A DNA stretch of 64,000 bases from the NCBI RefSeq assembly GCF_027579695.1, contig NC_083587.1, positions 53,699,521-53,763,520 of the forward strand, in the 5' to 3' direction. The notes beneath the pieces are model-generated. The model was not told the origin of the DNA and made no database searches. It worked only from the letters and a program-made list of their open reading frames with translations. This DNA is from Neoarius graeffei. Its lineage: Eukaryota > Chordata > Actinopteri > Siluriformes > Ariidae. Position numbers and translations under genes: made by a program. This document shows positions 1-64,000 of this stretch, piece after piece (within the stretch, counting starts at the first letter, position 1; every line of letters begins with the position of its first letter).

Positions 1-835
1 ACTGGGGCGGTAATATAGGAAGAAAAGCACACAGACAATGACATTTTTTTCCAGTCGGTGATATAAGAACGTCATCGATGCCTGGTTGCTTATTTGAGAT
101 TTTTTTTTTTCCCAAAGAAATGTTCCTGTATTTTATCACCTTATAATTATTGCCTTTCTCTGTTCCATGAAGTTCATGATGGTTCACAGATTCCTTAAAA
201 ACCATACGCACAGCTATTTGAATACTACAACAACTACTGAAGCGAAGCACAACACTACTAAAATGCACGAGAGTCCTTAGACACGATTTTGCTGTTCCAA
301 CAAGCCCTGTAAGCACTGCCTCACCAGGAAGTTGTGGGTTGATCTTACAGGACTGAGAGGCACAGTAACCTGGACCTGTGAGCAAGAGCCTCATCATTTA
401 AACAGGCATTTCTAGCCGATGGAATCTGAGAGAGGTGCACATGTAACATCTGGTGTTCTGCATTTATGAAGGACCATGATGGACTGTCGTCATGCGTGAA
501 GTTTAAAAAAAAAAAAAAGACTTGTGGAGTTCAGCTGAATCTGTACCTTCATACAAACGACAACTGGAAATTGCATGTACATCTGTGCTTGTGCATTGGA
601 TCTGTGACCGTGATCATTTTTGTTTCCCAAAATCTGGACGATCATAATAAACAAATGCAATACCTTCAAACTGCTACTGCTGTTGTGATAATTAAGAGGA
701 GTTGGAAACCTACCTTATACAGGCGTTTTCAAAAGAATTGATATCATTTCACAATCTAATAACTTTGCCAGTTCTTGTTCAGTTGACCTTAAATTTTAAC
801 AGCATGCGTGGAAACAGGTCAAAATTTTATGTTGA
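1..835. other. Leading stretch with no supported gene
   Basis: No coding exon could be recognised. There are short A and T runs and an AATAAA-like signal near 646-652 (aataaac). The 91-codon ORF at 466-741 crosses a 13-base A run and resembles no family I know. The stretch could be the 3' UTR of a plus-strand gene lying to the left, or simply repeat-derived DNA. Confidence in any function is low. Confidence 0.2.
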
Positions 836-865
836 ATGTTTTTTGTTTTTATCTTTTTAGGTATA

Positions 866-1038
866 AAAATGCCATTCACTGGAAAAGAAAAGGCGTTTTG
901 TGTGTTAGAGTACGCTCGAACACAGTCGAACAAGACTGTACAGCGTGCATTTATGAGAGAATTCTCTAAAAATGCACCAACCGCAATGCAGGTTTGGACA
1001 CGGCGCAAAAGGTTCAAAGAGGAAGTCTGTCCGTGTGT
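866..1038 (+). pseudogene. Helix-turn-helix (DUF4817-like) transposon ORF fragment broken by a SINE
   Basis: The frame opens MPFTGKEKAFCVLEYA and continues through a helix-turn-helix-like stretch to WTRRKRFKEE, which resembles the N-terminal DNA-binding domain (DUF4817 type) found in many animal transposon proteins. After about 57 codons the frame runs straight into a SINE inserted in the opposite orientation. The SINE's duplication, GTCTGTGAAATT against GTCTGCGAAATT, marks the break exactly. Beyond the SINE no continuation of the protein is evident, so this is a truncated copy. Family assignment is from memory of the motif. Confidence 0.45.
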
Positions 1039-1050
1039 GTCTGTGAAATT

Positions 1051-1424
1051 CATCTCATCTCATTATCTCTAGCCGCTTTCCTTCTACAGGGTCGCAGGCA
1101 AGCTGGAGCCTATCCCAGCTGACTACGGGCGAAAGGCGGGGTACACCCTGGACAAGTCGCCAGGTCATCACAGGGCTGACACATAGACACAGACAACCAT
1201 TCACACTCACATTCACACCTACGCTCAATTTAGAGTCACCAGTTAACCTAACCTGCATGTCTTTGGACTGTGAGGGAAACCGGAGCACCCGGAGGAAACC
1301 CACGCAGACACGGGGAGAACATGCAAACTCCGCACAGAAAGGCCCTCGCCGGCCACGGGGCTCGAACCCAGGACCTTCTTGCTGTGAGGTGACAGCGCTA
1401 ACCACTACACCACCGTGCCGCCCC
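1051..1424 (-). mobile_element. tRNA-headed SINE, family A, full length
   Basis: On the minus strand it starts with the tRNA-like head (A box TGGTGTAGTGGTTA, B box GGTTCGAGCCC). It continues through a body containing the TCCAAAGACATGCAGG motif and ends in the tail GATAATGAGATGAGATG. Twelve-base target duplications flank it at 1039-1050 and 1425-1436 with one mismatch. The length of about 375 bp matches the other family A copies in this window. It interrupts the helix-turn-helix ORF. Confidence 0.9.
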
Positions 1425-1585
1425 GTCTGCGAAATTGTTCATGGAATCCACATACCTTTTTTGAATTTCTCATTCAAATTTTGAGGAATAAATCTTATAT
1501 TGCTCAACATTAAGCCTGTTCAGTTTCATTTGCCTAGACCCTGGGTGCCCACTACGTCGATCGCGATCGACCAGTCGATCTTGAA

Positions 1586-1908
1586 CACTCTAAAAAATAA
1601 AGGTGCTTCAGTGGTTCTTCAAATCTCTGGATGGTTCCATGGAGAGTCAAAACTCTGTGATGAACCATTACATTATGCGAAAGGTTCTTCACATTGGAAA
1701 TGGTTCTTCAGAGCCTGGCATTCTCTTACCATTTGCTGGTCAATGCACATAGGTTATGTTTACACAAATCTGTCTTCACTGCTCAAACAAATGGTTTAAA
1801 TGGTTCTTTAAAGAACTGTTGCATGAACGGTTCTTTGAAGCCCTGAAAAAGGTTCTTCTATGGCATCGCCCTGAAGAACCGGTACTGGCCCCATTATTTT
1901 TTAGAGTG
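1586..1908 (+). mobile_element. 323-bp CACTA-like MITE, copy 1
   Basis: It has perfect 15-bp terminal inverted repeats, CACTCTAAAAAATAA and its complement. Dinucleotide AA lies on both sides, consistent with a 2-bp target duplication. The interior is rich in GGTTCTT and AAGAACC motifs. A copy of identical length lies inverted at 3424-3746. The CACT start and 2-bp duplication suggest the animal EnSpm/CACTA superfamily; this is inference from the ends, with no transposase present. Confidence 0.8.
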
Positions 1909-2313
1909 AAGGCAGGGATGGTAGATCTCATGATTGATATGTAAATATTAATATATTTGTTATGAAATTACAAAAAAAAAAAGTCGTGGTCATTTTTACA
2001 TGTAAACAAATTCGCTTTTTCCCTGAAGCGAAATGTCAGCCAAGCGCTGCGTCAAAAAAAATTGTTACATTAGGTTACCATGACAACCAGCAAAATGAAA
2101 CTGCTGGTTTCAAAGATGCAGCGCCGTGATTTAGGAAACTTCCGAAACCTCGCCTCGGAGCTGGAGATGCAAGGGAGGGCGTTTGCGCAACTTAACAGTG
2201 CGTGCTACACTGAGCAGATTGAAATTCTCCAGTCAGAGTTTGAGAAGCGATTTCAAGGCTTTGCTTTGCTCGAGCCACTAGCTACATTCATGTGCCACCC
2301 ATTCGGGGAAGAT

Positions 2314-3796
2314 CAGGGGCGTTGCACCAAATTCTGGGCCCTATGCACAAGGAGTGGCCATGCCCCCCCCCCAAAAAAAAGCTCACCAGTTAACAGTGCT
2401 GAAAGTATCTAACAACAAGGGCGTACTACCAGTCCAGTCAGTTATGTAGCCACACATTAATCTAACAACTCTTAAATGAATAAAAAATTCTAATCACACA
2501 ATACGTCACTGAATCTTTGTTTTATTTGCAGAATGATTAAAAGTTGTAACAGTAAATGCCACCAAAGGTCACCAAACATAATAGGCCTGCATGAAAATTG
2601 AGCACCTTTGCTGAAGAGAACAGATTTTTATCAAGTAGCTTATTTATTACATAAAAGAAATGCCATTTCCAGATTTCTACATTAACAAAATACTTCCTTT
2701 AGAATGAAAGGTAAACGAAACTTGACTCTCTTGTCATTTTTCATTTTAAAAAGGGCAAAAAGAAAACAGGCTTCCACAAAGTGCTAAACACTGGAATTTA
2801 TACCCCAGCTATTAGCCTAATTATGTTATGGCCCAATATAATTTAATTTTCGATTAGTATACTATTGCAATGCAGAGAAAAAAGTTATGTTATTTCTAAT
2901 TTTGTGTTGTGCAGTTTTTAACACTGACAATCACGGTGGTATTGAAGCATTTATAACTGCGGGTGTTCATTTACTGTAGGCTATTTGCTTTCACACTTGG
3001 GCTCGCCTTTCTTGGGAAAGAAGTTTTGAGCAGTTGCGTTCCCTCATTTCTTTTCTTGTCTCTTTCCTGCCTCTCTTTTCGTTTCTAAAAACCGGAATTT
3101 GTTTTCTTGTGCATCATCTTCCATAGCACAGATAGCCTACAACGCGCAGCGCTGCTTCAGCAGAATGAACGCTACGTTAAATGCGCTTAGTTAAAAAAGC
3201 CCGGTGAAAGCGGACTAAACCATTTCGTGCAAAAGGTGGGGGGGCCTGTCCCCAGACACTATATGTAGGCTAGGACAAACAATTCAATCCATTAATCAAA
3301 CGATTTATTTACCCAAAACATTACATTTACATTAGTCAGCAACATATATTGTGATCTTTAAATGGTATTGATATTTAAAGGAAAATAAAATTACAGACTC
3401 CTCAAGGGCCCTCCCCCCACTTGCACTCTAAAAAATAATGGGGCCAGTACCGGTTCTTTAGGGCGATGCCATAGAAGAACCTTTTTCAGGGCTTCAAAGA
3501 ACCGTTCATGCAACAGTTCTTTAAAGAACCATTTAAACCATTTGTTTGAGCAGTGAAGACAGATTTGTGTAAACATAGCCTATGTGCATTGACCAGCAAA
3601 TGGTAAGAGAATGCCAGGCTCTGAATAACCATTTCCAATGTGAAGAACCTTTCGCATAATGTAATGGTTCATCACAGAGTTTTGACTCTCCATGGAACCA
3701 TCCAGAGATTTGAAGAACCACTGAAGCACCTTTATTTTTTAGAGTGTGGGGCCCTGGTAACTCAGTCCCCCTTTTCCCTCCACTACGACGCCCCTG
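2314..3796 (+). mobile_element. hAT element 2, copy A, inserted in a transposase ORF
   Basis: The ends are CAGGGGCGTTG and CGACGCCCCTG. A perfect 8-bp duplication GGGAAGAT flanks it at 2306-2313 and 3797-3804, which identifies it as a hAT insertion. No intact transposase is present. On the minus strand near 3010-3127 there is a relic reading [12 protein letters not shown] that resembles the charged N-terminal exon of ZMYM1-like hAT proteins. A second copy of the same element lies inverted at 20841-22794. A 323-bp MITE sits inside this copy only. Confidence 0.85.
3424..3746 (-). mobile_element. 323-bp CACTA-like MITE, copy 2
   Basis: Its ends (CACTCTAAAAAATAA) and length equal those of the copy at 1586-1908, in opposite orientation. 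TG flanks it on both sides (3422-3423 and 3747-3748). The sister hAT element at 20841-22794 has an uninterrupted CCACTTGGGGCCC at this point, which is the empty site and proves a 2-bp duplication. Confidence 0.85.
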
Positions 3797-4802
3797 GGGA
3801 AGATACTGAGGTGGATTCCCTCGCCTCAAAAGTTGCGGCACTGTTTCAGCTGAACACGTCTGCCGTGCAAGACGAGATGCTGATGCTGCAGTCTGACATC
3901 GAGTTGAAGTCCAGGGCGCATGGGCCGTTTTGGAATTTACTCACGGAGGCGAAGTACCCGAACATGCGGCAATGTGCCACCTCCTTAACCGCATTGTTCG
4001 GCTCCACTTATTTGTGCGAGTCGGCCTTTTCGCATATGAAGATCATTAAGTCCAAATACCGCTCCAGTATGTCCGACGATCATCTCGAGGCCTGCTTGAG
4101 GCTCGCTACCAGCAGCTACTGTCCGGACTATGCAGCCCTCTCTGACTCCCTCCAGTGCCGATCATCATCGGATTAAGATCTGATTTAGGGCCTACATCAG
4201 TATGCTATGCATTAATGTTGTGCTGTTGCTAAGTTCCACGGTAAAAAAAAAAAAAAGAGAAGAAAGAAGGAAAAAAATATAAAAGAAGGAAAAATGTTTT
4301 TATATAAAATTGTTATAAATGTCAAATCTCTGTCTAGCAGGCTATACAAAAGTCAATTGATGTGAACAAAAATGTTTTGGGGTTTACAATGCCTGTCTGA
4401 ATGCATTTAACTTTTTTTTCTAAACATAGCCCTTTTTTTTTTACAGTGGGCTTGTTTCATGTTTACATATTAGTAGTTTGCGGTTTATAAAAGTTAACAG
4501 TGATTTGAACAAAAATACGTTTAGGAGTACAAAGCTTATGCATTTAACATAATTTGAATGTAAATTTCAGTCACCTTTTTGCATGCATGTTTGCATATTA
4601 TTAAACAAATTGCATATGAATGTTTATAAATCAAAACAAGTGTCATTATTGTTGTTATTATTATTATTAGTAGTAGTAGTAGGCCTAGTAGTAGCAGTAG
4701 TTATAGTAGGCCTAGTAGTGGTAACAACCTAGTCCGAGTAGATCATATTAACATGGTCATTTTAAAAGTAGCTCGCGAATCAAAATATTGTGGGCACCCC
4801 TG

Positions 4803-5122
4803 GCCCTAGACTATGTAGTTTCTGGGACATTTACATCTCAATATCAATTTTTTTTTTAAAACACCTTGTATTTGCGATACTTTTTGCATTAACGTGCACA
4901 ACAGGTTAGTTCCAGCTATTACTGATATTATAGCAGCTATAAACAGCCTTTCCCCCACTAACCTTTCTTTTTGCCAATGCTTATCAAATTACAGAGAAAC
5001 CGGAAAGCATGCCGTCCTAAAGGCTTTTCTGATACGGGAATCCTAAAACTGACACTGGAGACTCCTTCCATAAACGTTAAGCAAACATCTGTCAGAAAAA
5101 TTCACAAACTTTTCCGTTTGAG
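4803..5122. other. Intergenic stretch with no identified content
   Basis: No ORF or terminal repeats of note were seen. It precedes the 8-bp duplication of the hAT element at 5131-6434. Confidence 0.2.
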
Positions 5123-5130
5123 AGTACGGC

Positions 5131-6434
5131 CAAGGACGCGTTATCCTAATGGGCTTCATGGGCAGCTGCCCAGGGCCTCAGCCACTAGGGGGCCTCGGAG
5201 GTAGCGAGATCGGAAAATATGAAATGATATTTTCAGAAGTTTTGATCATATTGATAACATTTTTGACGCATTTCACGACCCGTAAGGAAGCCCACCTTGT
5301 CCCGTCATATAAATCACCCGTCACTGTCAATATGATCACTGTCCACCATGTCTTCACACGCTACGCCAGCTTGAGTTCAATGATTTAATTAATGACTTCA
5401 CTTTCCAGGCGGCACGGTGGTGCAGTGGTTAGCGCTGTTGCCTCACAGCGAGACAGCAAGAAGGTCCTGGGTTCGAGCCCCGGGGCCGGCGAGGGCCTTT
5501 CTGTGTGGAGTTTGCATGTTCTCCCCGTGTCCGTGTGGGTTTCCTCCGGGTGCTCCGGTTTCCCCCACAGTCCAAAGACATGCAGGTTAGGTTAACTGGT
5601 GACTCTAAATTGACCGTAGGTGTGAATGTGAGTGTGAATGGTTGTCTGTGTCTATGTGTCAGCCCTGTGATGACCTGGCAACTTGTCCAGGGTGTACCCC
5701 GCCTTTCGCCCGTAGTCAGCTGGGATAGGCTCCAGCTTGCCTGCGACCCTGTAGAAGGATAAAGCGGCTAGAGATAATGAGATGAGATGAGACTTCACTT
5801 TCCAGAAAAGTAGGAAAGTGCCCTTGTAAGTTGACCCATGGCTGTCAAACTGAATGCGCAAAGCTGTGTGCCACTGCTGTTTGGGACATTACGTGTGTGA
5901 AAGGATGAAATGTTTCACATAGCCTAACATTTTGAGATTTATTTCTGAGAAGCAAGATATTTTTCTTTCTTTGTTATCGCTCTTTGTTTTCACAAGTTAA
6001 AAGTCGCCTGGATTCCAAAATGAAAACGAACGGTTATATACCAAATGAATGTTCTTGTTCTGAATACTGAAGAAACTGTTGTAGGCCTAGGTTATGTTCT
6101 TGACATGTTGTTCACTGACTCACTCATTCAAAGGCTTCTTGAGGCTAAACTTTAGTTAACCAGACTTGTTAACCGTGATTTCTGATGGATTTTTTCACCA
6201 TGCAATTGCCTATTTCACCATTGCTTTTTCTCGATTAAATAGGTGTTGATGGATATAAAGTTTTATCGTTCAATAGTATTTCTAATTGTGCCACTGTCAT
6301 TATTTAAGTTTCTGTGTCTAGTTAGACAGGCACGTCTGAGGGGGTGAATTTGCTGAGCGCAGTTGACAACAGGCGGGGGTGGGGCCCCGGGGGTGTGTCT
6401 GCCCAGGGCCTCAGCAAGGGTTAACGCGGCCCTG
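5131..6434. mobile_element. hAT-type non-autonomous element with internal SINE
   Basis: Its termini CAAGGACGCGTTA and TAACGCGGCCCTG are imperfect inverted repeats. A perfect 8-bp duplication AGTACGGC lies at 5123-5130 and 6435-6442. There is no transposase ORF. Sub-terminal motifs CCCAGGGCCTCAG occur near both ends. A family A SINE sits at 5409-5790, so the element proper is about 0.9 kb. Confidence 0.85.
5409..5790 (+). mobile_element. tRNA-headed SINE, family A
   Basis: It is full length, from head GCGGCACGGTGGTGCAGTGG to tail GATAATGAGATGAGATGA. A perfect 15-bp duplication GACTTCACTTTCCAG lies at 5394-5408 and 5791-5805. A short insertion after CACAGC slightly lengthens the tRNA-like region. 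It lies inside the hAT element at 5131-6434. Confidence 0.92.
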
Positions 6435-6442
6435 AGTACGGC

Positions 6443-6950
6443 GTGCGCATTTTGGCTGCCGCTTCTCACCATAGCTTTTGTTTTTTTTCTTTGTGTGTTC
6501 GTGTAGTTTGATGCTTGTTTTTTGTTTGCGTGTTTTGTCCGCTGGTTGTGGTGCACCATGGGTGATGCCTGTGCTCCTCACTATGGACTGCAGTGAGCTC
6601 GTTGCTCTTTTAACATCAGGGTTGTCCAGCTCTCTGTGCGGCAGTGCTTTTGTGCTTGGTGCGGTGTTCTGAGCGATGTTGCCTGGCGGCATCACTTTGG
6701 CAGTGCAGGTGGTTTGGGACATACCGGCACTGTGTGTGGCAATGCTTTTGTGCTCGCTTTGTGGACCCATGGCGTGGTGTTCCGAGTGATGTTCCCCGGC
6801 GGCGTCATGCAGTGTGGGATTTATCTTCGTGCACCTGGTGGGACTGTGGTAGCGACGCCATTGGAATTACACCCTGCCCCCCCCCAATTGTAAAGCGACC
6901 TTGGGTGTGAGAAAGGCGCGATATAAATTGAACTGATGATGATAATATCA
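6443..6950 (+). repeat. Non-LTR retroposon 3' part with conserved tail
   Basis: The last 60 bases carry TTGTAAAGCGACCTTGGG and GGCGCGATATAAATTGAA followed by a GATGAT run. This is the widespread teleost LINE/SINE 3' tail. The upstream part contains a diverged internal duplication: GGCAGTGCTTTTGTGCT near 6639 and GGCAATGCTTTTGTGCT near 6738. The ORFs here are short and overlap the duplication. The 5' limit is not defined. Confidence 0.45.
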
Positions 6951-7399
6951 ATGATTTTCCTTGTTAAATAGTTTAATCTGTTCATTATTAGGCTTATAAG
7001 GAGTACCAACATACAAGTCCTTGTAAATGAGCTGTTACTATAGCAACGATACCATATCAGAACCAACATGTTAATATAAACTTTACAATTTGCATTATTG
7101 CCAGAACCATGCTGTTATAGGAAATTAATCAACACGTGGCCAACAGTTAACCCAAACTGGACTTGGTCACTTCTTTTTTTCATTAGATTTAAAATAAAAT
7201 AAAAATCCATGCGTTTGTTGGGTATTTTAACACTAAATACAATTCTATTCCAGTCTGCTGGTAAAGTGGTGTTCAAAGTGCTAACGAGTTTAAAATTAAC
7301 GCACAAATGCAAGGGCTAGAACACAAGATATTTCACATATACTTGTACACAACACACTGTCCAGTATTGTATCATTTGTAACACAGTTCATTCCTCAGT

Positions 7400-7686
7400 G
7401 TGGAACTACTGCTACAGAGACGGTAAAGACACCAGCGTCCTCACACAACAAAATATCCATTAGTGACTCTGAAAAGGAACAAAACACAAAGCACTAACCT
7501 ACAATGGAATCATATTAAAACACACAATTGCTTATTTTTTAATATATAGATACAGATCTGATCCATTCACTTATAAATACAGAGAGATATTAGTTTAAAA
7601 AAAAAATCCTGTAAACACGATGGGGAAGGTGGTCACACACTCCGGAGTGAGCAACTGAGCAAAGAGGATCTCAGAACAGGAATGAA

Positions 7687-7724
<38 letters not shown>

Positions 7725-7861
7725 AGAGAGAGAGAGAGGGAGGGAGGGGTGGAAGGATAAATATAGCAACTCAATGAAACATCATCTCACACTTCTTCAC
7801 TAGGAATGAACAACAGAGCTGTGGGATGTGCTGACGCACAGTGCTGGATTATTTTTGTGGA
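7400..7861 (-). other. atp6v1c1: Probable atp6v1c1 3' UTR with CT-rich microsatellite
   Basis: This is the non-coding sequence downstream of the stop. It holds a purine run on the plus strand at 7690-7749 (GA/GGGA repeats), which reads as CT-rich in the mRNA. A candidate ATTAAA polyadenylation signal on the minus strand lies at 7538-7543. The true 3' end is not determinable here. Confidence 0.35.
7690..7749. repeat. (GA)n with GGGA interruptions
   Basis: About 60 bases of GA dinucleotides interrupted by AGGGAGGG blocks. Confidence 0.95.
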
Positions 7862-7960
7862 TTATTTGAAGTCGAGCATGTTGCAGTCGATTTTGTAGTA
7901 GACGTAGGGGTAATACTCCTGCTGGCTCAGATTCAGCCCGGGAATGTCCATTGTAGATTG
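7862..7960 (-). CDS. atp6v1c1: atp6v1c1 coding exon 12 (residues 352-383 and stop)
   Basis: Encodes [19 protein letters not shown] to NMLDFK and TAA. The acceptor is TTTCTCTAG. The sequence C-terminal of residue 354 is close to the human C1 C terminus. Confidence 0.96.
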
Positions 7961-10900
7961 CTAGAGAAAGCAAAGAAAACAGAAATTCTTTAAAAAAAAA
8001 AAAATCATGATTACTGATTTCTGCCTTTCTATCTGAATTCAAAAGGTATTTTAAATTTTTCATTTTTCAAAAACTAATACAGGTCGGAGGGCGGCACAGC
8101 GTTTTAGTGGTTAGCACTGTCGCCTCAAAGCAAGAAGGGTCTGGGTTTGAATCTCATGGCCGACTGAGGTCTTTCCGTGTGGAGGTTGCATGTTCTCCCT
8201 GTGCCTGTGTGGGTTTCCTCCACAGTCCAAAGACATGTGGATTAGGTCAACTGGCTACTCGAAATTGCCTATAGGTGTGAACGTGAGTGTCGATGCATGT
8301 TTGTTGATCTCTGTGACAGATTGGCAACCTGGGATTGATGCCAGCTTCCCCATGACCCTGACAGATAAGCGGTTTCGAGAATGGATGGATAAAACAGGTT
8401 CATCATCATTATACCACAGTTAGGTTTCTTTTTTTCAGGGTGGCAGTGGTGTACTGGTTAGCACTGTCGTCTCACAGCAAGAAGGTTCTGGGTTCGAGCC
8501 CAGCGACCGACGGGGGCCTATCTGTGTGGAGTTTGCGTGTTCTCCGGGTGCTCTGGTTTCCCCCACAGTTTAAAGACTTGCAGTTAGGTCAACAGGGGGC
8601 AGCCATGGCCTGAGGTTGGGCTGAAGTGCCCTTGAGCAAGGCACCTACCTCCCAACTGCTCCCTGGGCGCTGTAGCATAACCACCCACTGCTTTGGGTGC
8701 GTGTGTGGTTTTTTCACTGCTTCAGATGGGTTAAGTGCAGAGGAGGAATTTCACTGTGTGCTTAAGTCTGTGCTTGAGTGTACGTGTAATAAATAAAGGC
8801 TTCTGTTTAGTTAGACATTTTAACAATGGAGACTTCATGTTGGTGGTTCACCACTTCAGATTGTGCAAGTGCAAAAGAAAAAAACCCACTATAATTGTTA
8901 CCTACCAGTAAATAGTGTTTAAAATAGTATCTATAATTTAAGGTCAGTAAAACATTTGGTTCTCCACAATTTATACAACTTGCAATAAATGTCTTATTGA
9001 TGTAATCATCTTAATTTCAGCCATTCCTGCTGGTCCAGGGAATCAAACCAGCAACCTTTTAGTCCCAAAGCTGCTTCTTTAACCATTAGGTCATGGCTTC
9101 CCATAAGCATAAAGTCAGCATGTGCAAACGTTTGCACAAACTCAACTATGTCATTTAAGGGAGATCGGACCATATCGTTAATTTTGCTTTATTCTGTATA
9201 ACTAAATCATGAAATAGATGCTTCTCTTCAGGGGAAACTCCAGTCTCACGCCACACCCATTCAGAATGAACGGAAATAAGAAACCCTTAAAGTGCATATC
9301 ACGGGTAAATTCAGGAGCAAGATTGATGTAACTCTCCGATTTTATATTAAACTTTGGTAAAATATCTGTAACATTCTGCATTCTCTGCAATTTTTTTACC
9401 TTGCACAATACCAGAAAAATTCAGTTGAAATCAAGCCATTTGAGGCGAATTGGTCCGCCTCTGAAAAAACTTGGCGTTTGGATTTCCCAGCAAACGTTGA
9501 TTTTCATGACGTCGCGTGCGGGATGCCTCCTTCTGAATCCTACGTCAGCGCTGGTTTGTTTATGAGAAAACAACCTGGTGGTTTTCTGCAAATTTCTTCA
9601 ACGTTATCACGTAATTATTAAAACGGTTAATAGATGTATCGTAGGAGGGTGTAGCAACACCAATCTTGATGGGATTAGTACTCATCGTTTCCCAAAAGAC
9701 CGGACAATGAGAGAGAAATGGGAGCGCTTGGTCTACACAGGCTGTGCACTGAAACTCTGCAAAGCTCTCGCAGCCTGCTGGCGCTTCCGCAGGTAACGTC
9801 ATGAATCTGGCTCCAGACTCCCTTGGGATTTTTCCAGATGCATTTTATTTTATTTTTTTCTGCTGTAGACAGATGGCTTTGTGCAAAATTACCCCTCTGG
9901 ATGAGTGTGTAAAGGGACATACTTTCATATTAAAAAAAAAAAGAAATTGGTCCAGAATATGTACTTTAAGCTGTGGCCGCTCTGTGTGTGTTACACTGAA
10001 TCTTGGTCCACTTACATCAATAATCGCAGCAGCACTGCTGTCCAAATGCTTATAGAGCTCATACAGCACTTCCCTCAGCCTCTTCATGTTCTTCTTATTC
10101 GGCTGCAGCAGCATGGCCTGGAAATTCACAGGTAAGCCGTACCTGCACAGGTGAGGATGAGCACCGTTAACACACAGCACACAAACAGTTTTTTCAATTA
10201 ACGCAATTGCATGCGTGTATGATGTCCGAAGTTCCTCCCTTAATTTGAAGCATATACACAGAGCCATGGCCTCACTTTCGTTTATAAATGCCTTGAGACC
10301 TCAAGAATGGCACAGGAATAGTTTTAAGCATTAACAATGAATCTAATAAAATAATTTTTATGATTAAAGTGATTCATATAGGTAGCGGTCTGAGTGAATG
10401 ACCTTGACGTCCGTAACGTCACAGCAGGAAGTCTATCGGTCTCCTCGCCATTTCCGCTATACTAAAACACAGAGCTGACTGCAACTCCGATCCTCCATTT
10501 TGAGCTAATTTATCACCATGCCACGTAAGTGTGTTGCTGGCGGGTGCAGCAACACGACAGAAGGTGGATTTACGTTGCATTCATGGCCCAAGAATGTTCA
10601 AACTGCAAAGATTTGGATGTGTTTTGCGAGAAGTTCACGGGCACATTGGGCGCCTACGAAGTGGTCTCTCCTCTGCTCTGCACATTTTACTGAAGACTCG
10701 TACGAGACCTCTGATCTGTTGAGGAGCGTTGGCTATAAGCCTGTATTGAAAGAGGGTGCAGTACCAACAATTAAAGGAAAAGAAAACTATAAGAAAAGGA
10801 AGGTAAGTTCAGTTGCACCAGTTCTCCCGGAGTGTGAGCCGAGGGTTGTTGCTAAAACCTGGGACGGAACAGGACATATTCTCGCTCGGACAGTGACCTC

Positions 10901-13900
10901 CCCGCAGCTGTTGCTAAAACTGGTGACGTCCCGTCCTGTCCTGGGTTTTAGTAATTGCCTGAGCCGAGCAGTAATGGCGGAGTACTCAGTATGGAGAAAA
11001 TGGAGAATGAGTGGAGCAGCCGTCTGATTTCTCTGCTGGATATTGCTGCCATCTCGTCCTTACGTGGAAGAAGCGAATGAACGGAGAACTGAACGAACAA
11101 CTGAAAGTCAGATTGTTTCAAAACAAATCGGCCACAAGATCGGCCTTCAAGAAGCGAGAACACAGACGGGTAAGCTCCGACTCTCATTTGGATACAAAAC
11201 AACAAAAACAACACGTTGTTTACCTGCATTTAGATTAATACATGTAACTTGTATTGTGTGTTTAAGTTAGCGGTATAAGATTATTTAATTTGCTTCAGAA
11301 TGTGATTGTCTCAGTTCATCTGATTATTTAATTAGCCTTTTACGTTTTATCAGTGAAAATGCGTGCATGTACATGGATGTTGCATAAGTTATAACACCCA
11401 TCCTGTTTTAATGAGAGTCAACCCACAATCAATGAAGTCAAATCAGTCTTAGTTGAGCAAGTCGGTAACGGGATTTCTTACTTTCACCAGATATTTTTAT
11501 TTATATGACTTTGGTCTATAGCTGTAAAAGGCCTCGGCCTTAAAACCGGTTACCGCTGTGACGTCACGCACTCAGGGCTGGCTGGCTCAGCGGGGCAGCT
11601 CAAATGCCAACTTTGCGGTCGATTTTAACTCTCAAAAATATATTTTTTAAATTCCCATTTATGCAGCATACAAGAGTCAAGGATGGAGATACTATCCACT
11701 CAGAAATTTATTTAAAAATAAAGGGTCTGCATATCTGCTTTTAGTTGAAGTTAAGTAGACTTCATATCCACCACAACCCTGACCCGCATAGAGCGCTGAC
11801 TGAAGATGAATGAATGGGCCATTTAAAAGAAATATCATCATCATCATCATCATCCAAATCACTTCCATTATTCAGTCTTTGGGAAACGTCTCCTACCCGA
11901 GTCTGGGAATTGAAAGGAATGTATTATACAGTGTCAGAAATCACATAAGCTAGTTAGCGTCTCTGTCTGAGTTCTCACTGGACCAGTGTCACTGAGCAGG
12001 ACTCGAAACTACTAAATTAAACCTTGTTTGAGAAAACTGATTATTTAAATGAATGGCTTTAAATGTAGCTTGCTTACTACAACCCTGATTCCAAAAAAGT
12101 TGGGACAAAGTACAAATTGTAAATAAAAATGGAATGCAATGATGTGGAAGTTTCAAAATTCATATTTTATAGATGACATATCAAATGTTTAAAGTGAGAA
12201 AATGTATCATTTAAAGAGAAAAATTAGGTGACTTTAAATTTCATGACAACAACACATCTCAAAAAAGTTGGGACAAGGCCATGTTTACCACTGTGAGACA
12301 TCCCCTTTTCTCTTTACAACAGTCTGTAAACGTCTGGGGACTGAGGAGACAAGTTGCTCAAGTTTAGGGATAGGAATGTTAACCCATTCTTGTCTAATGT
12401 AGGATTCTAGTTGCTCAACTGTCTTAGGTCTTTTTTGTCGTATCTTCCGTTTTATGATGCGCCAAATGTTTTCTATGGGTGAAAGATCTGGACTGCAGGC
12501 TGGCCAGTTCAGTACCCGGACCCTTCTTCTACGCAGCCATGATGCTGTAATTGATGCAGTATGTGGTTTGGCATTGTCATGTTGGAAAATGCAAGGTCTT
12601 CCCTGAAAGAGACGTCGTCTGGATGGGAGCATATATTGCTCTAGAACCTGGATATACCTTTCAGCATTGATGGGGTCTTTCCAGATGTGTAAGCTGCCCA
12701 TGCCACACGCACTAATGCAACCCCATACCATCAGAGATGCAGGCTTCTGAACTGAGTGCTGATGACAACTTGGGTCGTCCTTCTCCTCTTTAGTCCGAAT
12801 GACGCGGCGTCCCTGATTTCCATAAAGAACTTCAAATTTTGATTCGTCTGACCACAGAACAGGTTTTCCACTTTGCCACAGTCCATTTTAAATGAGCCTT
12901 GGCCCAGAGAAGACGTCTGCGCTTCTGGATCATGTTTAGATACGGCTTCTTCTTTGAGCTATAGAGTTTTAGCTGGTGACGGCGGGTGGCACGGTGAATT
13001 GTGTTCACAGATAATGTTCTCTGGAAATATTCCTGAGCCCATTTTGTGATTTCCAATACAGAAGCATGCCTGTATGTGATGCAGTGCCCTCTAAGGGCCT
13101 GAAGATCACGGGCACCCAAGTATGGTTTTCCAGCCTTGACCCTTACGCACAGAGATTCTTCCAGATCCTCTGAATCTTTTGATGATATTATGCACTGGAG
13201 ATGATGATATGTTCAAACTCTTTGCAATTTTACACTGTCGAACTCCTTTCTGATATTGCTGCACTATTTGTCAGCACAGAATTAGGGGGATTGGTGATCC
13301 TCTTCCCATCTTTACTTCTGAGAGCTGCTGCCACTCCAAGATGCTCTTTTTATACCCAGTCATGTTAATGACCTATTGCCAATTGACCTAATGAGTTGCA
13401 ATTTGGTCCTCCAGCTCTTCCTTTTTTGTACCTTTAACTTTTCCAGCCTCTTATTGCCCCTGTCCCAACTTTTTTGAGATGTGCTGCTGTCATGAAATTT
13501 CAAATGAGCCAATATTTGGCATGAAATTTCAAAATGTCTCACTTTCGACATCTGATATGTTGTCTATGTTCTATTGTGAATACAATATCAGTTTTTGAGA
13601 TTTGTAAATTATTGCATTCCGTTTTTATTTACAATTTGTACTTTGTCCCAACTTTTTTGGAATCGGGGTTGTAGTTAACTACTGTAGCCCTGTAGCTCCA
13701 GTCCAAACCTACACTTGTATGGAGAAGAAGAGTTATGGAATAACGCAGACTTTTCTATCAATATACCTTAACACAGACTCAACAAACACCCTCAGAGCCT
13801 TGATGTGGATCCACGCGATGAAGGCTTCACTGAAGTTCACTTTCAGCCATCGCACCAGAGGACCCTGCAAACACCAAACACGGTGTTAATAACCACATGC

Positions 13901-16900
13901 TAATAACCATCACTGTTTTAGGACGACTAGTAACTAAAGGCTTGACAATCCACCAACTCATATTATAATATACTACACTCAAATATTATAACTAGGGCTG
14001 TCAATCGATTAAAATATTTAATCACGATTAACCACACTATTGTCCATAGTTAATTTGTGATTAATTGCAAATTAATCACATTTTTTCTCCGTTCTAAATG
14101 TACCTTAAAGGGATATTTTTCTAGTTTTGGGGAGTGGGCAGATATGCTTGCTTTATGCAAATGTACGTGGTCAGGTCAGGAAGGATAAGAGCGGACACAG
14201 AAAAAATTATTTTTGTGGGTATTTTATTCCTCCACCGCATTTAAAAAATAATTTAAAAAACATTTTTTAAAAAGGGGGCGTTAACTTTATAATTTTGAGG
14301 GCTTAACACAATTCAGTGTGAACAAAACATTACGGTATTTTCCTTTAGTTCTTAACTTCCAGCCTCAAAATAAACTAAACTAAACAAACTCGGTGATGTG
14401 GACTCTGGACAACAGTAGTGGCAATCTGTAAATAAAGAAAACAAAAAGGTACGAAACCCAAATAAATCCATTTGTTAAGCCACCCAGCTCATAAAGATGT
14501 TTTCTAATAACGCAGAATAACTCACTGGTAAATATATAATACATTCATGAGCAAAAACTGCATTTATAATTCACAAATTTCTCAGAATAAAACAAACTCT
14601 CTCACTCCAGTGTGCAGCCTGCACGCTTACACACACCTCGACCTTAACACGTCTTCTTTTCTCCCCTCTCAGACCATCAAAAACGGGCCGTGAAATTTTT
14701 TTTTCCAAGTTGAAGTTAATTTTTCACTCGTAGTCGGATACAATTGCTGGGTTGCATCCGACGTCACATCCGCCTCATTAAGCTATGGTCACACTACAGC
14801 TCACGATGCTTTGCAATGGGTTATCGATGAAAATGAGGCATTTTGGTGGCGATATACACGTGAGCTAAAAGTTATGGTCACAGTAGGTGAACACTTGACT
14901 GTCGCGCTTTTGTGCGCTTGAGCCTCACAGAGCGTGTTGTGCGCACGCTTGGGACCCAGTCATTATGGGAAACACCTGATACTCATTTAAGCGCGATCAG
15001 CACGCACAGATACGGCCGCTGTTTTCACAGAGGCTTTGCGAAGTATTATCATTATCACGGTCACGTTTGTTTCTCGCCATGTTTATAACACCGTTTAAAT
15101 ATTCTGCTTTATGTTTTGCTTTTGTAAATATCACGCCTGCTAATAAACACTCTTCCTGCACTTAGATCCGTCTACCGCTGTCTATCTTGTAGTGTCCTGA
15201 TCCCCAGATCTTTAACTCAGCCGCATATAAAAAGTTGTACGCCTCTATGCTCTTCCAGGTTTTCATCTATGTGTCCGTATAAAACGATGTCTGCAGGACC
15301 AGGTAGTCTGAGATGTCAAGGAACTCAACGGATGGATCATTTTCAAACTCCTAGGAAAAATCCTTCTTTGTCAGCGTGTAAGGATCTAATCCCACTGAGT
15401 GGTTTCTAGATTGACTTCTTGGTTTTAATAACTTGCTTGTTTGCTGGACACAAACATGGCAATAAGTTCTTGTGTTAATCGACCGGACTCCACTTTTGGA
15501 TCATTAATCCCTTTTGACTGAGAATGCTCTGCATGCATGGTTTTATGTTCGCATCTGGCACATCCATACAGTTTTAAATACAATACCTACAATTAAAAAG
15601 AGTTTGTTTTCATTGCATTTATTTAATTCCTGGGCTCCCATCTGTATTAATTCCATTAATACACTTTACAATAGATTATTAGATTCTAATAGAATAGATG
15701 AGCCAAAATAATTGGGGATCTTTTTTAATGGGCCCCGACTCGTTACAAGTATGAAAAGGTGGGCCTCGAAGCAGAAAAGGTTGAGAACCCTGGATCAAAA
15801 GCATATAAAAATGCACACATTTTATGTAAACGGTCAGAATGCAACAATATAAGTTGATTCTGTACGAGTGCACTTTATCACGACTTGCGCCAACTCACTA
15901 CGTCACTTCCTGATTTCCCAAACTATGTACGAGGGGACAGAACGTGCATGTCTTAATCATGCGTCAAAAAAAAAAAAAACACAACACAGTGGCATTTAAA
16001 GGAATTTTCAATAACGTGTTTTTAACACATTTTAATCGCGTTAACTTCGACAGTCCTAATTATAAGATCTTAGCGAACAACACTTTCAGCCTGGTAAATT
16101 AGGATGAGCCGAGTCCAGCGTATTATTAGAAAGCACTTGTTAGGAAAAGCTGAAACTGATCCATACAAACTGCTTCTTCTTATCGGTAGAGAGCCTTGTC
16201 ATCTCCTCTTTATCTGCCTTCATTTCCTCCTCGTTGTACTGGAAATCTCGTACTACGAATCTGCAAACAGTAAAAACCTCCCAGTAAGATGTTATGAAGA
16301 TGCAAAACTAACAAATATCTACTAACAGTGCAATAATAATTACCACCACTCTGGAACCTTTGACACTCAAGGTCACTTTTTTATTATTATTATTATTATT
16401 AGCATTAGACTGTTTGTCATTCTCCTCCCTGTGAATGAGAAGTTACTTCAGAAACGATAACATTATTAGCACATCAATATCACTTGAATCATAGCTGGCA
16501 GTACTATCACAGCTCTGCTGTTAAAGAAAATTAATCAGCATCATCTGACCAATCATATTTCAGTAATAAATATGAAATCTGCGCTGTACTTGTTCTCTCT
16601 GGCTTTGTGCCTGAAGTCGTCGATGGCTTTGCGGAACAGTGTGACGCTGAACAGCCCGCTGTCCTGATCCTCAAACAGCAAACTGGAGAGAAACCAAGCT
16701 CAGAGTTAGTCTAGCAGGTCCTGACACTTAAAGCAACTGAAGAAACAGCTAACCTGCTAAAATTTTCTTCCACAAATATTATACATGGCAAAATTATTGG
16801 CACCTCAAAAGAACATTTAGAAACATCTGAGTCTGTTCAGAATTCTTTTCCCTTCACTTCATAGTTGAAAGGTATTTAAAACCCTTTAAAAAATTTTAAG

Positions 16901-19900
16901 TTTCAGTCATAAAAAGAATTTTCCCTGACACACGATTATTTCTGTTTAGTGGACTGAAAGCTACTGAATTCGAATCACAGGCTTCCAATTTTATTAGTTT
17001 TTTAAAAATAAAATAATTAATGAATTTAAGGTCACATGGCCCTAAATTCTCTGCCATTTTTTCCTGCTTCACCATGATGCAATACAAGATACTACGTCAT
17101 ATATCACATGGTGGGCTTTCCCTGTTCGCGCAAGGCATTGTGGGATACAAATTTGAAACAGGAGAGAAAAATGGAGGACGTGAGTGAGTGTGCGAATGAA
17201 ACGTGAAAGACCGACAACAGTAACGGAAAGCGAGAAGAAAAGACGTTATGTTCTATACGAAGGAAAGGAAACGCAGGACCAAACTAATAAATATTGGCGC
17301 TCAGCGAGCACCTCGGTGTGATCGGCTGTTTGTTTAGTGACAGAATGATGGAACTGTCAGTGCACGCTCAAAGGTAAACCTGTAGATGGCAGTAATGCAA
17401 CACTGTGGATGCCAGCTGCTGTAAAACCCAAAAGAAGATGATGAAGGTAAACCTGCGCATGCGCACACTGGTCTTCCTCGGTCTGTTTGACTGCGCGAAG
17501 CGAGCGATTTCATGCACATTATTGCTTTAATCCCCTCAAATTAAATGTTTAAATGCTTGGGGTTTTTTTAGATATTACACAAACATATCACAATGAACAA
17601 ATTTCAGAGAGAACTAAATTTCACTGATTTTAGGAAATCGAAAGGCTGTCTAGCTTCAAGTTTAACCCATTTCTCCTAACATCCAGACTATAAATCAATC
17701 CAGACTGTAAGCCTCACCAAATTCTATGCTTCAAGAAAAAAACCCCGATACTTTGTTGACCAGTTGCATTAATCCAGCAGGCACTTCTTTATACATACTG
17801 TTTACCTTGATAAATCAACAGAATCCATCCTAATGTTGTGCTGTCAGTATTATTTCCTCACACGACACACGGCAGCTTCTGAACTTTTAGATTTTTCCAT
17901 GAATTAACCTGGCTCGTGGTTCAGAAAGAAGCCGAGCTTACTGTGTGGACCGCGGCACCACCATTTCCGCCAGGGTCTCGTACGTCTTCTGCCAGTCTGC
18001 GTAATTTATCCTGAAGAGAGAGTCGTATCAACTGTTAGTTTTTACAGAACGGGACTTCTGGGAAATTCTGAGAGCTGTCAAAAGATAAAAATATATATCC
18101 AAACATGCTTCACTTACTTTGGTACCACCACCAACAGAGTGATGAGGTACTCTGAGTCGAGCACAAAGTCCTCTTTCTTTACGATATCGGCCAGGCTGCG
18201 GGTCAGCAGGCTCCCTCTGAGGACGTGGGTTATACGTTAGAACGCAGTCTGAACATCAAAATTCATTTTGAAAACATGTAGCTTCAATCCACTGCACGAA
18301 TTTGTATCGAGATGGAAAAGTGAGTGACGTCTACAGCTTTGATTGGTTAAAATAAATAATTTTTTTTAGAATTTCAATCTATTGTTAATGCTTAACCTGT
18401 GTAAAATTACAAGATGCTCTTGGGCATAGAGAGACTATGAAAATAAACTATCAAAAATGCACAAATATACATATTGGTCAAAACGAATGCATGTGTTGAT
18501 TAAAAATACTGAAGACTTTGACTATTTTGCCGTGTCTCTCCACCCCACCAAGTCTTTTTGCAAATCCGATAAATAAAATCTTTTGTACAAAACATACGAC
18601 AAAATCATTTCTGCTTAGAATGTAAACAAACCGACGAAATGACAGCAGCAATCTGTGAAAAATGCTATCATAATTCTTGGAAAAAAAAAGCGTTCTTACC
18701 ATCAAATACTTTTATTCCATTATTTTGTTGCTTTTTTTTGGTATTTTTTGTGGTTTTGTTTTCGAGTAGAGTTTTTATTTCATCCTCAGTTGGTTCAGCA
18801 ACACGCTCCGCCATTTTGTTTTTCTCTACTCATGGTATATGAGCTGATATTATTATTGTACTGTATTTGCACTACTGCTATTTTGGACATTGATTTTAGA
18901 GTGTATATATATATATTTTTTTCTTTAATATAAAAATATTTTTATCTGATTTTACAAGTAAGTAAGGTGAGGGAGAAATGGCATTTTGATCCTCCTATAT
19001 GTCCTGGATATATAGTGAATTGACAAAAATCTTTGAATCTTGATAGCCTAGTAGTAGAGTAGCCAATCACAGCGCGTGATTGCTCATATCCAGTGAATGT
19101 GGCTATAATAATCCTGTTTATAACCCTGTTTCTCCTGTAACTATTACACCGTCAGAGATTATCTGTTTACTGCCGTTAGTCACTTTGCACCATTATTTAT
19201 TTATTCATTCATCCATCTATTGTTCAGTACTGCCACTTTTGCACAGTTTTTATCTTCATTGATCACAGTTCTTGTTTTTAGCACAATTAATGCATATTCA
19301 CACGTGCAAAGCACATACATACATTATCACTCTTCTTTGTTTTGATAATAATGTGATGGCACACAATCTGACAGCCAGACTGTGGCATGTAGCTCTCCAG
19401 GGGGACAGCGGTGTAGTGGTTAGCACTGTCGCCTCACAGCAAGAAGGTTCTGGGTTCGAGCCCAGCGCCTGATGAGGGCCTTTCTGTGTGGAGTTTGCAC
19501 GTTCTCCCCGTCTGTGTGGGTTTCCCTTACAGTCCAAAGACATGTGGTTAGGTTAACATGGGGTGGCCTTAGGCTGAGGTGCCCTTGAGCGAGGCACTTC
19601 ACCCCCAACTGCTCTCTGGGCGCTGTTAGCATGGCTGCCCACTGCTCTGGGTATGTGTGTGCACTCATTGCTTCAGATGGTTTAAATGCAGAGAGGAATT
19701 TCACAAGTGTACATGTGATGAATAAAGTTGTTAAATATAATCGTTACATTTTCACCTGTATATTGTGCATTCTTGGGATTTTATTTTCTCTAAATTCTGT
19801 TTTATGTTGTGTAGTGCGTCTTTCTTTTTGCACATCTGATAACTTGCTGCTATAATTTCCCAGCTTCCCAGTTGCTAACTTGTACAATTAGAGTATTTAA

Positions 19901-22900
19901 AAACAATGAGGGGTACAAACTTTTGCACTCTGTGTAGAATTGTGTATTATTCTTCCATTTATGGTACCTTCACAATACCCCATTTTGGAAACTTTGGTAA
20001 ATCTGGTGTGAAGCACAGCTTTAAAATCACTTTTTGACTGTTTTGTCCATGTAAAAAATTCCTCCTTAACTTAAACCGAATGTATTTAAATACAGTCAGT
20101 AAGAGTTTAGTCACGCTAGTGTTCTTCACTCACGCGTTCTTCCTCTCCAGGTTCTGCAGGTTTCCCTTCAGGTTGTTGTAGGCTGAAGCTCGAGCCTTTA
20201 AATCGTTATCAATCTGTGTGATTTGCTGTTAACAGCAGAGGGAGACAAAAACTTTATTATCCAGCATTCACGTGACATGGCTGAAGTGTTCAAGCATGCA
20301 CTCGGCAAACCCCAAATCATCCCTCTACAGGACCGTGATCATGAGCGTCATCGTTACCTGTAATACGTTCATCTGGACTTGCCTTAGATATGATTTCTGA
20401 AATGTTCTTTAAAGATTGCTTTATGGGGTATTTCGCCATGTCCCACTGGAACCTTGTGATGTAGGTGATCAGATCCACTAATTAACACAAACAAGAAGAA
20501 GAAAACTCAGAAAAGCTCAGAAAAAAAGCCAATGGTTCAGAGTTTCTATGTAGAGATGACAGAGATGCGAGTGCTTGGCTCACCTCCGTTTGCCAGCAGG
20601 TTCTCTTGAACTTTATCCCGGCTGTCCTCGAGGACGTCGGCCATGTACTGCGCTACCTTCTTCACCACACTGCGAACCGCGTCAAACACACATCACACCT
20701 TGTTACCATCCTGTCCTGGCTTCAGAAAACACACTTTCGTGAGAGCTTCAAAGACAAACTAAGAATTTGGTAAAAACAGTGGAAATAAAGCTTTTTTTTT
20801 TTTTTTAAATGGGATTGTTCCCAATTTTCCCCCTCATTTCCAGTGGCGTCGTAATGGGGGGAAAAGGGGGACTGAGTTACCAGGGCCCCAAGTGGGGGGG
20901 AGGGCCCTTGAGGAGTCTGTAATTTTATTTTCCTTTAAATATCAATACCATTTAAAAGATCACAATATACATTGCTAACTAATGTAAATGTAATGTTTTG
21001 GGTAAATAAATCGTTTGATTAATGGATTGAATTGTGTCCCCTAGCTAGCCTACATATAGTGTCTGGGGACAGGCACGAAATGGTTTAGTCCGCTTTCAGC
21101 AGGCTTTTTAACTAGGCGCATTTAACGTAGTGTTCATTCTGCTGAAGCAGCACTGCCCATCGTAGGCTATCTGTGCTATGGAAGATGATGCACAGGAAAA
21201 CAAAATTCGGTTTTCAGAAACGAAAAGAGAGGCGGGAAAGAGACAAGAAAAGAAATGAGGGAAAGCAACTGCTCACAAACTTCTTTCCCAAGAAAGGCGA
21301 GCCCAAATGTGAAAGCAAATAGCCTACATTAAATGAACACCCGTGGTTATAAATGCTTCAATACCACCGTCATTGTCAGTGTTAAAAACTGCACAACACA
21401 AAATTAGAAATGACATGATGCCTTTTTTGTTTACATTGCAATAGTATACTAATCTAAAATTAAATTAATATTTATTATTGGGGCGGCACAGTGGTGTAGT
21501 GGTTAGCGCTGTCGCCTCACAGCAAGAAGGCCCGGGTTCGAGCCCCATGGCCGGCAAGGGCCTTTCTGTGTGGAGTTTGCATGTTCTCCCCGTGTCCGCG
21601 TGGGTTTCCTCCGGGTGCTCCGGTTTCCCCCACAGTCCAAAGACATGCAGGTTAGGTTAACTGGTGACTCTAAATTGAGCGTAGGTGTGAATGTGAGTGT
21701 GAATGGTTGTCTGTGTCTATGTGTCAGCCCTGTGATGACCTGGCGACTTGTCCAGGGTGTACCCCGCCTTTCGCCCGTAGTCAGCTGGGATAGGCTCCAG
21801 CTTGCCTGCGACCCTGTAGAACAGGATAAAGCGGCTACAGATAATGAGATGAGATTTATTATTGGGCCATAACATACTGTAATTAGGCTAATAGCTGGGG
21901 TATAAATTCCAGTGTTTAGCACTTTGTGGAAGCCTGTTTTCTTTTTCCCCTTTTTAAAATGAAAAATGACAAGAGAGTCAAGTTTTGTTTACCTTTCATT
22001 CTAAAGGAAGTATTTTGTTAATGTAGAAATCTGGAAATGGCATTTTTTTTTAATGTAATAAATAAGCTACTTGATAAAAATCTGGGGGCGGCACGGTGGT
22101 GTAGTGGTTAGCGCTGTCGCCTCACAGCAAGGAGGTCCGGGTTCGAGCCCCGTGGCCGGCGAGGGCCTTTCTGTGGGGAGTTTGCATGTTCTCCCCGTGT
22201 CCGCGTGGGTTTCCTTCGGGTGCTCCGGTTTCCCACACAGTCCAAAGACATGCAGGTTAGGTTAACTGGTGACTCTAAATTGAGCGTAGGTGTGAATGTG
22301 AGTGTGAATGGTTGTCTGTGTCTGTGTGTCAGCCCTGTGATGACCTGGTGACTTGTCCAGGGTGTACCCCGCCTTTCGCCCGTAGTCAGCTGGGATAGGC
22401 TCCAGCTTGCCTGCGACCCTGTAGAACAGGATAAAGCGGCTACAGATAATGAGATGAGATAAAAATCTGTTCTCTTCAGCCCAATGCAAAGGTGCTCAAT
22501 TTTCATGCAGGCCTATTATGTTTGGTGACCTTTGGTAGCATTTACTGTTACAACTTTTAATCATTCTGCAAATAAAACAAAGATTCAGTGAAGTATTGTG
22601 TGATTAGTTTTTTTTTTTACTCATTTAAGAGTTGTTAGATTAATGTGTGGCTACATAACTGACTGGACTGGTAGTACGCCCTTGTTGTTAGATACTTTCA
22701 GCATTGTTAACTGCTGAGTTTTTTTTTTTTTTTTGGGGGGGGGGGCATGGCCACTGCTTGTGCATAGGGCCCAGAATTTGGTGCTACGCCCCTGCTCAGG
22801 ACTATAAGGAAATGGTTTATAATCACTGTTCAGATGTATACATCAGAAACTCTGAAGCAATGAAAGCATTGTCTATTATTTGGACAGTGGGTGGGTTGCT

Positions 22901-25900
22901 GCTTTTACACAGTTGGTTCACCCTCGCAACCACACAAACATCTCAGCAAACACCTAGAAATACAGTTGGTGACTATTATTCAAGGATGAGAGTGGGTGGT
23001 CATCAAAAAAGCAGAAAACAAGATAAAGGTATGCGAGGGCGCCCGAAGCCAATGGGGGGTCTGGGAGGGATATCCCCCCCCAGGAAAATTTTGAAAAATA
23101 AGGCCTTACAAACCACTTTTCCTGCAATCTGAGCTGTAGTAGATTAAAAAAAAAAATCATCTGTTGTCTTTTTTATATATTGACATGAAAATATGTTTCA
23201 AATCAATAGGAGTATTGTTTGAATTCAAAATAAAAATCACATTCTACATTCAAGGGTATGGTTATAATTCATGAGCAACGAAAACGACAAACTGAATTCA
23301 CATTAAACTTAAGTTCTATTAATTATCAAAATGTTCATATTAAATAAAATTTCTTAGGGTGACTGACCTTTTCTCCCTATGTCCTCATTAGTTGCATAGG
23401 ATTTCTTCAAAAAGTCTTTTGAAATATTTACGTTTTCAAAACTGTCAGCATTAATTCAGATTTACTGACTATCGTATACATGTTCAATGTATTAAATCAA
23501 ACGAATGCTAAGTTTATGGGATAATGTCTATGTACACTTTATACAATTATTTATAGTTCACAGTCACTTCTCATTTTCATTTGATCATTTCGATGACTTC
23601 TTCAGCTTTTTGGCCAAAGACAAAAGCTTGTCAGTCCTCTCTTTTTTTTTTTAAAGATTTTTTTGGGGGCTTTTTGCACCTTTATTGGATAGGACAGTGT
23701 AGAGACAGGAAATGAGCGGGAGAGACGGGAAGGGATCGGGAAATGACCTCGGGCCGGAATCGAACCCGGGTCGCCCGCATTCATGGTATGGCGCCTTAAC
23801 CACCTGAGCCACGATGCCCCCGTCAGTCCTCTCTTTTGTAAGAACTGTTATGATTGGCTATCATGCTCTCCCCATCGATGTTTTGGCCAATTACATTGTA
23901 GATAACGCGTATTCTACCACGAGACTTAGCGAGACTAAAGATGGGGAAAATGTAAACATGTAACATCGTTGTAGGAATGAATTACGCTTGAGTATCACGA
24001 AGGAACATACCCCAACCCCCCTCAATAAATGAAAAAAAAATTCTCAACGGATTTGGCATAATATAAAAAGGTCGATTTTTACTCAGAAAAAGCGGAAATC
24101 CGCCGAAAAGCGGAAAACTCTCATCCCCGTATTATTATTTTTATATTAAAAGCGGCCTCTATTTTTTCCCATAGCTGTACAGGAACACGTCATAATTTGC
24201 CAATGCTACATTTTATCCGTTTATAGTTACGCTTCATGCTGGCAGTGAACGTTCACAAAACACTTACGTTAAAGCGGCTCATTAAAGACACAGTCAGTCC
24301 TTCTCACTTAAAGTTAATAAAAGAAAGAAAAAAAAGCGCTTGTCACTAAAATAAGAATAAGCACATAATTATAAACCTTGCAGTTTATCAGATTCAAGAA
24401 TGCTACAAAGCCGTGGTATAACTCTGTGTAGTTAAATAAAGAGGAAAAAGTTGTGTTTAATGGTGTGGGTCTGATTGCTCATGGATTCCATAGGAATTCA
24501 GGAGCGCATAAATATCTAGGATTATTCTATCCACATTCACTGGATATGAGCAATCGCACACTCTGATTGGCTGCTCTGTGACTAGGATATCAGCTCATAT
24601 ACCGTGAGAACAGAAAAACAAAATGGCGGCACGTGTTGCTAAACCAACCGAGGACGAAATAACAACTACTCGAAAACAAAAACCACAAAAAAGGGCAAGA
24701 ACATGCAGAATAAAAAAGTATTCGATGGTAAGAACGCATCTTTTTTTTTTTTTACATTTTTCAAGAATCATCACGTTTCACAAACTGCTCGTCATTTCGC
24801 CGGTTTGTTTACATTCTTCATCTTTAAGCTCTAAAATTTGTTGAATTTTTTTAGACTCGTAAAAAAGCTCAAAGTAGTTTGAAAATGACAGAACTGAAAT
24901 GTGCAAGGAAGAATTAAATGTCTAAAGCTGTTCTGTACCGCTGCACGACAGCAAGACGGCACTTTGTACAAAAAAGCAACACTCAAGTCAATTTGTGCAG
25001 CCGTCGATAGGTTTTTAAGAAGTCTGCCTAAGCAGAAATGATTTTGTCTGATGTTTTGTATGAAGTTTTTATTTATCGAATTTTCAAAAAATAAAATACT
25101 CTGTTTCTCAAAATCTAGTGAATGTCTCATCTCTCGTCTCATTATCTCTAGCTGCTTTATCCTGTTCTACAGGGTCGCAGGCAAGCCGGAGCCTATCCCA
25201 GCTGACTACGGGCGAAAGGCGGGGTACACCCTGGACAAGTCGCCAGGTCATCACAGGGCTGATACATAGACACAGACATCCATTCACACTCACATTCACA
25301 CCTACGGTCAATTTAGAGTCACCAGTTAACCTAACCTGCATGTCTTTGGACTGTGGGGGAAACCGGAGCACCCGGAGGAAACCCACACGGACACGGGGAG
25401 AACATGCAAACTCCGCACAGAAAGGCCCTCGCCGGCCACGGGGCTCGAACCCGGACCTTCTTGCTGTGAGGCGACAGCGCTAACCACTACACCCCCGTGC
25501 CGCCTCTAGTGAATGTGGATAGAATAAAGCAGTTATTCCACTCAATCTTGTCGTACATGGCTTATAGCCAACTCGGTGCTACGTGCTTCGTCGGCTGTCA
25601 GCTCATGTACGACTCGATTTTGTGGAATAACTTAATTATTATATATGTGTTTTGCTGCTGGAAAATAGCATCACTCTGGCCTCAAACTTTGATCTGAACA
25701 AACTTCTCCAGTCTCTATATACTCCAGGCCATTTCAGTTTGTATTCGGTGAAATTTTGTGTTTGCGATGATGCGATTAGGTCGGACAGGCTACGAGTTCA
25801 GGGTTCGAATCAAAGGACTTTATTCTGTGTTAGAAAACCGGCTAAAACTTTGGTATGATTTCTGTCGTATCTGTCTCTTCTGAATACATTTTGCGTTAGA

Positions 25901-28900
25901 GCGTAACGGATATAGTATTGAATTTGCAATATAGTCAGTCAATATAGTCAAATTATTTATTTGTTAATATGACTAAAGATACAAATCAGATGCTAAGAAA
26001 CATGGATTGTGACAATTTACCACAATATTCATACCATATCCTCATACTGGCCAGAGACAGATAGAAAGCTCATTTATTAAAAAGCAATTTACTTCCAAAG
26101 TAGCTTCTTAATGCAGCTTGTGAGGGTCTGAGTCTCTCAACCGGCACACTGAAAAGGGAGGGAGGACGGGGGGGAGAGACGGTGTCCAGGAGACTCGTCT
26201 GTGAATTTTGAGCTTTTAATGCTTCCAGATGTTTATAATTAGAACCTTGTAACGACGTCTGAGGCACAAGTCATGAGTTTTAAACATGATTGAGGAAAGA
26301 GGCAGTAATGAGTCACTGAACTGCTAATGGTTCATTTTAGCCAGGCACAGCGAGCATCACACTGCTGAGTGAGATTCCTCAGCATGCTAAAAAAGCAGGA
26401 AAGATTAAAGTCCTCCGACTCGAACCCTGAACTCAGAGCCTGTCCGAACTAATCACATCATCGCAAACGGAAAATTTCACACAATACAAATTGAAATAAC
26501 CTGGGCGAGACTGGAAAAGTTTGTTCAGATCAAAGTGTGAGGCCAGAGTGATGATTTGCACTGAAAAGTTTTCCTGAAGAGTGAAGAGGAGAGAGAGAGA
26601 GAGAGAGAAAAACCCCATACCTCTCCACAAAAGAGTCCAACTTGGCCAGCTCGTCGGAGAGTCCGACTAAAACATCTAACGTCCCGACCTGCAGGGGAAC
26701 GAAGAAAGAGACACGGGCTTTGATCAGGAAGCAGCATGATGGAGCAAAGAAAACACAGCCAGCCTGTGTTTGATCAGTCAGAGATTCACACGGCGCCGCT
26801 TCTGTTCTCACCTCATCGGGCATAAACAAACTGATAAAGGGTAAAGGGGTACAAACTGCTGCTATGCGGCAAAGAGGAACGCATACTTTTCATCCTAAAG
26901 CCTAGGTCACAACCGGCCGTACGCGTGTGACGTGCTGATTTTCGAGTCGTAGACTGGCCGCAGAGGTTCTTTGTCATGTCAAACAAACTCTACAGGCGCT
27001 TACGTTTTTTTCAGGTTGCAAGACAAACTTACGGCCAACGTGCGTCTTTCTCCACGAACAAAAAAAACGCAGCGATTTGGGAAACGCCAAAAATCGCACA
27101 GCCAAAAAATCGTACGTCCGGTTGTGACCTAGGCTTAAAGTGTGTAAAGATGTGCAAAGTCAGCGTTATTCGACAACACCAATAATAAATGCATGTAGAT
27201 CAGTGGCGGCTGGTGGGCTTTGAAATAGGGGAAGCTCAGTTTTAGGTCTACGTAATACAATTTTTCAATTATTTGTTATTTGTCATGAGTCAATTTGTTA
27301 TGTGGGTCTGTAAAAGATTTATTCCTTTGTAAATTGTAAGGATTTATTCTTAATTGTAAAGGATTTAGTCTGTGACCTTCTGTCTCAGCTAGACATAGTA
27401 CTGTCGTAATGACATATTGCTCGAGATGTAATATTGATATCTTTTTGAACATTCTATCAGAACATATTGCCCTGTGCTATCGCTGACCTAAAGCTGTGCG
27501 TAAGAAATGGCCTTTGATATCTGTCTGCACATTGCTATCATATCATAAGAACATTCTGCTTATTATTGATGGAGATAATTTGACCTGCCCAGACCAAGGT
27601 CTCCTCACTCGCACGCAAGTCTGCACCCCCCCCACACACACACACACACAGCTGATGTCATACTCACACACACAGCTGCAGTGATGTCACCTCCTCCACA
27701 CAGATAACACACACACATAAAATCCCCTGTATTTTCTTGCCTCTTTGGGGACTTGTGAATAAAGATTGTGAACTCATGGGGTTCCTGTCTTTTTTCGCGA
27801 CTCACCCCAGAGCGGCTCTGGGTGACATGGGGGGACTGATCTCGAGATGGTGTAATCGCTCTGGCTGAGGCTGAGGGCAAAAGGTGAAGAAATCTAACAG
27901 GGTCTGTCTCAGAAACCGGTCTCTCATTTGGGACAATATGGTCAAAAAATACATTTTCTAATTTTACTATTTTTTTTGCATTTACCGAACACTCAATGTT
28001 TCTTTTATCATGTTTAATAAGAATAAAGATAGCGTCTTGCTTTATCTGGCCTCCACTGTGGAATTCTTTTTTTATTACGATTCAAATGTTTTTGTAAAAT
28101 TTTTTGAAAACATTGAAAAAATTTCCTCTTTTTGATTGCTTGGGTTAAAAATGCCAAGTTATGATGACTGAATTGATTATTCACTTAAATATGAATAATA
28201 CAATACCATTTTGGGTCTTGATATGGCGAAACAGGACACAATGGAAAAATCAAGAACACACCGGAAAGATGAGAATAACGGCGCTGGTAAAAGAACAGCG
28301 ACTGTACCGGCTGAAGGTCGCGCGGGTCTCTGCTGCGGCGCGCGAGCAACGGGACATCACTACCCCACCGGACGGAGCGCGAGGCAGGGGCAGGGCAAAA
28401 TGACTGGCTGTAGATTCTATCAAAAGTTCGATCTAAATTGACCATGGTTGCAAAATATTGGCCAAAAATACGCAAACACTACGAAATATGAAAGTAAGAT
28501 GAAAAAGAAACATTCTATTGCCTTATACTGCAAGACTAAAACAAAATAAAACTGTCAAAACTCACTTTTTCAGTGATAACATCTGAACAGATCACTTGCA
28601 TAACAGAAAGATCGCAAATGGAAGCACGATCAACTTCTAACTGTTGGAGTGGAAAATTCCATTCTACACATGCAAATTGTTAATGTGTGTCCTTCCCCGC
28701 ACACAAATAACACGCTACGGTAAAAAATAGACCACAACTCATTTTATAGCTCAGAAATTCATACAAGACCAGCTACCATCGCAACATATTCTGTAAGAAA
28801 CATATTCTATACCTAACTTTCAGCTTTCGATTTAAAAAACAAAATCGCAGATTTATAACTAAATTTTTATATGGCGTAGTGATTTTAAGTTACTACTTTC

Positions 28901-31900
28901 GGTGAGGTCGTGACCTTGACCCTGAGGCTTTCCGTTTAGATCAAAACACACGATCGTATTGGTTTTGGGTCTGCGAAAAATGGAGTTACAACGGTGATCA
29001 GATATTTTGCATGATGTTTTATTACGGTTATGATTATTCTGTAAGCGCACCAATCCTTAGGTGTATAAAGTTACAACTTAAAATACAATTAGTGATAACT
29101 GTAGACTTTTCAGTGGACTACAACCTTTTTAAGGGAATGTGATGTAGCCAACCGTTTATCATGTCCCAGATCAAGCCGCCATTTTTCCACAAATTTGCAG
29201 AATTTTTGCCAAATTCTGAATATTCACATCAAAGATTTAGTTTTATCTGTATTATTTCTTTCATCATTTTATTTCAAATTAAAACCAACATCACCATTCA
29301 AAACCGTATAGTTTACTGACTGTGAGTATATTTAGTGGGCTACCCCCGCAGTACCCAGTTCTGAGACAGACCCATTTCTGTGTGAATTGTGCCATGTTCT
29401 ACTCTGACTCTGCCAAGTAAATAATTGTGCACATTAACTTAAGTGTTCCTTGCTTTTCTCATACCTTTGTATGCCCTGTAAAAGTTGGCCAAATCTCCAA
29501 AATTCAGCTTTGACCAAATAATCCATTCCTGGGATGGTCTCATTAAGAGACAAGGCCAACAGTAGATTCTCTTGGTCAAAAGCGCTCCCAGTGAACCAGT
29601 TTACTTTGTCCTACCAAGACAGCTGAAATGAGCGATTGTATCTCCCGGACTTTTGAATTAAATGCATCTTGAGCATTGAGCTGCCTTGTTGTTTAATTCT
29701 GAGCCTCTCCTCATAAGGAAGTGCATCAAATGTCTTCTCCAAAATCAGGTCGACAACATTAGCAACGTTTGCCGTTTTGCATAGCTAACAGCTAGCTAGA
29801 TTTCCTCTTAAAATAAACAGCCTTTACTAAACCGAAACGAAAGCAAATAAAAACTCTCAAACTCTATATTTACGATTTTATTTACAGTACATAGAAATGG
29901 AAATAGGAACTGTATATTGGTAGGAAAAGAACGAGAATGAGCAGCAGCTAGTCTGATGACTTCACTTGCCAACACACCACATAATGGACTGAGCTTGAAT
30001 CCCTCTGATTGATGCGACATAACTTGCTAACTTTAGGACTGCAGTTGTCATGAACAGTTTTGCACTCAAGTTTCCATCAGTGAAGAGTTTATAACATCAA
30101 CCTGACTTCATGTTAAAACTGTTAATGTTATAATCACATTGTCTGTTATCACCCAAATGAGGATGGGTTCCCTTTTGAGTCTGGTTCCTCTCGAGGTTTC
30201 TTCCTCATGTCGTCTGAGGAAGTTTTTCCTTGCCACCGTCGCCACAGGCTTGCGATAGATTAGGGATAAAAATTAGCTCATGTTTAAAGCTATTCAAATT
30301 CTGTAAAGCTGCTTTGCGACAATGTCTACTGTTAAAAGCGCTATACAAATAAACTCGACTTGATAATCACGTTGTCTGTTATCACCCAAATGAGGATGGG
30401 TTCCCTTTTGAGTCTGGTTCCTATCATTTTAAAACGCTGTCAGTCACGACATTCAAAAAGAGATTTCAGAGTTCCTCCCATCATCATACAGAAGCCCAGC
30501 GTCCAGTCCTGCCTTACTGTCAGCGACTCTCCGTAGACCTCCAGTGAAGCCAGGGGTCCGGAAATTACGTTTTAAAAGCATGTTGTCCAATAAATGTCGA
30601 GCTTTGCTGCACAGAGATCAAAGCATATCCGATAGTGGCATTAAACTACAGAGACGCTGAGCATCAGTGGGTTTTCAATGGGTCGTGCTTCCGCAGGCTT
30701 CTATGGAGAAAACTCACGTTATTATGTTATGACCACCAGTAAGAAATAACTGCTGGACAAACTCGCTGTAAAATTGAGCGCTTTCTCGCACAAAATATCG
30801 ATTTGGAATAAGAAAGTTAAGTCGTGTAAATACATATTTAACAGACAAACTTTTTCGTGACATTTTACAGGAAGCTGGGCTTCCTTTGTCGTCTTAGAGG
30901 AGTCACCTCTGATACTGATGCCCTTAACTGTTACAAACTAAAAGATGTTCAACATCACAACCAAGAAAAGGGTGCCAATATTTTACTCTTTAGTAAAGAT
31001 AAAGATGTTTCTGTAAACTTTACCAGACTATGTTAAATTACTGAAGAGAAAAAAAAAAAAAAAAGGGTGGGGCGCAACCACACACCACCATGGCTGAATC
31101 TCTACACACGTAAACACTGGGTCGTCCTTCATCTTACTCCAGGGGCAAAGACAGGTTTTTAATTTGGGCACCATGGCGAGCGTAGCAAGCCTAAATTTTT
31201 TTTTACACTATTTTCGTGCGTAGCGTGCCGAAAATTTTTGACGCATCATTTTTAGTAATTTTTTTAACCAATTATAAATATATCGAGCAATAAAAATAAT
31301 AGAAATTACATAATCCATGTGTAAGTATAAAGTAGTGCTGTATCTAAAAAGTCAAAAGTTTTCTCCAACATTCTGAATAAATAAAGATAAAAATAGTTCA
31401 TGAATTTTTTATATGCATGAAAAATGAGAAACAATATGTAATATCAGTCTATTTGCACAAGAGTATGGGCAGCAGAGAACTTTAAAATCTCAAACAGTGA
31501 AACAATAATGATCTAGAACAATCAAAATATCAAAAATATGACATATGTATCTGTCTAAATCAGGGCTTTGAACCGGTTCAAGGAACGAAAACGAAAACCG
31601 GGAACTTTTTCTATTTCACATGGAACAGAAACGAAACCAGAAACTTTATTATTTTTTATGTTCCGGAACAGAATCGCTTATTAAAAATAATGGTAACCGG
31701 TTAATACCGGTTTTTATTTCGTTCCTCAAAGTTTCCGTAGCCTACAAATAAAAAAAAAGTCATTCTTCTCCTGTGCAAGTTTCTATGACCCACTGGGGTT
31801 CACTTCCTGTGTGACGTTCGCTGACTGAATGGAGAGAGCGGGAGGGTGGACTACTATCACACGTCTACATCTGAAATAAGAGGTAAATATTGCAGTCTAT

Positions 31901-33655
31901 CGTTATTCAAAAACGTCAATTTCAAACACGATATCAATATATTTGTCCACGTTAATGAGAGGCTCGCGAACATTAAATGACGTTAACCTCTGTTAGCCTA
32001 TCAATGCATAGGGCCTGACTAGCCTTTGGTAACACACTAAACAAATTATCTTTCATTTTTGGCACTTTTTCTGTTTGTGTAGATGGGAAGACATACTGAG
32101 AATCCAAATCGCCAACATTTGAAATAATAATTGTTTTGAATTATTTCTTGTCTTATTTAATGAAGGTTGTAATAGAATTAGCCTACATTTGGCTTAAGCT
32201 GGATGAGACAAAGACATAATTTTATAGCCATTTGTTAAACAGCTGACAGGGAACGTAATTAACCGTTCCAGGAACGAAATTTTTTTGTTCTAACCGGTTC
32301 GGGAACGTCTATTTAATGGTGGAACCCAAAACCGGAAACGTTAAAATTCCGTTTCTGTTCGGAACGAACCAATAGGAAAAAAATTCTGGTTCAAAGCCCT
32401 GGTCTAAATTAAGCTATTGATACATATCGAAAAAGCTAGAATATGTCAATTCAACAATATATCAATTAAAATAAAACAAGATATCAATATATAATATAAT
32501 CACATAAAATAGTTTGTAGTATGTCTTTACATATATTAATAATAGGTCCAGTAGTATAATTAGTAAATTAGTATAACAGTCATTCAACAACACAAAGTTA
32601 TTACTCTTCGAATTAAATCATTTTCTACAGAGAAATTTGTGTGCAAGATATTTTCTAGCAACAAACACATACCGTAAAACTTATTTATAAACCTCCCCAT
32701 TCCCCCGCCTGTAGACTTAATAATGCCATCGATTGTGCGTTTTCCATGAATATATGAACTGCTGTTCTTATTATGCAATTTACCAGTTGTCTTAGGTCTA
32801 CCACGACCCGGCATGACGTGTCTATACTATCAACAGTATCACAAACCGACAGCCACGTGTCATCATGAATCGTTGAGAATTTCACAACATAAACAAAGGA
32901 AGTATATTTTACGACATTCAGATGTCAGAGACTCGGACACGGTTTACGGTAATCGCTAGACGCATTTCATGTTATGAAGCGACTGAACAACAAATTGAAA
33001 TATATATGCCAAAAAATGACATTTAACGATAATTTAAAAATATTTTGGGTTCTCAACCCTTATGAAACAGGATTTTTTCTTCTAATTTGGGTGATTTTCG
33101 TATGTTCTATTTTGGGCCTTTTGACAAGCCCGTAATTTGGGCGCCGTTATACGGTATGTAACTGGGGCTGTATTTGCCCTTGTACTCAAACCAATAAAAC
33201 ACATTCGCCTTTGTGAAAGTTGTTCAACTTGAAACTCAAAGAGAAGAAGAAGTGCGAACAGTCAGATTCATTCACACAAGTCACGGTCTTAACACTCACG
33301 GAAGAGGAACTGAAAGGATTCGCAGTTTACTCAAAAGGGAGAAGTCCTGAATTTCCTCAGATGGGAATTACACAAAATTAGCAAACAGTTCCGTCTGACA
33401 AAGGAATAAATATCTAACGAATCTCAATACCACGGATGAAAATGGCTCACGATACATTCCAATGATACACCAAATGTGAAATTAAGATAAATACATATTT
33501 AAAAATGTCAGAACCTTGAGGTCCGGGATGTTGAACTTGTTGTTAGTGGACAGGTTGTTGGTGCGAGTGGTGGCCACCATCAGCTTGTCCCACGTCTGCT
33601 GGCAGGTTTTCTCTCCAGGAGCCGAGATCAACCAGAACTCCGTCATGACTGAACA
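7862..33655 (-). CDS. atp6v1c1: V-type proton ATPase subunit C1, 12 coding exons
   Basis: Subunit C of the cytosolic V1 sector of the vacuolar H+-ATPase bridges the peripheral stalks and V0 and takes part in reversible V1/V0 assembly. The protein was reconstructed from twelve minus-strand exons at 33515-33646, 26621-26688, 20584-20669, 20383-20477, 20134-20225, 18118-18216, 17942-18010, 16590-16682, 16167-16260, 13767-13864, 10016-10142 and 7862-7960. Lengths sum to 1152 nt with all phases compatible, giving 383 aa. Recognisable blocks include [13 protein letters not shown] (N terminus), [54 protein letters not shown] and the C-terminal [15 protein letters not shown]. Human ATP6V1C1 is 382 aa; the extra residue lies at the last exon junction. 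All introns have GT-AG borders except the one after exon 4, which has a GC donor. Teleosts can carry a and b paralogues and I cannot say which this is. The upstream non-coding exon and promoter were not identified. Confidence 0.96.
8085..8399 (+). mobile_element. Old family A-like SINE, diverged
   Basis: The head GCGGCACAGCGTTTTAGTGG, B-box relic GGTTTGAATCTC and body motif CCAAAGACATG are recognisable. The right end is a GATGGATAAA tail. Weak flanking duplication AATACAGGT against AAAACAGGT. It is clearly older than the copies with perfect duplications. Confidence 0.7.
8438..8803 (+). mobile_element. tRNA-headed SINE, family B (different tail)
   Basis: The head and first part of the body match family A, but from about 8600 the sequence switches to GTGCCCTTGAGCAAGGCACC, a CACTGCTTCAGATGGGTTAA stretch and an AATAAATAAAGG end. 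The same tail appears at 19560-19735 and, inverted, at 42661-42805 and 43500-43625. Confidence 0.8.
9018..9110 (-). repeat. tRNA-derived SINE head
   Basis: On the minus strand, CATGACCTAATGGTTAAAG resembles an A box and GGTTTGATTCC a B box about 35 bases later. This is a SINE head rather than a tRNA gene: no cloverleaf is complete and no 3' stem can be drawn. Confidence 0.45.
9629..9796 (+). pseudogene. THAP zinc-finger N-terminal fragment
   Basis: The frame gives [20 protein letters not shown] followed by [14 protein letters not shown], the first half of a THAP (C2CH) domain: the CxxGC pair, then the basic tryptophan helix. The second Cys-His pair is not in frame afterwards. It lies in the atp6v1c1 intron between exons 11 and 12, antisense to the gene. 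Together with the more complete THAP ORF at 10518 it suggests THAP-bearing transposon debris. No transposase domain is visible. Confidence 0.55.
10016..10142 (-). CDS. atp6v1c1: atp6v1c1 coding exon 11 (residues 309-351)
   Basis: Encodes [20 protein letters not shown] to SSAAAIID. The acceptor is CTGTGCAG and the donor GTAAGT, phase 0. Confidence 0.96.
10518..10802 (+). CDS. THAP-domain ORF, first-exon-like, antisense in an atp6v1c1 intron
   Basis: The frame starts [20 protein letters not shown]. It has the full THAP signature: Cys5 and Cys10 (CVAGGC), a tryptophan in the AKIW helix, then CSAHF for the second Cys-His pair, and an AVP-box-like GAVPTIKG near residue 86. After 95 codons (…KKRK) a consensus donor GTAAGT lies at 10803-10808, so this looks like a spliced first exon. 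THAP domains are sequence-specific DNA-binding modules found in P-element-type transposases and host factors. No downstream exon was recognised, so I cannot say whether it is transposon-derived or a live gene. The upstream 10380-10515 has promoter-like CpG and CGTCA motifs. Confidence 0.6.
11240..12070. other. Intronic stretch, no gene; repeat-like segment near 11510-11760
   Basis: It contains an ATC trinucleotide run at 11831-11852 and a GC-rich block around 11560-11600 (TGACGTCACGC) like the upstream parts of the THAP units. No coding potential was recognised. Confidence 0.25.
12080..13671 (-). mobile_element. Tc1-like transposon with IR/DR ends
   Basis: 1592 bp flanked by TA on both sides (12078-12079 and 13672-13673). 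The outer inverted repeats start CAACCCTGATTCCAAAAAAG on the left and CAACCCCGATTCC on the right. A second copy of the AAAAAAGTTGGGACA motif lies internally on each side (about 12261-12276 and 13464-13478), so each arm carries two direct-repeat sites, the IR/DR arrangement of fish Tc1-like elements. The degenerate transposase lies between. Confidence 0.93.
12285..13309 (-). pseudogene. Tc1-like DD34E transposase, inactivated
   Basis: The minus-strand start is MGRGSPIPL at 13309. An early TGA follows after 12 codons. The HTH part (around [15 protein letters not shown]) and the second DNA-binding part (12832-13119) are readable. A frameshift near 12855 separates them from SDESKFE, which holds the first catalytic Asp. 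The frame then gives [18 protein letters not shown] (second Asp) and SPIEN (Glu), with 34 residues between the second Asp and the Glu. All three catalytic positions survive, but the gene cannot encode a full protein. Confidence 0.9.
13767..13864 (-). CDS. atp6v1c1: atp6v1c1 coding exon 10 (residues 277-309)
   Basis: Encodes [20 protein letters not shown] to VFVESVL. The acceptor is GTTTGCAG and the donor GTATAT, phase 2. It sits between a Tc1-like element (ends 13671) and a hAT element (starts 13993). Confidence 0.96.
13993..16058. mobile_element. hAT-type element with TAGGGCTGTC ends
   Basis: The left end TAGGGCTGTCAATCGATT and the right end GACAGTCCTA are inverted repeats. The flanks ATTATAAC (13985-13992) and ATTATAAG (16059-16066) differ in one base of eight. 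Sub-terminal ATTAATCGC-like motifs are typical of this teleost family. There is no transposase ORF. Within it, on the minus strand, CCAGGGTTCTCAACCTTTTC ending at about 15793 looks like one terminus of a further old hAT element, whose other end I could not place. Confidence 0.8.
16167..16260 (-). CDS. atp6v1c1: atp6v1c1 coding exon 9 (residues 245-276)
   Basis: Encodes [19 protein letters not shown] to TDKKKQF. The acceptor is GTTTGCAG and the donor GTATGG, phase 0. Confidence 0.96.
16590..16682 (-). CDS. atp6v1c1: atp6v1c1 coding exon 8 (residues 214-245)
   Basis: Encodes [19 protein letters not shown] to KARENK. The acceptor is TCTCTCCAG and the donor GTACAG, phase 2. Confidence 0.95.
16683..17095. 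other. Intronic, no recognisable content
   Basis: AT-rich sequence between exon 8 and a repeat that starts near 17100. No ORF or terminal repeats were identified. Confidence 0.2.
17100..17665. repeat. Dispersed repeat related to 41.6 kb and 44.0-44.2 kb
   Basis: The segment GAAAGGAAACGCAGGACCAA (17262-) recurs near 41632 as GAAAGGAAATGCAGGACCAA. The right part, from GCGCATGCGCACACTGG through AATTTCAGAG and GAAATCGAAAGG, recurs at 44010-44200. Composition at 17100-17180 (CATTGTGGGATAC, ATGGAGG) looks like a promoter-bearing element. Family unknown to me. Confidence 0.5.
17942..18010 (-). CDS. atp6v1c1: atp6v1c1 coding exon 7 (residues 191-214)
   Basis: Encodes [20 protein letters not shown]. 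The acceptor is CTCTTCAG and the donor GTAAGC, phase 2. Confidence 0.95.
18118..18216 (-). CDS. atp6v1c1: atp6v1c1 coding exon 6 (residues 158-191)
   Basis: Encodes [17 protein letters not shown] to [10 protein letters not shown]. The acceptor is GTCCTCAG and the donor GTAAGT, phase 2. Confidence 0.96.
18700..18814 (-). CDS. First exon of a transposon-like protein, copy 1 (DUF3504-type N terminus, tentative)
   Basis: The ATG at 18814 opens [20 protein letters not shown] and runs 38 codons to a consensus donor GTAAGA at 18699-18694. The charged 'ENK..KNTKK' pattern resembles the N termini of KIAA1958/DUF3504-type proteins from tyrosine-recombinase-like elements; this is from memory and tentative. 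The frame is intact here. A second, frameshifted copy lies at 24623 in opposite orientation. No downstream exons were recognised. Confidence 0.35.
18851..19045. repeat. Insertion splitting the promoter region of the 18.7-kb element
   Basis: Compared with the sister copy at about 24540-24610, the sequence TGAGCTGATAT is directly followed there by CCTAGTCACAGAGCAGCC. Here about 190 AT-rich bases intervene before TAGCCTAGTAG. The inserted segment has no recognised ends. Confidence 0.35.
19401..19735 (+). mobile_element. tRNA-headed SINE, family B
   Basis: Head GTGTAGTGGTTAGCACTG, B box GGTTCGAGCCC, tail GTGCCCTTGAGCGAGGCACT ending GATGAATAAAG. It resembles 8438-8803. Confidence 0.8.
19740..20133. 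other. Intronic, nothing identified
   Basis: AT-rich sequence upstream, on the plus strand, of exon 5. No ORF or repeat ends were seen. Confidence 0.2.
20134..20225 (-). CDS. atp6v1c1: atp6v1c1 coding exon 5 (residues 128-158)
   Basis: Encodes [20 protein letters not shown] to LERKN. The acceptor is TTAACAG and the donor GTGAGT, phase 2. Confidence 0.96.
20383..20477 (-). CDS. atp6v1c1: atp6v1c1 coding exon 4 (residues 96-127), GC donor
   Basis: Encodes [20 protein letters not shown] to EIISK in frame with exons 3 and 5. The donor reads AAG followed by GCAAGT, a strong match to the GC-AG class; a GT at this position is absent. Shifting the border would break the frame or the conserved protein. 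Confidence 0.95.
20584..20669 (-). CDS. atp6v1c1: atp6v1c1 coding exon 3 (residues 67-96)
   Basis: Encodes [19 protein letters not shown] to ENLLANG. The acceptor is TTCGCAG and the donor GTGAGC, phase 1. Confidence 0.96.
21481..21854 (+). mobile_element. tRNA-headed SINE, family A
   Basis: Perfect 10-bp duplication TTTATTATTG at 21471-21480 and 21855-21864. Hat element 2 copy A lacks the SINE at this point. Confidence 0.93.
22085..22457 (+). mobile_element. tRNA-headed SINE, family A
   Basis: Perfect 12-bp duplication GATAAAAATCTG at 22073-22084 and 22458-22469. Copy A of the host element has a single uninterrupted copy of this sequence. Confidence 0.93.
22981..24129. mobile_element. Probable hAT-type element with GGATGAGAG ends and internal SINE
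   Basis: The left end CAAGGATGAGAG and right end CTCTCATCCCCG are inverted. The flanks CTATTATT and TATTATTA share TATTATT, a plausible but low-complexity duplication. Internal AAAAGCGGAAATCCGCCGAA near the right end is characteristic of a common teleost repeat. No transposase was found. Confidence 0.5.
23642..23821 (-). mobile_element. Third SINE family with AATAAAGG tail
   Basis: On the minus strand the head is CATCGTGGCTCAGGTGGTTA with B box GGGTTCGATTCC, and the tail CTATCCAATAAAGGTGCAAA is followed by A-rich sequence. Target duplication GTCAGTCCTCTCTTTT at about 23630 and 23822-23837. This is distinct from families A and B. Confidence 0.85.
24130..24540. other. Intronic, AT-rich, nothing identified
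   Basis: No ORF or terminal repeats. The last part (24470-24610) is the upstream region shared with the element at 18.7-19.1 kb. Confidence 0.2.
24623..24727 (+). pseudogene. First exon of a transposon-like protein, copy 2, frameshifted
   Basis: ATGGCGGCACGTGTTGCTAA opens [15 protein letters not shown], clearly homologous to the exon at 18700-18814. A deletion after DEI shifts the frame. The donor GTAAGAACGC is conserved at 24728. Downstream, up to about 25113, sequence homologous to the 18.5-kb copy continues. Confidence 0.4.
25126..25504 (-). mobile_element. tRNA-headed SINE, family A
   Basis: Full length with a perfect 12-bp duplication TCTAGTGAATGT at 25114-25125 and 25505-25516. It separates the element on its left from its continuation on its right. 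Confidence 0.93.
25531..25632. repeat. 102-bp imperfect palindrome
   Basis: The arms AGTTATTCCAC…GTCGTACATG (25531-25559) and CATGTACGAC…GTGGAATAACT (25604-25632) pair over 29 positions with four mismatches. The loop itself has inverted GGCTTATAGCC / GGCTGTCAGC. Likely the terminal hairpin of a mobile element. Confidence 0.7.
25668..25836 (+). repeat. Inverted intronic duplication, left copy
   Basis: It matches 26409-26560 in inverted orientation (CACTCTGGCCTCA, TTTGATCTGAACAAACTT, TTTGCGATGATG, CGGACAGGCT, GAGTTCAGGGTTCGA) with scattered differences. The spacer is about 0.57 kb. Confidence 0.7.
26409..26560 (-). repeat. Inverted intronic duplication, right copy, next to exon 2
   Basis: Partner of 25668-25836. 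It ends 60 bases from atp6v1c1 exon 2, so the pre-mRNA could fold a stem in that intron. Confidence 0.7.
26621..26688 (-). CDS. atp6v1c1: atp6v1c1 coding exon 2 (residues 45-67)
   Basis: Encodes [20 protein letters not shown]. The acceptor is CTGCAG and the donor GTATGG, in phase 2. A CT-rich run (GA repeats on the plus strand, 26587-26609) sits just inside the downstream intron. Confidence 0.96.
26899..27135. mobile_element. 237-bp MITE, PIF/Harbinger-like
   Basis: The ends AGCCTAGGTCACAACCGG and CCGGTTGTGACCTAGGCT are perfect inverted repeats, extending to CGTACG with one mismatch. TAA flanks both sides (26896-26898 and 27136-27138), a 3-bp duplication typical of PIF/Harbinger. The interior has no coding potential. 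Confidence 0.8.
27303..29374. mobile_element. DNA element with TGGGTCTGTCTCAGAA ends
   Basis: Sixteen-base inverted termini: TGGGTCTGTCTCAGAA (the left one split after GGGTC by the LTR insertion) and TTCTGAGACAGACCCA at 29359-29374. No transposase ORF. No clean target duplication was found, so the superfamily is open. Confidence 0.6.
27309..27899 (+). mobile_element. Solo LTR, 591 bp
   Basis: It starts TGTAAAAGATTT and ends AAATCTAACA (TG…CA with a short inverted repeat). A perfect 5-bp duplication GGGTC lies at 27304-27308 and 27900-27904. An AATAAAG signal lies near 27761. A CA-rich run lies at 27636-27650. There is no internal region, so it is a solo LTR of an unassigned Gypsy- or ERV-type family. 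Confidence 0.8.
29500..29800 (-). pseudogene. Relic of a ZMYM1-like hAT transposase N-terminal region
   Basis: On the minus strand a frame reads [13 protein letters not shown], then [11 protein letters not shown], an in-frame TAG, and [16 protein letters not shown]. The pattern (TTF-type finger region followed by WFTGS) resembles ZMYM1-like hAT proteins. The stop and missing flanks make it a pseudogene. The assignment is from memory. Confidence 0.4.
30128..30425 (+). repeat. Teleost LINE/SINE 3'-tail repeat with partial tandem copy
   Basis: It contains ACCCAAATGAGGATGGGTTC, TTTCTTCCTCATGTCGTCTG, GCTGCTTTGCGACAATGTC and GCGCTATACAAATAAACT, a repeat very common in ostariophysan genomes. After the tail (ACTCGACTTGATAATC) the first 60 bases are repeated at 30366-30425. 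Confidence 0.7.
30920..31552. other. Intronic stretch, AT-rich, no gene
   Basis: It holds an A run at 31049-31067. From about 31160, TTTAATTTGGGCACC resembles GTAATTTGGGCGCC near 33130, which may mark an undefined element. No coding potential. Confidence 0.25.
31561..32401. mobile_element. hAT-type MITE, 841 bp
   Basis: The ends CAGGGCTTTGAACC and GGTTCAAAGCCCTG are perfect inverted repeats. A perfect 8-bp duplication GTCTAAAT lies at 31553-31560 and 32402-32409. The interior is rich in AACCGG and GGAACG motifs. Non-coding. Confidence 0.92.
32584..33510. other. Intronic stretch with one unrecognised minus-strand ORF
   Basis: A 76-codon minus-strand ORF ([20 protein letters not shown], 32814 to 32584) starts with a basic AT-hook-like GRGRPK. 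It may be the first exon of a mobile element; no family is recognised. The remainder shows nothing. Confidence 0.25.
33515..33655 (-). CDS. atp6v1c1: atp6v1c1 coding exon 1 (residues 1-44)
   Basis: The acceptor CTGCCTCAG precedes nine 5' UTR bases, then ATG at 33646-33644. The exon encodes [20 protein letters not shown] to FNIPDLK and ends in phase 0 at a GT donor (33514-33513). The start is the conserved family start. An acceptor just before it means that at least one non-coding exon lies upstream. Confidence 0.96.
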
Positions 33656-33770
33656 CTGAGGCAGGAAAACAGCAAGAGGTCACTTTTATTATATTACGTA
33701 CCAAATCCGACAGGACATGCATGCAGTCTTACTCGATGGAGGTTTTACAAATCACTATATTGCATCTATA

Positions 33771-34047
33771 CTGCAAGTTGGCTTAGTGGTTAGCGTGTCC
33801 GCCTCTCGATCGTGAGTTCTACTAGCGGTCGGGTCATACCAAAGACAATCATAAAAATAATACCTACTGCCGTCTGGCAAGGCACGCTGCAATACAGATT
33901 TGAATGGGGAGTCAAACTCTTGCGGTTATCAGAGGACTAGCCCCCCACTGTAACCCTAGCTACGTAATAGGCGAGAAGCCGAGGGCTACGGAAATGGAGA
34001 TCGGCGCCGCCCTATGCACCACATGGCATGGGAAGGGACTTTGACTG
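33771..34047 (+). mobile_element. tRNA-headed SINE, fourth family
   Basis: Head GGCTTAGTGGTTAGCGTGTC, B-box region GGTCGGGTC, body TCTGGCAAGGCACGCTGCAA and end GGGAAGGGACTTTGACTG. Perfect 14-bp duplication ATATTGCATCTATA at 33757-33770 and 34048-34061. Confidence 0.88.
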
Positions 34048-34186
34048 ATATTGCATCTATATACAAAATAATAGGTTTAAACGGGTTAAAATACATGCCC
34101 TTTGGGCTTCTATGAGAAGTGAGCTTGGAGTATTCTTCTCTCAGAACAAGGAAATGTGTGGACAAGCTCGTTTATGGTAATTACAC

Positions 34187-34731
34187 GTACGCTACAGCAA
34201 CACTCCTTGTAGTAATTTAATTACAGGACAAAAAAAAATAATAATCACAACTCATCATTATCAAAAAGTATTACGGTATGTTTGGACTTCCAAGTGGTGC
34301 AACAGAAACATATTTGCCCAATGATCAGGAGATCACAAGTTCGATTCCTGATGATGCCACAGCTATCCATGTTGTCTGGGTAGAGGGGGATGGCATAGTC
34401 TCTCTCAGCTCAAGATTGTGCTTTCGTTTAATTGTGCTAAGCCATTTGAAAAGATAAGACTGGCTTCAAATAGCTTAGAAGAAGCACGTGTTAGCCTTTC
34501 GCGCTCCCTGATTGATTGCTGTCGTGCAAAAGACCCATGTCTCACTTATGTTAGCAACCATTGTCCTGGGGGACAAGCAAACTTTGTTTGCATACTGAAG
34601 ACAAGCGATATTGAAGATGTCAGACGTCTGTAGTCCGAAGAAAACTACAGCTAAAAAAAGCTTTACTACCGGATTACTTGGATAATCTTAGTCAGAAAGA
34701 CGCAAAGGATAGATAGATGCGGAAATTAGAG
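34187..34731 (+). repeat. Repeat shared, inverted, with the right edge of the window
   Basis: Nearly the whole of 63452-64000 is present here in opposite orientation with scattered substitutions and small indels (for example CTACAGCAACA, TTTGCCCAATGATCAGGAG and CGGATTACTTGGATAATC). It has a tRNA B-box-like GTTCGATTCC near 34341. Homology stops at GGAAATTAGAG on one side and may continue beyond the window on the other. Confidence 0.75.
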
Positions 34732-34734
34732 TTG

Positions 34735-35709
34735 TTTTTTTTAAACAATAATTTATTGTCTTTTTTAGAAACAAAACAAACAACAGTCCAACACCACCAA
34801 GTCCAGAGCAAAATACAGTATTGTCCAGAAGAAAACACAGGTCCATGGGTTATAAATACACAGCATAAACATTTTTTACACAAAAGACCCCGTTATACAT
34901 CAATTATGTTTAAAAACAAAATTTGATCCCCCTTTCTGTAATATCTCGGCAAGCTCACTCAGCAGGTGATCAAGCAAAGGCTGACATATCCTGTAGAAAG
35001 CATCACAGTTACCGGCGCTCCATCGGACACACCCTGAATGTTTCTCTGTACCACTGTGTAACAGAAGGGCGCTGCGCCTGAATCCACTGAAACAATATAC
35101 ACCGCCTTGCCATATGTAAAAGTTTACACACTAACATCATTTGTCTTGATGATAAAGAAAACCCCTCCACAGACAGTCCCAGAACAAACAGCACAGGGTT
35201 CAGTGGGATTGTCTGGTGAAATACTGAGCAAAGTTCTATAGCAATGTTTTTCCAAAATCTAGCAACTAAAGGACATTGCCATATGCAGTGGTAGTAAGTC
35301 CCCACATCCGTATTGCACTTTACACAGAGAGGAGAAATCTGGGGTGAATTTTATTTAAAAACTCTGGGGTGCGCTGCAGTCTGTGTAAAATTCTGTATTG
35401 GCTTTCCCGGAGTCTGTTACATGTAAACATTTTCTTAGCAGATTTAAACGCTTTTGACCATGCTTCTGCGTTAAGCTCAACCTCAAAGTCTGTTTCCCAC
35501 CGAACCCTGTTGTAATACAATTCAAAGATTGTAATTTTCCATAAAAGAGAGAAATGAATTTAATTTTAGTGAATACGTCCTCATTATATTTAAGAAGAAA
35601 GCTTTCAATCAGATTTAAAACAGGTTGGTTGTCTGGAAATTTAAGAGAATTTACAAAATGTCTCACTTGCAGAAACCTAAAGAAGTGTTTCTGTGGTATA
35701 CTGTACTTG
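34735..35709 (-). pseudogene. L1-like LINE, 3' part of ORF2
   Basis: The minus-strand frames give KHFFRFLQVRHFVNS, FLNKIHPRFLLSV and GTYYHCIWQCPLVARFWK. The last is the C-terminal Cys-His region of L1-type ORF2. A T run at 34735-34742 corresponds to the poly(A) tail. Frameshifts are present. The reading continues at 37640 on the other side of a hAT-like insertion. Confidence 0.8.
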
Positions 35710-37639
35710 CAGTGTTTCCCACAGACCAGGTAGCAATTTGTGGTGCTCCACTGTGCCGATGAGGGAATCGTGCGCGGTGGTGTCGTGGTGGTCGGTGGAG
35801 TCGGTCATTGGGGTGTATGCAAAGTGTTTACAGCGGGCGGTGTTCAAACAGCTATTCAAAGCCCCACAAAGCTGCCCGATATGATTGGAGCAGTGGGCAA
35901 AGCTGTTGGCACTCAGACTGTGGATTTTCAGAACTTGAACCACAATATGGTTGTTATCTTGGAGAAACTTTCGGCTTTGCAAGGAATAAGTTTCTCGGAG
36001 ACCAATTTGAACAGAATGGACGGAATGGACAGATATGGACGAGCGGGGTGGACGTGCAAAGACTGTGTCTGGAAAGACCAAACAATTTATATCTTATCGA
36101 CATTCAGCTCCCCGAGACAGCACCGGCCTGGCCTCGGTTCAGGCCGTTGCTGAGGCAACATTTCCCCCTGAAGGTCACTGCTGGGAGACGCTCTCGCATT
36201 CCTCGCATTCCTTCTCCAACTTTCCGCGGTCGCCATTTTCATCCCCAGTGTGACAAGCGGGTGCGTGACCAGCGCCTTCATGGCTGCAGGAGCGGACGGC
36301 TGCTTGCTTGCGCTGGGTTACCTCTACCTCCTTCCCTCCCCCCAACCCCCACCCCTGATTGCCCCCTCTTTTCCCCCCTTTCCCCCCCTCAAGTCCCGTG
36401 TTTAAAGTGTACTTGTGTTATTGTGTGCAAAGGTTTTTTAAATGTTCCCACACTGTACTCCTGACAGGAGCATAGTGGGGGGGGGGTTCTTTTTTTCCTT
36501 ATCGCTCCTCATGTTGTGTTTCCTTTTCTTTTATCCCTGTCTTCCTGTCCTGTTCCCCCTCTGTAAGGACAGGTTGGTGGTCAATTTCACTGGCAACAGT
36601 GATAATAAAGGATTCATTCATTCATTCATTTTTCTTCAGAGTCACCTGCTGGGACTATTTTAAAGCTACAAGAAGCATTTGAGATTATTCAGTTCAATCT
36701 AAATTCTTTTAAGTTCTTTAAGAGAAAACAGCTAAAACAATTTTTACCAGAACCCTGCCTGGTTTCATTCCTCAACCCAACTTTACATTACAGGGCAGGC
36801 CATTCGTTTGCTGGGCTTGATGTTGGTGGAAAACCTGTCTTTTAAATTTATGAAAATTACTCACCAAAATTGAAGTTAAAGTTTAGTTTTTACCTTAGTT
36901 TTTTGCCTTTTTGGTAGCAATCTTTCAATCATTCTTTAGTTGACATTCAAGGAATAAATTGCAAAAAACAAGCTGGAGGTTTTTATTTTAAATATTGAAC
37001 TCAACACTTACCTCAACGAATACTAAAATGAAATAAATAAAGTAACAACAAAAGAATAATAAAATAGATAGCATCAACTAGGCATCTCTGCGAGTATAAC
37101 AACCTTTTATTTAGGCTAGTGGGAAATCCTTATTTATTGTGAATGTCAAGCCATTATTAATAACTTGCATGAATGCTGAAGTGGGATAAACGGGATAATG
37201 CAATAAGGCCAGTTCCTCGCGTCAAGCTGCTACTGTATGCATCAAAATTGGTTTATAGCCTGACTCAGGGATGTCCGTTTCACGTAAGCCAAGAAGGCTA
37301 TGATAAAGCTCATCACGAGCACGACGTAGGCTACCTTTTAAAATAAGGGGTCGGAAGGCGAATCGGGAAGGCTGCGTTATTTTTAATTTGCCTAACAGGC
37401 CTACTTGCAGTCCGGGTATATGCGCAACGGCAGGCCTGTGTACACACCTCTCCGTCTCTGTGTGTGTGTGTGGGGGGGGGGGGGGGCGCGCACGTGAACG
37501 AGAAGAAAGAGCACTATGAATGAACGGAACGATACGCAATGGAATTTTTTTTTTCCAAAATCGCGAGTCTGATTGTGTGGCGATAGGAATCCATTGTGTG
37601 GCGCTGCGCCACACAATGGTCTATGTATGGGAAACCCTG
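35710..37639. mobile_element. hAT-like element with CAGTGTTTCCC ends inserted in the L1
   Basis: The ends are CAGTGTTTCCC and GGGAAACCCTG. ACTTG (35705-35709 and 37640-37644) is duplicated, 5 bp. Removing it rejoins the L1 frame as QTKYSIPQKHFFR. Sub-terminal TTTGTGG / CCACACAA motifs occur near both ends. The interior from about 35760 to 36630 looks like a retroposed insert ending in AATAAAGG and four CATT units. ORFs inside are not recognisable. Confidence 0.7.
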
Positions 37640-37644
37640 ACTTG

Positions 37645-38978
37645 GTTTGAATTTGTTTAAAGGACATAAGATTACCCCTTTCAAACAGATCACAGACAAA
37701 TCTTACATTTTTAGAATGCCAATCATCAAATATACCAATGCCGATACCTGGAGGGAAAGCCTTATTCCTAACTAGAGGCTGCAGTGCACTCGAAAAACCT
37801 CTTCTTCCAATGTGAGCAGCAATATTATACCAAGTCTTGAGTGTGCACATCAATATAGTTATTCCGGACCCCCAGTGGAAGTTGGGCTAAATCAATTGAT
37901 AAAAGACTAAAAAGAGAAAGGGCCACAACACCAGGTATCTACAAGAGGCTTGCCTTGATGTAAAAAGGAATGTAACCAACCTGAAATTATTCGTGCATGA
38001 CAAGCCCAGTTATAGTAGAGAAGCTTAGGAAGTGCCTGACCCCCTTCATCTGCAGGTAGTTGTAAAATCTTTATCCTTAGCCTAGATTTCTTCCCGTGCC
38101 ATATAAATTTAGAAAGACATGTCCCTCAATCTCTAAAAACGTTTTTCTGTTAATACTGGGTGGCAGCATTTGCATAGGATAAAGTATTCTGGGAAGGACA
38201 TTCATTTTAATTAAACTTATTCTGCCTATCCAAGATAATGGGAGGTCGAACCACCTATTAAGGTCATTTTTGATTGAGGCCACAATTGCCTTAAAGTTCA
38301 ACCTGTACAGCTCTGTTGTATCTGCAGACACCTTAATACCCAAATATATAAGACCTGTGGTCGACCACCTGAAAGGAAAACGAACAGGAATGTCCCATCT
38401 CCCCCGATCACCGAGAGGCAAGGCTTCCGATTTGTCATAATTAATTTTATACCCCGAAAAAAGGCCAAATGTATTAATAATGGATATCAGCGTAGGAATA
38501 GATGTTTCTGGCTGAGTAACAAACAATAACACGTCATCCGCATAAAGCAAGATTCTGTATTCAGTACTGTATCTCCCAGGGTTACCCCAGAGAGCCCAGG
38601 ATGGGTTCTTACAGCTTCCGCCAACGGCTCCAGTGCGAGCGCAAACAATAAATGGGAAAGGGGACACCCCTGGCACATCCCTCTGCCCAAAGGAAAAGTA
38701 TCAGAGGCAGAACCATTCACTAATACCCTCACAGCTGGAGCCCCGTATAACAGTTTGACCCATTTAACAAATTCAGATCCCAAACCAAACCTGTCCAAGA
38801 CATCAAATACTGTAGGTATCCCCACTCCACTCGATCGAACGCTTTCTCAGCATCTAGTGAAATGGCAAGAGCCCTAAAATCAGTGTTCTGACAAAATTGC
38901 ACTATATTTATAAAAGCTGCCATTTTTGATATTTCTGTCTTGTTTCCATCATGACTTCCTATTGTATTCAATACTTAA
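37645..38978 (-). pseudogene. L1-like LINE, reverse transcriptase region of ORF2
   Basis: On the minus strand, AISLDAEKAFDRVEW (RT motif A), GCPLSHLLFALALEPLAEA (motif B region) and RILLYADDVLLF (motif C, YADD) lie in three frames. They are followed by GYKINYDKSEALP and SWIGRISLIKMNVLPRILY. The frameshifts and the 5' truncation near 38978 make it a fossil. It continues at 35709. Confidence 0.9.
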
Positions 38979-38984
38979 CAGTTT

Positions 38985-41225
38985 TGTGTAATGTCTGGAT
39001 CTGACGACAGACTACACAACATTTTTGTCTTTCACAATGGTCACCATGCTAGGTTTAGGCAATCAGACTGCCATAGATTGTTGTGTCTTGGTCAGAAGAC
39101 TGGCAACACTACAAGATTGACCCCGACCAATCATCGTTCACGTCCATGCATGTCGTCCAGGAGGAGGGTCAAGAGATTGTCAATCATGGCTATCAAGGAA
39201 CGATTTATAGGCACTGTTAAACTATGTGAGGATAATACAACAATTTCTCACATGCTAGACTTTTCATTAGGGTGTCATAGGTCGTCCCAGATGCCACATC
39301 ACTTTTCTTCGATTAAGTTACACTACAAGGCTTGTTCGTCCTTTCAAAATCGGGCTGAATTCATGTAATCTGATCCCGGCATTAGCAACATCACTGCAAT
39401 CAGTCATTCTCAAGTTACCAATAGCTTTTTCATGACTTCAAACACTTCAACAGTTGCATTTACCTCCCAGGACTTCATTTATTGGCAACTGTTGTTGCAG
39501 ATGACGACCTGTTTGAATTTAAACCTGTCTCTAGTGCGCATGTACGAGAGGCGATTATGACCATGCCATCAAATAAGTCCCCGGGGTATGATAAAGTGCC
39601 CATTTCAGTAGTTAAGGACTGTCTTGATCACATCCTGCCCACATTAACTGATATCATTAACCATTCATTCTTAAGTTCCACCTTTCCAGGGGCCTGAAGT
39701 GGTTCCTCACCTCAAGGATGGAGATCGTGAAGTACCAGGTAACAACCGGCCTATTTCCCTATTACAAGTCCTCTCTAAAGTTGCTGAGCGGATTGCAACG
39801 CGTCAATTCGATGACTACCTGACCCGGAATAATCGTCTCTCGCCACATCAGAGTGGCAATCGGAAGTTTCATTCAACCAAAACATTAAGTTTGTTAGTTA
39901 CTGATCATATTTTCCAAGCCATGGACAACAAGCAAATCACTGCGATGGTGCTTATTGACCTGAGCAAGGCTTTTGACAGTTTGTGTCATTCAACACTACT
40001 TAGTAAATTGCAAAGCTTGGGCACTTCTGATAGGGCTCTCCACTGTTTAACAGCTATTTAAGGGACAGAGAACAACGTACTCGAGTTGGGACATCCTCAT
40101 CAGAACCTCTTACAAGAACACATGGAGTACCTCAGGGTTCAGTTTTAGGGCCCATGCTGTTTGACGTGTATTTGAACGATTTACACAAAGTAATCAAGTT
40201 TAGTCACATTGAGTCGTATGTTGATGATACCAAGATCTACTTGTCCTTTTCAACTAAAGACCTTGACATATGCCTCGGCCAGGTAGCTGAAGACCTTCTT
40301 CTTGTGGCAGGTTGGTGCTGTGTAAACCATCTTCTGATTAATCCCGACAAGACCAAGCTTGTGTTGTTTGGAGTGAGTCAACTTGCATCCCAGCTATCTG
40401 ATGTCACACTACCCTTCCTGGGCAAACAGTTAACATCCGTATTATCCGCAAGAGATCTGGGTGTTATACTGGATTCCAGTTTGACTTTTACTGATCATAT
40501 TTCTGCACTGTTTTCATCACTCTTGTCTAGTCTATGTCAAATAAGTAGGGTTCGTTCATTATTTATTCTCCAAGGAAGTTTTGTATGTAATTTTGAACTC
40601 TGTTGTTTTTAGCAAATTAATGTACTGTTCTACTGTTCGGTTTGGAACGTTTAAACAGAATATCCACAAGCTGCAACTTGTGCAAAACTTTGCTGCACGA
40701 ATATTTACTAATACTAGAAAATACGATCACATCTCTCCTATACTAAATGAGCTTGGTTGGCTGACTGTAGATAATATGCTACGCCTCCGTGATGTTACTA
40801 TGGTTTATAAATGTTTAAATAACTTGGCACCTAACTATTTAAGTACAAGGCTTACTAAACGTTCTGATGTTCATAGGTATAATATCAGACGTAAGGATCT
40901 CTTAAACGTACCTAAGTGCCGCACTGCAATAGTGCGGCACGCTTTTTTCTACAGAGCTGTAAATTCTTTTAATCAATTATCACCGGAAGTAAGGAATGCG
41001 ACAACACTCGCTTCCTTCAAGAGGCAAGTAAGACAAGAGCTGAAAAGACGCTGATTTTAATTTTTATATTTGCATATATTTATTCTAGTATTATATAATT
41101 TTATCTATTATTATTGTAATTAAGGATGTAGGTTTTTTTAAATATATATTTTAACATTAAGCTTCATGTAAATTAATTCTGAAAAACCCATTTAGGAGAA
41201 TTAATAAAGGTGTATTGTATTTATA
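38985..41225 (+). mobile_element. Jockey/L2-like LINE, 5'-truncated
   Basis: It begins abruptly after the L1 fragment and ends after an AATTAATAAAGGTGTATTG tail. It contains a frameshifted reverse transcriptase. There is no poly(A). The first 400 bases have no recognisable domain. Confidence 0.7.
39400..41054 (+). pseudogene. Jockey/L2-like reverse transcriptase, frameshifted
   Basis: KSPGYDKVPISVVKD and NNRPISLLQVLSKVAERI precede motif A (IDLSKAFDSLCH). In other frames follow GVPQGSVLGPMLF (motif B) and SYVDDTKIYLS (motif C, VDD). The C-terminal part, LMYCSTVRFGTF to FKRQVRQELKRR and stop, is the usual end of jockey/CR1/L2-type ORF2. At least three frameshifts and a stop near 40060 inactivate it. 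Confidence 0.88.
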
Positions 41226-42375
41226 ATATTTCAAAAGCTTACTCAAGGGATTCGAACTCACAACCTACTGGTCACTAACCAGTAATCTCCTCCATTCTGG
41301 TCAATTCAAGTGCAGTACATTTGCTTTACTAGAAGGCTCTAGCAGACTATGTAGCGTGTGTAAAATAGTTTATCACCCATGTCAGCTTAAACTTGACTGA
41401 TCCTTAGTCAGTTTAGATGACGTGATGAGTTAACTATATTGATTACAGCCCACAGAGCTTCAAACCTACATTCTCAGCAACAAAGCTAGCTTAGGTTGTT
41501 TTTTTTTTTCTTCTCTCCCTATCTTGATAAATCCCATTAACATTCGCTTCATTGATTTAAAACTACTACAAAAGTAAAAACACAAACATCAGTAAATGCT
41601 TTGGACACTTGTGGTAAAAGGAACTGCAAAGGAAAGGAAATGCAGGACCAAAGTAATAAATATCAGCGATCGGATATAATATATATCCTATCACTCCTTC
41701 AATCAAACTTTAGAGATTTTTTTTCTCTCCTTGGGCTCATGTCTGAAATGGGTGGGTTATACAGGAACTTCACGAGGTTATACTAAAGTCGAGTTTAGGA
41801 AAGTCTATTAGTGGCATTACAAAGGCAGAGGAGGGTTTGTATTCCCAAAACTATTAGTTATGATCACTACGTTTGGCAAAAACATGAGCAAACACAAAAA
41901 TCAAAACGATTAATGTAACAGGCAGGAGGGATCAATGCCACTTCCGTTTTTATTTTTTAACTGTCACTTAACACAAAACACGCTTTTCAGCAGTTTCAGA
42001 ATAAACTGTGTGCCACTGTACTGATGTGATTTCAGCCAGGGGAAGAGATGCTCAATCCCTGCTCCTTCTCTCACACACACACCACCTTCCTCTGCCTCCC
42101 TCTCCATTCACAAACCGGTGCTTGACCACACTCCCGCTGCCACAGTGAAAAAGAATCGTATACTGTCTTGCTCAACGAAATAAACTGCACAGTCTGATAG
42201 TGAATAGACAGGTTGTTCACCAGAAGTTGTGCAATATAGGTGTATAGTCCAATTACACACATTTCCACTCAGCAGTCTTCACCGTTGCAATGATAAAAAA
42301 GGACCTTCTATGTAAACTATCTAATGCACAGGAATAATATTTACATTGTGAAATCAATACTTAATTTTCATTATG
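41226..42375. other. Gene-free stretch
   Basis: A tRNA-like B-box relic on the minus strand near 41250 (GAGTTCGAATCCC) and a fragment near 41625-41660 related to 17262 are the only recognisable items. Confidence 0.25.
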
Positions 42376-42474
42376 ACTAATGAATATTGGCCAGAATACA
42401 CTCAATGAAAAACGGACTTCAACAAGATGAGTGACCAGGCACAAGTTCATCTCAAAAAGATGCATATTTGGGTT

Positions 42475-42650
42475 AATTGCAGCATGTTATTCACTAATTA
42501 CAATATTTACAATAGGGAGAAACCTACTAACCAGCATTTGGTGTGTAGGATCCATTGGATCGGTTATATTTTCTGTCACAACTTGAGCAATGCGAATGCT
42601 ATGATTAGCTCCTCGTCTTGCGGCAAAATTACATAAATGGGTCAGTGCCA
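42475..42650 (+). repeat. Dispersed repeat, copy 1 of 2
   Basis: TTGCAGCATGTTATTCAC through GTGTAGGATCCATTGGATCG to CTCCTCGTCTTGCGGCAAAA. A second copy is at 43824-44005 in the same orientation. Confidence 0.65.
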
Positions 42651-42660
42651 ATAAACATGG

Positions 42661-42805
42661 TTTAACAACTTTATTCATCACATGCTTGTGAAATTCCTGT
42701 CTGCATTTAACCCATCTGAAGCAGTGAACACACATATATACCTAGAGCAGTGGGCAGCCATGCTAACAGCGCCCAGGGAGCAGTTGGGACTTAGGTGCCT
42801 TGGAT
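42661..42805 (-). mobile_element. SINE family B tail fragment
   Basis: On the minus strand it reads AGGTGCCTAAGTCCC…CTGCTTCAGATGGGTTAAAT to GATGAATAAAG. The head is absent. Confidence 0.65.
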
Positions 42806-42859
42806 GGATATTATTATTATTAGTAGTAGTAGTAGTAGTATAGGTAATCGTATGGGGCC

Positions 42860-42970
42860 GAGTAAAATTAAGGATTAATTTCACAAGTGATTTCGAAGTT
42901 CTGAAAATCGCAACTCGGGCAATTTCAAAACTTCGAAATCATGAGTGAAATTGATCCTTAATTTTACGAG
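42860..42970. repeat. Long imperfect hairpin
   Basis: GTAAAATTAAGGATTAATTT (42862-) and its complement AAATTGATCCTTAATTTTAC (42947-42966), with CTTCGAAATCA pairing inside, form a stem of about 45 bp around 42913. Upstream TCGTATGGGGCCGA recurs as ACATACGGCC and again, near 43247, as TACGGCCCCGT, suggesting a mobile element running to about 43315. Confidence 0.6.
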
Positions 42971-43329
42971 GAAACATACGGCCAAATTCATACTTCGGAA
43001 GCCATTCAAGTTCACAACATTTGTCATTCACGTTTTCTGAACCAATCAGGGTGCAAGACCATCTTGCATGTTTGAATCAGTTTCTAAAGCGTCTTTCATC
43101 ATGACACGGCGACACGACACGAGGATTTTGAAAGTGGTTTACAAAATTTTATTAGAACTTCTTTACAAAAGCCATTTTGTTGACAAAATTTGCTAATTTT
43201 TGTAACTGTAACCAAGCAACAAACAAGCCAATAGCATTTCAGAAATACGGCCCCGTGTTAAGGAAAAAAAGCCCTCCTTGATTGACCAATCAGAATTGAG
43301 TAATTTGGCCCTATGTATTATAATGATTA

Positions 43330-43498
43330 TAACCGCATGTCTTTGAACTATGAGGGAAACCGGAGCACCTGGAGGAAACCCGCACAGACAACATACAAAC
43401 TCCACATAGAAAGGCCCTCGCCGGCTGCTGGGCTTGAACCCAGAACCTTCTTGCTGTGAGGTGACAGTGCTAACCACGACACCACCATGCCACCCCAA
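43330..43498 (-). mobile_element. SINE family A/B head fragment
   Basis: A minus-strand head TGGTGTCGTGGTTAGCACTG and B box GGTTCAAGCCC, truncated at GCATGTCTTTGAAC. It abuts another SINE. Confidence 0.7.
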
Positions 43499-43826
43499 CT
43501 GAAGAAGAAGAAACCTTTATTTGTCACATTCAAGCACAGTGAAATTCATCCTCTGCATTTAACCCATCTGAAGCAGTGATCTCACACACACACACAGAGC
43601 AGTGGGCCCGGGGAGCAAGGGCATTTCAGCCCAAGGCCACCCCACGTTAACCTAACTGCATGTCTTTGGACTGTGGGGGGGAAACCGGAGCACCCAGAGG
43701 AAACCCACGCAGACACGAGGAGAACATGCAAACTCCGAACAGAAAGGCCCTCGCCAGCTGCTGGGTTCGAACCCGGAACCTTCTTGCCGTGAGGCGACCG
43801 TGCTAACCACTACACCACCAATTGCA
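43499..43826 (-). mobile_element. SINE family B, full length
   Basis: Minus strand: head GTGTAGTGGTTAGCACGG, B box GGTTCGAACCC, tail TTGGGCTGAAATGCCC… and CAAATAAAGG. It lies in tandem with the preceding fragment. Confidence 0.75.
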
Positions 43827-44240
43827 GCATGTTATTCACCAAGTACAATATTTACGATCAGGGGAAACCTATTAACCAGCATTTGATGTGTAGGATCCAC
43901 TGGATCGGTTATATATGAGTACTGAACTTGCAATGCGAATGTTATGATTAGCTCCTCGTCTCGCGGCAAAATGACGTAACTGGGTCAGTACCCAGTCAAT
44001 GAAAACTTGCGCATGCGCACACTGGACTTCCCCTCTCTCTCTCTCTCTCTCTCTCTGCTTAAATCCCCTCAAAATGAATAACTTCCCAGCCACAGAATGG
44101 CCTGGGTTGTTTTTTTTTAAGATATTGCAGAAATAAACATATTACAATGACCAAATTTCAGAGGGAATTAAATTTCACCGGTTTTATGAAATCGAAAGGG
44201 CATCTAGCTTTAATGCTGACTAGCTCTGTACAAATACATG
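43824..44240 (+). repeat. Dispersed repeats: copy 2 of the 42.5-kb unit, then the 17.5-kb unit
   Basis: 43824-44005 matches 42475-42650. From GCGCATGCGCACACTGG (44013) to GAAATCGAAAGGGC (44200) it matches 17456-17650. A CT microsatellite lies at 44033-44058. Confidence 0.6.
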
Positions 44241-44244
44241 TCAT

Positions 44245-44740
44245 TACCAGGTGTATGCTAGCTCAGTTAGTTGTTATTATATGCAAACACATAAAGGCGC
44301 AGTTTATGGAGTAATTCCTATCTTGCTAGCTGACTGTAATATAAAGTCAACATAAAACAAACATTTACTGAATGGAAAAGTCTCACTGTCAGTTTTATCC
44401 CAAAGTCAGTCAGCTAACCAAGTGAAATTAGCCGGCTGGTTAGCATCCAGTTAGCACCCGGTTAGCGGGCTCTGTCACCGCGGTAAACCTTTACTGCGCT
44501 CTCAACCTGCATTACCACCATAATACAACATCATTAAAGAAGATAAATAAATAAAAAAAAATAAACAAACAGTTCCTTTTTTAAAATTAAATTTAATGCA
44601 ACTTAAATTACCTGCTGCCTCGGTTGTCAAAAAGCAACAACACTTCACGAGACCTATGCCACGTGATACCGTCACGTGCAAGGAAATCAAAATTAACTCT
44701 TTCCGGGAATGGACGAACTGAAGAAGTCATGCATAATTCA
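44245..44740. other. Gene-free stretch
   Basis: No coding potential was recognised. A short direct repeat TTAGCAYCCRGTTAGC lies near 44440-44465. Confidence 0.2.
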
Positions 44741-44752
44741 TGAGCTCAATAT

Positions 44753-45128
44753 CTCATCTCATCTCATTATCTCTAGCCGCTTTATCCTTCTACAGGGTCG
44801 CAGGCAAGCTGGAGCCTATCCCAGCTGACTACGGGCGAAAGGCGGGGTACACCCTGGACAAGTCGCCAGGTCATCACAGGGCTGACACATAGACACAGAC
44901 AACCATTCACACTCACATTCACACCTACGGTCAATTTAGAGTCACCAGTTAACCTAACCTGCATGTCTTTGGACTGTGGGGGAAACCGGAGCACCCGGAG
45001 GAAACCCACGCGGACACGGGGAGAACATGCAAACTTCGCACAGAAAGGCCCTCGCCGGCCACGGGGCTCGAACCTGGACCTTCTTGCTGTGAGGCGACAG
45101 CGCTAACCACTACACCACCGTGCCGCCC
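44753..45128 (-). mobile_element. tRNA-headed SINE, family A
   Basis: Full length with a perfect 12-bp duplication TGAGCTCAATAT at 44741-44752 and 45129-45140. Confidence 0.93.
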
Positions 45129-45154
45129 TGAGCTCAATATAATAATAATAATTT

Positions 45155-45335
45155 ATTTCAAAGCATTCCACAGTCTCAATGCTCTAATAATAAACATAAT
45201 AATGATATGAGCAAATAATTATAACAACAAAACCATATGTATATTAGTGTTTACATGTATTAAAAATTATGAAAACAAATTCATCAAAAAGTAGATTAGT
45301 ATTCAAATCATAAAAAAAGTTATAATAATAATAAT
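45155..45335 (+). repeat. About 180-bp duplicated unit, first copy
   Basis: CATTCCACAGTCTCAATGCT to AAGTTATAATAATAATAAT. A second copy starts at 45702 after a SINE and ends at about 46248. Confidence 0.8.
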
Positions 45336-45701
45336 ATCCATCCATTATCCGAAAATCCTTTGTAGGGTCGCGGGTAAGCTGGAGCCTATCCCAGCTGACT
45401 ATGGGCGAGAGGTGAGGTACACCCCTGGACAAGTCACCAGATCATCGCAGGGCTGATACATAGAGACAAACAACCATTCACGCTCCCATTCACACCTATG
45501 GTCAATTTAGAGCCACCAATTAACCTAACCTGCATGTCTTTGGACTGTGGGGGGAAACCGGAGCACCCAGAGGAAACCCACGCGGACACGGGGAGAACAT
45601 GCAAACTCTACAGAGAAAGGCCCTCATCGACCGCTGGGCTCGAACCCAGAACCTTCTTGCTGTGAGGCGACAGTGCTAACTACTACACTACCGTGCCACC
45701 C
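45336..45701 (-). mobile_element. tRNA-headed SINE, older family A variant
   Basis: Minus-strand head GGTGGCACGGTAGTGTAGTA, body CCAAAGACATGCAGG and tail GGATAATGGATGGATA. It lies exactly between the two copies of the 180-bp unit. Confidence 0.85.
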
Positions 45702-46248
45702 ATTTCACAGTCTCAATGCTCTAATAATAAAAATAATAATGATATGAGCAAATAATCAGTTATAAGCATATGTATATTAGTTTTTATATGTATTAAAAAT
45801 TATGAAAACAAATTAATCAAAACTCGGGCGTCATGGTGGTGTAGCGGTTAGCACTGTTGCCTCACAGCAAGAAGGTCCTGAGTTCGAGCCCAGCAGCCAG
45901 TGGGGGCCTTTCTGTGTGGAGTTTGCATGTTCTCCCTGTGTCTGTGTGGGTTTCCTCCGGGTGCTCCGGTTTCTCCCAAAGACATGCGGGTTAGGCTAAT
46001 TGGTGGCTCTAAATTGACCGTAGGTGTGAATGTGAGTGTGAATGGTTGTTTGTCTCTATGTATCAGCCCTGTGATGATCTGGCAACTTGTCCAGGCTGTA
46101 CCCCGCCTCTCACCCATAGTCAGCTGGGATAGGCTCCAGCTTGCCCGCAACCCTGCACAGGATAAGTGGTTACAGATAATGGATGGATGGATTAATCAAA
46201 ACGTAGATTAGTATTCAAATCATAAGAAAGTTATAATAATAATAACAA
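45702..46248 (+). repeat. About 180-bp duplicated unit, second copy, split by a SINE
   Basis: The left part is 45702-45833 and the right part 46191-46248. Removing the SINE and one duplication restores collinearity with 45155-45335. Confidence 0.8.
45834..46190 (+). mobile_element. tRNA-headed SINE, family A variant
   Basis: It has a perfect 12-bp duplication ATTAATCAAAAC at 45822-45833 and 46191-46202. The tail is GATAATGGATGGATGG rather than GAGATGAG. Confidence 0.92.
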
Positions 46249-46426
46249 GTGTTGCCAGGCAAAACAAACCTCGCCCATTAGCACTTATAATGAATATGAA
46301 GGAAGATATTGCAAAAAAATGATTTTGACCTTTTTGGTGACCTTGACCTTGATTTTGACCTTGTGTGTGAACATACTTGGCCAATACTAATTCTGCTTCT
46401 CATTCGCACACCATACTGCTCTCAGC

Positions 46427-46515
46427 CAATCAGTACGGTGTGTTCTGGTTGGTTGAGAGCAGTATGATGTGTTCTGATTGGCTGAGAGCAGTACAGTGTG
46501 TTCTGATTGGCTGAA
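46427..46515 (+). repeat. 29-bp minisatellite, three units
   Basis: Units are of the form AGTACGGTGTGTTCTGGTTG / GTTGAGAGC, with the ATTGGCTGAGAGC version twice. A (CAAA)n run follows. CCTTGACCTTGATTTTGACC repeats lie just upstream (46326-46365). Confidence 0.7.
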
Positions 46516-46779
46516 ACAAACAAACAACAAACAAACAAACCCCACCGAAAACAACACCTCGCCCCCTGGGGGACTCCACCCCCGGCAAGGTAATAAGAAA
46601 AGCCGATTATCTCTTCTTGTTGCCTTTCTTAATTGATTAAGCAAATAGACCATTACGCATTCTTAATCTTCCTCAACAACTTGGATTCACAGGTTACGAC
46701 ATGTGTTATACTGTATCTGTATGAGAATGTAGTAAAAAATAAATCCAAATAGTATCTTCATACGCCGGTACAGCATCAT

Positions 46780-46913
46780 CAGTTTGATGCTGAGCTCATG
46801 TTCATGTCCATGTGGAATTGTCCATGTTCTCCCTGTAGGGTTCCTCTGATTTCCTCCGTCCTCCTAAAACCATGCCAGTAGGTGAACTGGCTATGAGAAA
46901 TTGTCACTAGGTA
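46780..46913 (+). mobile_element. Old SINE, left part, split by a Tc1-like element
   Basis: CCATGTTCTCCCTGTAGGG and ACCATGCCAGTAGGTGAACT correspond to the body of family A-like SINEs. It continues at 48558 after the Tc1 insertion. Confidence 0.6.
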
Positions 46914-48557
46914 CAGTTAGGTCCATAAATATTTGGACAGAGACAACATTTTTCTAATTTTGGTTCTGTACATTACCACAATGAATTTTGAACAAAACAA
47001 TTCAGATGCAGTTGAAGTTCAGACTTTCAGCTTTAATTCAGTGGGTTGAACAAAATGATTGCATAAAAATGTGAGGAACTAAAGCATTTTTTAAACACAA
47101 TCCCTTCATTTCAGGGGCTCAAAAGTAATTGGACAAATTAAATAATTGTAAATAAAATGTTCATTTCTAATACTTGGTTGAAAACCCTTTGTTGGCAATG
47201 ACTGCCTGAAGTCTTGAACTCATGGACATCACCAGATGCTGCGTTTCCTCCTTTTTAATGCTCTGCCAGGCCTTTACTGCAGCGGTTTTCAGTTGCTGTT
47301 TGTTTGTGGGCCTTTCTGTCTGAAGTTTAGTCTTTAACAAGTGAAATGCATGCTCAATTGGGTTGAGATCAGGTGACTGACTTGGCCATTCAAGAATATT
47401 CCACTTCTTTGCTTTTATAAACTCCTGGGTTGCTTTGGCTTTATGTTTTGCGTCATTGTCCATCTGTACTATGAAACGCCGACCAATCAGTTTGGCTGCA
47501 TTTGAGCACACAGTATGTCTCTGAATACCTCAGAATTCATCCGGCTGCTTCTGTCCTGTGTCACATCATCAATAAACACTAGTGACCCAGTGCCACTGGT
47601 AGCCATGCATGCCCAAGCCATCACACTGCCTCCACCGTGTTTTACAGATGATGTGGTATGCTTTGGATCATGAGCTGTACCACGCCTTCGCCATACTTTT
47701 TTCTTTCCATCATTCTGGTAGAGGTTGATCTTGGTTTCATCTGTCCAAAGAATGTTCTTCCAGAACTGTGCTGGCTTTTTTAGATGTTTTTTAGCAAAGT
47801 CCAATCTAGCCTTTTTATTCTTGAGGCTTATGAGTGGCTTGCACCGTGCAGTGAACCTTCTGTATTTACTTTCACACAGTCTTCTCTTTATGGTAGATTT
47901 GGATATTGATATGCCTACTTCCTGGAGAGTGTTGTTCACTTGGTTGGCTGTTGTGAAGGGGTTTCTCTTCACCATGGAAATTATTCTGCGATCATCCACC
48001 ACTGTTGTCTTCTGTGGGCGTCCAGGTCTTTTTGCATTGATGAGTTCACCAGTGCTTTCTTTCTTTCTTTCTTTCTTTCTCAGGATGTACAAACTGTAGA
48101 TTTTGCCACTCCTAATATTGTAGCAATTTCTCGGATGGGTTTTTTCTGTTTTCGCAGCTTAAGGATGGCTTGTTTCACCTGCATGGAGAGCTCCTTTGAC
48201 CGCATGTTTTTTTCACAGCAAAATCTTCCAAATGCAAGCACCACACCTCAAATCAACTCCAGGCCTTTTATCTGCTTAATTGAGAATGACATAACAAAGG
48301 AACTGCCCACACCTGCCCATGAAATAGCCTTTGAGTCAATTGTCCAATTACTTTTGGTCCCTTGAAAAACGGGGTGGCACATGTTAAGGAGCTGAAACTC
48401 CTAAACCCTTCATCCAATTTTAATGTGGATACCCTCAAATGAAAGCTGAAAGTCTCAACTTTATGTCCATTATATAACTATAACTTGAATATGTTTCAGT
48501 AAACAGGTAAAAAAAACAAAATTTGTGTCAGTGTCCAAATATACAAGGACCTAACTG
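46914..48557 (-). mobile_element. Tc1-like transposon 2, 1644 bp
   Basis: TA flanks both ends. The inverted termini are CAGTTAGGTCCATAAATATT and CAGTTAGGTCCTTGTATATT. A minus-strand transposase pseudogene fills the middle. It inserted into an older SINE. Confidence 0.94.
47167..48205 (-). pseudogene. Tc1-like DD34E transposase, two frameshifts
   Basis: The ATG at 48205 opens [20 protein letters not shown], a paired-like HTH, to [12 protein letters not shown] follows at codon 42, where a (GAAA)n microsatellite (48055-48080) has shifted the frame. The next frame gives [10 protein letters not shown] (second DNA-binding half) and [10 protein letters not shown] (first Asp). A second shift near 47495 leads to QMDNDAKHKA (second Asp) and NPIEHAF (Glu), spaced by 34 residues. 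All catalytic residues are present; the gene is inactive. Confidence 0.93.
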
Positions 48558-48811
<254 letters not shown>

Positions 48812-49014
48812 TAGTTTATTGACTGTGTAGAAAAATTGCTTTGTCACAGCAGTACAAGGCACATGAGGCCTTGTACAAAGATACATCAAATTATTGTACA
48901 CAAAAGACAGTACGTAATTAAATAAAACAGTCATGAACGAGTGAGTAAAGTGTTAGTAGTGCACATGATCATAATAAAGTGATGGTCAGTAGAATGTGTG
49001 ATGAGTCCCAGAAG

Positions 49015-49016
<2 letters not shown>

Positions 49017-49045
<29 letters not shown>
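49017..49045. repeat. (AAAT)n microsatellite
   Basis: Seven AAAT units. Confidence 0.9.
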
Positions 49046-49181
49046 GTACAGTGCAGTAGAGAAATGTACACATCGTTGTGCTAAACGGAAATGTGTCAGG
49101 ACGCAATTTTATTGGTGATCGGTGTTTTCAGAGACGTCACCCAGTGCACCTCTTTGTGTGAGAGAACGCCTGCCATCTGCA

Positions 49182-49349
49182 ACCATGCCAGGTCTGATCA
49201 ACAAGGCCAAGCGCAGCGCGCTCCCACTCAGCGTCTCTGACATCACTTCCTGTGTCCGGGGTTACACCTTGGCCGTGACAGACTCCATGACGTATGAAAA
49301 CATTGAGGATCACCACATAGAAGATGAAAGCGACCTCTTTCTGTTTTAA
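49182..49349 (+). CDS. Unrecognised small ORF with coding-like composition
   Basis: ATG in the context ACCATGCC opens MPGLINKAKRSALPLSVSDI and ends DESDLFLF and TAA (about 54 codons; an earlier in-frame ATG at 49122 gives 75). Its codon use is GC3-rich compared with the AT-rich surroundings. A polypyrimidine-AG (GTTTTCAG) lies at 49124-49131, so it may be a terminal exon. I recognise no family. The acidic C terminus is the only visible feature. Confidence 0.3.
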   Translation, partial: TMPGLINKAKRSALPLSVSDITSCVRGYTLAVTDSMTYENIEDHHIEDESDLFLF

Positions 49350-50025
49350 CCACAACGGTGAATTAAATAGTGGTTTTGATGTATTAGCTGACATTACAGA
49401 TTATATTGTCTTCCTTACATGCCTTAGCTGAAATACAGTATATAAGTCAAATGTGCATAAAATTGGACCACAAAAATATGGGATGTGTCCTAGTATATTG
49501 TCACAGACCTAATGTTCTACAACCAAGGAGTTCTTTGTTATACAGTATGACTTGTAATCCTTGTTTTTCTGGCAAGTGGATGCATTTGAATGGGCAGCCT
49601 GGGCTTCACCTCCACTCTGAGAAGCCACAAAGTCATTCAGGACAGACTATAGACATTCCGTTGGCAGCCTCACTCTGTCTGGGGGGAAGCTTGTTGCTGT
49701 CAACTGTAGTAGCTTTACAACTTTAGCCTGTAACATGCTTGAAGGAAGGAATCAGGGTGATTGATATAGCCGTAGTCATAGTGCAGGCATGGTAGAGAAA
49801 ATCCATAGCTGTTTTCTAAAAGAACAATGCAAGGGAGTATGTTAAAGCTATTTTTCTTCCCCAAGCTGTTTTTCAGAAAATGTATCAGATGCCAGAGATA
49901 CAAACAGAAGGTACACTATTCTTTTTTTTTCTTTTTAGAAACCTTCACGATCATCTGGTTAAGACTGCATCAGGACTGGGATGCTATAGGACACAACAAA
50001 AAGTTACTTGACTGGCAGGTTTTTA
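49350..50025. other. Gene-free stretch
   Basis: Short ORFs only. No repeat ends were recognised. Confidence 0.2.
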
Positions 50026-51435
50026 TCCCCTGCTGGCCGAAAGGCCTGATGGGGGATTATGTCGTGGCAATGTCCGTCTGTCAGTCCATCCGTCCATCTG
50101 TCGCTGGAAAGAGTACTCACCTTCTGAAATCAACTCCTCTCATAATCTTTGGAGGAATTTCAGGAAACTTGACAAGAGGCTTTGTTATATGTCGGTAGTA
50201 CGCATATTGTAATTTCATTAAATTCAGTTGCATTTTACCAGAGTTACAGCCCTTCATTAACAAGCTTGTACTTTCAAAATTTCATGAAGGTGCGCTTGCC
50301 TTCTGACATCAACTCCTCTCACAATTTTTGGATGAACTTCTCAAAGCTTGGCAAAAGGCCTTATTATATGACGGTAATACGCATATTGCGATTTAATTTC
50401 GTTTGTGAGAATTTTACCAGAGTTTTGACTCTTGATTAAATAACTTGTACTCTGACAATTTCAAGAGGGTGTACGTTCTTCTGAAATCAACTTCTCTCAC
50501 AATTTGTGGAGGAATTTCACCAAACTTGGCAAAAGGCTTTGTTATATGACAGTTATACGCAGATTGAAATTTTGTTTAATTTGTGCAAATTTTACCAGAG
50601 TTATGCCTTTGATTATTAACAAACTTGTACTTTGGCAATTTCAACAAGGTGTGCTTGCTTTCTGAAATCAACTTCCCTCACAATTTTTGGAGGAATTTTA
50701 TGCAATTTGGCAAAAAGCTTTTTTTATACCCCGCTGGCCGGAAGGCCCAAAGGGGGATTATGTCGTGGCAATGTCCGTCCATCCATCCCAGGAAGGATAC
50801 TCATTTCATCTCTTTATCTCTAGCCGCTTTATCCTGTTCTACAGGGTCGCAGGCAAGCTGGAGCCTATCCCAGCTGACTACGGGAGAAAGGCGGGGTACA
50901 CCCTGGACAAGTCACCAGGTCATCACAGGGCTGACACATAGACACAGACAACCATTCACACTCACATTCACACCTACGGTCAATTTAGAGTCACCAGTTA
51001 ACCTAACCTGCATGTCTTTGGACTGTGGGGGAAACCGGAGCACCCGGAGGAAACCCATGCGGACACGGGGAGAACATGCAAACTCCACACAGAAAGGCCC
51101 TCGCCGGCCACGGGGCTCGAACCCAGACCTTCTTGCTGTGAGGCTACAGCGCTAACCACTACACCACCGTGCCGCCCCGGGAAGGGTACTCACCTTCTGA
51201 AATCAACTCCTGTCACAATTTTTGGAGGAATTTCACGAAACTTGACAGGATTCTTTGTTATATGTTGGCAATACTCATATTGCAATTGCGTTCAATTCAG
51301 TCGCACTTTACCAGAGTTATGGCCCTTGATTAACAAACTTGTACTTTGACAATTTCATGAAAGCGTATTAAGCACTTATAGCATAGATATAGTTGCCAGC
51401 GGGGGATATTGTGCTCTCAGAGCACTCTTGTTACT
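50026..51435 (+). repeat. Repeat element built of about 178-bp tandem units
   Basis: It starts TTTATCCCCTGCTGGCCGAA and ends TTGCCAGCGGGGGATATTGTG, short inverted ends. Units beginning TTCTGAAATCAACTCCTCTC start near 50122, 50300, 50478, 50658 and, after a SINE, 51195. Each contains GGAGGAATTTCAC, CTTTGTTATATG and TTTACCAGAGTTA. A second start (TATACCCCGCTGGCCGGAAG) lies at 50727. Confidence 0.75.
50804..51179 (-). mobile_element. tRNA-headed SINE, family A
   Basis: Full length. Duplication GGAAGGATACTCA (50791-50803) against GGAAGGGTACTCA (51180-51192), one mismatch. It sits inside the tandem-unit element. Confidence 0.92.
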
Positions 51436-51439
51436 TTTA

Positions 51440-51918
51440 TTCTGGTGCAAGCAAGCAGTCAGATATGAAGCTCACGTGACAAAGAAAGATCAGGGTCATG
51501 CTTTGTTGTCAGTAGAGAGTGTGTTATTAACAGTTAGCAACTGCATGTCACTCATGGGTCATTAAATGAGGCTACTGCGTTAAATTTTTGGGAAACAGAA
51601 CCAATGAAATTAAATAGAAAATAGAGCAGGCAGGTACAAACAAAAATGATAACTGTGCCAAAGAGATTAAAAAAGTTCAGCACACATTTCTAGTTGAAAC
51701 CAATTATGAACTTTCGCAATGCAGCTGAGGTTGAGGAACTGTCAGACAGAATTCACACATCGTGCTAACACTGCTGGTAAACTTCTACCTCTTGTCAGTA
51801 AAGGTACTTAGAATGGCAGCGCTGGTCAAACTACAAACATGGCCACTCAGAACTACGACGCCCAAAGAGCACAGCGCTCTCTGTCACCAGCTTATTGAAA
51901 TCAGATGTCGTTCATTCA
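51440..51918. other. Left flank of the inverted twin; possible LTR-like sequence
   Basis: No ORF. The last 120 bases (CACAGCGCTCTCTGTCACC and ATTGAAATCAGATGTCG) look like teleost LTR-retrotransposon flanking sequence and seem to continue in the inverted spacer end at 58990. That continuity is an inference. Confidence 0.3.
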
Positions 51919-52531
51919 CAACTCATCAGAGGTGGAAAGTAACGAATTACATTACTCGCGTTACTGTACTTGAGTAGCTTTTTTGTGTACTTATACTTTT
52001 TCAAGTAATTTTTAAAGAGTGTACTTTTACTTTTACTTAAGTATGTTTTCTTTTAAGTAGTGTACTTCAGTACATTTTACATCACAACCGTTACTGAGTA
52101 AAAAAATAAAAAAATAAAAAATTTTAAAAAGGCTAAAACGGAGAAGGGGAAATGCGTTCTGGAAATGAATCACGGGAAGGACAGTTGTCGCGCGCGCAAG
52201 TCTCACACAGACGATGGCGGACATGCACCGGCGCTTTAAGGGGGGGGGCTTCAGGGGGCTCAAGCCCCTGGGCCACAGCCAATCAGGGGCCTTGTAATAT
52301 TAATAAAATAATAAACTGTCGGAATCGTGGGCCTACATTAATGTACGGATAGAAATAAGGTTAGAAATAAATGAGCGCACAGTAGCCTGCTGTAAGAGAC
52401 ATGGTGGATGTGGTTCGCGAAACGAACACCCACAACTGCACCAGAATAAAATGGAACAAAATGTAACGTCACGCACGAAAGCGCGCCAAAGACTGCAGAC
52501 TACTGAGACACAAATTTAGAGGCTTTGAAAG

Positions 52532-52627
52532 ATGAAGCGTTCACATGTTAGCGGGGCGCATAAAAGGAAAAAAAGAGAGATGCAGGTAATGATAGAATCG
52601 TTGCCTAAAGTCACAGACTTTTTTAAG
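52532..52627 (+). CDS. ZMYM1-like hAT first exon, copy 1
   Basis: MKRSHVSGAHKRKKREMQVM to LPKVTDFFK, 32 codons, ending in phase 0 at GTAAGG (52628). This short, lysine-rich first exon is typical of the ZMYM1-like hAT proteins. No TTF finger or transposase exons were recognised downstream. The same exon is at 62740-62835 on the minus strand. Confidence 0.5.
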
Positions 52628-53493
52628 GTAAGGATCACCAATCTGTTCAGAATATCAGCTACTTATCAGTTATCAGCCTACCAGCAGCTAGGCTATGTGC
52701 AGCTAGGCTAGATATGCTATGATCTGTCCAACAGTAAAATAAATCAGTTGTGATTTGAATACGTGTCGTGTGATTTGAGTTATAATCCTGTTAGTATAAT
52801 AGCATATTTTGATGGGGATAATAAAATGTCTAAAACGGCATCTACTGAAGAAATTGATGAAAAGATTGTAGCCTATAATGTTCACAGTTCGGGCAGCAGA
52901 CAGAGTAAGCATACTGAGGGGAATAGCAATACAAAGCTAGCGCAGATCCACATTTCTCGCTAGCTGTGTTGGGTGTGTTGTTAACCCGTGTGGATTTAAG
53001 TGAAATACTTGAGAAGTTCTGTGGTCAAGACAATGTTTTAAGGTAAGGACACTTGATTATTAATGTTTGCCCGCCGTGGCTTGTTGTTGACGAAAGGCCC
53101 ACATGATTTTGCCTTATGCAGCTACCGCTAGCGTCATGCTTTGAACTAGGTTAAGCTCATTTGCGCTAAAGGATGGGTTTATTGAAGGACTTTGATGTAG
53201 CTAGTTTCTTTTTAAAAAATCGTATGCTCAAAACAGTATGCCCGTGTTCATCATGTTTAACTTTTTTCTTGATGGAGTGCGTGAAATATTGTTGCAAGTG
53301 GTATTTCGATGCAGTCATGTCAAAAAGGCAGTTGAATGCACGGTCTTATTCAAGGAGAAGGAAGACTTGGATGATGCTTGAACATAGATCGGTAAAATAG
53401 ACCCTAGTAGGACTTGGTTTCGTGTATTTCGGTCTGTAGAGTTATGAGTTTGGGCGCTGTCCATGGTGTTTACGTTTCATGTGGCCGCCGAGC

Positions 53494-54559
53494 CAAGAAC
53501 CTTCATCATCATCATCATGTTCCCCTGTCAAAAGTTAAACTCTCTAGGGGTGCTTCTGCTGTAGCAGTTGCAGCAGTTGCTCAAAGTTTGATTTGTCCAT
53601 CATCATACGTCTTATCTGTTGGGTGTCTATGCCCAGCAGATTTTCCCATTTCGTCCATTTGTAACCATTTTTGTCAAACAGGAGCTGCTTTTGCACTTGG
53701 TTATTGCCCATCCGGCAAACGTGAGCAATATATTTTAGTTGTTGTACGTAGCAGGATAGTTTTATATCCTGGGTCCCTGTCAGTTTCCGGAGGTCAGCAT
53801 TGGACATCTTGGAGCTCCAGTCTATATCTTCATTTGTAGTGTTCTTTTGGTCAGGAGCATTCTTTCGTTTATATCCACCTTTAATCATTTTCCTTAGGAA
53901 GCCGTGCCACACTACCTCAATTTTGTGAATTTCACTGGATGATAGTTGCCATGCCTGTGTGCTGTACAGGAGACGAGATCGAACGCATGCCACTAGGAAC
54001 TTTATACAGGTTTTTAGTAGTATTCGGTGGTCGGTTAGAACATGTTTCAGTTCATTCCATTTCATGAATGCAGCACTTATCCTAGCATGCAGGAAGTGTG
54101 AGGATTCATCACAGTTGCTGACATTATAACCAAGATATTTAAAGGTGCGGACGTTTTTAATATTAGTGCCGCCAAGGGAAATGATACTTGGTTTACATTT
54201 GATATCCTCATTGACGTTAAAAGCCATTGTTTCTGTTTTGACGTATGATATTTGTAAACCAAAGCGGGTGTAGGTCTTATCATACAACTGAAGAATATTC
54301 TGAAGCTCCTCGATGGATCCAGCGAGTATGGCCTGATCATCTGCGTATAGAATCTCTGTTATGCAACCCTCTCCTGATGCTCGTGCTTTCGTACGCATTT
54401 CTCTTGTGGATACCTCATTTGGAATGCAATATCTGAACTTGAAGCCTGTATCTGGGTACAGTTTTGATATCTCATGCTGTGCAATCCTGACAACAAAGTC
54501 CATATAGATATTAAAAACTGATGGCGATTCTAGGGCACCTTGTCTTGCAGTGAATGTTT
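53494..54559 (-). mobile_element. LINE fragment in composite element copy 1
   Basis: 5'-truncated LINE with an ATG/GAT repeat tail (CATCATCATCATCAT on the plus strand at 53504-). In copy 2 coordinates its flanks GCTCGGCGGCATGAAAAC and GCTCGGCGGCCACATGAAAC form a target duplication of about 17 bp with a 3-base indel. It inserted before the composite was duplicated. Confidence 0.75.
53544..54503 (-). CDS. Reverse transcriptase C-terminal ORF, copy 1 (319 codons, open)
   Basis: The frame is open from upstream of the ATG: in-frame FTARQGALESPSVFNIY (motif B, RQG) precedes MDFVVRIAQHE. Then come ITEILYADDQAILAGS (motif C, YADD) and KYLGYNVSN, with a C-terminal region ending QQKHP and stop. The fingers and motif A are missing, so it cannot be an active RT. 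The clade looks RTE-like but is not certain. No stop has accumulated, which fits a recent insertion or recent duplication. Confidence 0.75.
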   Translation of the reverse strand: MDFVVRIAQHEISKLYPDTGFKFRYCIPNEVSTREMRTKARASGEGCITEILYADDQAILAGSIEELQNILQLYDKTYTRFGLQISYVKTETMAFNVNEDIKCKPSIISLGGTNIKNVRTFKYLGYNVSNCDESSHFLHARISAAFMKWNELKHVLTDHRILLKTCIKFLVACVRSRLLYSTQAWQLSSSEIHKIEVVWHGFLRKMIKGGYKRKNAPDQKNTTNEDIDWSSKMSNADLRKLTGTQDIKLSCYVQQLKYIAHVCRMGNNQVQKQLLFDKNGYKWTKWENLLGIDTQQIRRMMMDKSNFEQLLQLLQQKHP

Positions 54560-55020
54560 GTTTTCATGCCGCCGAGCTATTTTTATGTATTTTATTTTTT
54601 AAAAGGACTTGTCTGTAGGTGTGTGTGTTTTATGTTTACAACACATAGGTCTACATTAGCGCACGCGCGCTTGTGTGGTTATCTCTGGCCATGCCCCTGC
54701 GTGAAAGTTACGCAGTATCACTGTCCTGTCCGTGGTAATAATCAGAACCGGCTCTGTAATGATAATGCGCGCGTTCTTCTCTCCCTCTGTGGTCGGATGT
54801 GTTGAGCGATGTGAGCGTGGGCCTTGCGCAGCTACGCTGTGCCAAACGTAATCTATCATAGGCTTCTAGGCTAATTACACGCTTACACTGTAAATGCTTG
54901 ACACGTATTGCAAATAAAATAAGAGTGTTTTCCTGGCCAACGGTAAGGGTAGGGTTGACAGGTAGCCTATGAGGGGCCTAGCCCCTGGGCCACGGGTGTT
55001 GATAAAGCACCCCTGTGGAC

Positions 55021-55236
55021 ATGGAGGAGACTGAGGAACCTGTGGTGGACGACCCTGCAGAAAATGCAATTTCTTCCAGTAATGAAGTGCACCCCTGGCC
55101 CTACATACGTGATCACTTCAGCTTCGTAGAGAAAAGGGGTGACAGTTTCATTATGCAATGCAGATTATGTGTGCCCAAGAAGACAACCATTGCGGAATAC
55201 AAAAATTCGACGTCTAATCTGCGCAAGCATGTTGAG
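55021..55236 (+). CDS. BED-type zinc-finger exon, copy 1
   Basis: MEETEEPVVDDPAENAISSS leads to a BED finger: the aromatic start HPWPYIRDHFSFV, then CRLC (Cys pair) and LRKHVE. The second His is expected in the next exon. It ends at GTAAGT (55237). BED fingers are the N-terminal DNA-binding domains of many hAT transposases. The next exon was not recognised. A GTG-started extension upstream is possible but the ATG at 55021 is preferred. Confidence 0.65.
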
Positions 55237-55262
55237 GTAAGTATTGTCATTGGCATCATAAT

Positions 55263-55663
55263 CACGGGTGCAGATAGAGGGTGGGACGGGTGGGATTCGT
55301 CCCACTCAGATTTAAATTCACCTCGTTCGGTCCCCCCCACTTATAGGGAGGAAAAAACGTCTATGCTATCTTTCTTTGCATAAGGCAAACCTCACGGAAA
55401 AATCAAAAGACTAATTACCATTCGGTTTATTGAGGTGCACGGCAGTGTATACATAGTTGCAACAACTCACATAAAACAAAACAAAGACTGATATTCGGTT
55501 GGTTGAACTGCGCAGACTGCACAGGTTGCGAGCTCGAGCTTGGTTGCTATGGTTACCCACAACAAGTTTGACAGGCATATTGGGGTTGGGGTTGGTTTGC
55601 TGGCAGCTTTGTCCCCCCCAGTTTTTTGTCCCCCCCAGTTCAAAAAACGTATCTGCGCCCCTG
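55263..55663. mobile_element. Nested 401-bp hAT MITE, copy 1
   Basis: Ends CACGGGTGCAGATA and TATCTGCGCCCCTG, with perfect 8-bp duplication ATCATAAT at 55255-55262 and 55664-55671. Non-coding. Present at the same place in copy 2. Confidence 0.92.
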
Positions 55664-56888
55664 ATCATAATGTTTCCTTTCCATAGTAAAACCGACAATA
55701 GGCTGGTTATATTCCAAAAATAGTGGATGGCATTGCTAATGTTGAAGTAGCAACCTGTTGGTACTGTAACATAACGGTAACTAGTCTGTTATTCGGTTGG
55801 CTAATCATGCAAGCAAGTTAGCTCGCCAACCTGACGTGATCAGTCCTCCTACCATTCTACATCCAACAGGCCAGAAAGGAATACTAAGCAAAACAAATAA
55901 TGTTTGAATTGAATTGTTCAATAACACACAGTGCACACAGGCAAGCTATGAGATTTTGGTGCAACATTTCACTTTCATAGTTCATGTACAATGCTTTGTG
56001 TGTGGTCAGGGCGATGTAAACGACATGACTGTGTGTATTGACCTTTTTTGTTTGTCTCAGTTTTAATGCAGCATTATCCTAAGCATTCACTTTGATACAC
56101 TTCCTTTAAATAAAACATCTGGGTTGAGATGTACATATATCCTTGTTTCCTCTTCTTTTTCATTTTTGCACAACACAATGGAGGCAGAAAACACCCATTG
56201 TTAAAAGTAACGTTTTACTTTTACTCAAAGTACATTTTAAATGATCTACTTTTTACTTTTACTTGAGTAGATTTTTTGTCTGGTAACTTTACTTGTACTT
56301 AAGTAAAATTTCATCAGAGTAACATTACTTGTACTTGAGTATAATATTTTAGTACTCTTTCCACCTCTGTTCAATACTAAGCCATACGTGTCCAATTGAT
56401 CCATGTCATCTACTTTAGTTTTATGATAAAGTTGTTCCATTTACTTTAAGATAACTAATATATCTTACATTCATGTACGTTTCTAATAATATACACAATT
56501 TTTATATACATACACACAGTTTCTGGTTGATTTGGGATTCTCCTGATGGCAGGTGCATGTCCAAATAACCAACACATGAAATATAAGAGGGGATGTAAAG
56601 TCTCCTTTTAAATGTATATTTTTAAAGACCAGTACTTCTTACTACTTCTCCTTGTTACGCTGTGCTGACTTGACATGCGGCTACAATTTTTTTGGCTCGT
56701 TTTCTGCCATGTTAATAATTGAAAATCACTGAATTCCCAGAAGCTAGCTAGTTCTACCCTACCACATAACAGCGGTCAACCAATTAGTGTCAGCTAATAA
56801 TCCAAAGGATTACATCATCGGGCTGAATGCATTGAAGGGAAGCCAATTCTGTAGACACAATTCAAGAGACACATGTAACTGTCTAGTG

Positions 56889-58296
56889 CAGGGGTCATCA
56901 AACTCCGGCCCGCAACCCCCCTTTGACTGGCCCCCCAGCCCCCCACCACTTGAACCGGCCCTATGAGGCAATCCCCAAAAGTGGTCATGGCCTATTTTTT
57001 TAAATTGCTTTTTGGCAAATAATAACATGTCTGCATCTTGTATTTTGTTGATTTTATCAATTAAAATTGATATTTAGTTATAAAATTAATTATTCATATT
57101 TTCAGAATTTTCATCATATGCTCGCGATCAAGCAGTGACAGGCAGCGCACGCGCAGAGAACTGTCAGTGTTTTTAGGACAGCAAAATGGATAGCGGTCAG
57201 CGAAAAGCTGACAGAGAGTGCAGAGTTTTTAAAGCACAGTGGACCACCGATTATTTTTTCGTTCAGTGTAAGGACCGTGCAGTTTGTCTTGTATGTAAAG
57301 AAAGTGTGTCGGTTTTCAAAGAATATAATCTGCGTCGTCACTACGAAACCCACCACAAAGAGTATGCTAGTTTGCGAGGGCAAACAAGAGAAGACAGGAT
57401 TCGGAGGATGAAATGCGGACTGGCTGCACAACAGAATGTATTCTTTCGCCAAACCCAGATCAACCAGGCTGCTGTCCGAGCTAGCTATAAAGTAGCTCAC
57501 CTACTAGCTACCCATGGAAAGCCGTTTACTGATGGGGACTTTGTTAAAGTATACATGCTTGCTGTGGCCGAGGAAGTGTGTCCCGACAAGAAGGATGCGC
57601 TCAACACGGTGAGTCTCTCCGCACCTACTATGACCAGGCGAACCGAAGATTTGGGGGACAACGTGTATGACCAGCTGAATGAGAAAACATCAGAATTCGA
57701 GTTTTTTGCTTTGGCCATGGATGAGAGCAATGACGTGCAGGACACAGCACAACTGCTGTGATCTATTGATCTATTGCTCATATTATTATAATTTCACTGT
57801 TTTTTTAAATGTATTTATTTTATAGGCCTATTTATTTGACCTTTATTAAGTGCTGCACACAATTATTATTAATATTATTAATAATATCAACAGGCCTACC
57901 TACAATTTATAATTTTCCACTCACCTTTGCCAGTGTCAATCACCTCAACTAGGCAGATGTTATTTTTATTAGAAAATAAATAAATGGAATATCTGTGGTA
58001 TTTCAAATTAAAACAAAGTGTGAAGACTTGATTACTACTTTTGCAAACCACTAGTAAAGATAAACAAATATGTGCCAGGAATCAAGTGTTGATATAGTAG
58101 TGTTGATATAGTAGTGTGGATATAGTAGTGGGGATGGCTGTGCCAGGCTAGTAATCTCTACTACACAATGAGGCCTGCTGGTGGTCATATTTGTCTGGGT
58201 CATACAATTCTGTTATATACCTGACCCGACCCCGGCCCCCCATCACAGTCAGGAACGACAATGTGGCCCCCAGAGAAAAAAGTTTGGTGACCCCTG
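56889..58296 (+). mobile_element. hAT element in the spacer, internally deleted
   Basis: The ends CAGGGGTCATCAAACTCCGG and AAGTTTGGTGACCCCTG are inverted repeats. A perfect 8-bp duplication GTCTAGTG lies at 56881-56888 and 58297-58304. It encodes only the N-terminal part of a transposase. Short tandem TTGATATAGTAGTG units lie at 58088-58130. Confidence 0.94.
57186..57761 (+). CDS. N-terminal hAT transposase ORF with zinc finger, 191 codons
   Basis: MDSGQRKADRECRVFKAQW then a C2H2-type finger (CLVC … HYETHH) at residues 38-57. These are followed by RIRRMKCGLAAQQNVFF, AHLLATHGKPFTDG and FFALAMDESNDVQDTAQLL, the order seen in GTF2IRD2/ZBED5/SCAND3-like hAT proteins. MDES includes a candidate catalytic Asp. 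A TGA follows AQLL, and the remaining catalytic and hATC parts are deleted, leaving AT-rich sequence. It is an intact reading frame for a DNA-binding, catalytically incomplete protein. Confidence 0.85.
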   Translation: MDSGQRKADRECRVFKAQWTTDYFFVQCKDRAVCLVCKESVSVFKEYNLRRHYETHHKEYASLRGQTREDRIRRMKCGLAAQQNVFFRQTQINQAAVRASYKVAHLLATHGKPFTDGDFVKVYMLAVAEEVCPDKKDALNTVSLSAPTMTRRTEDLGDNVYDQLNEKTSEFEFFALAMDESNDVQDTAQLL

Positions 58297-58304
58297 GTCT
58301 AGTG

Positions 58305-58989
58305 TCACTCTGATTGACATTGAGAAAGAAGTGACATCATTCCCACCCAAAGAGATTGGACTCCCATCAATGGATGATGGATTCAAACTCTTGACCTGCC
58401 GAACACTTGGGCTATATTGACATTGCAAACAACTTCTCCTCTTCCTCTTTCTTCTTCTTCTTTGAACACTACTTGATTTTAATAGGCTCCTTCCAGTTTT
58501 TCTGTTCGAATATCAAGTAACTCACCAATTTCTCCATCCCTCCACTAAATATAGTCACTTTTGTTGCTGAAATCCATTGTTTTTTGCCACATTGTCATCC
58601 CTGGATGAAGACGATTGCAATCTGACCGTTCTCATTCATGACACATGACCACATATCATATACGTATTCGAATTAGAACCACATATGAAAGTGGCTTTTG
58701 TCTCATTTGAAAAAAAAAAATCAGAAATTTATGTCCACACAGATTTGTGCCTCTTCAACCTGGTAATAAGAACATAGTCTTAGAATGTTGTGCCACTGAG
58801 GAGCTTCTAAAATGGATCCTTTTGGCATGAACAAAATATATAGGGTTAAGAGTAATAACACCAAAGTTCTGGCCAGGTTCAGAAATACTAGAGTCAGGCA
58901 GAGATAGAAAGGCTTGGTATGGACTGGAAAACACAGAACAATACTTTGCACTGAAGGTGTGTGAGGAAGAGGCTTAAGTAGGGTGGCTA
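58305..58989. other. Spacer right part, no gene
   Basis: A tRNA-like B-box relic near 58380 (GGATTCAAACTC) and sequence that, inverted, may join the left flank of copy 1. No coding potential. Confidence 0.3.
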
Positions 58990-59703
58990 ATGAGTTGCAG
59001 AGGTGGAAAGAGTACTAAAATATTATACTCAAGTACAAGTAGTGTTACTCTGATGAAATTTTACTTAAGTACAAGTAAAGTTACCAGACAAAAAATCTAC
59101 TCAAGTAAAAGTAAAAAGTAGATCATTTAAAATGTACTTTGAGTAAAAGTAAAACGTTACTTTTAACAATGGGTGTTTTCTGCCTCCATTGTGTTGTGCA
59201 AAAATGAAAAAGAAGAGGAAACAAGGATATATGTACATCTCAACCCAGATGTTTTATTTAAAGGAAGTGTATCAAAGTGAATGCTTAGGATAATGCTGCA
59301 TTAAAACTGAGACAAACAAAAAAGGTCAATACACACAGTCATGTCGTTTACATCGCCCTGACCACACACAAAGCATTGTACATGAACTATGAAAGTGAAA
59401 TGTTGCACCGAAATCTCGTAGCTTGCCTGTGTGCACTGTGTGTTATTGAACAATTCAATTCAAACATTATTTGTTTTGCTTAGTATTCCTTTCTGGCCTG
59501 TTGGATGTAGAATGGTAGGAGGACTGATCACGTCAGGTTGGCGAGCTAACTTGCTTGCATGATTAGCCAACCGAATAACAGACTAGTTACCGTTATGTTA
59601 CAGTACCAACAGGTTGCTACTTCAACATTAGCAATGCCATCCACTATTTTTGGAATATAACCAGCCTATTGTCGGTTTTACTATGGAAAGGAAACATTAT
59701 GAT

Positions 59704-60104
59704 CAGGGGCGCAGATACGTTTTTTGAACTGGGGGGGACAAAAAACTGGGGGGGACAAAGCTGCCAGCAAACCAACCCCAACCCCGATATGCCTGTCAAA
59801 CTTGTTGTGGGTAACCATAGCAACCAAGCTCGAGCTCGCAACCTGTGCAGTCTGCGCAGTTCAACCAACCGAATATCAGTCTTTGTTTTGTTTTATGTGA
59901 GTTGTTGCAACTATGTATACACTGCCGTGCACCTCAATAAACCGAATGGTAATTAGTCTTTTGATTTTTCCGTGAGGTTTGCCTTATGCAAAGAAAGATA
60001 GCATAGACGTTTTTTCCTCCCTATAAGTGGGGGGGACCGAACGAGGTGAATTTAAATCTGAGTGGGACGAATCCCACCCGTCCCACCCTCTATCTGCACC
60101 CGTG
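59704..60104. mobile_element. Nested 401-bp hAT MITE, copy 2
   Basis: The same MITE and ATTATGAT duplication as in copy 1, read on the other strand. Confidence 0.92.
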
Positions 60105-60130
60105 ATTATGATGCCAATGACAATACTTAC

Positions 60131-60346
60131 CTCAACATGCTTGCGCAGATTAGACGTCGAATTTTTGTATTCCGCAATGGTTGTCTTCTTGGGCACACAT
60201 AATCTGCATTGCATAATGAAACTGTCACCCCTTTTCTCTACGAAGCTGAAGTGATCACGTATGTAGGGCCAGGGGTGCACTTCATTACTGGAAGAAATTG
60301 CATTTTCTGCAGGGTCGTCCACCACAGGTTCCTCAGTCTCCTCCAT
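60131..60346 (-). CDS. BED-type zinc-finger exon, copy 2
   Basis: Same translation as 55021-55236. The donor GTAAGT lies at 60130-60125. Confidence 0.65.
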
Positions 60347-60807
60347 GTCCACAGGGGTGCTTTATCAACACCCGTGGCCCAGGGGCTAGGCCCCTCATAG
60401 GCTACCTGTCAACCCTACCCTTACCGTTGGCCAGGAAAACACTCTTATTTTATTTGCAATACGTGTCAAGCATTTACAGTGTAAGCGTGTAATTAGCCTA
60501 GAAGCCTATGATAGATTACGTTTGGCACAGCGTAGCTGCGCAAGGCCCACGCTCACATCGCTCAACACATCCGACCACAGAGGGAGAGAAGAACGCGCGC
60601 ATTATCATTACAGAGCCGGTTCTGATTATTACCACGGACAGGACAGTGATACTGCGTAACTTTCACGCAGGGGCATGGCCAGAGATAACCACACAAGCGC
60701 GCGTGCGCTAATGTAGACCTATGTGTTGTAAACATAAAACACACACACCTACAGACAAGTCCTTTTAAAAAATAAAATACATAAAAATAGCTCGGCGGCA
60801 TGAAAAC

Positions 60808-61873
60808 AAACATTCACTGCAAGACAAGGTGCCCTAGAATCGCCATCAGTTTTTAATATCTATATGGACTTTGTTGTCAGGATTGCACAGCATGAGATAT
60901 CAAAACTGTACCCAGATACAGGCTTCAAGTTCAGATATTGCATTCCAAATGAGGTATCCACAAGAGAAATGCGTACGAAAGCACGAGCATCAGGAGAGGG
61001 TTGCATAACAGAGATTCTATACGCAGATGATCAGGCCATACTCGCTGGATCCATCGAGGAGCTTCAGAATATTCTTCAGTTGTATGATAAGACCTACACC
61101 CGCTTTGGTTTACAAATATCATACGTCAAAACAGAAACAATGGCTTTTAACGTCAATGAGGATATCAAATGTAAACCAAGTATCATTTCCCTTGGCGGCA
61201 CTAATATTAAAAACGTCCGCACCTTTAAATATCTTGGTTATAATGTCAGCAACTGTGATGAATCCTCACACTTCCTGCATGCTAGGATAAGTGCTGCATT
61301 CATGAAATGGAATGAACTGAAACATGTTCTAACCGACCACCGAATACTACTAAAAACCTGTATAAAGTTCCTAGTGGCATGCGTTCGATCTCGTCTCCTG
61401 TACAGCACACAGGCATGGCAACTATCATCCAGTGAAATTCACAAAATTGAGGTAGTGTGGCACGGCTTCCTAAGGAAAATGATTAAAGGTGGATATAAAC
61501 GAAAGAATGCTCCTGACCAAAAGAACACTACAAATGAAGATATAGACTGGAGCTCCAAGATGTCCAATGCTGACCTCTGGAAACTGACAGGGACCCAGGA
61601 TATAAAACTATCCTGCTACGTACAACAACTAAAATATATTGCTCACGTTTGCCGGATGGGCAATAACCAAGTGCAAAAGCAGCTCCTGTTTGACAAAAAT
61701 GGTTACAAATGGACGAAATGGGAAAATCTGCTGGGCATAGACACCCAACAGATAAGACGTATGATGATGGACAAATCAAACTTTGAGCAACTGCTGCAAC
61801 TGCTACAGCAGAAGCACCCCTAGAGAGTTTAACTTTTGACAGGGGAACATGATGATGATGATGAAGGTTCTTG
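60808..61873 (+). mobile_element. LINE fragment in composite element copy 2
   Basis: It starts near the in-frame FTARQG and ends in GATGATGATGAT. Duplication of about 17 bp at 60790-60807 and 61874-61893 with a 3-base difference. Confidence 0.75.
60864..61823 (+). CDS. Reverse transcriptase C-terminal ORF, copy 2 (319 codons, open)
   Basis: It differs from copy 1 at one residue seen (Trp for Arg in the LWKLTG stretch, from a CpG-type transition). Otherwise it is the same ORF with YADD and no stops. Confidence 0.75.
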   Translation: MDFVVRIAQHEISKLYPDTGFKFRYCIPNEVSTREMRTKARASGEGCITEILYADDQAILAGSIEELQNILQLYDKTYTRFGLQISYVKTETMAFNVNEDIKCKPSIISLGGTNIKNVRTFKYLGYNVSNCDESSHFLHARISAAFMKWNELKHVLTDHRILLKTCIKFLVACVRSRLLYSTQAWQLSSSEIHKIEVVWHGFLRKMIKGGYKRKNAPDQKNTTNEDIDWSSKMSNADLWKLTGTQDIKLSCYVQQLKYIAHVCRMGNNQVQKQLLFDKNGYKWTKWENLLGIDTQQIRRMMMDKSNFEQLLQLLQQKHP

Positions 61874-62739
61874 GCTCGGCGGCCACATGAAACGTAAACA
61901 CCATGGACAGCGCCCAAACTCATAACTCTACAGACCGAAATACACGAAACCAAGTCCTACTAGGGTCTATTTTACCGATCTATGTTCAAGCATCATCCAA
62001 GTCTTCCTTCTCCTTGAATAAGACCGTGCATTCAACTGCCTTTTTGACATGACTGCATCGAAATACCACTTGCAACAATATTTCACGCACTCCATCAAGA
62101 AAAAAGTTAAACATGATGAACACGGGCATACTGTTTTGAGCATACGATTTTTTAAAAAGAAACTAGCTACATCAAAGTCCTTCAATAAACCCATCCTTTA
62201 GCGCAAATGAGCTTAACCTAGTTCAAAGCATGACGCTAGCGGTAGCTGCATAAGGCAAAATCATGTGGGCCTTTCGTCAACAACAAGCCACGGCGGGCAA
62301 ACATTAATAATCAAGTGTCCTTACCTTAAAACATTGTCTTGACCACAGAACTTCTCAAGTATTTCACTTAAATCCACACGGGTTAACAACACACCCAACA
62401 CAGCTAGCGAGAAATGTGGATCTGCGCTAGCTTTGTATTGCTATTCCCCTCAGTATGCTTACTCTGTCTGCTGCCCGAACTGTGACAATTATAGGCTACA
62501 ATCTTTTCATCAATTTCTTCAGTAGATGCCGTTTTAGACATTTTATTATCCCCATCAAAATATGCTATTATACTAACAGGATTATAACTCAAATCACATG
62601 ACACGTATTCAAATCACAACTGATTTATTTTACTGTTGGACAGATCATAGCATATCTAGCCTAGCTGCACATAGCCTAGCTGCTGGTAGGCTGATAACTG
62701 ATAAGTAGCTGATATTCTGAACAGATTGGTGATCCTTAC

Positions 62740-62835
62740 CTTAAAAAAGTCTGTGACTTTAGGCAACGATTCTATCATTACCTGCATCTCTCTTTTTTTC
62801 CTTTTATGCGCCCCGCTAACATGTGAACGCTTCAT
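62740..62835 (-). CDS. ZMYM1-like hAT first exon, copy 2
   Basis: Twin of 52532-52627, ATG at 62835. Confidence 0.5.
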
Positions 62836-63451
62836 CTTTCAAAGCCTCTAAATTTGTGTCTCAGTAGTCTGCAGTCTTTGGCGCGCTTTCGTGCGTGACG
62901 TTACATTTTGTTCCATTTTATTCTGGTGCAGTTGTGGGTGTTCGTTTCGCGAACCACATCCACCATGTCTCTTACAGCAGGCTACTGTGCGCTCATTTAT
63001 TTCTAACCTTATTTCTATCCGTACATTAATGTAGGCCCACGATTCCGACAGTTTATTATTTTATTAATATTACAAGGCCCCTGATTGGCTGTGGCCCAGG
63101 GGCTTGAGCCCCCTGAAGCCCCCCCCCTTAAAGCGCCGGTGCATGTCCGCCATCGTCTGTGTGAGACTTGCGCGCGCGACAACTGTCCTTCCCGTGATTC
63201 ATTTCCAGAACGCATTTCCCCTTCTCCGTTTTAGCCTTTTTAAAATTTTTTATTTTTTTATTTTTTTACTCAGTAACGGTTGTGATGTAAAATGTACTGA
63301 AGTACACTACTTAAAAGAAAACATACTTAAGTAAAAGTAAAAGTACACTCTTTAAAAATTACTTGAAAAAGTATAAGTACACAAAAAAGCTACTCAAGTA
63401 CAGTAACGCGAGTAATGTAATTCGTTACTTTCCACCTCTGCCACTAATAAA

Positions 63452-64000
63452 CTCTAATTTCCACGTCTATCTATCCTTTGCGTCTTTCTGACTAAGATTA
63501 TCCAAGTAATCCGGTAGTAAAGCTTTTTTTAGCTGTAGTTTTCTTCGGACTACAGATGTCTGACATCTTCAATATCGCTTGTCTTCAGTATGCAAACAAA
63601 GTTCGCTTGTCCCCCAGGACAAGGCTAACAACGGTTGCTAACATAAGTGAGACATGGGTCTATTGCACAACAGCAACCAATCAGGGAGCGCGAAAGGCTA
63701 ACACATGCTTCTTCTAAGCTATTTGAAGCCAGTCTTATCTTTTCAAACAGCTTAGCACAATTAAACGAAAGCACAATCTTGAGCTGAGAGAGACTATGCC
63801 ATCCCCCTCCACCCAGACAACATGGATAGCTGTGGCATCATCATGAATTGAACTTGTGATCTCCTGATCATTGGGCAAATATGTTTCTGTTGCACCACTT
63901 GGAAGTCCAAACATACCGTAATACTTTTTGATAATGATGAGTTGTGATTATTATTTTTTTGTCCTGTAATGAAATTACTACAAGGCGTGTTGCTGTAGCG
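63452..64000 (-). repeat. Inverted partial copy of 34187-34731, cut by the window edge
   Basis: It matches through to the last base of the window, with a few indels (for example around 63605-63640). The junction with the composite is TTTATTAGTGG, while at 34731 the shared sequence passes into an L1 poly(A). Confidence 0.75.

Follow-up and report, generated by a model that had tools for sequence, protein, structure and literature searches.

The window, a 64,000-nucleotide stretch of the Neoarius graeffei genome, contains two copies of a 4.4-kb transposon facing each other in opposite orientation. The repeat search found one inverted pair, arms A and A', of 4443 nt each with a gap of 2628 nt between them. 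The features of the locus are presented in Table 1. An earlier note, made from the letters alone, had described two inverted copies of equal length (4443 bp) around a spacer of about 2.6 kb, which the repeat search and blastn both bear out. It had also put the differences between the arms at about six substitutions, a figure that has to be raised: aligned base by base, the arms present eight mismatches and no gaps over 4443 bp, i.e., 99.820% identity in blastn. That these differences lie partly at CpG sites holds, as five of the eight (arm positions 842, 1863, 3655, 4023 and 4031) are transitions where most family copies have a CpG.

Table 1. Features of the locus, in positions of the window (L, left; R, right).
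Feature	Position	Strand	Remarks
Dispersed repeat, first half, cut at T1	51793..51926	+	38/40 scored matches of query 51400-51926
Target 8-mer T1, CAACTCAT	51919..51926	+	At L end of A
Arm A, 4443-bp composite hAT element	51927..56369	+	L end outside, R end facing spacer
LINE reverse-transcriptase fragment nested in A	53544..54563	-	339-codon open frame; RVT_1
BED zinc-finger exon in A	55015..55239	+	zf-BED; mirror in A' at 60128-60352 by arithmetic
401-bp hAT MITE nested in A	55263..55663	+	Target duplication ATCATAAT on both sides; mirror in A' at 59704-60104 by arithmetic
Spacer, 2628 bp, very probably inverted	56370..58997	.	Inner transposon aside, 87-92% like an intron on contig C1, in a GPCR-like gene recognised by eye
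Flank x, TTCAATAC	56370..56377	+	R end of A; contiguous with spacer in the single C1 paralogue too
hAT-like element in spacer, 1408 bp	56889..58296	+	Ends read by eye; target duplication GTCTAGTG at 56881-56888 and 58297-58304
Dispersed repeat, second half, inverted, 7.07 kb away	58872..58997	-	Directly after first half in 6/6 copies read
T1 in reverse complement, ATGAGTTG	58990..58997	-	At R end (inner border) of A'
Arm A', second, inverted copy	58998..63440	-	R end facing spacer, L end outside
Flank y, CCACTAAT on + (ATTAGTGG in element orientation)	63441..63448	-	L end of A'; differs from x
Second dispersed repeat, right part	63441..63655	+	Left part expected across A', not found there

The arms are members of a multi-copy, non-autonomous hAT family. 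Among the 17 other copies with both ends recovered, the 8-bp target duplication is exact in 12, agrees at 7 of 8 positions in one, and is unmatched in four; the family thus makes 8-bp duplications, and flanks x and y are not one. In the same 17 copies, CAGAGGTGGA is free of substitutions at the left end in 15 and TCCACCTCTG at the right end in 16. The 8-bp target-site duplication and the short terminal inverted repeats common to the copies place the arms in the hAT superfamily. A domain scan of four pieces (three from the arm and one from the spacer) yielded BED and reverse transcriptase in the arm, whose longest open frame is the 339-codon reverse-transcriptase fragment; a non-autonomous copy need not encode a transposase.

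Three of the nested insertions listed by the earlier note are real, namely the 401-bp MITE (flanked on both sides by its duplication, and with an empty site in family copy L014), the LINE fragment (RVT_1, E 1.2e-10) and the BED exon (zf-BED, E 2e-4, 21.7 bits vs a cut-off of 20.6); the 32-aa exon called ZMYM1-like has no Pfam match. The insertions are indeed present in both arms, but, being family-wide, they are no evidence of a special link between them. When 16 other copies were aligned against arm A (L012, L014 and L027 being omitted for an insertion, a missing MITE and a rearrangement), all gaps were of at most 11 bp, except for 91 bases absent at the left end of L023. The nested cargo is thus a family trait rather than one particular to the A/A' pair, and the label "composite" describes the family and is not specific to the locus.

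The divergence between A and A' is 0.18%, against 0.95-2.6% for other family pairs, the nearest relative of each arm is the other arm, and 23 private substitutions are common to both. These values support a recent common origin of the arms, and the earlier note's proposal of a very recent duplication is partly supported. The derived states at the differing sites fall in the right part of A (3655-4399) and in the left part of A' (842-1863), a distribution that is equally likely with or without crossing-over.

The T1 8-mer at the outer L end of A stands again, inverted, at the inner R end of A'. CAACTCAT or its complement occurs in five further places in the window, and the T1 8-mer alone would prove little; the argument is carried by its position at the element ends together with the split repeat. 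In all six repeat copies read, the sequence of the left flank continues through the T1 position into the far end of the spacer, read in reverse complement, T1 being exact in four copies and having one or two changes in the other two. The length of the second half varies among the six, L052 having the longest. A joined query (60 bp of left flank plus 60 bp of inverted spacer end) aligned across the junction in every one of them, at 87.5-91.7%. Given the repeat copies run from left flank through T1 to inverted spacer end, arm A and the spacer are inverted relative to the left flank. The locus is, with high confidence, the scar of an inversion of ~7.1 kb comprising arm A and the spacer, and both of its breakpoints coincide exactly with ends of two almost identical copies of a single hAT element.

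The 1408-bp element within the spacer, which carries an open reading frame with a Spin-doc zinc finger, is missing from the C1 paralogue. The assignment of flank x depends on one paralogue (L030), and its exact L-end partner junction returned no hits in the genome. The search for the partner junction of y returned three hits, none of them a family element. The six copies read of the right-flank repeat all continue past the A' border, with GATCATAA in five and GATCCTCA in one, and the left part of this repeat has no blastn match in the window, in the preceding 9.5 kb or in the following ~19 kb. A loose search for the missing half-repeat with a 17-base motif (<=4 mismatches) produced 12 scattered matches, one of them in the spacer's inner transposon, which we took for chance. 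A 9-base match to the y flank at 41806-41814, considered as the left-arm counterpart of y, was likewise dropped as chance, the sequence beyond it misfitting the repeat. Partner searches for unmatched copies elsewhere (both ends of L017 and the left end of L026) gave one hit each and in no case the partner sought: one hit was an R end of the family rather than the L end sought, and two were other than the family.

According to the maize account (PMC8225341), alternative (reversed-ends) transposition is marked by 8-bp repeats where two elements end and by loss of the DNA between those elements. We tentatively propose, at close to an even chance, that the inversion was made in this way. The parental arrangement would have been two neighbouring copies in the same orientation. 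Transposase would bring together the L end of one copy and the R end that faces it in the second copy, and the paired ends would insert into a single 8-bp target, CAACTCAT, within the dispersed repeat to the left. The segment from the target to the first copy would thereby be turned round, with one copy of the target 8-mer going to each inserted end, whereas the unmoved ends would keep their old, unrelated 8-mers x and y. The DNA between the two parental copies would be lost, a segment starting with GTATTGAA beside an L end and finishing with GGATCATAACCACTAAT beside an R end. We infer such a loss, and likewise transposase rather than recombination as the agent of the flip and a short hop as the origin of the copies' likeness.

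What is observed agrees with this scheme in that an element stands at each breakpoint, in opposite orientation, and the ends that would not have moved have two different 8-mers; as regards the presumed lost segment, the half-repeat was not found beyond A' or nearby, and a genome search gave no exact partner of x. A shared and inverted T1, a split repeat, unmatched x and y, and a half-repeat not found where expected are together the published signature of alternative transposition. Same-direction neighbours, as the scheme needs, do exist in the family: on contig C7, 140 bp beyond a copy whose duplication is intact, the first 910 bases of a second copy lie in the same direction. However, with four of 17 other copies also unmatched, the unmatched state of A' could predate a flip by recombination, to which 4.4-kb arms so alike and separated by 2.6 kb lend themselves well. 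Under this scheme, too, the close likeness of the arms needs a second step, be it a short hop or gene conversion, and six of the eight differing sites are variable in the family, which also fits incomplete homogenisation of two older copies. With somewhat less confidence, the locus may be described as a natural case of inversion through reversed-ends transposition by a hAT element in a vertebrate-like genome. All four junctions can be read, since each is located within a dispersed repeat or next to a paralogue.

The main rival is recombination, a serious candidate, if on balance probably not the correct one. It has a copy hop 2.6 kb, inverted, into CAACTCAT, after which crossing-over turned the spacer, the other copy being already short of its flank. 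The parent would be a left copy CAACTCAT-element-CAACTCAT with an unmatched inverted copy GTATTGAA-element-CCACTAAT to its right and the spacer in the other direction, and the flip yields the same T1 arrangement, one CAACTCAT having moved to the other arm. Unmatched copies are common (4/17) and inverted neighbours exist, contig C27 having an inverted pair of family copies separated by 211 bp, both with a duplication of their own; moreover, hAT-rich inversion breakpoints of Atlantic cod were ascribed to ectopic recombination (PMC12368964). However, two ordinary copies should swap both duplications, and here T1 is exchanged while x and y are unmatched. Given this single matching pair and a half-repeat that was not found beyond A', recombination needs one extra event. 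Transposition of a hybrid element between sister chromatids, a process described for Ac (PMC8225341), would insert an L end from one sister together with an R end from its counterpart into CAACTCAT, so that one unmatched donor copy, flanked by x and y, gave rise to both arms. It would account for near-identical arms and T1 in a single step, yet it expects x to equal y, and x differs; the donor must already have been unmatched, as four of 17 are in the family, and this explanation is improbable.

As for an assembly artefact, which the earlier note had also raised, a plain fold-back chimera is unlikely and was rejected: the flanks are not mirror images, and the inverted target 8-mer at the borders is accounted for by independent copies of the repeat. 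If both inverted copies are real and the spacer was assembled the wrong way round, turning it should give A an ordinary CAACTCAT duplication, but this leaves unexplained why the half-repeat was not found beyond A', the assembly is chromosome-scale (38 contigs, with contig C20 at 70 Mb) and there is no N in the window. Current long reads span 11.5 kb, and we regard this explanation as very unlikely. Inverted arms are capable of converting each other, and gene conversion of two independent older copies, a reading that concerns their likeness and can be combined with any inversion mechanism, draws on the six of eight differing sites at which both bases are also present among the 16 other copies, when only 492 of 4441 columns of the family alignment vary. 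Two of these six sites, 954 and 955, are non-CpG, but the other four are CpG and may represent recurrent decay. Furthermore, A and A' agree at 58 of 60 family-variable sites, against a mean of 78% for the 120 pairs of other copies, so conversion would be needed over nearly the whole length and to both ends, and T1 is not explained by conversion alone; this reading, too, is very unlikely. The twin as a whole moving as one transposing unit was also rejected: composite insertion in maize expects a new 8-mer on both outer sides (PMC4270019), and the outer flanks, CAACTCAT and CCACTAAT, agree at only six of eight positions, with y of other origin according to the repeat data.

Judging from the papers cited here, recombination is the usual explanation for inversions at transposons. 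The target duplications readable at this locus point towards transposase, or at least allow the two causes to be told apart. A dispersed repeat that crosses a target site is a built-in empty-site control, and such controls could be applied genome-wide to count events of this kind. If reversed-ends transposition is the true explanation, the four unmatched copies among the other 17 may have lost their matching flanks in the same way, and hAT-rich genomes of this kind would regularly acquire small inversions and deletions through alternative transposition.

Tol2-like hAT elements of fish have 8-bp duplications and CAGAGGTG-type ends. The A/A' family shares the 8-bp duplications and this type of end with them, but its elements, 4.4 kb long and non-autonomous in the copies seen, are loaded with LINE, MITE and BED-exon cargo. 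In Atlantic cod, hAT-derived non-autonomous elements also lie at the inversion breakpoints of a fish, although those inversions are large, involve tandem MITE arrays and are ascribed to ectopic recombination. The main text of that paper (PMC12368964) does not use the term "target site duplication". The Galileo inversions of Drosophila buzzatii (PMC2775673) are likewise natural, with two opposite copies of a cut-and-paste transposon at the breakpoints, and were likewise read from target duplications. As that account has it, when the copies stand at separate sites the inversion is accompanied by a deletion or a duplication, and the products of recombination are exchanged duplications and copies that are chimeric. 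Galileo, however, belongs to the P superfamily and makes 7-bp duplications, both of which are exchanged between chimeric copies, hence recombination, whereas at the A/A' locus one pair matches and a flank is missing.

The closest likeness is with the reversed-ends inversions of maize Ac/fAc (PMC8225341), which have hAT ends at both breakpoints, an 8-bp duplication shared between junctions, loss of the intervening DNA, and one copy within and the other just outside the inverted piece. The maize inversions, of ~81 kb, have a known parent allele, whereas at the N. graeffei locus the parent is inferred, the inverted piece measures 7.1 kb, and neither of the two near-identical copies is autonomous. 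The mechanism is established in maize, and this locus may well be a natural example of it in a vertebrate-like genome.

Arms A and A' form the one long inverted pair in the window, each 4443 bp long and 2628 bp apart, which bears out the earlier note's description of two 4443-bp inverted copies around a spacer of about 2.6 kb. Aligned base by base, the arms differ at eight positions and have no gaps. The earlier count of about six substitutions was therefore too low, yet its remark that some are at CpG sites holds, given that five of the eight (842, 1863, 3655, 4023 and 4031) are transitions at positions where most family copies have a CpG. At arm position 4399 (56325 / 59042) the arms present T and C in element orientation, versus G in the 16 other aligned copies.

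Features of the twin and its surroundings, in window coordinates
Feature	Position	Strand	Remarks
Inverted segmental duplication, left arm	17366-34733	-	
V-ATPase subunit C1, first coding exon	33515-33646	-	Pfam V-ATPase_C, E 6.6e-8; PDB chains named subunit C 1
First half of dispersed repeat	51793-51926		left flank of A
Arm A	51927-56369	+	borders in element orientation: CAACTCAT-element-TTCAATAC
Spacer	56370-58997		
hAT-like element with Spin-doc zinc-finger open frame	56889-58296		inserted in spacer; target duplication GTCTAGTG
Arm A'	58998-63440	-	borders in element orientation: ATTAGTGG-element-CAACTCAT
Inverted segmental duplication, right arm	63450-64000		continues for at least 18.6 kb past the window

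Neither A nor A' has a target duplication of its own; CAACTCAT is common to the left (L) end of A and the right (R) end of A'. Given that CAACTCAT or its complement is present at five further places in the window, evidence beyond the 8-mer is needed. A genome-wide search with 51400-51926 yielded 1920 candidates, of which the best 40 were scored, and 38 of these fell on the half-repeat that flanks A. In six copies of this repeat (L051-L056), the sequence passes through the position of CAACTCAT, exactly in four and with one or two changes in two, and all six then read (C/T)A(A/G)CC(A/G)CACTACTTAAGC; the spacer's right end, reverse-complemented, reads TAGCCACCCTACTTAAGC. When 60 bp of the left flank were joined to 60 bp of the inverted spacer end, the resulting sequence aligned across the junction in all six copies at 87.5-91.7%; three alignments cover its full length, and the other three its first 96, first 113 and last 119 bases. 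Therefore, one repeat copy was severed at CAACTCAT, with the second half now inverted 7.07 kb off. This is direct evidence that A and the spacer are inverted relative to the left flank, or that the assembly shows such an order.

The other two flanks are unmatched. The right flank of A' starts within a second dispersed repeat (1888 candidates, best 40 scored), which extends leftwards past the A' border in 6/6 copies (L040-L045), as GATCATAA in five and GATCCTCA in one. Thus, either A' was inserted inside this repeat at CCACTAAT, or a neighbouring deletion stopped at that point; the repeat's left part would be expected on the opposite side of A'. A blastn search with the upstream stretches of these six copies found no match to this half beyond A', elsewhere in the window, in the 9.5 kb before it or in about 19 kb after it, the one exception being a query that matched an unrelated dispersed repeat. 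A loose 17-base motif search returned 12 scattered matches, one within the spacer's inner transposon, which are taken for chance. As for A, its R-end flank TTCAATAC runs directly into the spacer. A single paralogue, located on contig C1 in an intron of a GPCR-like gene which we take to be opioid-receptor-like, has TTCAATAC followed by the same sequence with no element adjoining, and lacks the inner hAT-like element. The exact junction of TTCAATAC with the L end has no match in the genome. Three exact matches to ATTAGTGG after CCACCTCTG were rejected as the partner junction, as another sequence is found there.

The genome (2.34 Gb, 38 contigs) was searched with a 2-kb piece of arm A, which produced 1662 first-look candidates; the best 40 were scored and include both arms, the 38 remaining matches presenting 96-98% identity over the matched part. 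Flanks were read in 19 of these 38 copies, and both element ends were in hand for 17 (in L023 the left end is truncated, and L027, internally rearranged, runs off its stretch). An exact 8-bp target duplication is present in 12 of the 17, L012 matches at seven of eight bases, and the flanks of L017, L018, L021 and L026 are unmatched. For alignment with the arms, 16 copies were used (the 19 less L012, L014 and L027), and none has a gap of more than 11 bp relative to A, except L023, which lacks 91 bases at its left end. Therefore, the whole family carries the nested LINE piece, the MITE and the exon pieces as cargo. The LINE fragment, BED exon and MITE noted earlier in both arms are indeed present (RVT_1 and zf-BED are the Pfam matches in the LINE piece and an exon piece, respectively, and L014, which lacks exactly the 401-bp MITE, shows its empty site), but they are not specific to the twin. 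L014 and L037 on contig C27 are themselves an inverted pair separated by only 211 bp; both have an intact 8-bp duplication of their own, and the MITE is absent from one member. Another inverted pair, L009 and L010 on C11, is 130 kb apart and 0.95% different, the closest after the twin among the aligned copies, and is perhaps an older local hop.

A and A' present a divergence of 0.18%, versus 0.95-2.58% for other pairs and 1.53-2.30% between the arms and the other 16 copies. They share 23 substitutions absent from those copies, where single copies have 10-39 private ones, and agree at 58 of 60 family-variable sites (mean of 78% and maximum of 94% over 120 pairs of other copies). Therefore, the arms either derive from the doubling of one copy that had aged as the others did, or were homogenised almost completely. 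At six of the eight arm differences (842, 954, 955, 1863, 3655 and 4031) both bases are found among the 16 other copies, with only 492 of 4441 columns of the family alignment being variable, which is a point for homogenisation. Recurrent change is possible at four of these six, which are CpG sites.

A larger inverted segmental duplication, which includes the first coding exon of V-ATPase subunit C1, has the twin at its inner edge; the exon's counterpart is just past the window's right end (64141-64434 aligned with 33477-33770). The two arms of this duplication differ at 186 of 6768 bases aligned across twelve blocks (2.75%), about 15 times the divergence of A and A'. If rates are alike and the twin has not been renewed by conversion, the twin would be the younger. 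The block at 12078-12729 does not follow the order of the others. Homology stops in the left arm at 34734, the apparent poly-A end of a minus-strand LINE, and in the right arm 9 bp from A'.

The best explanation is reversed-ends transposition, which would produce exactly such a set of borders. Two family copies in the same direction would be the start; their facing ends would go together into one new target, making an 8-bp duplication, and this joint insertion would reverse the flanking stretch. The DNA between the two parental copies would be lost, and the unmoved ends would retain two unrelated 8-mers. In PMC8225341, alternative transposition leaves 8-bp repeats at both elements' ends, loses the inter-transposon fragment and is contrasted with recombination. 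PMC2775673 associates recombination with exchanged duplications and chimeric copies, and aberrant transposition from separate sites with inversion accompanied by deletion or duplication. The required arrangement is found on C7 (L058-L060), where a second copy in the same orientation starts 140 bp after one whose GTGGTGAG duplication is intact, the second being seen for 910 bases only, its right end absent at the place examined; hence, same-direction neighbours occur in the family. The strongest alternative is that recombination flipped an inverted pair in which one copy already lacked a flank. Given that 4 of the 17 other two-ended copies are unmatched, such a flip is not improbable, and for this reason our confidence in reversed-ends transposition is held slightly short of an even chance. 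A spacer mis-oriented in the assembly would resemble the flip, and is very improbable.

A limited search of the open-access literature found no natural case in a vertebrate in which all four junctions had been read. hAT-rich inversion breakpoints are described in Atlantic cod (PMC12368964), and reversed-ends transposition is a mechanism already known in maize Ac/Ds.
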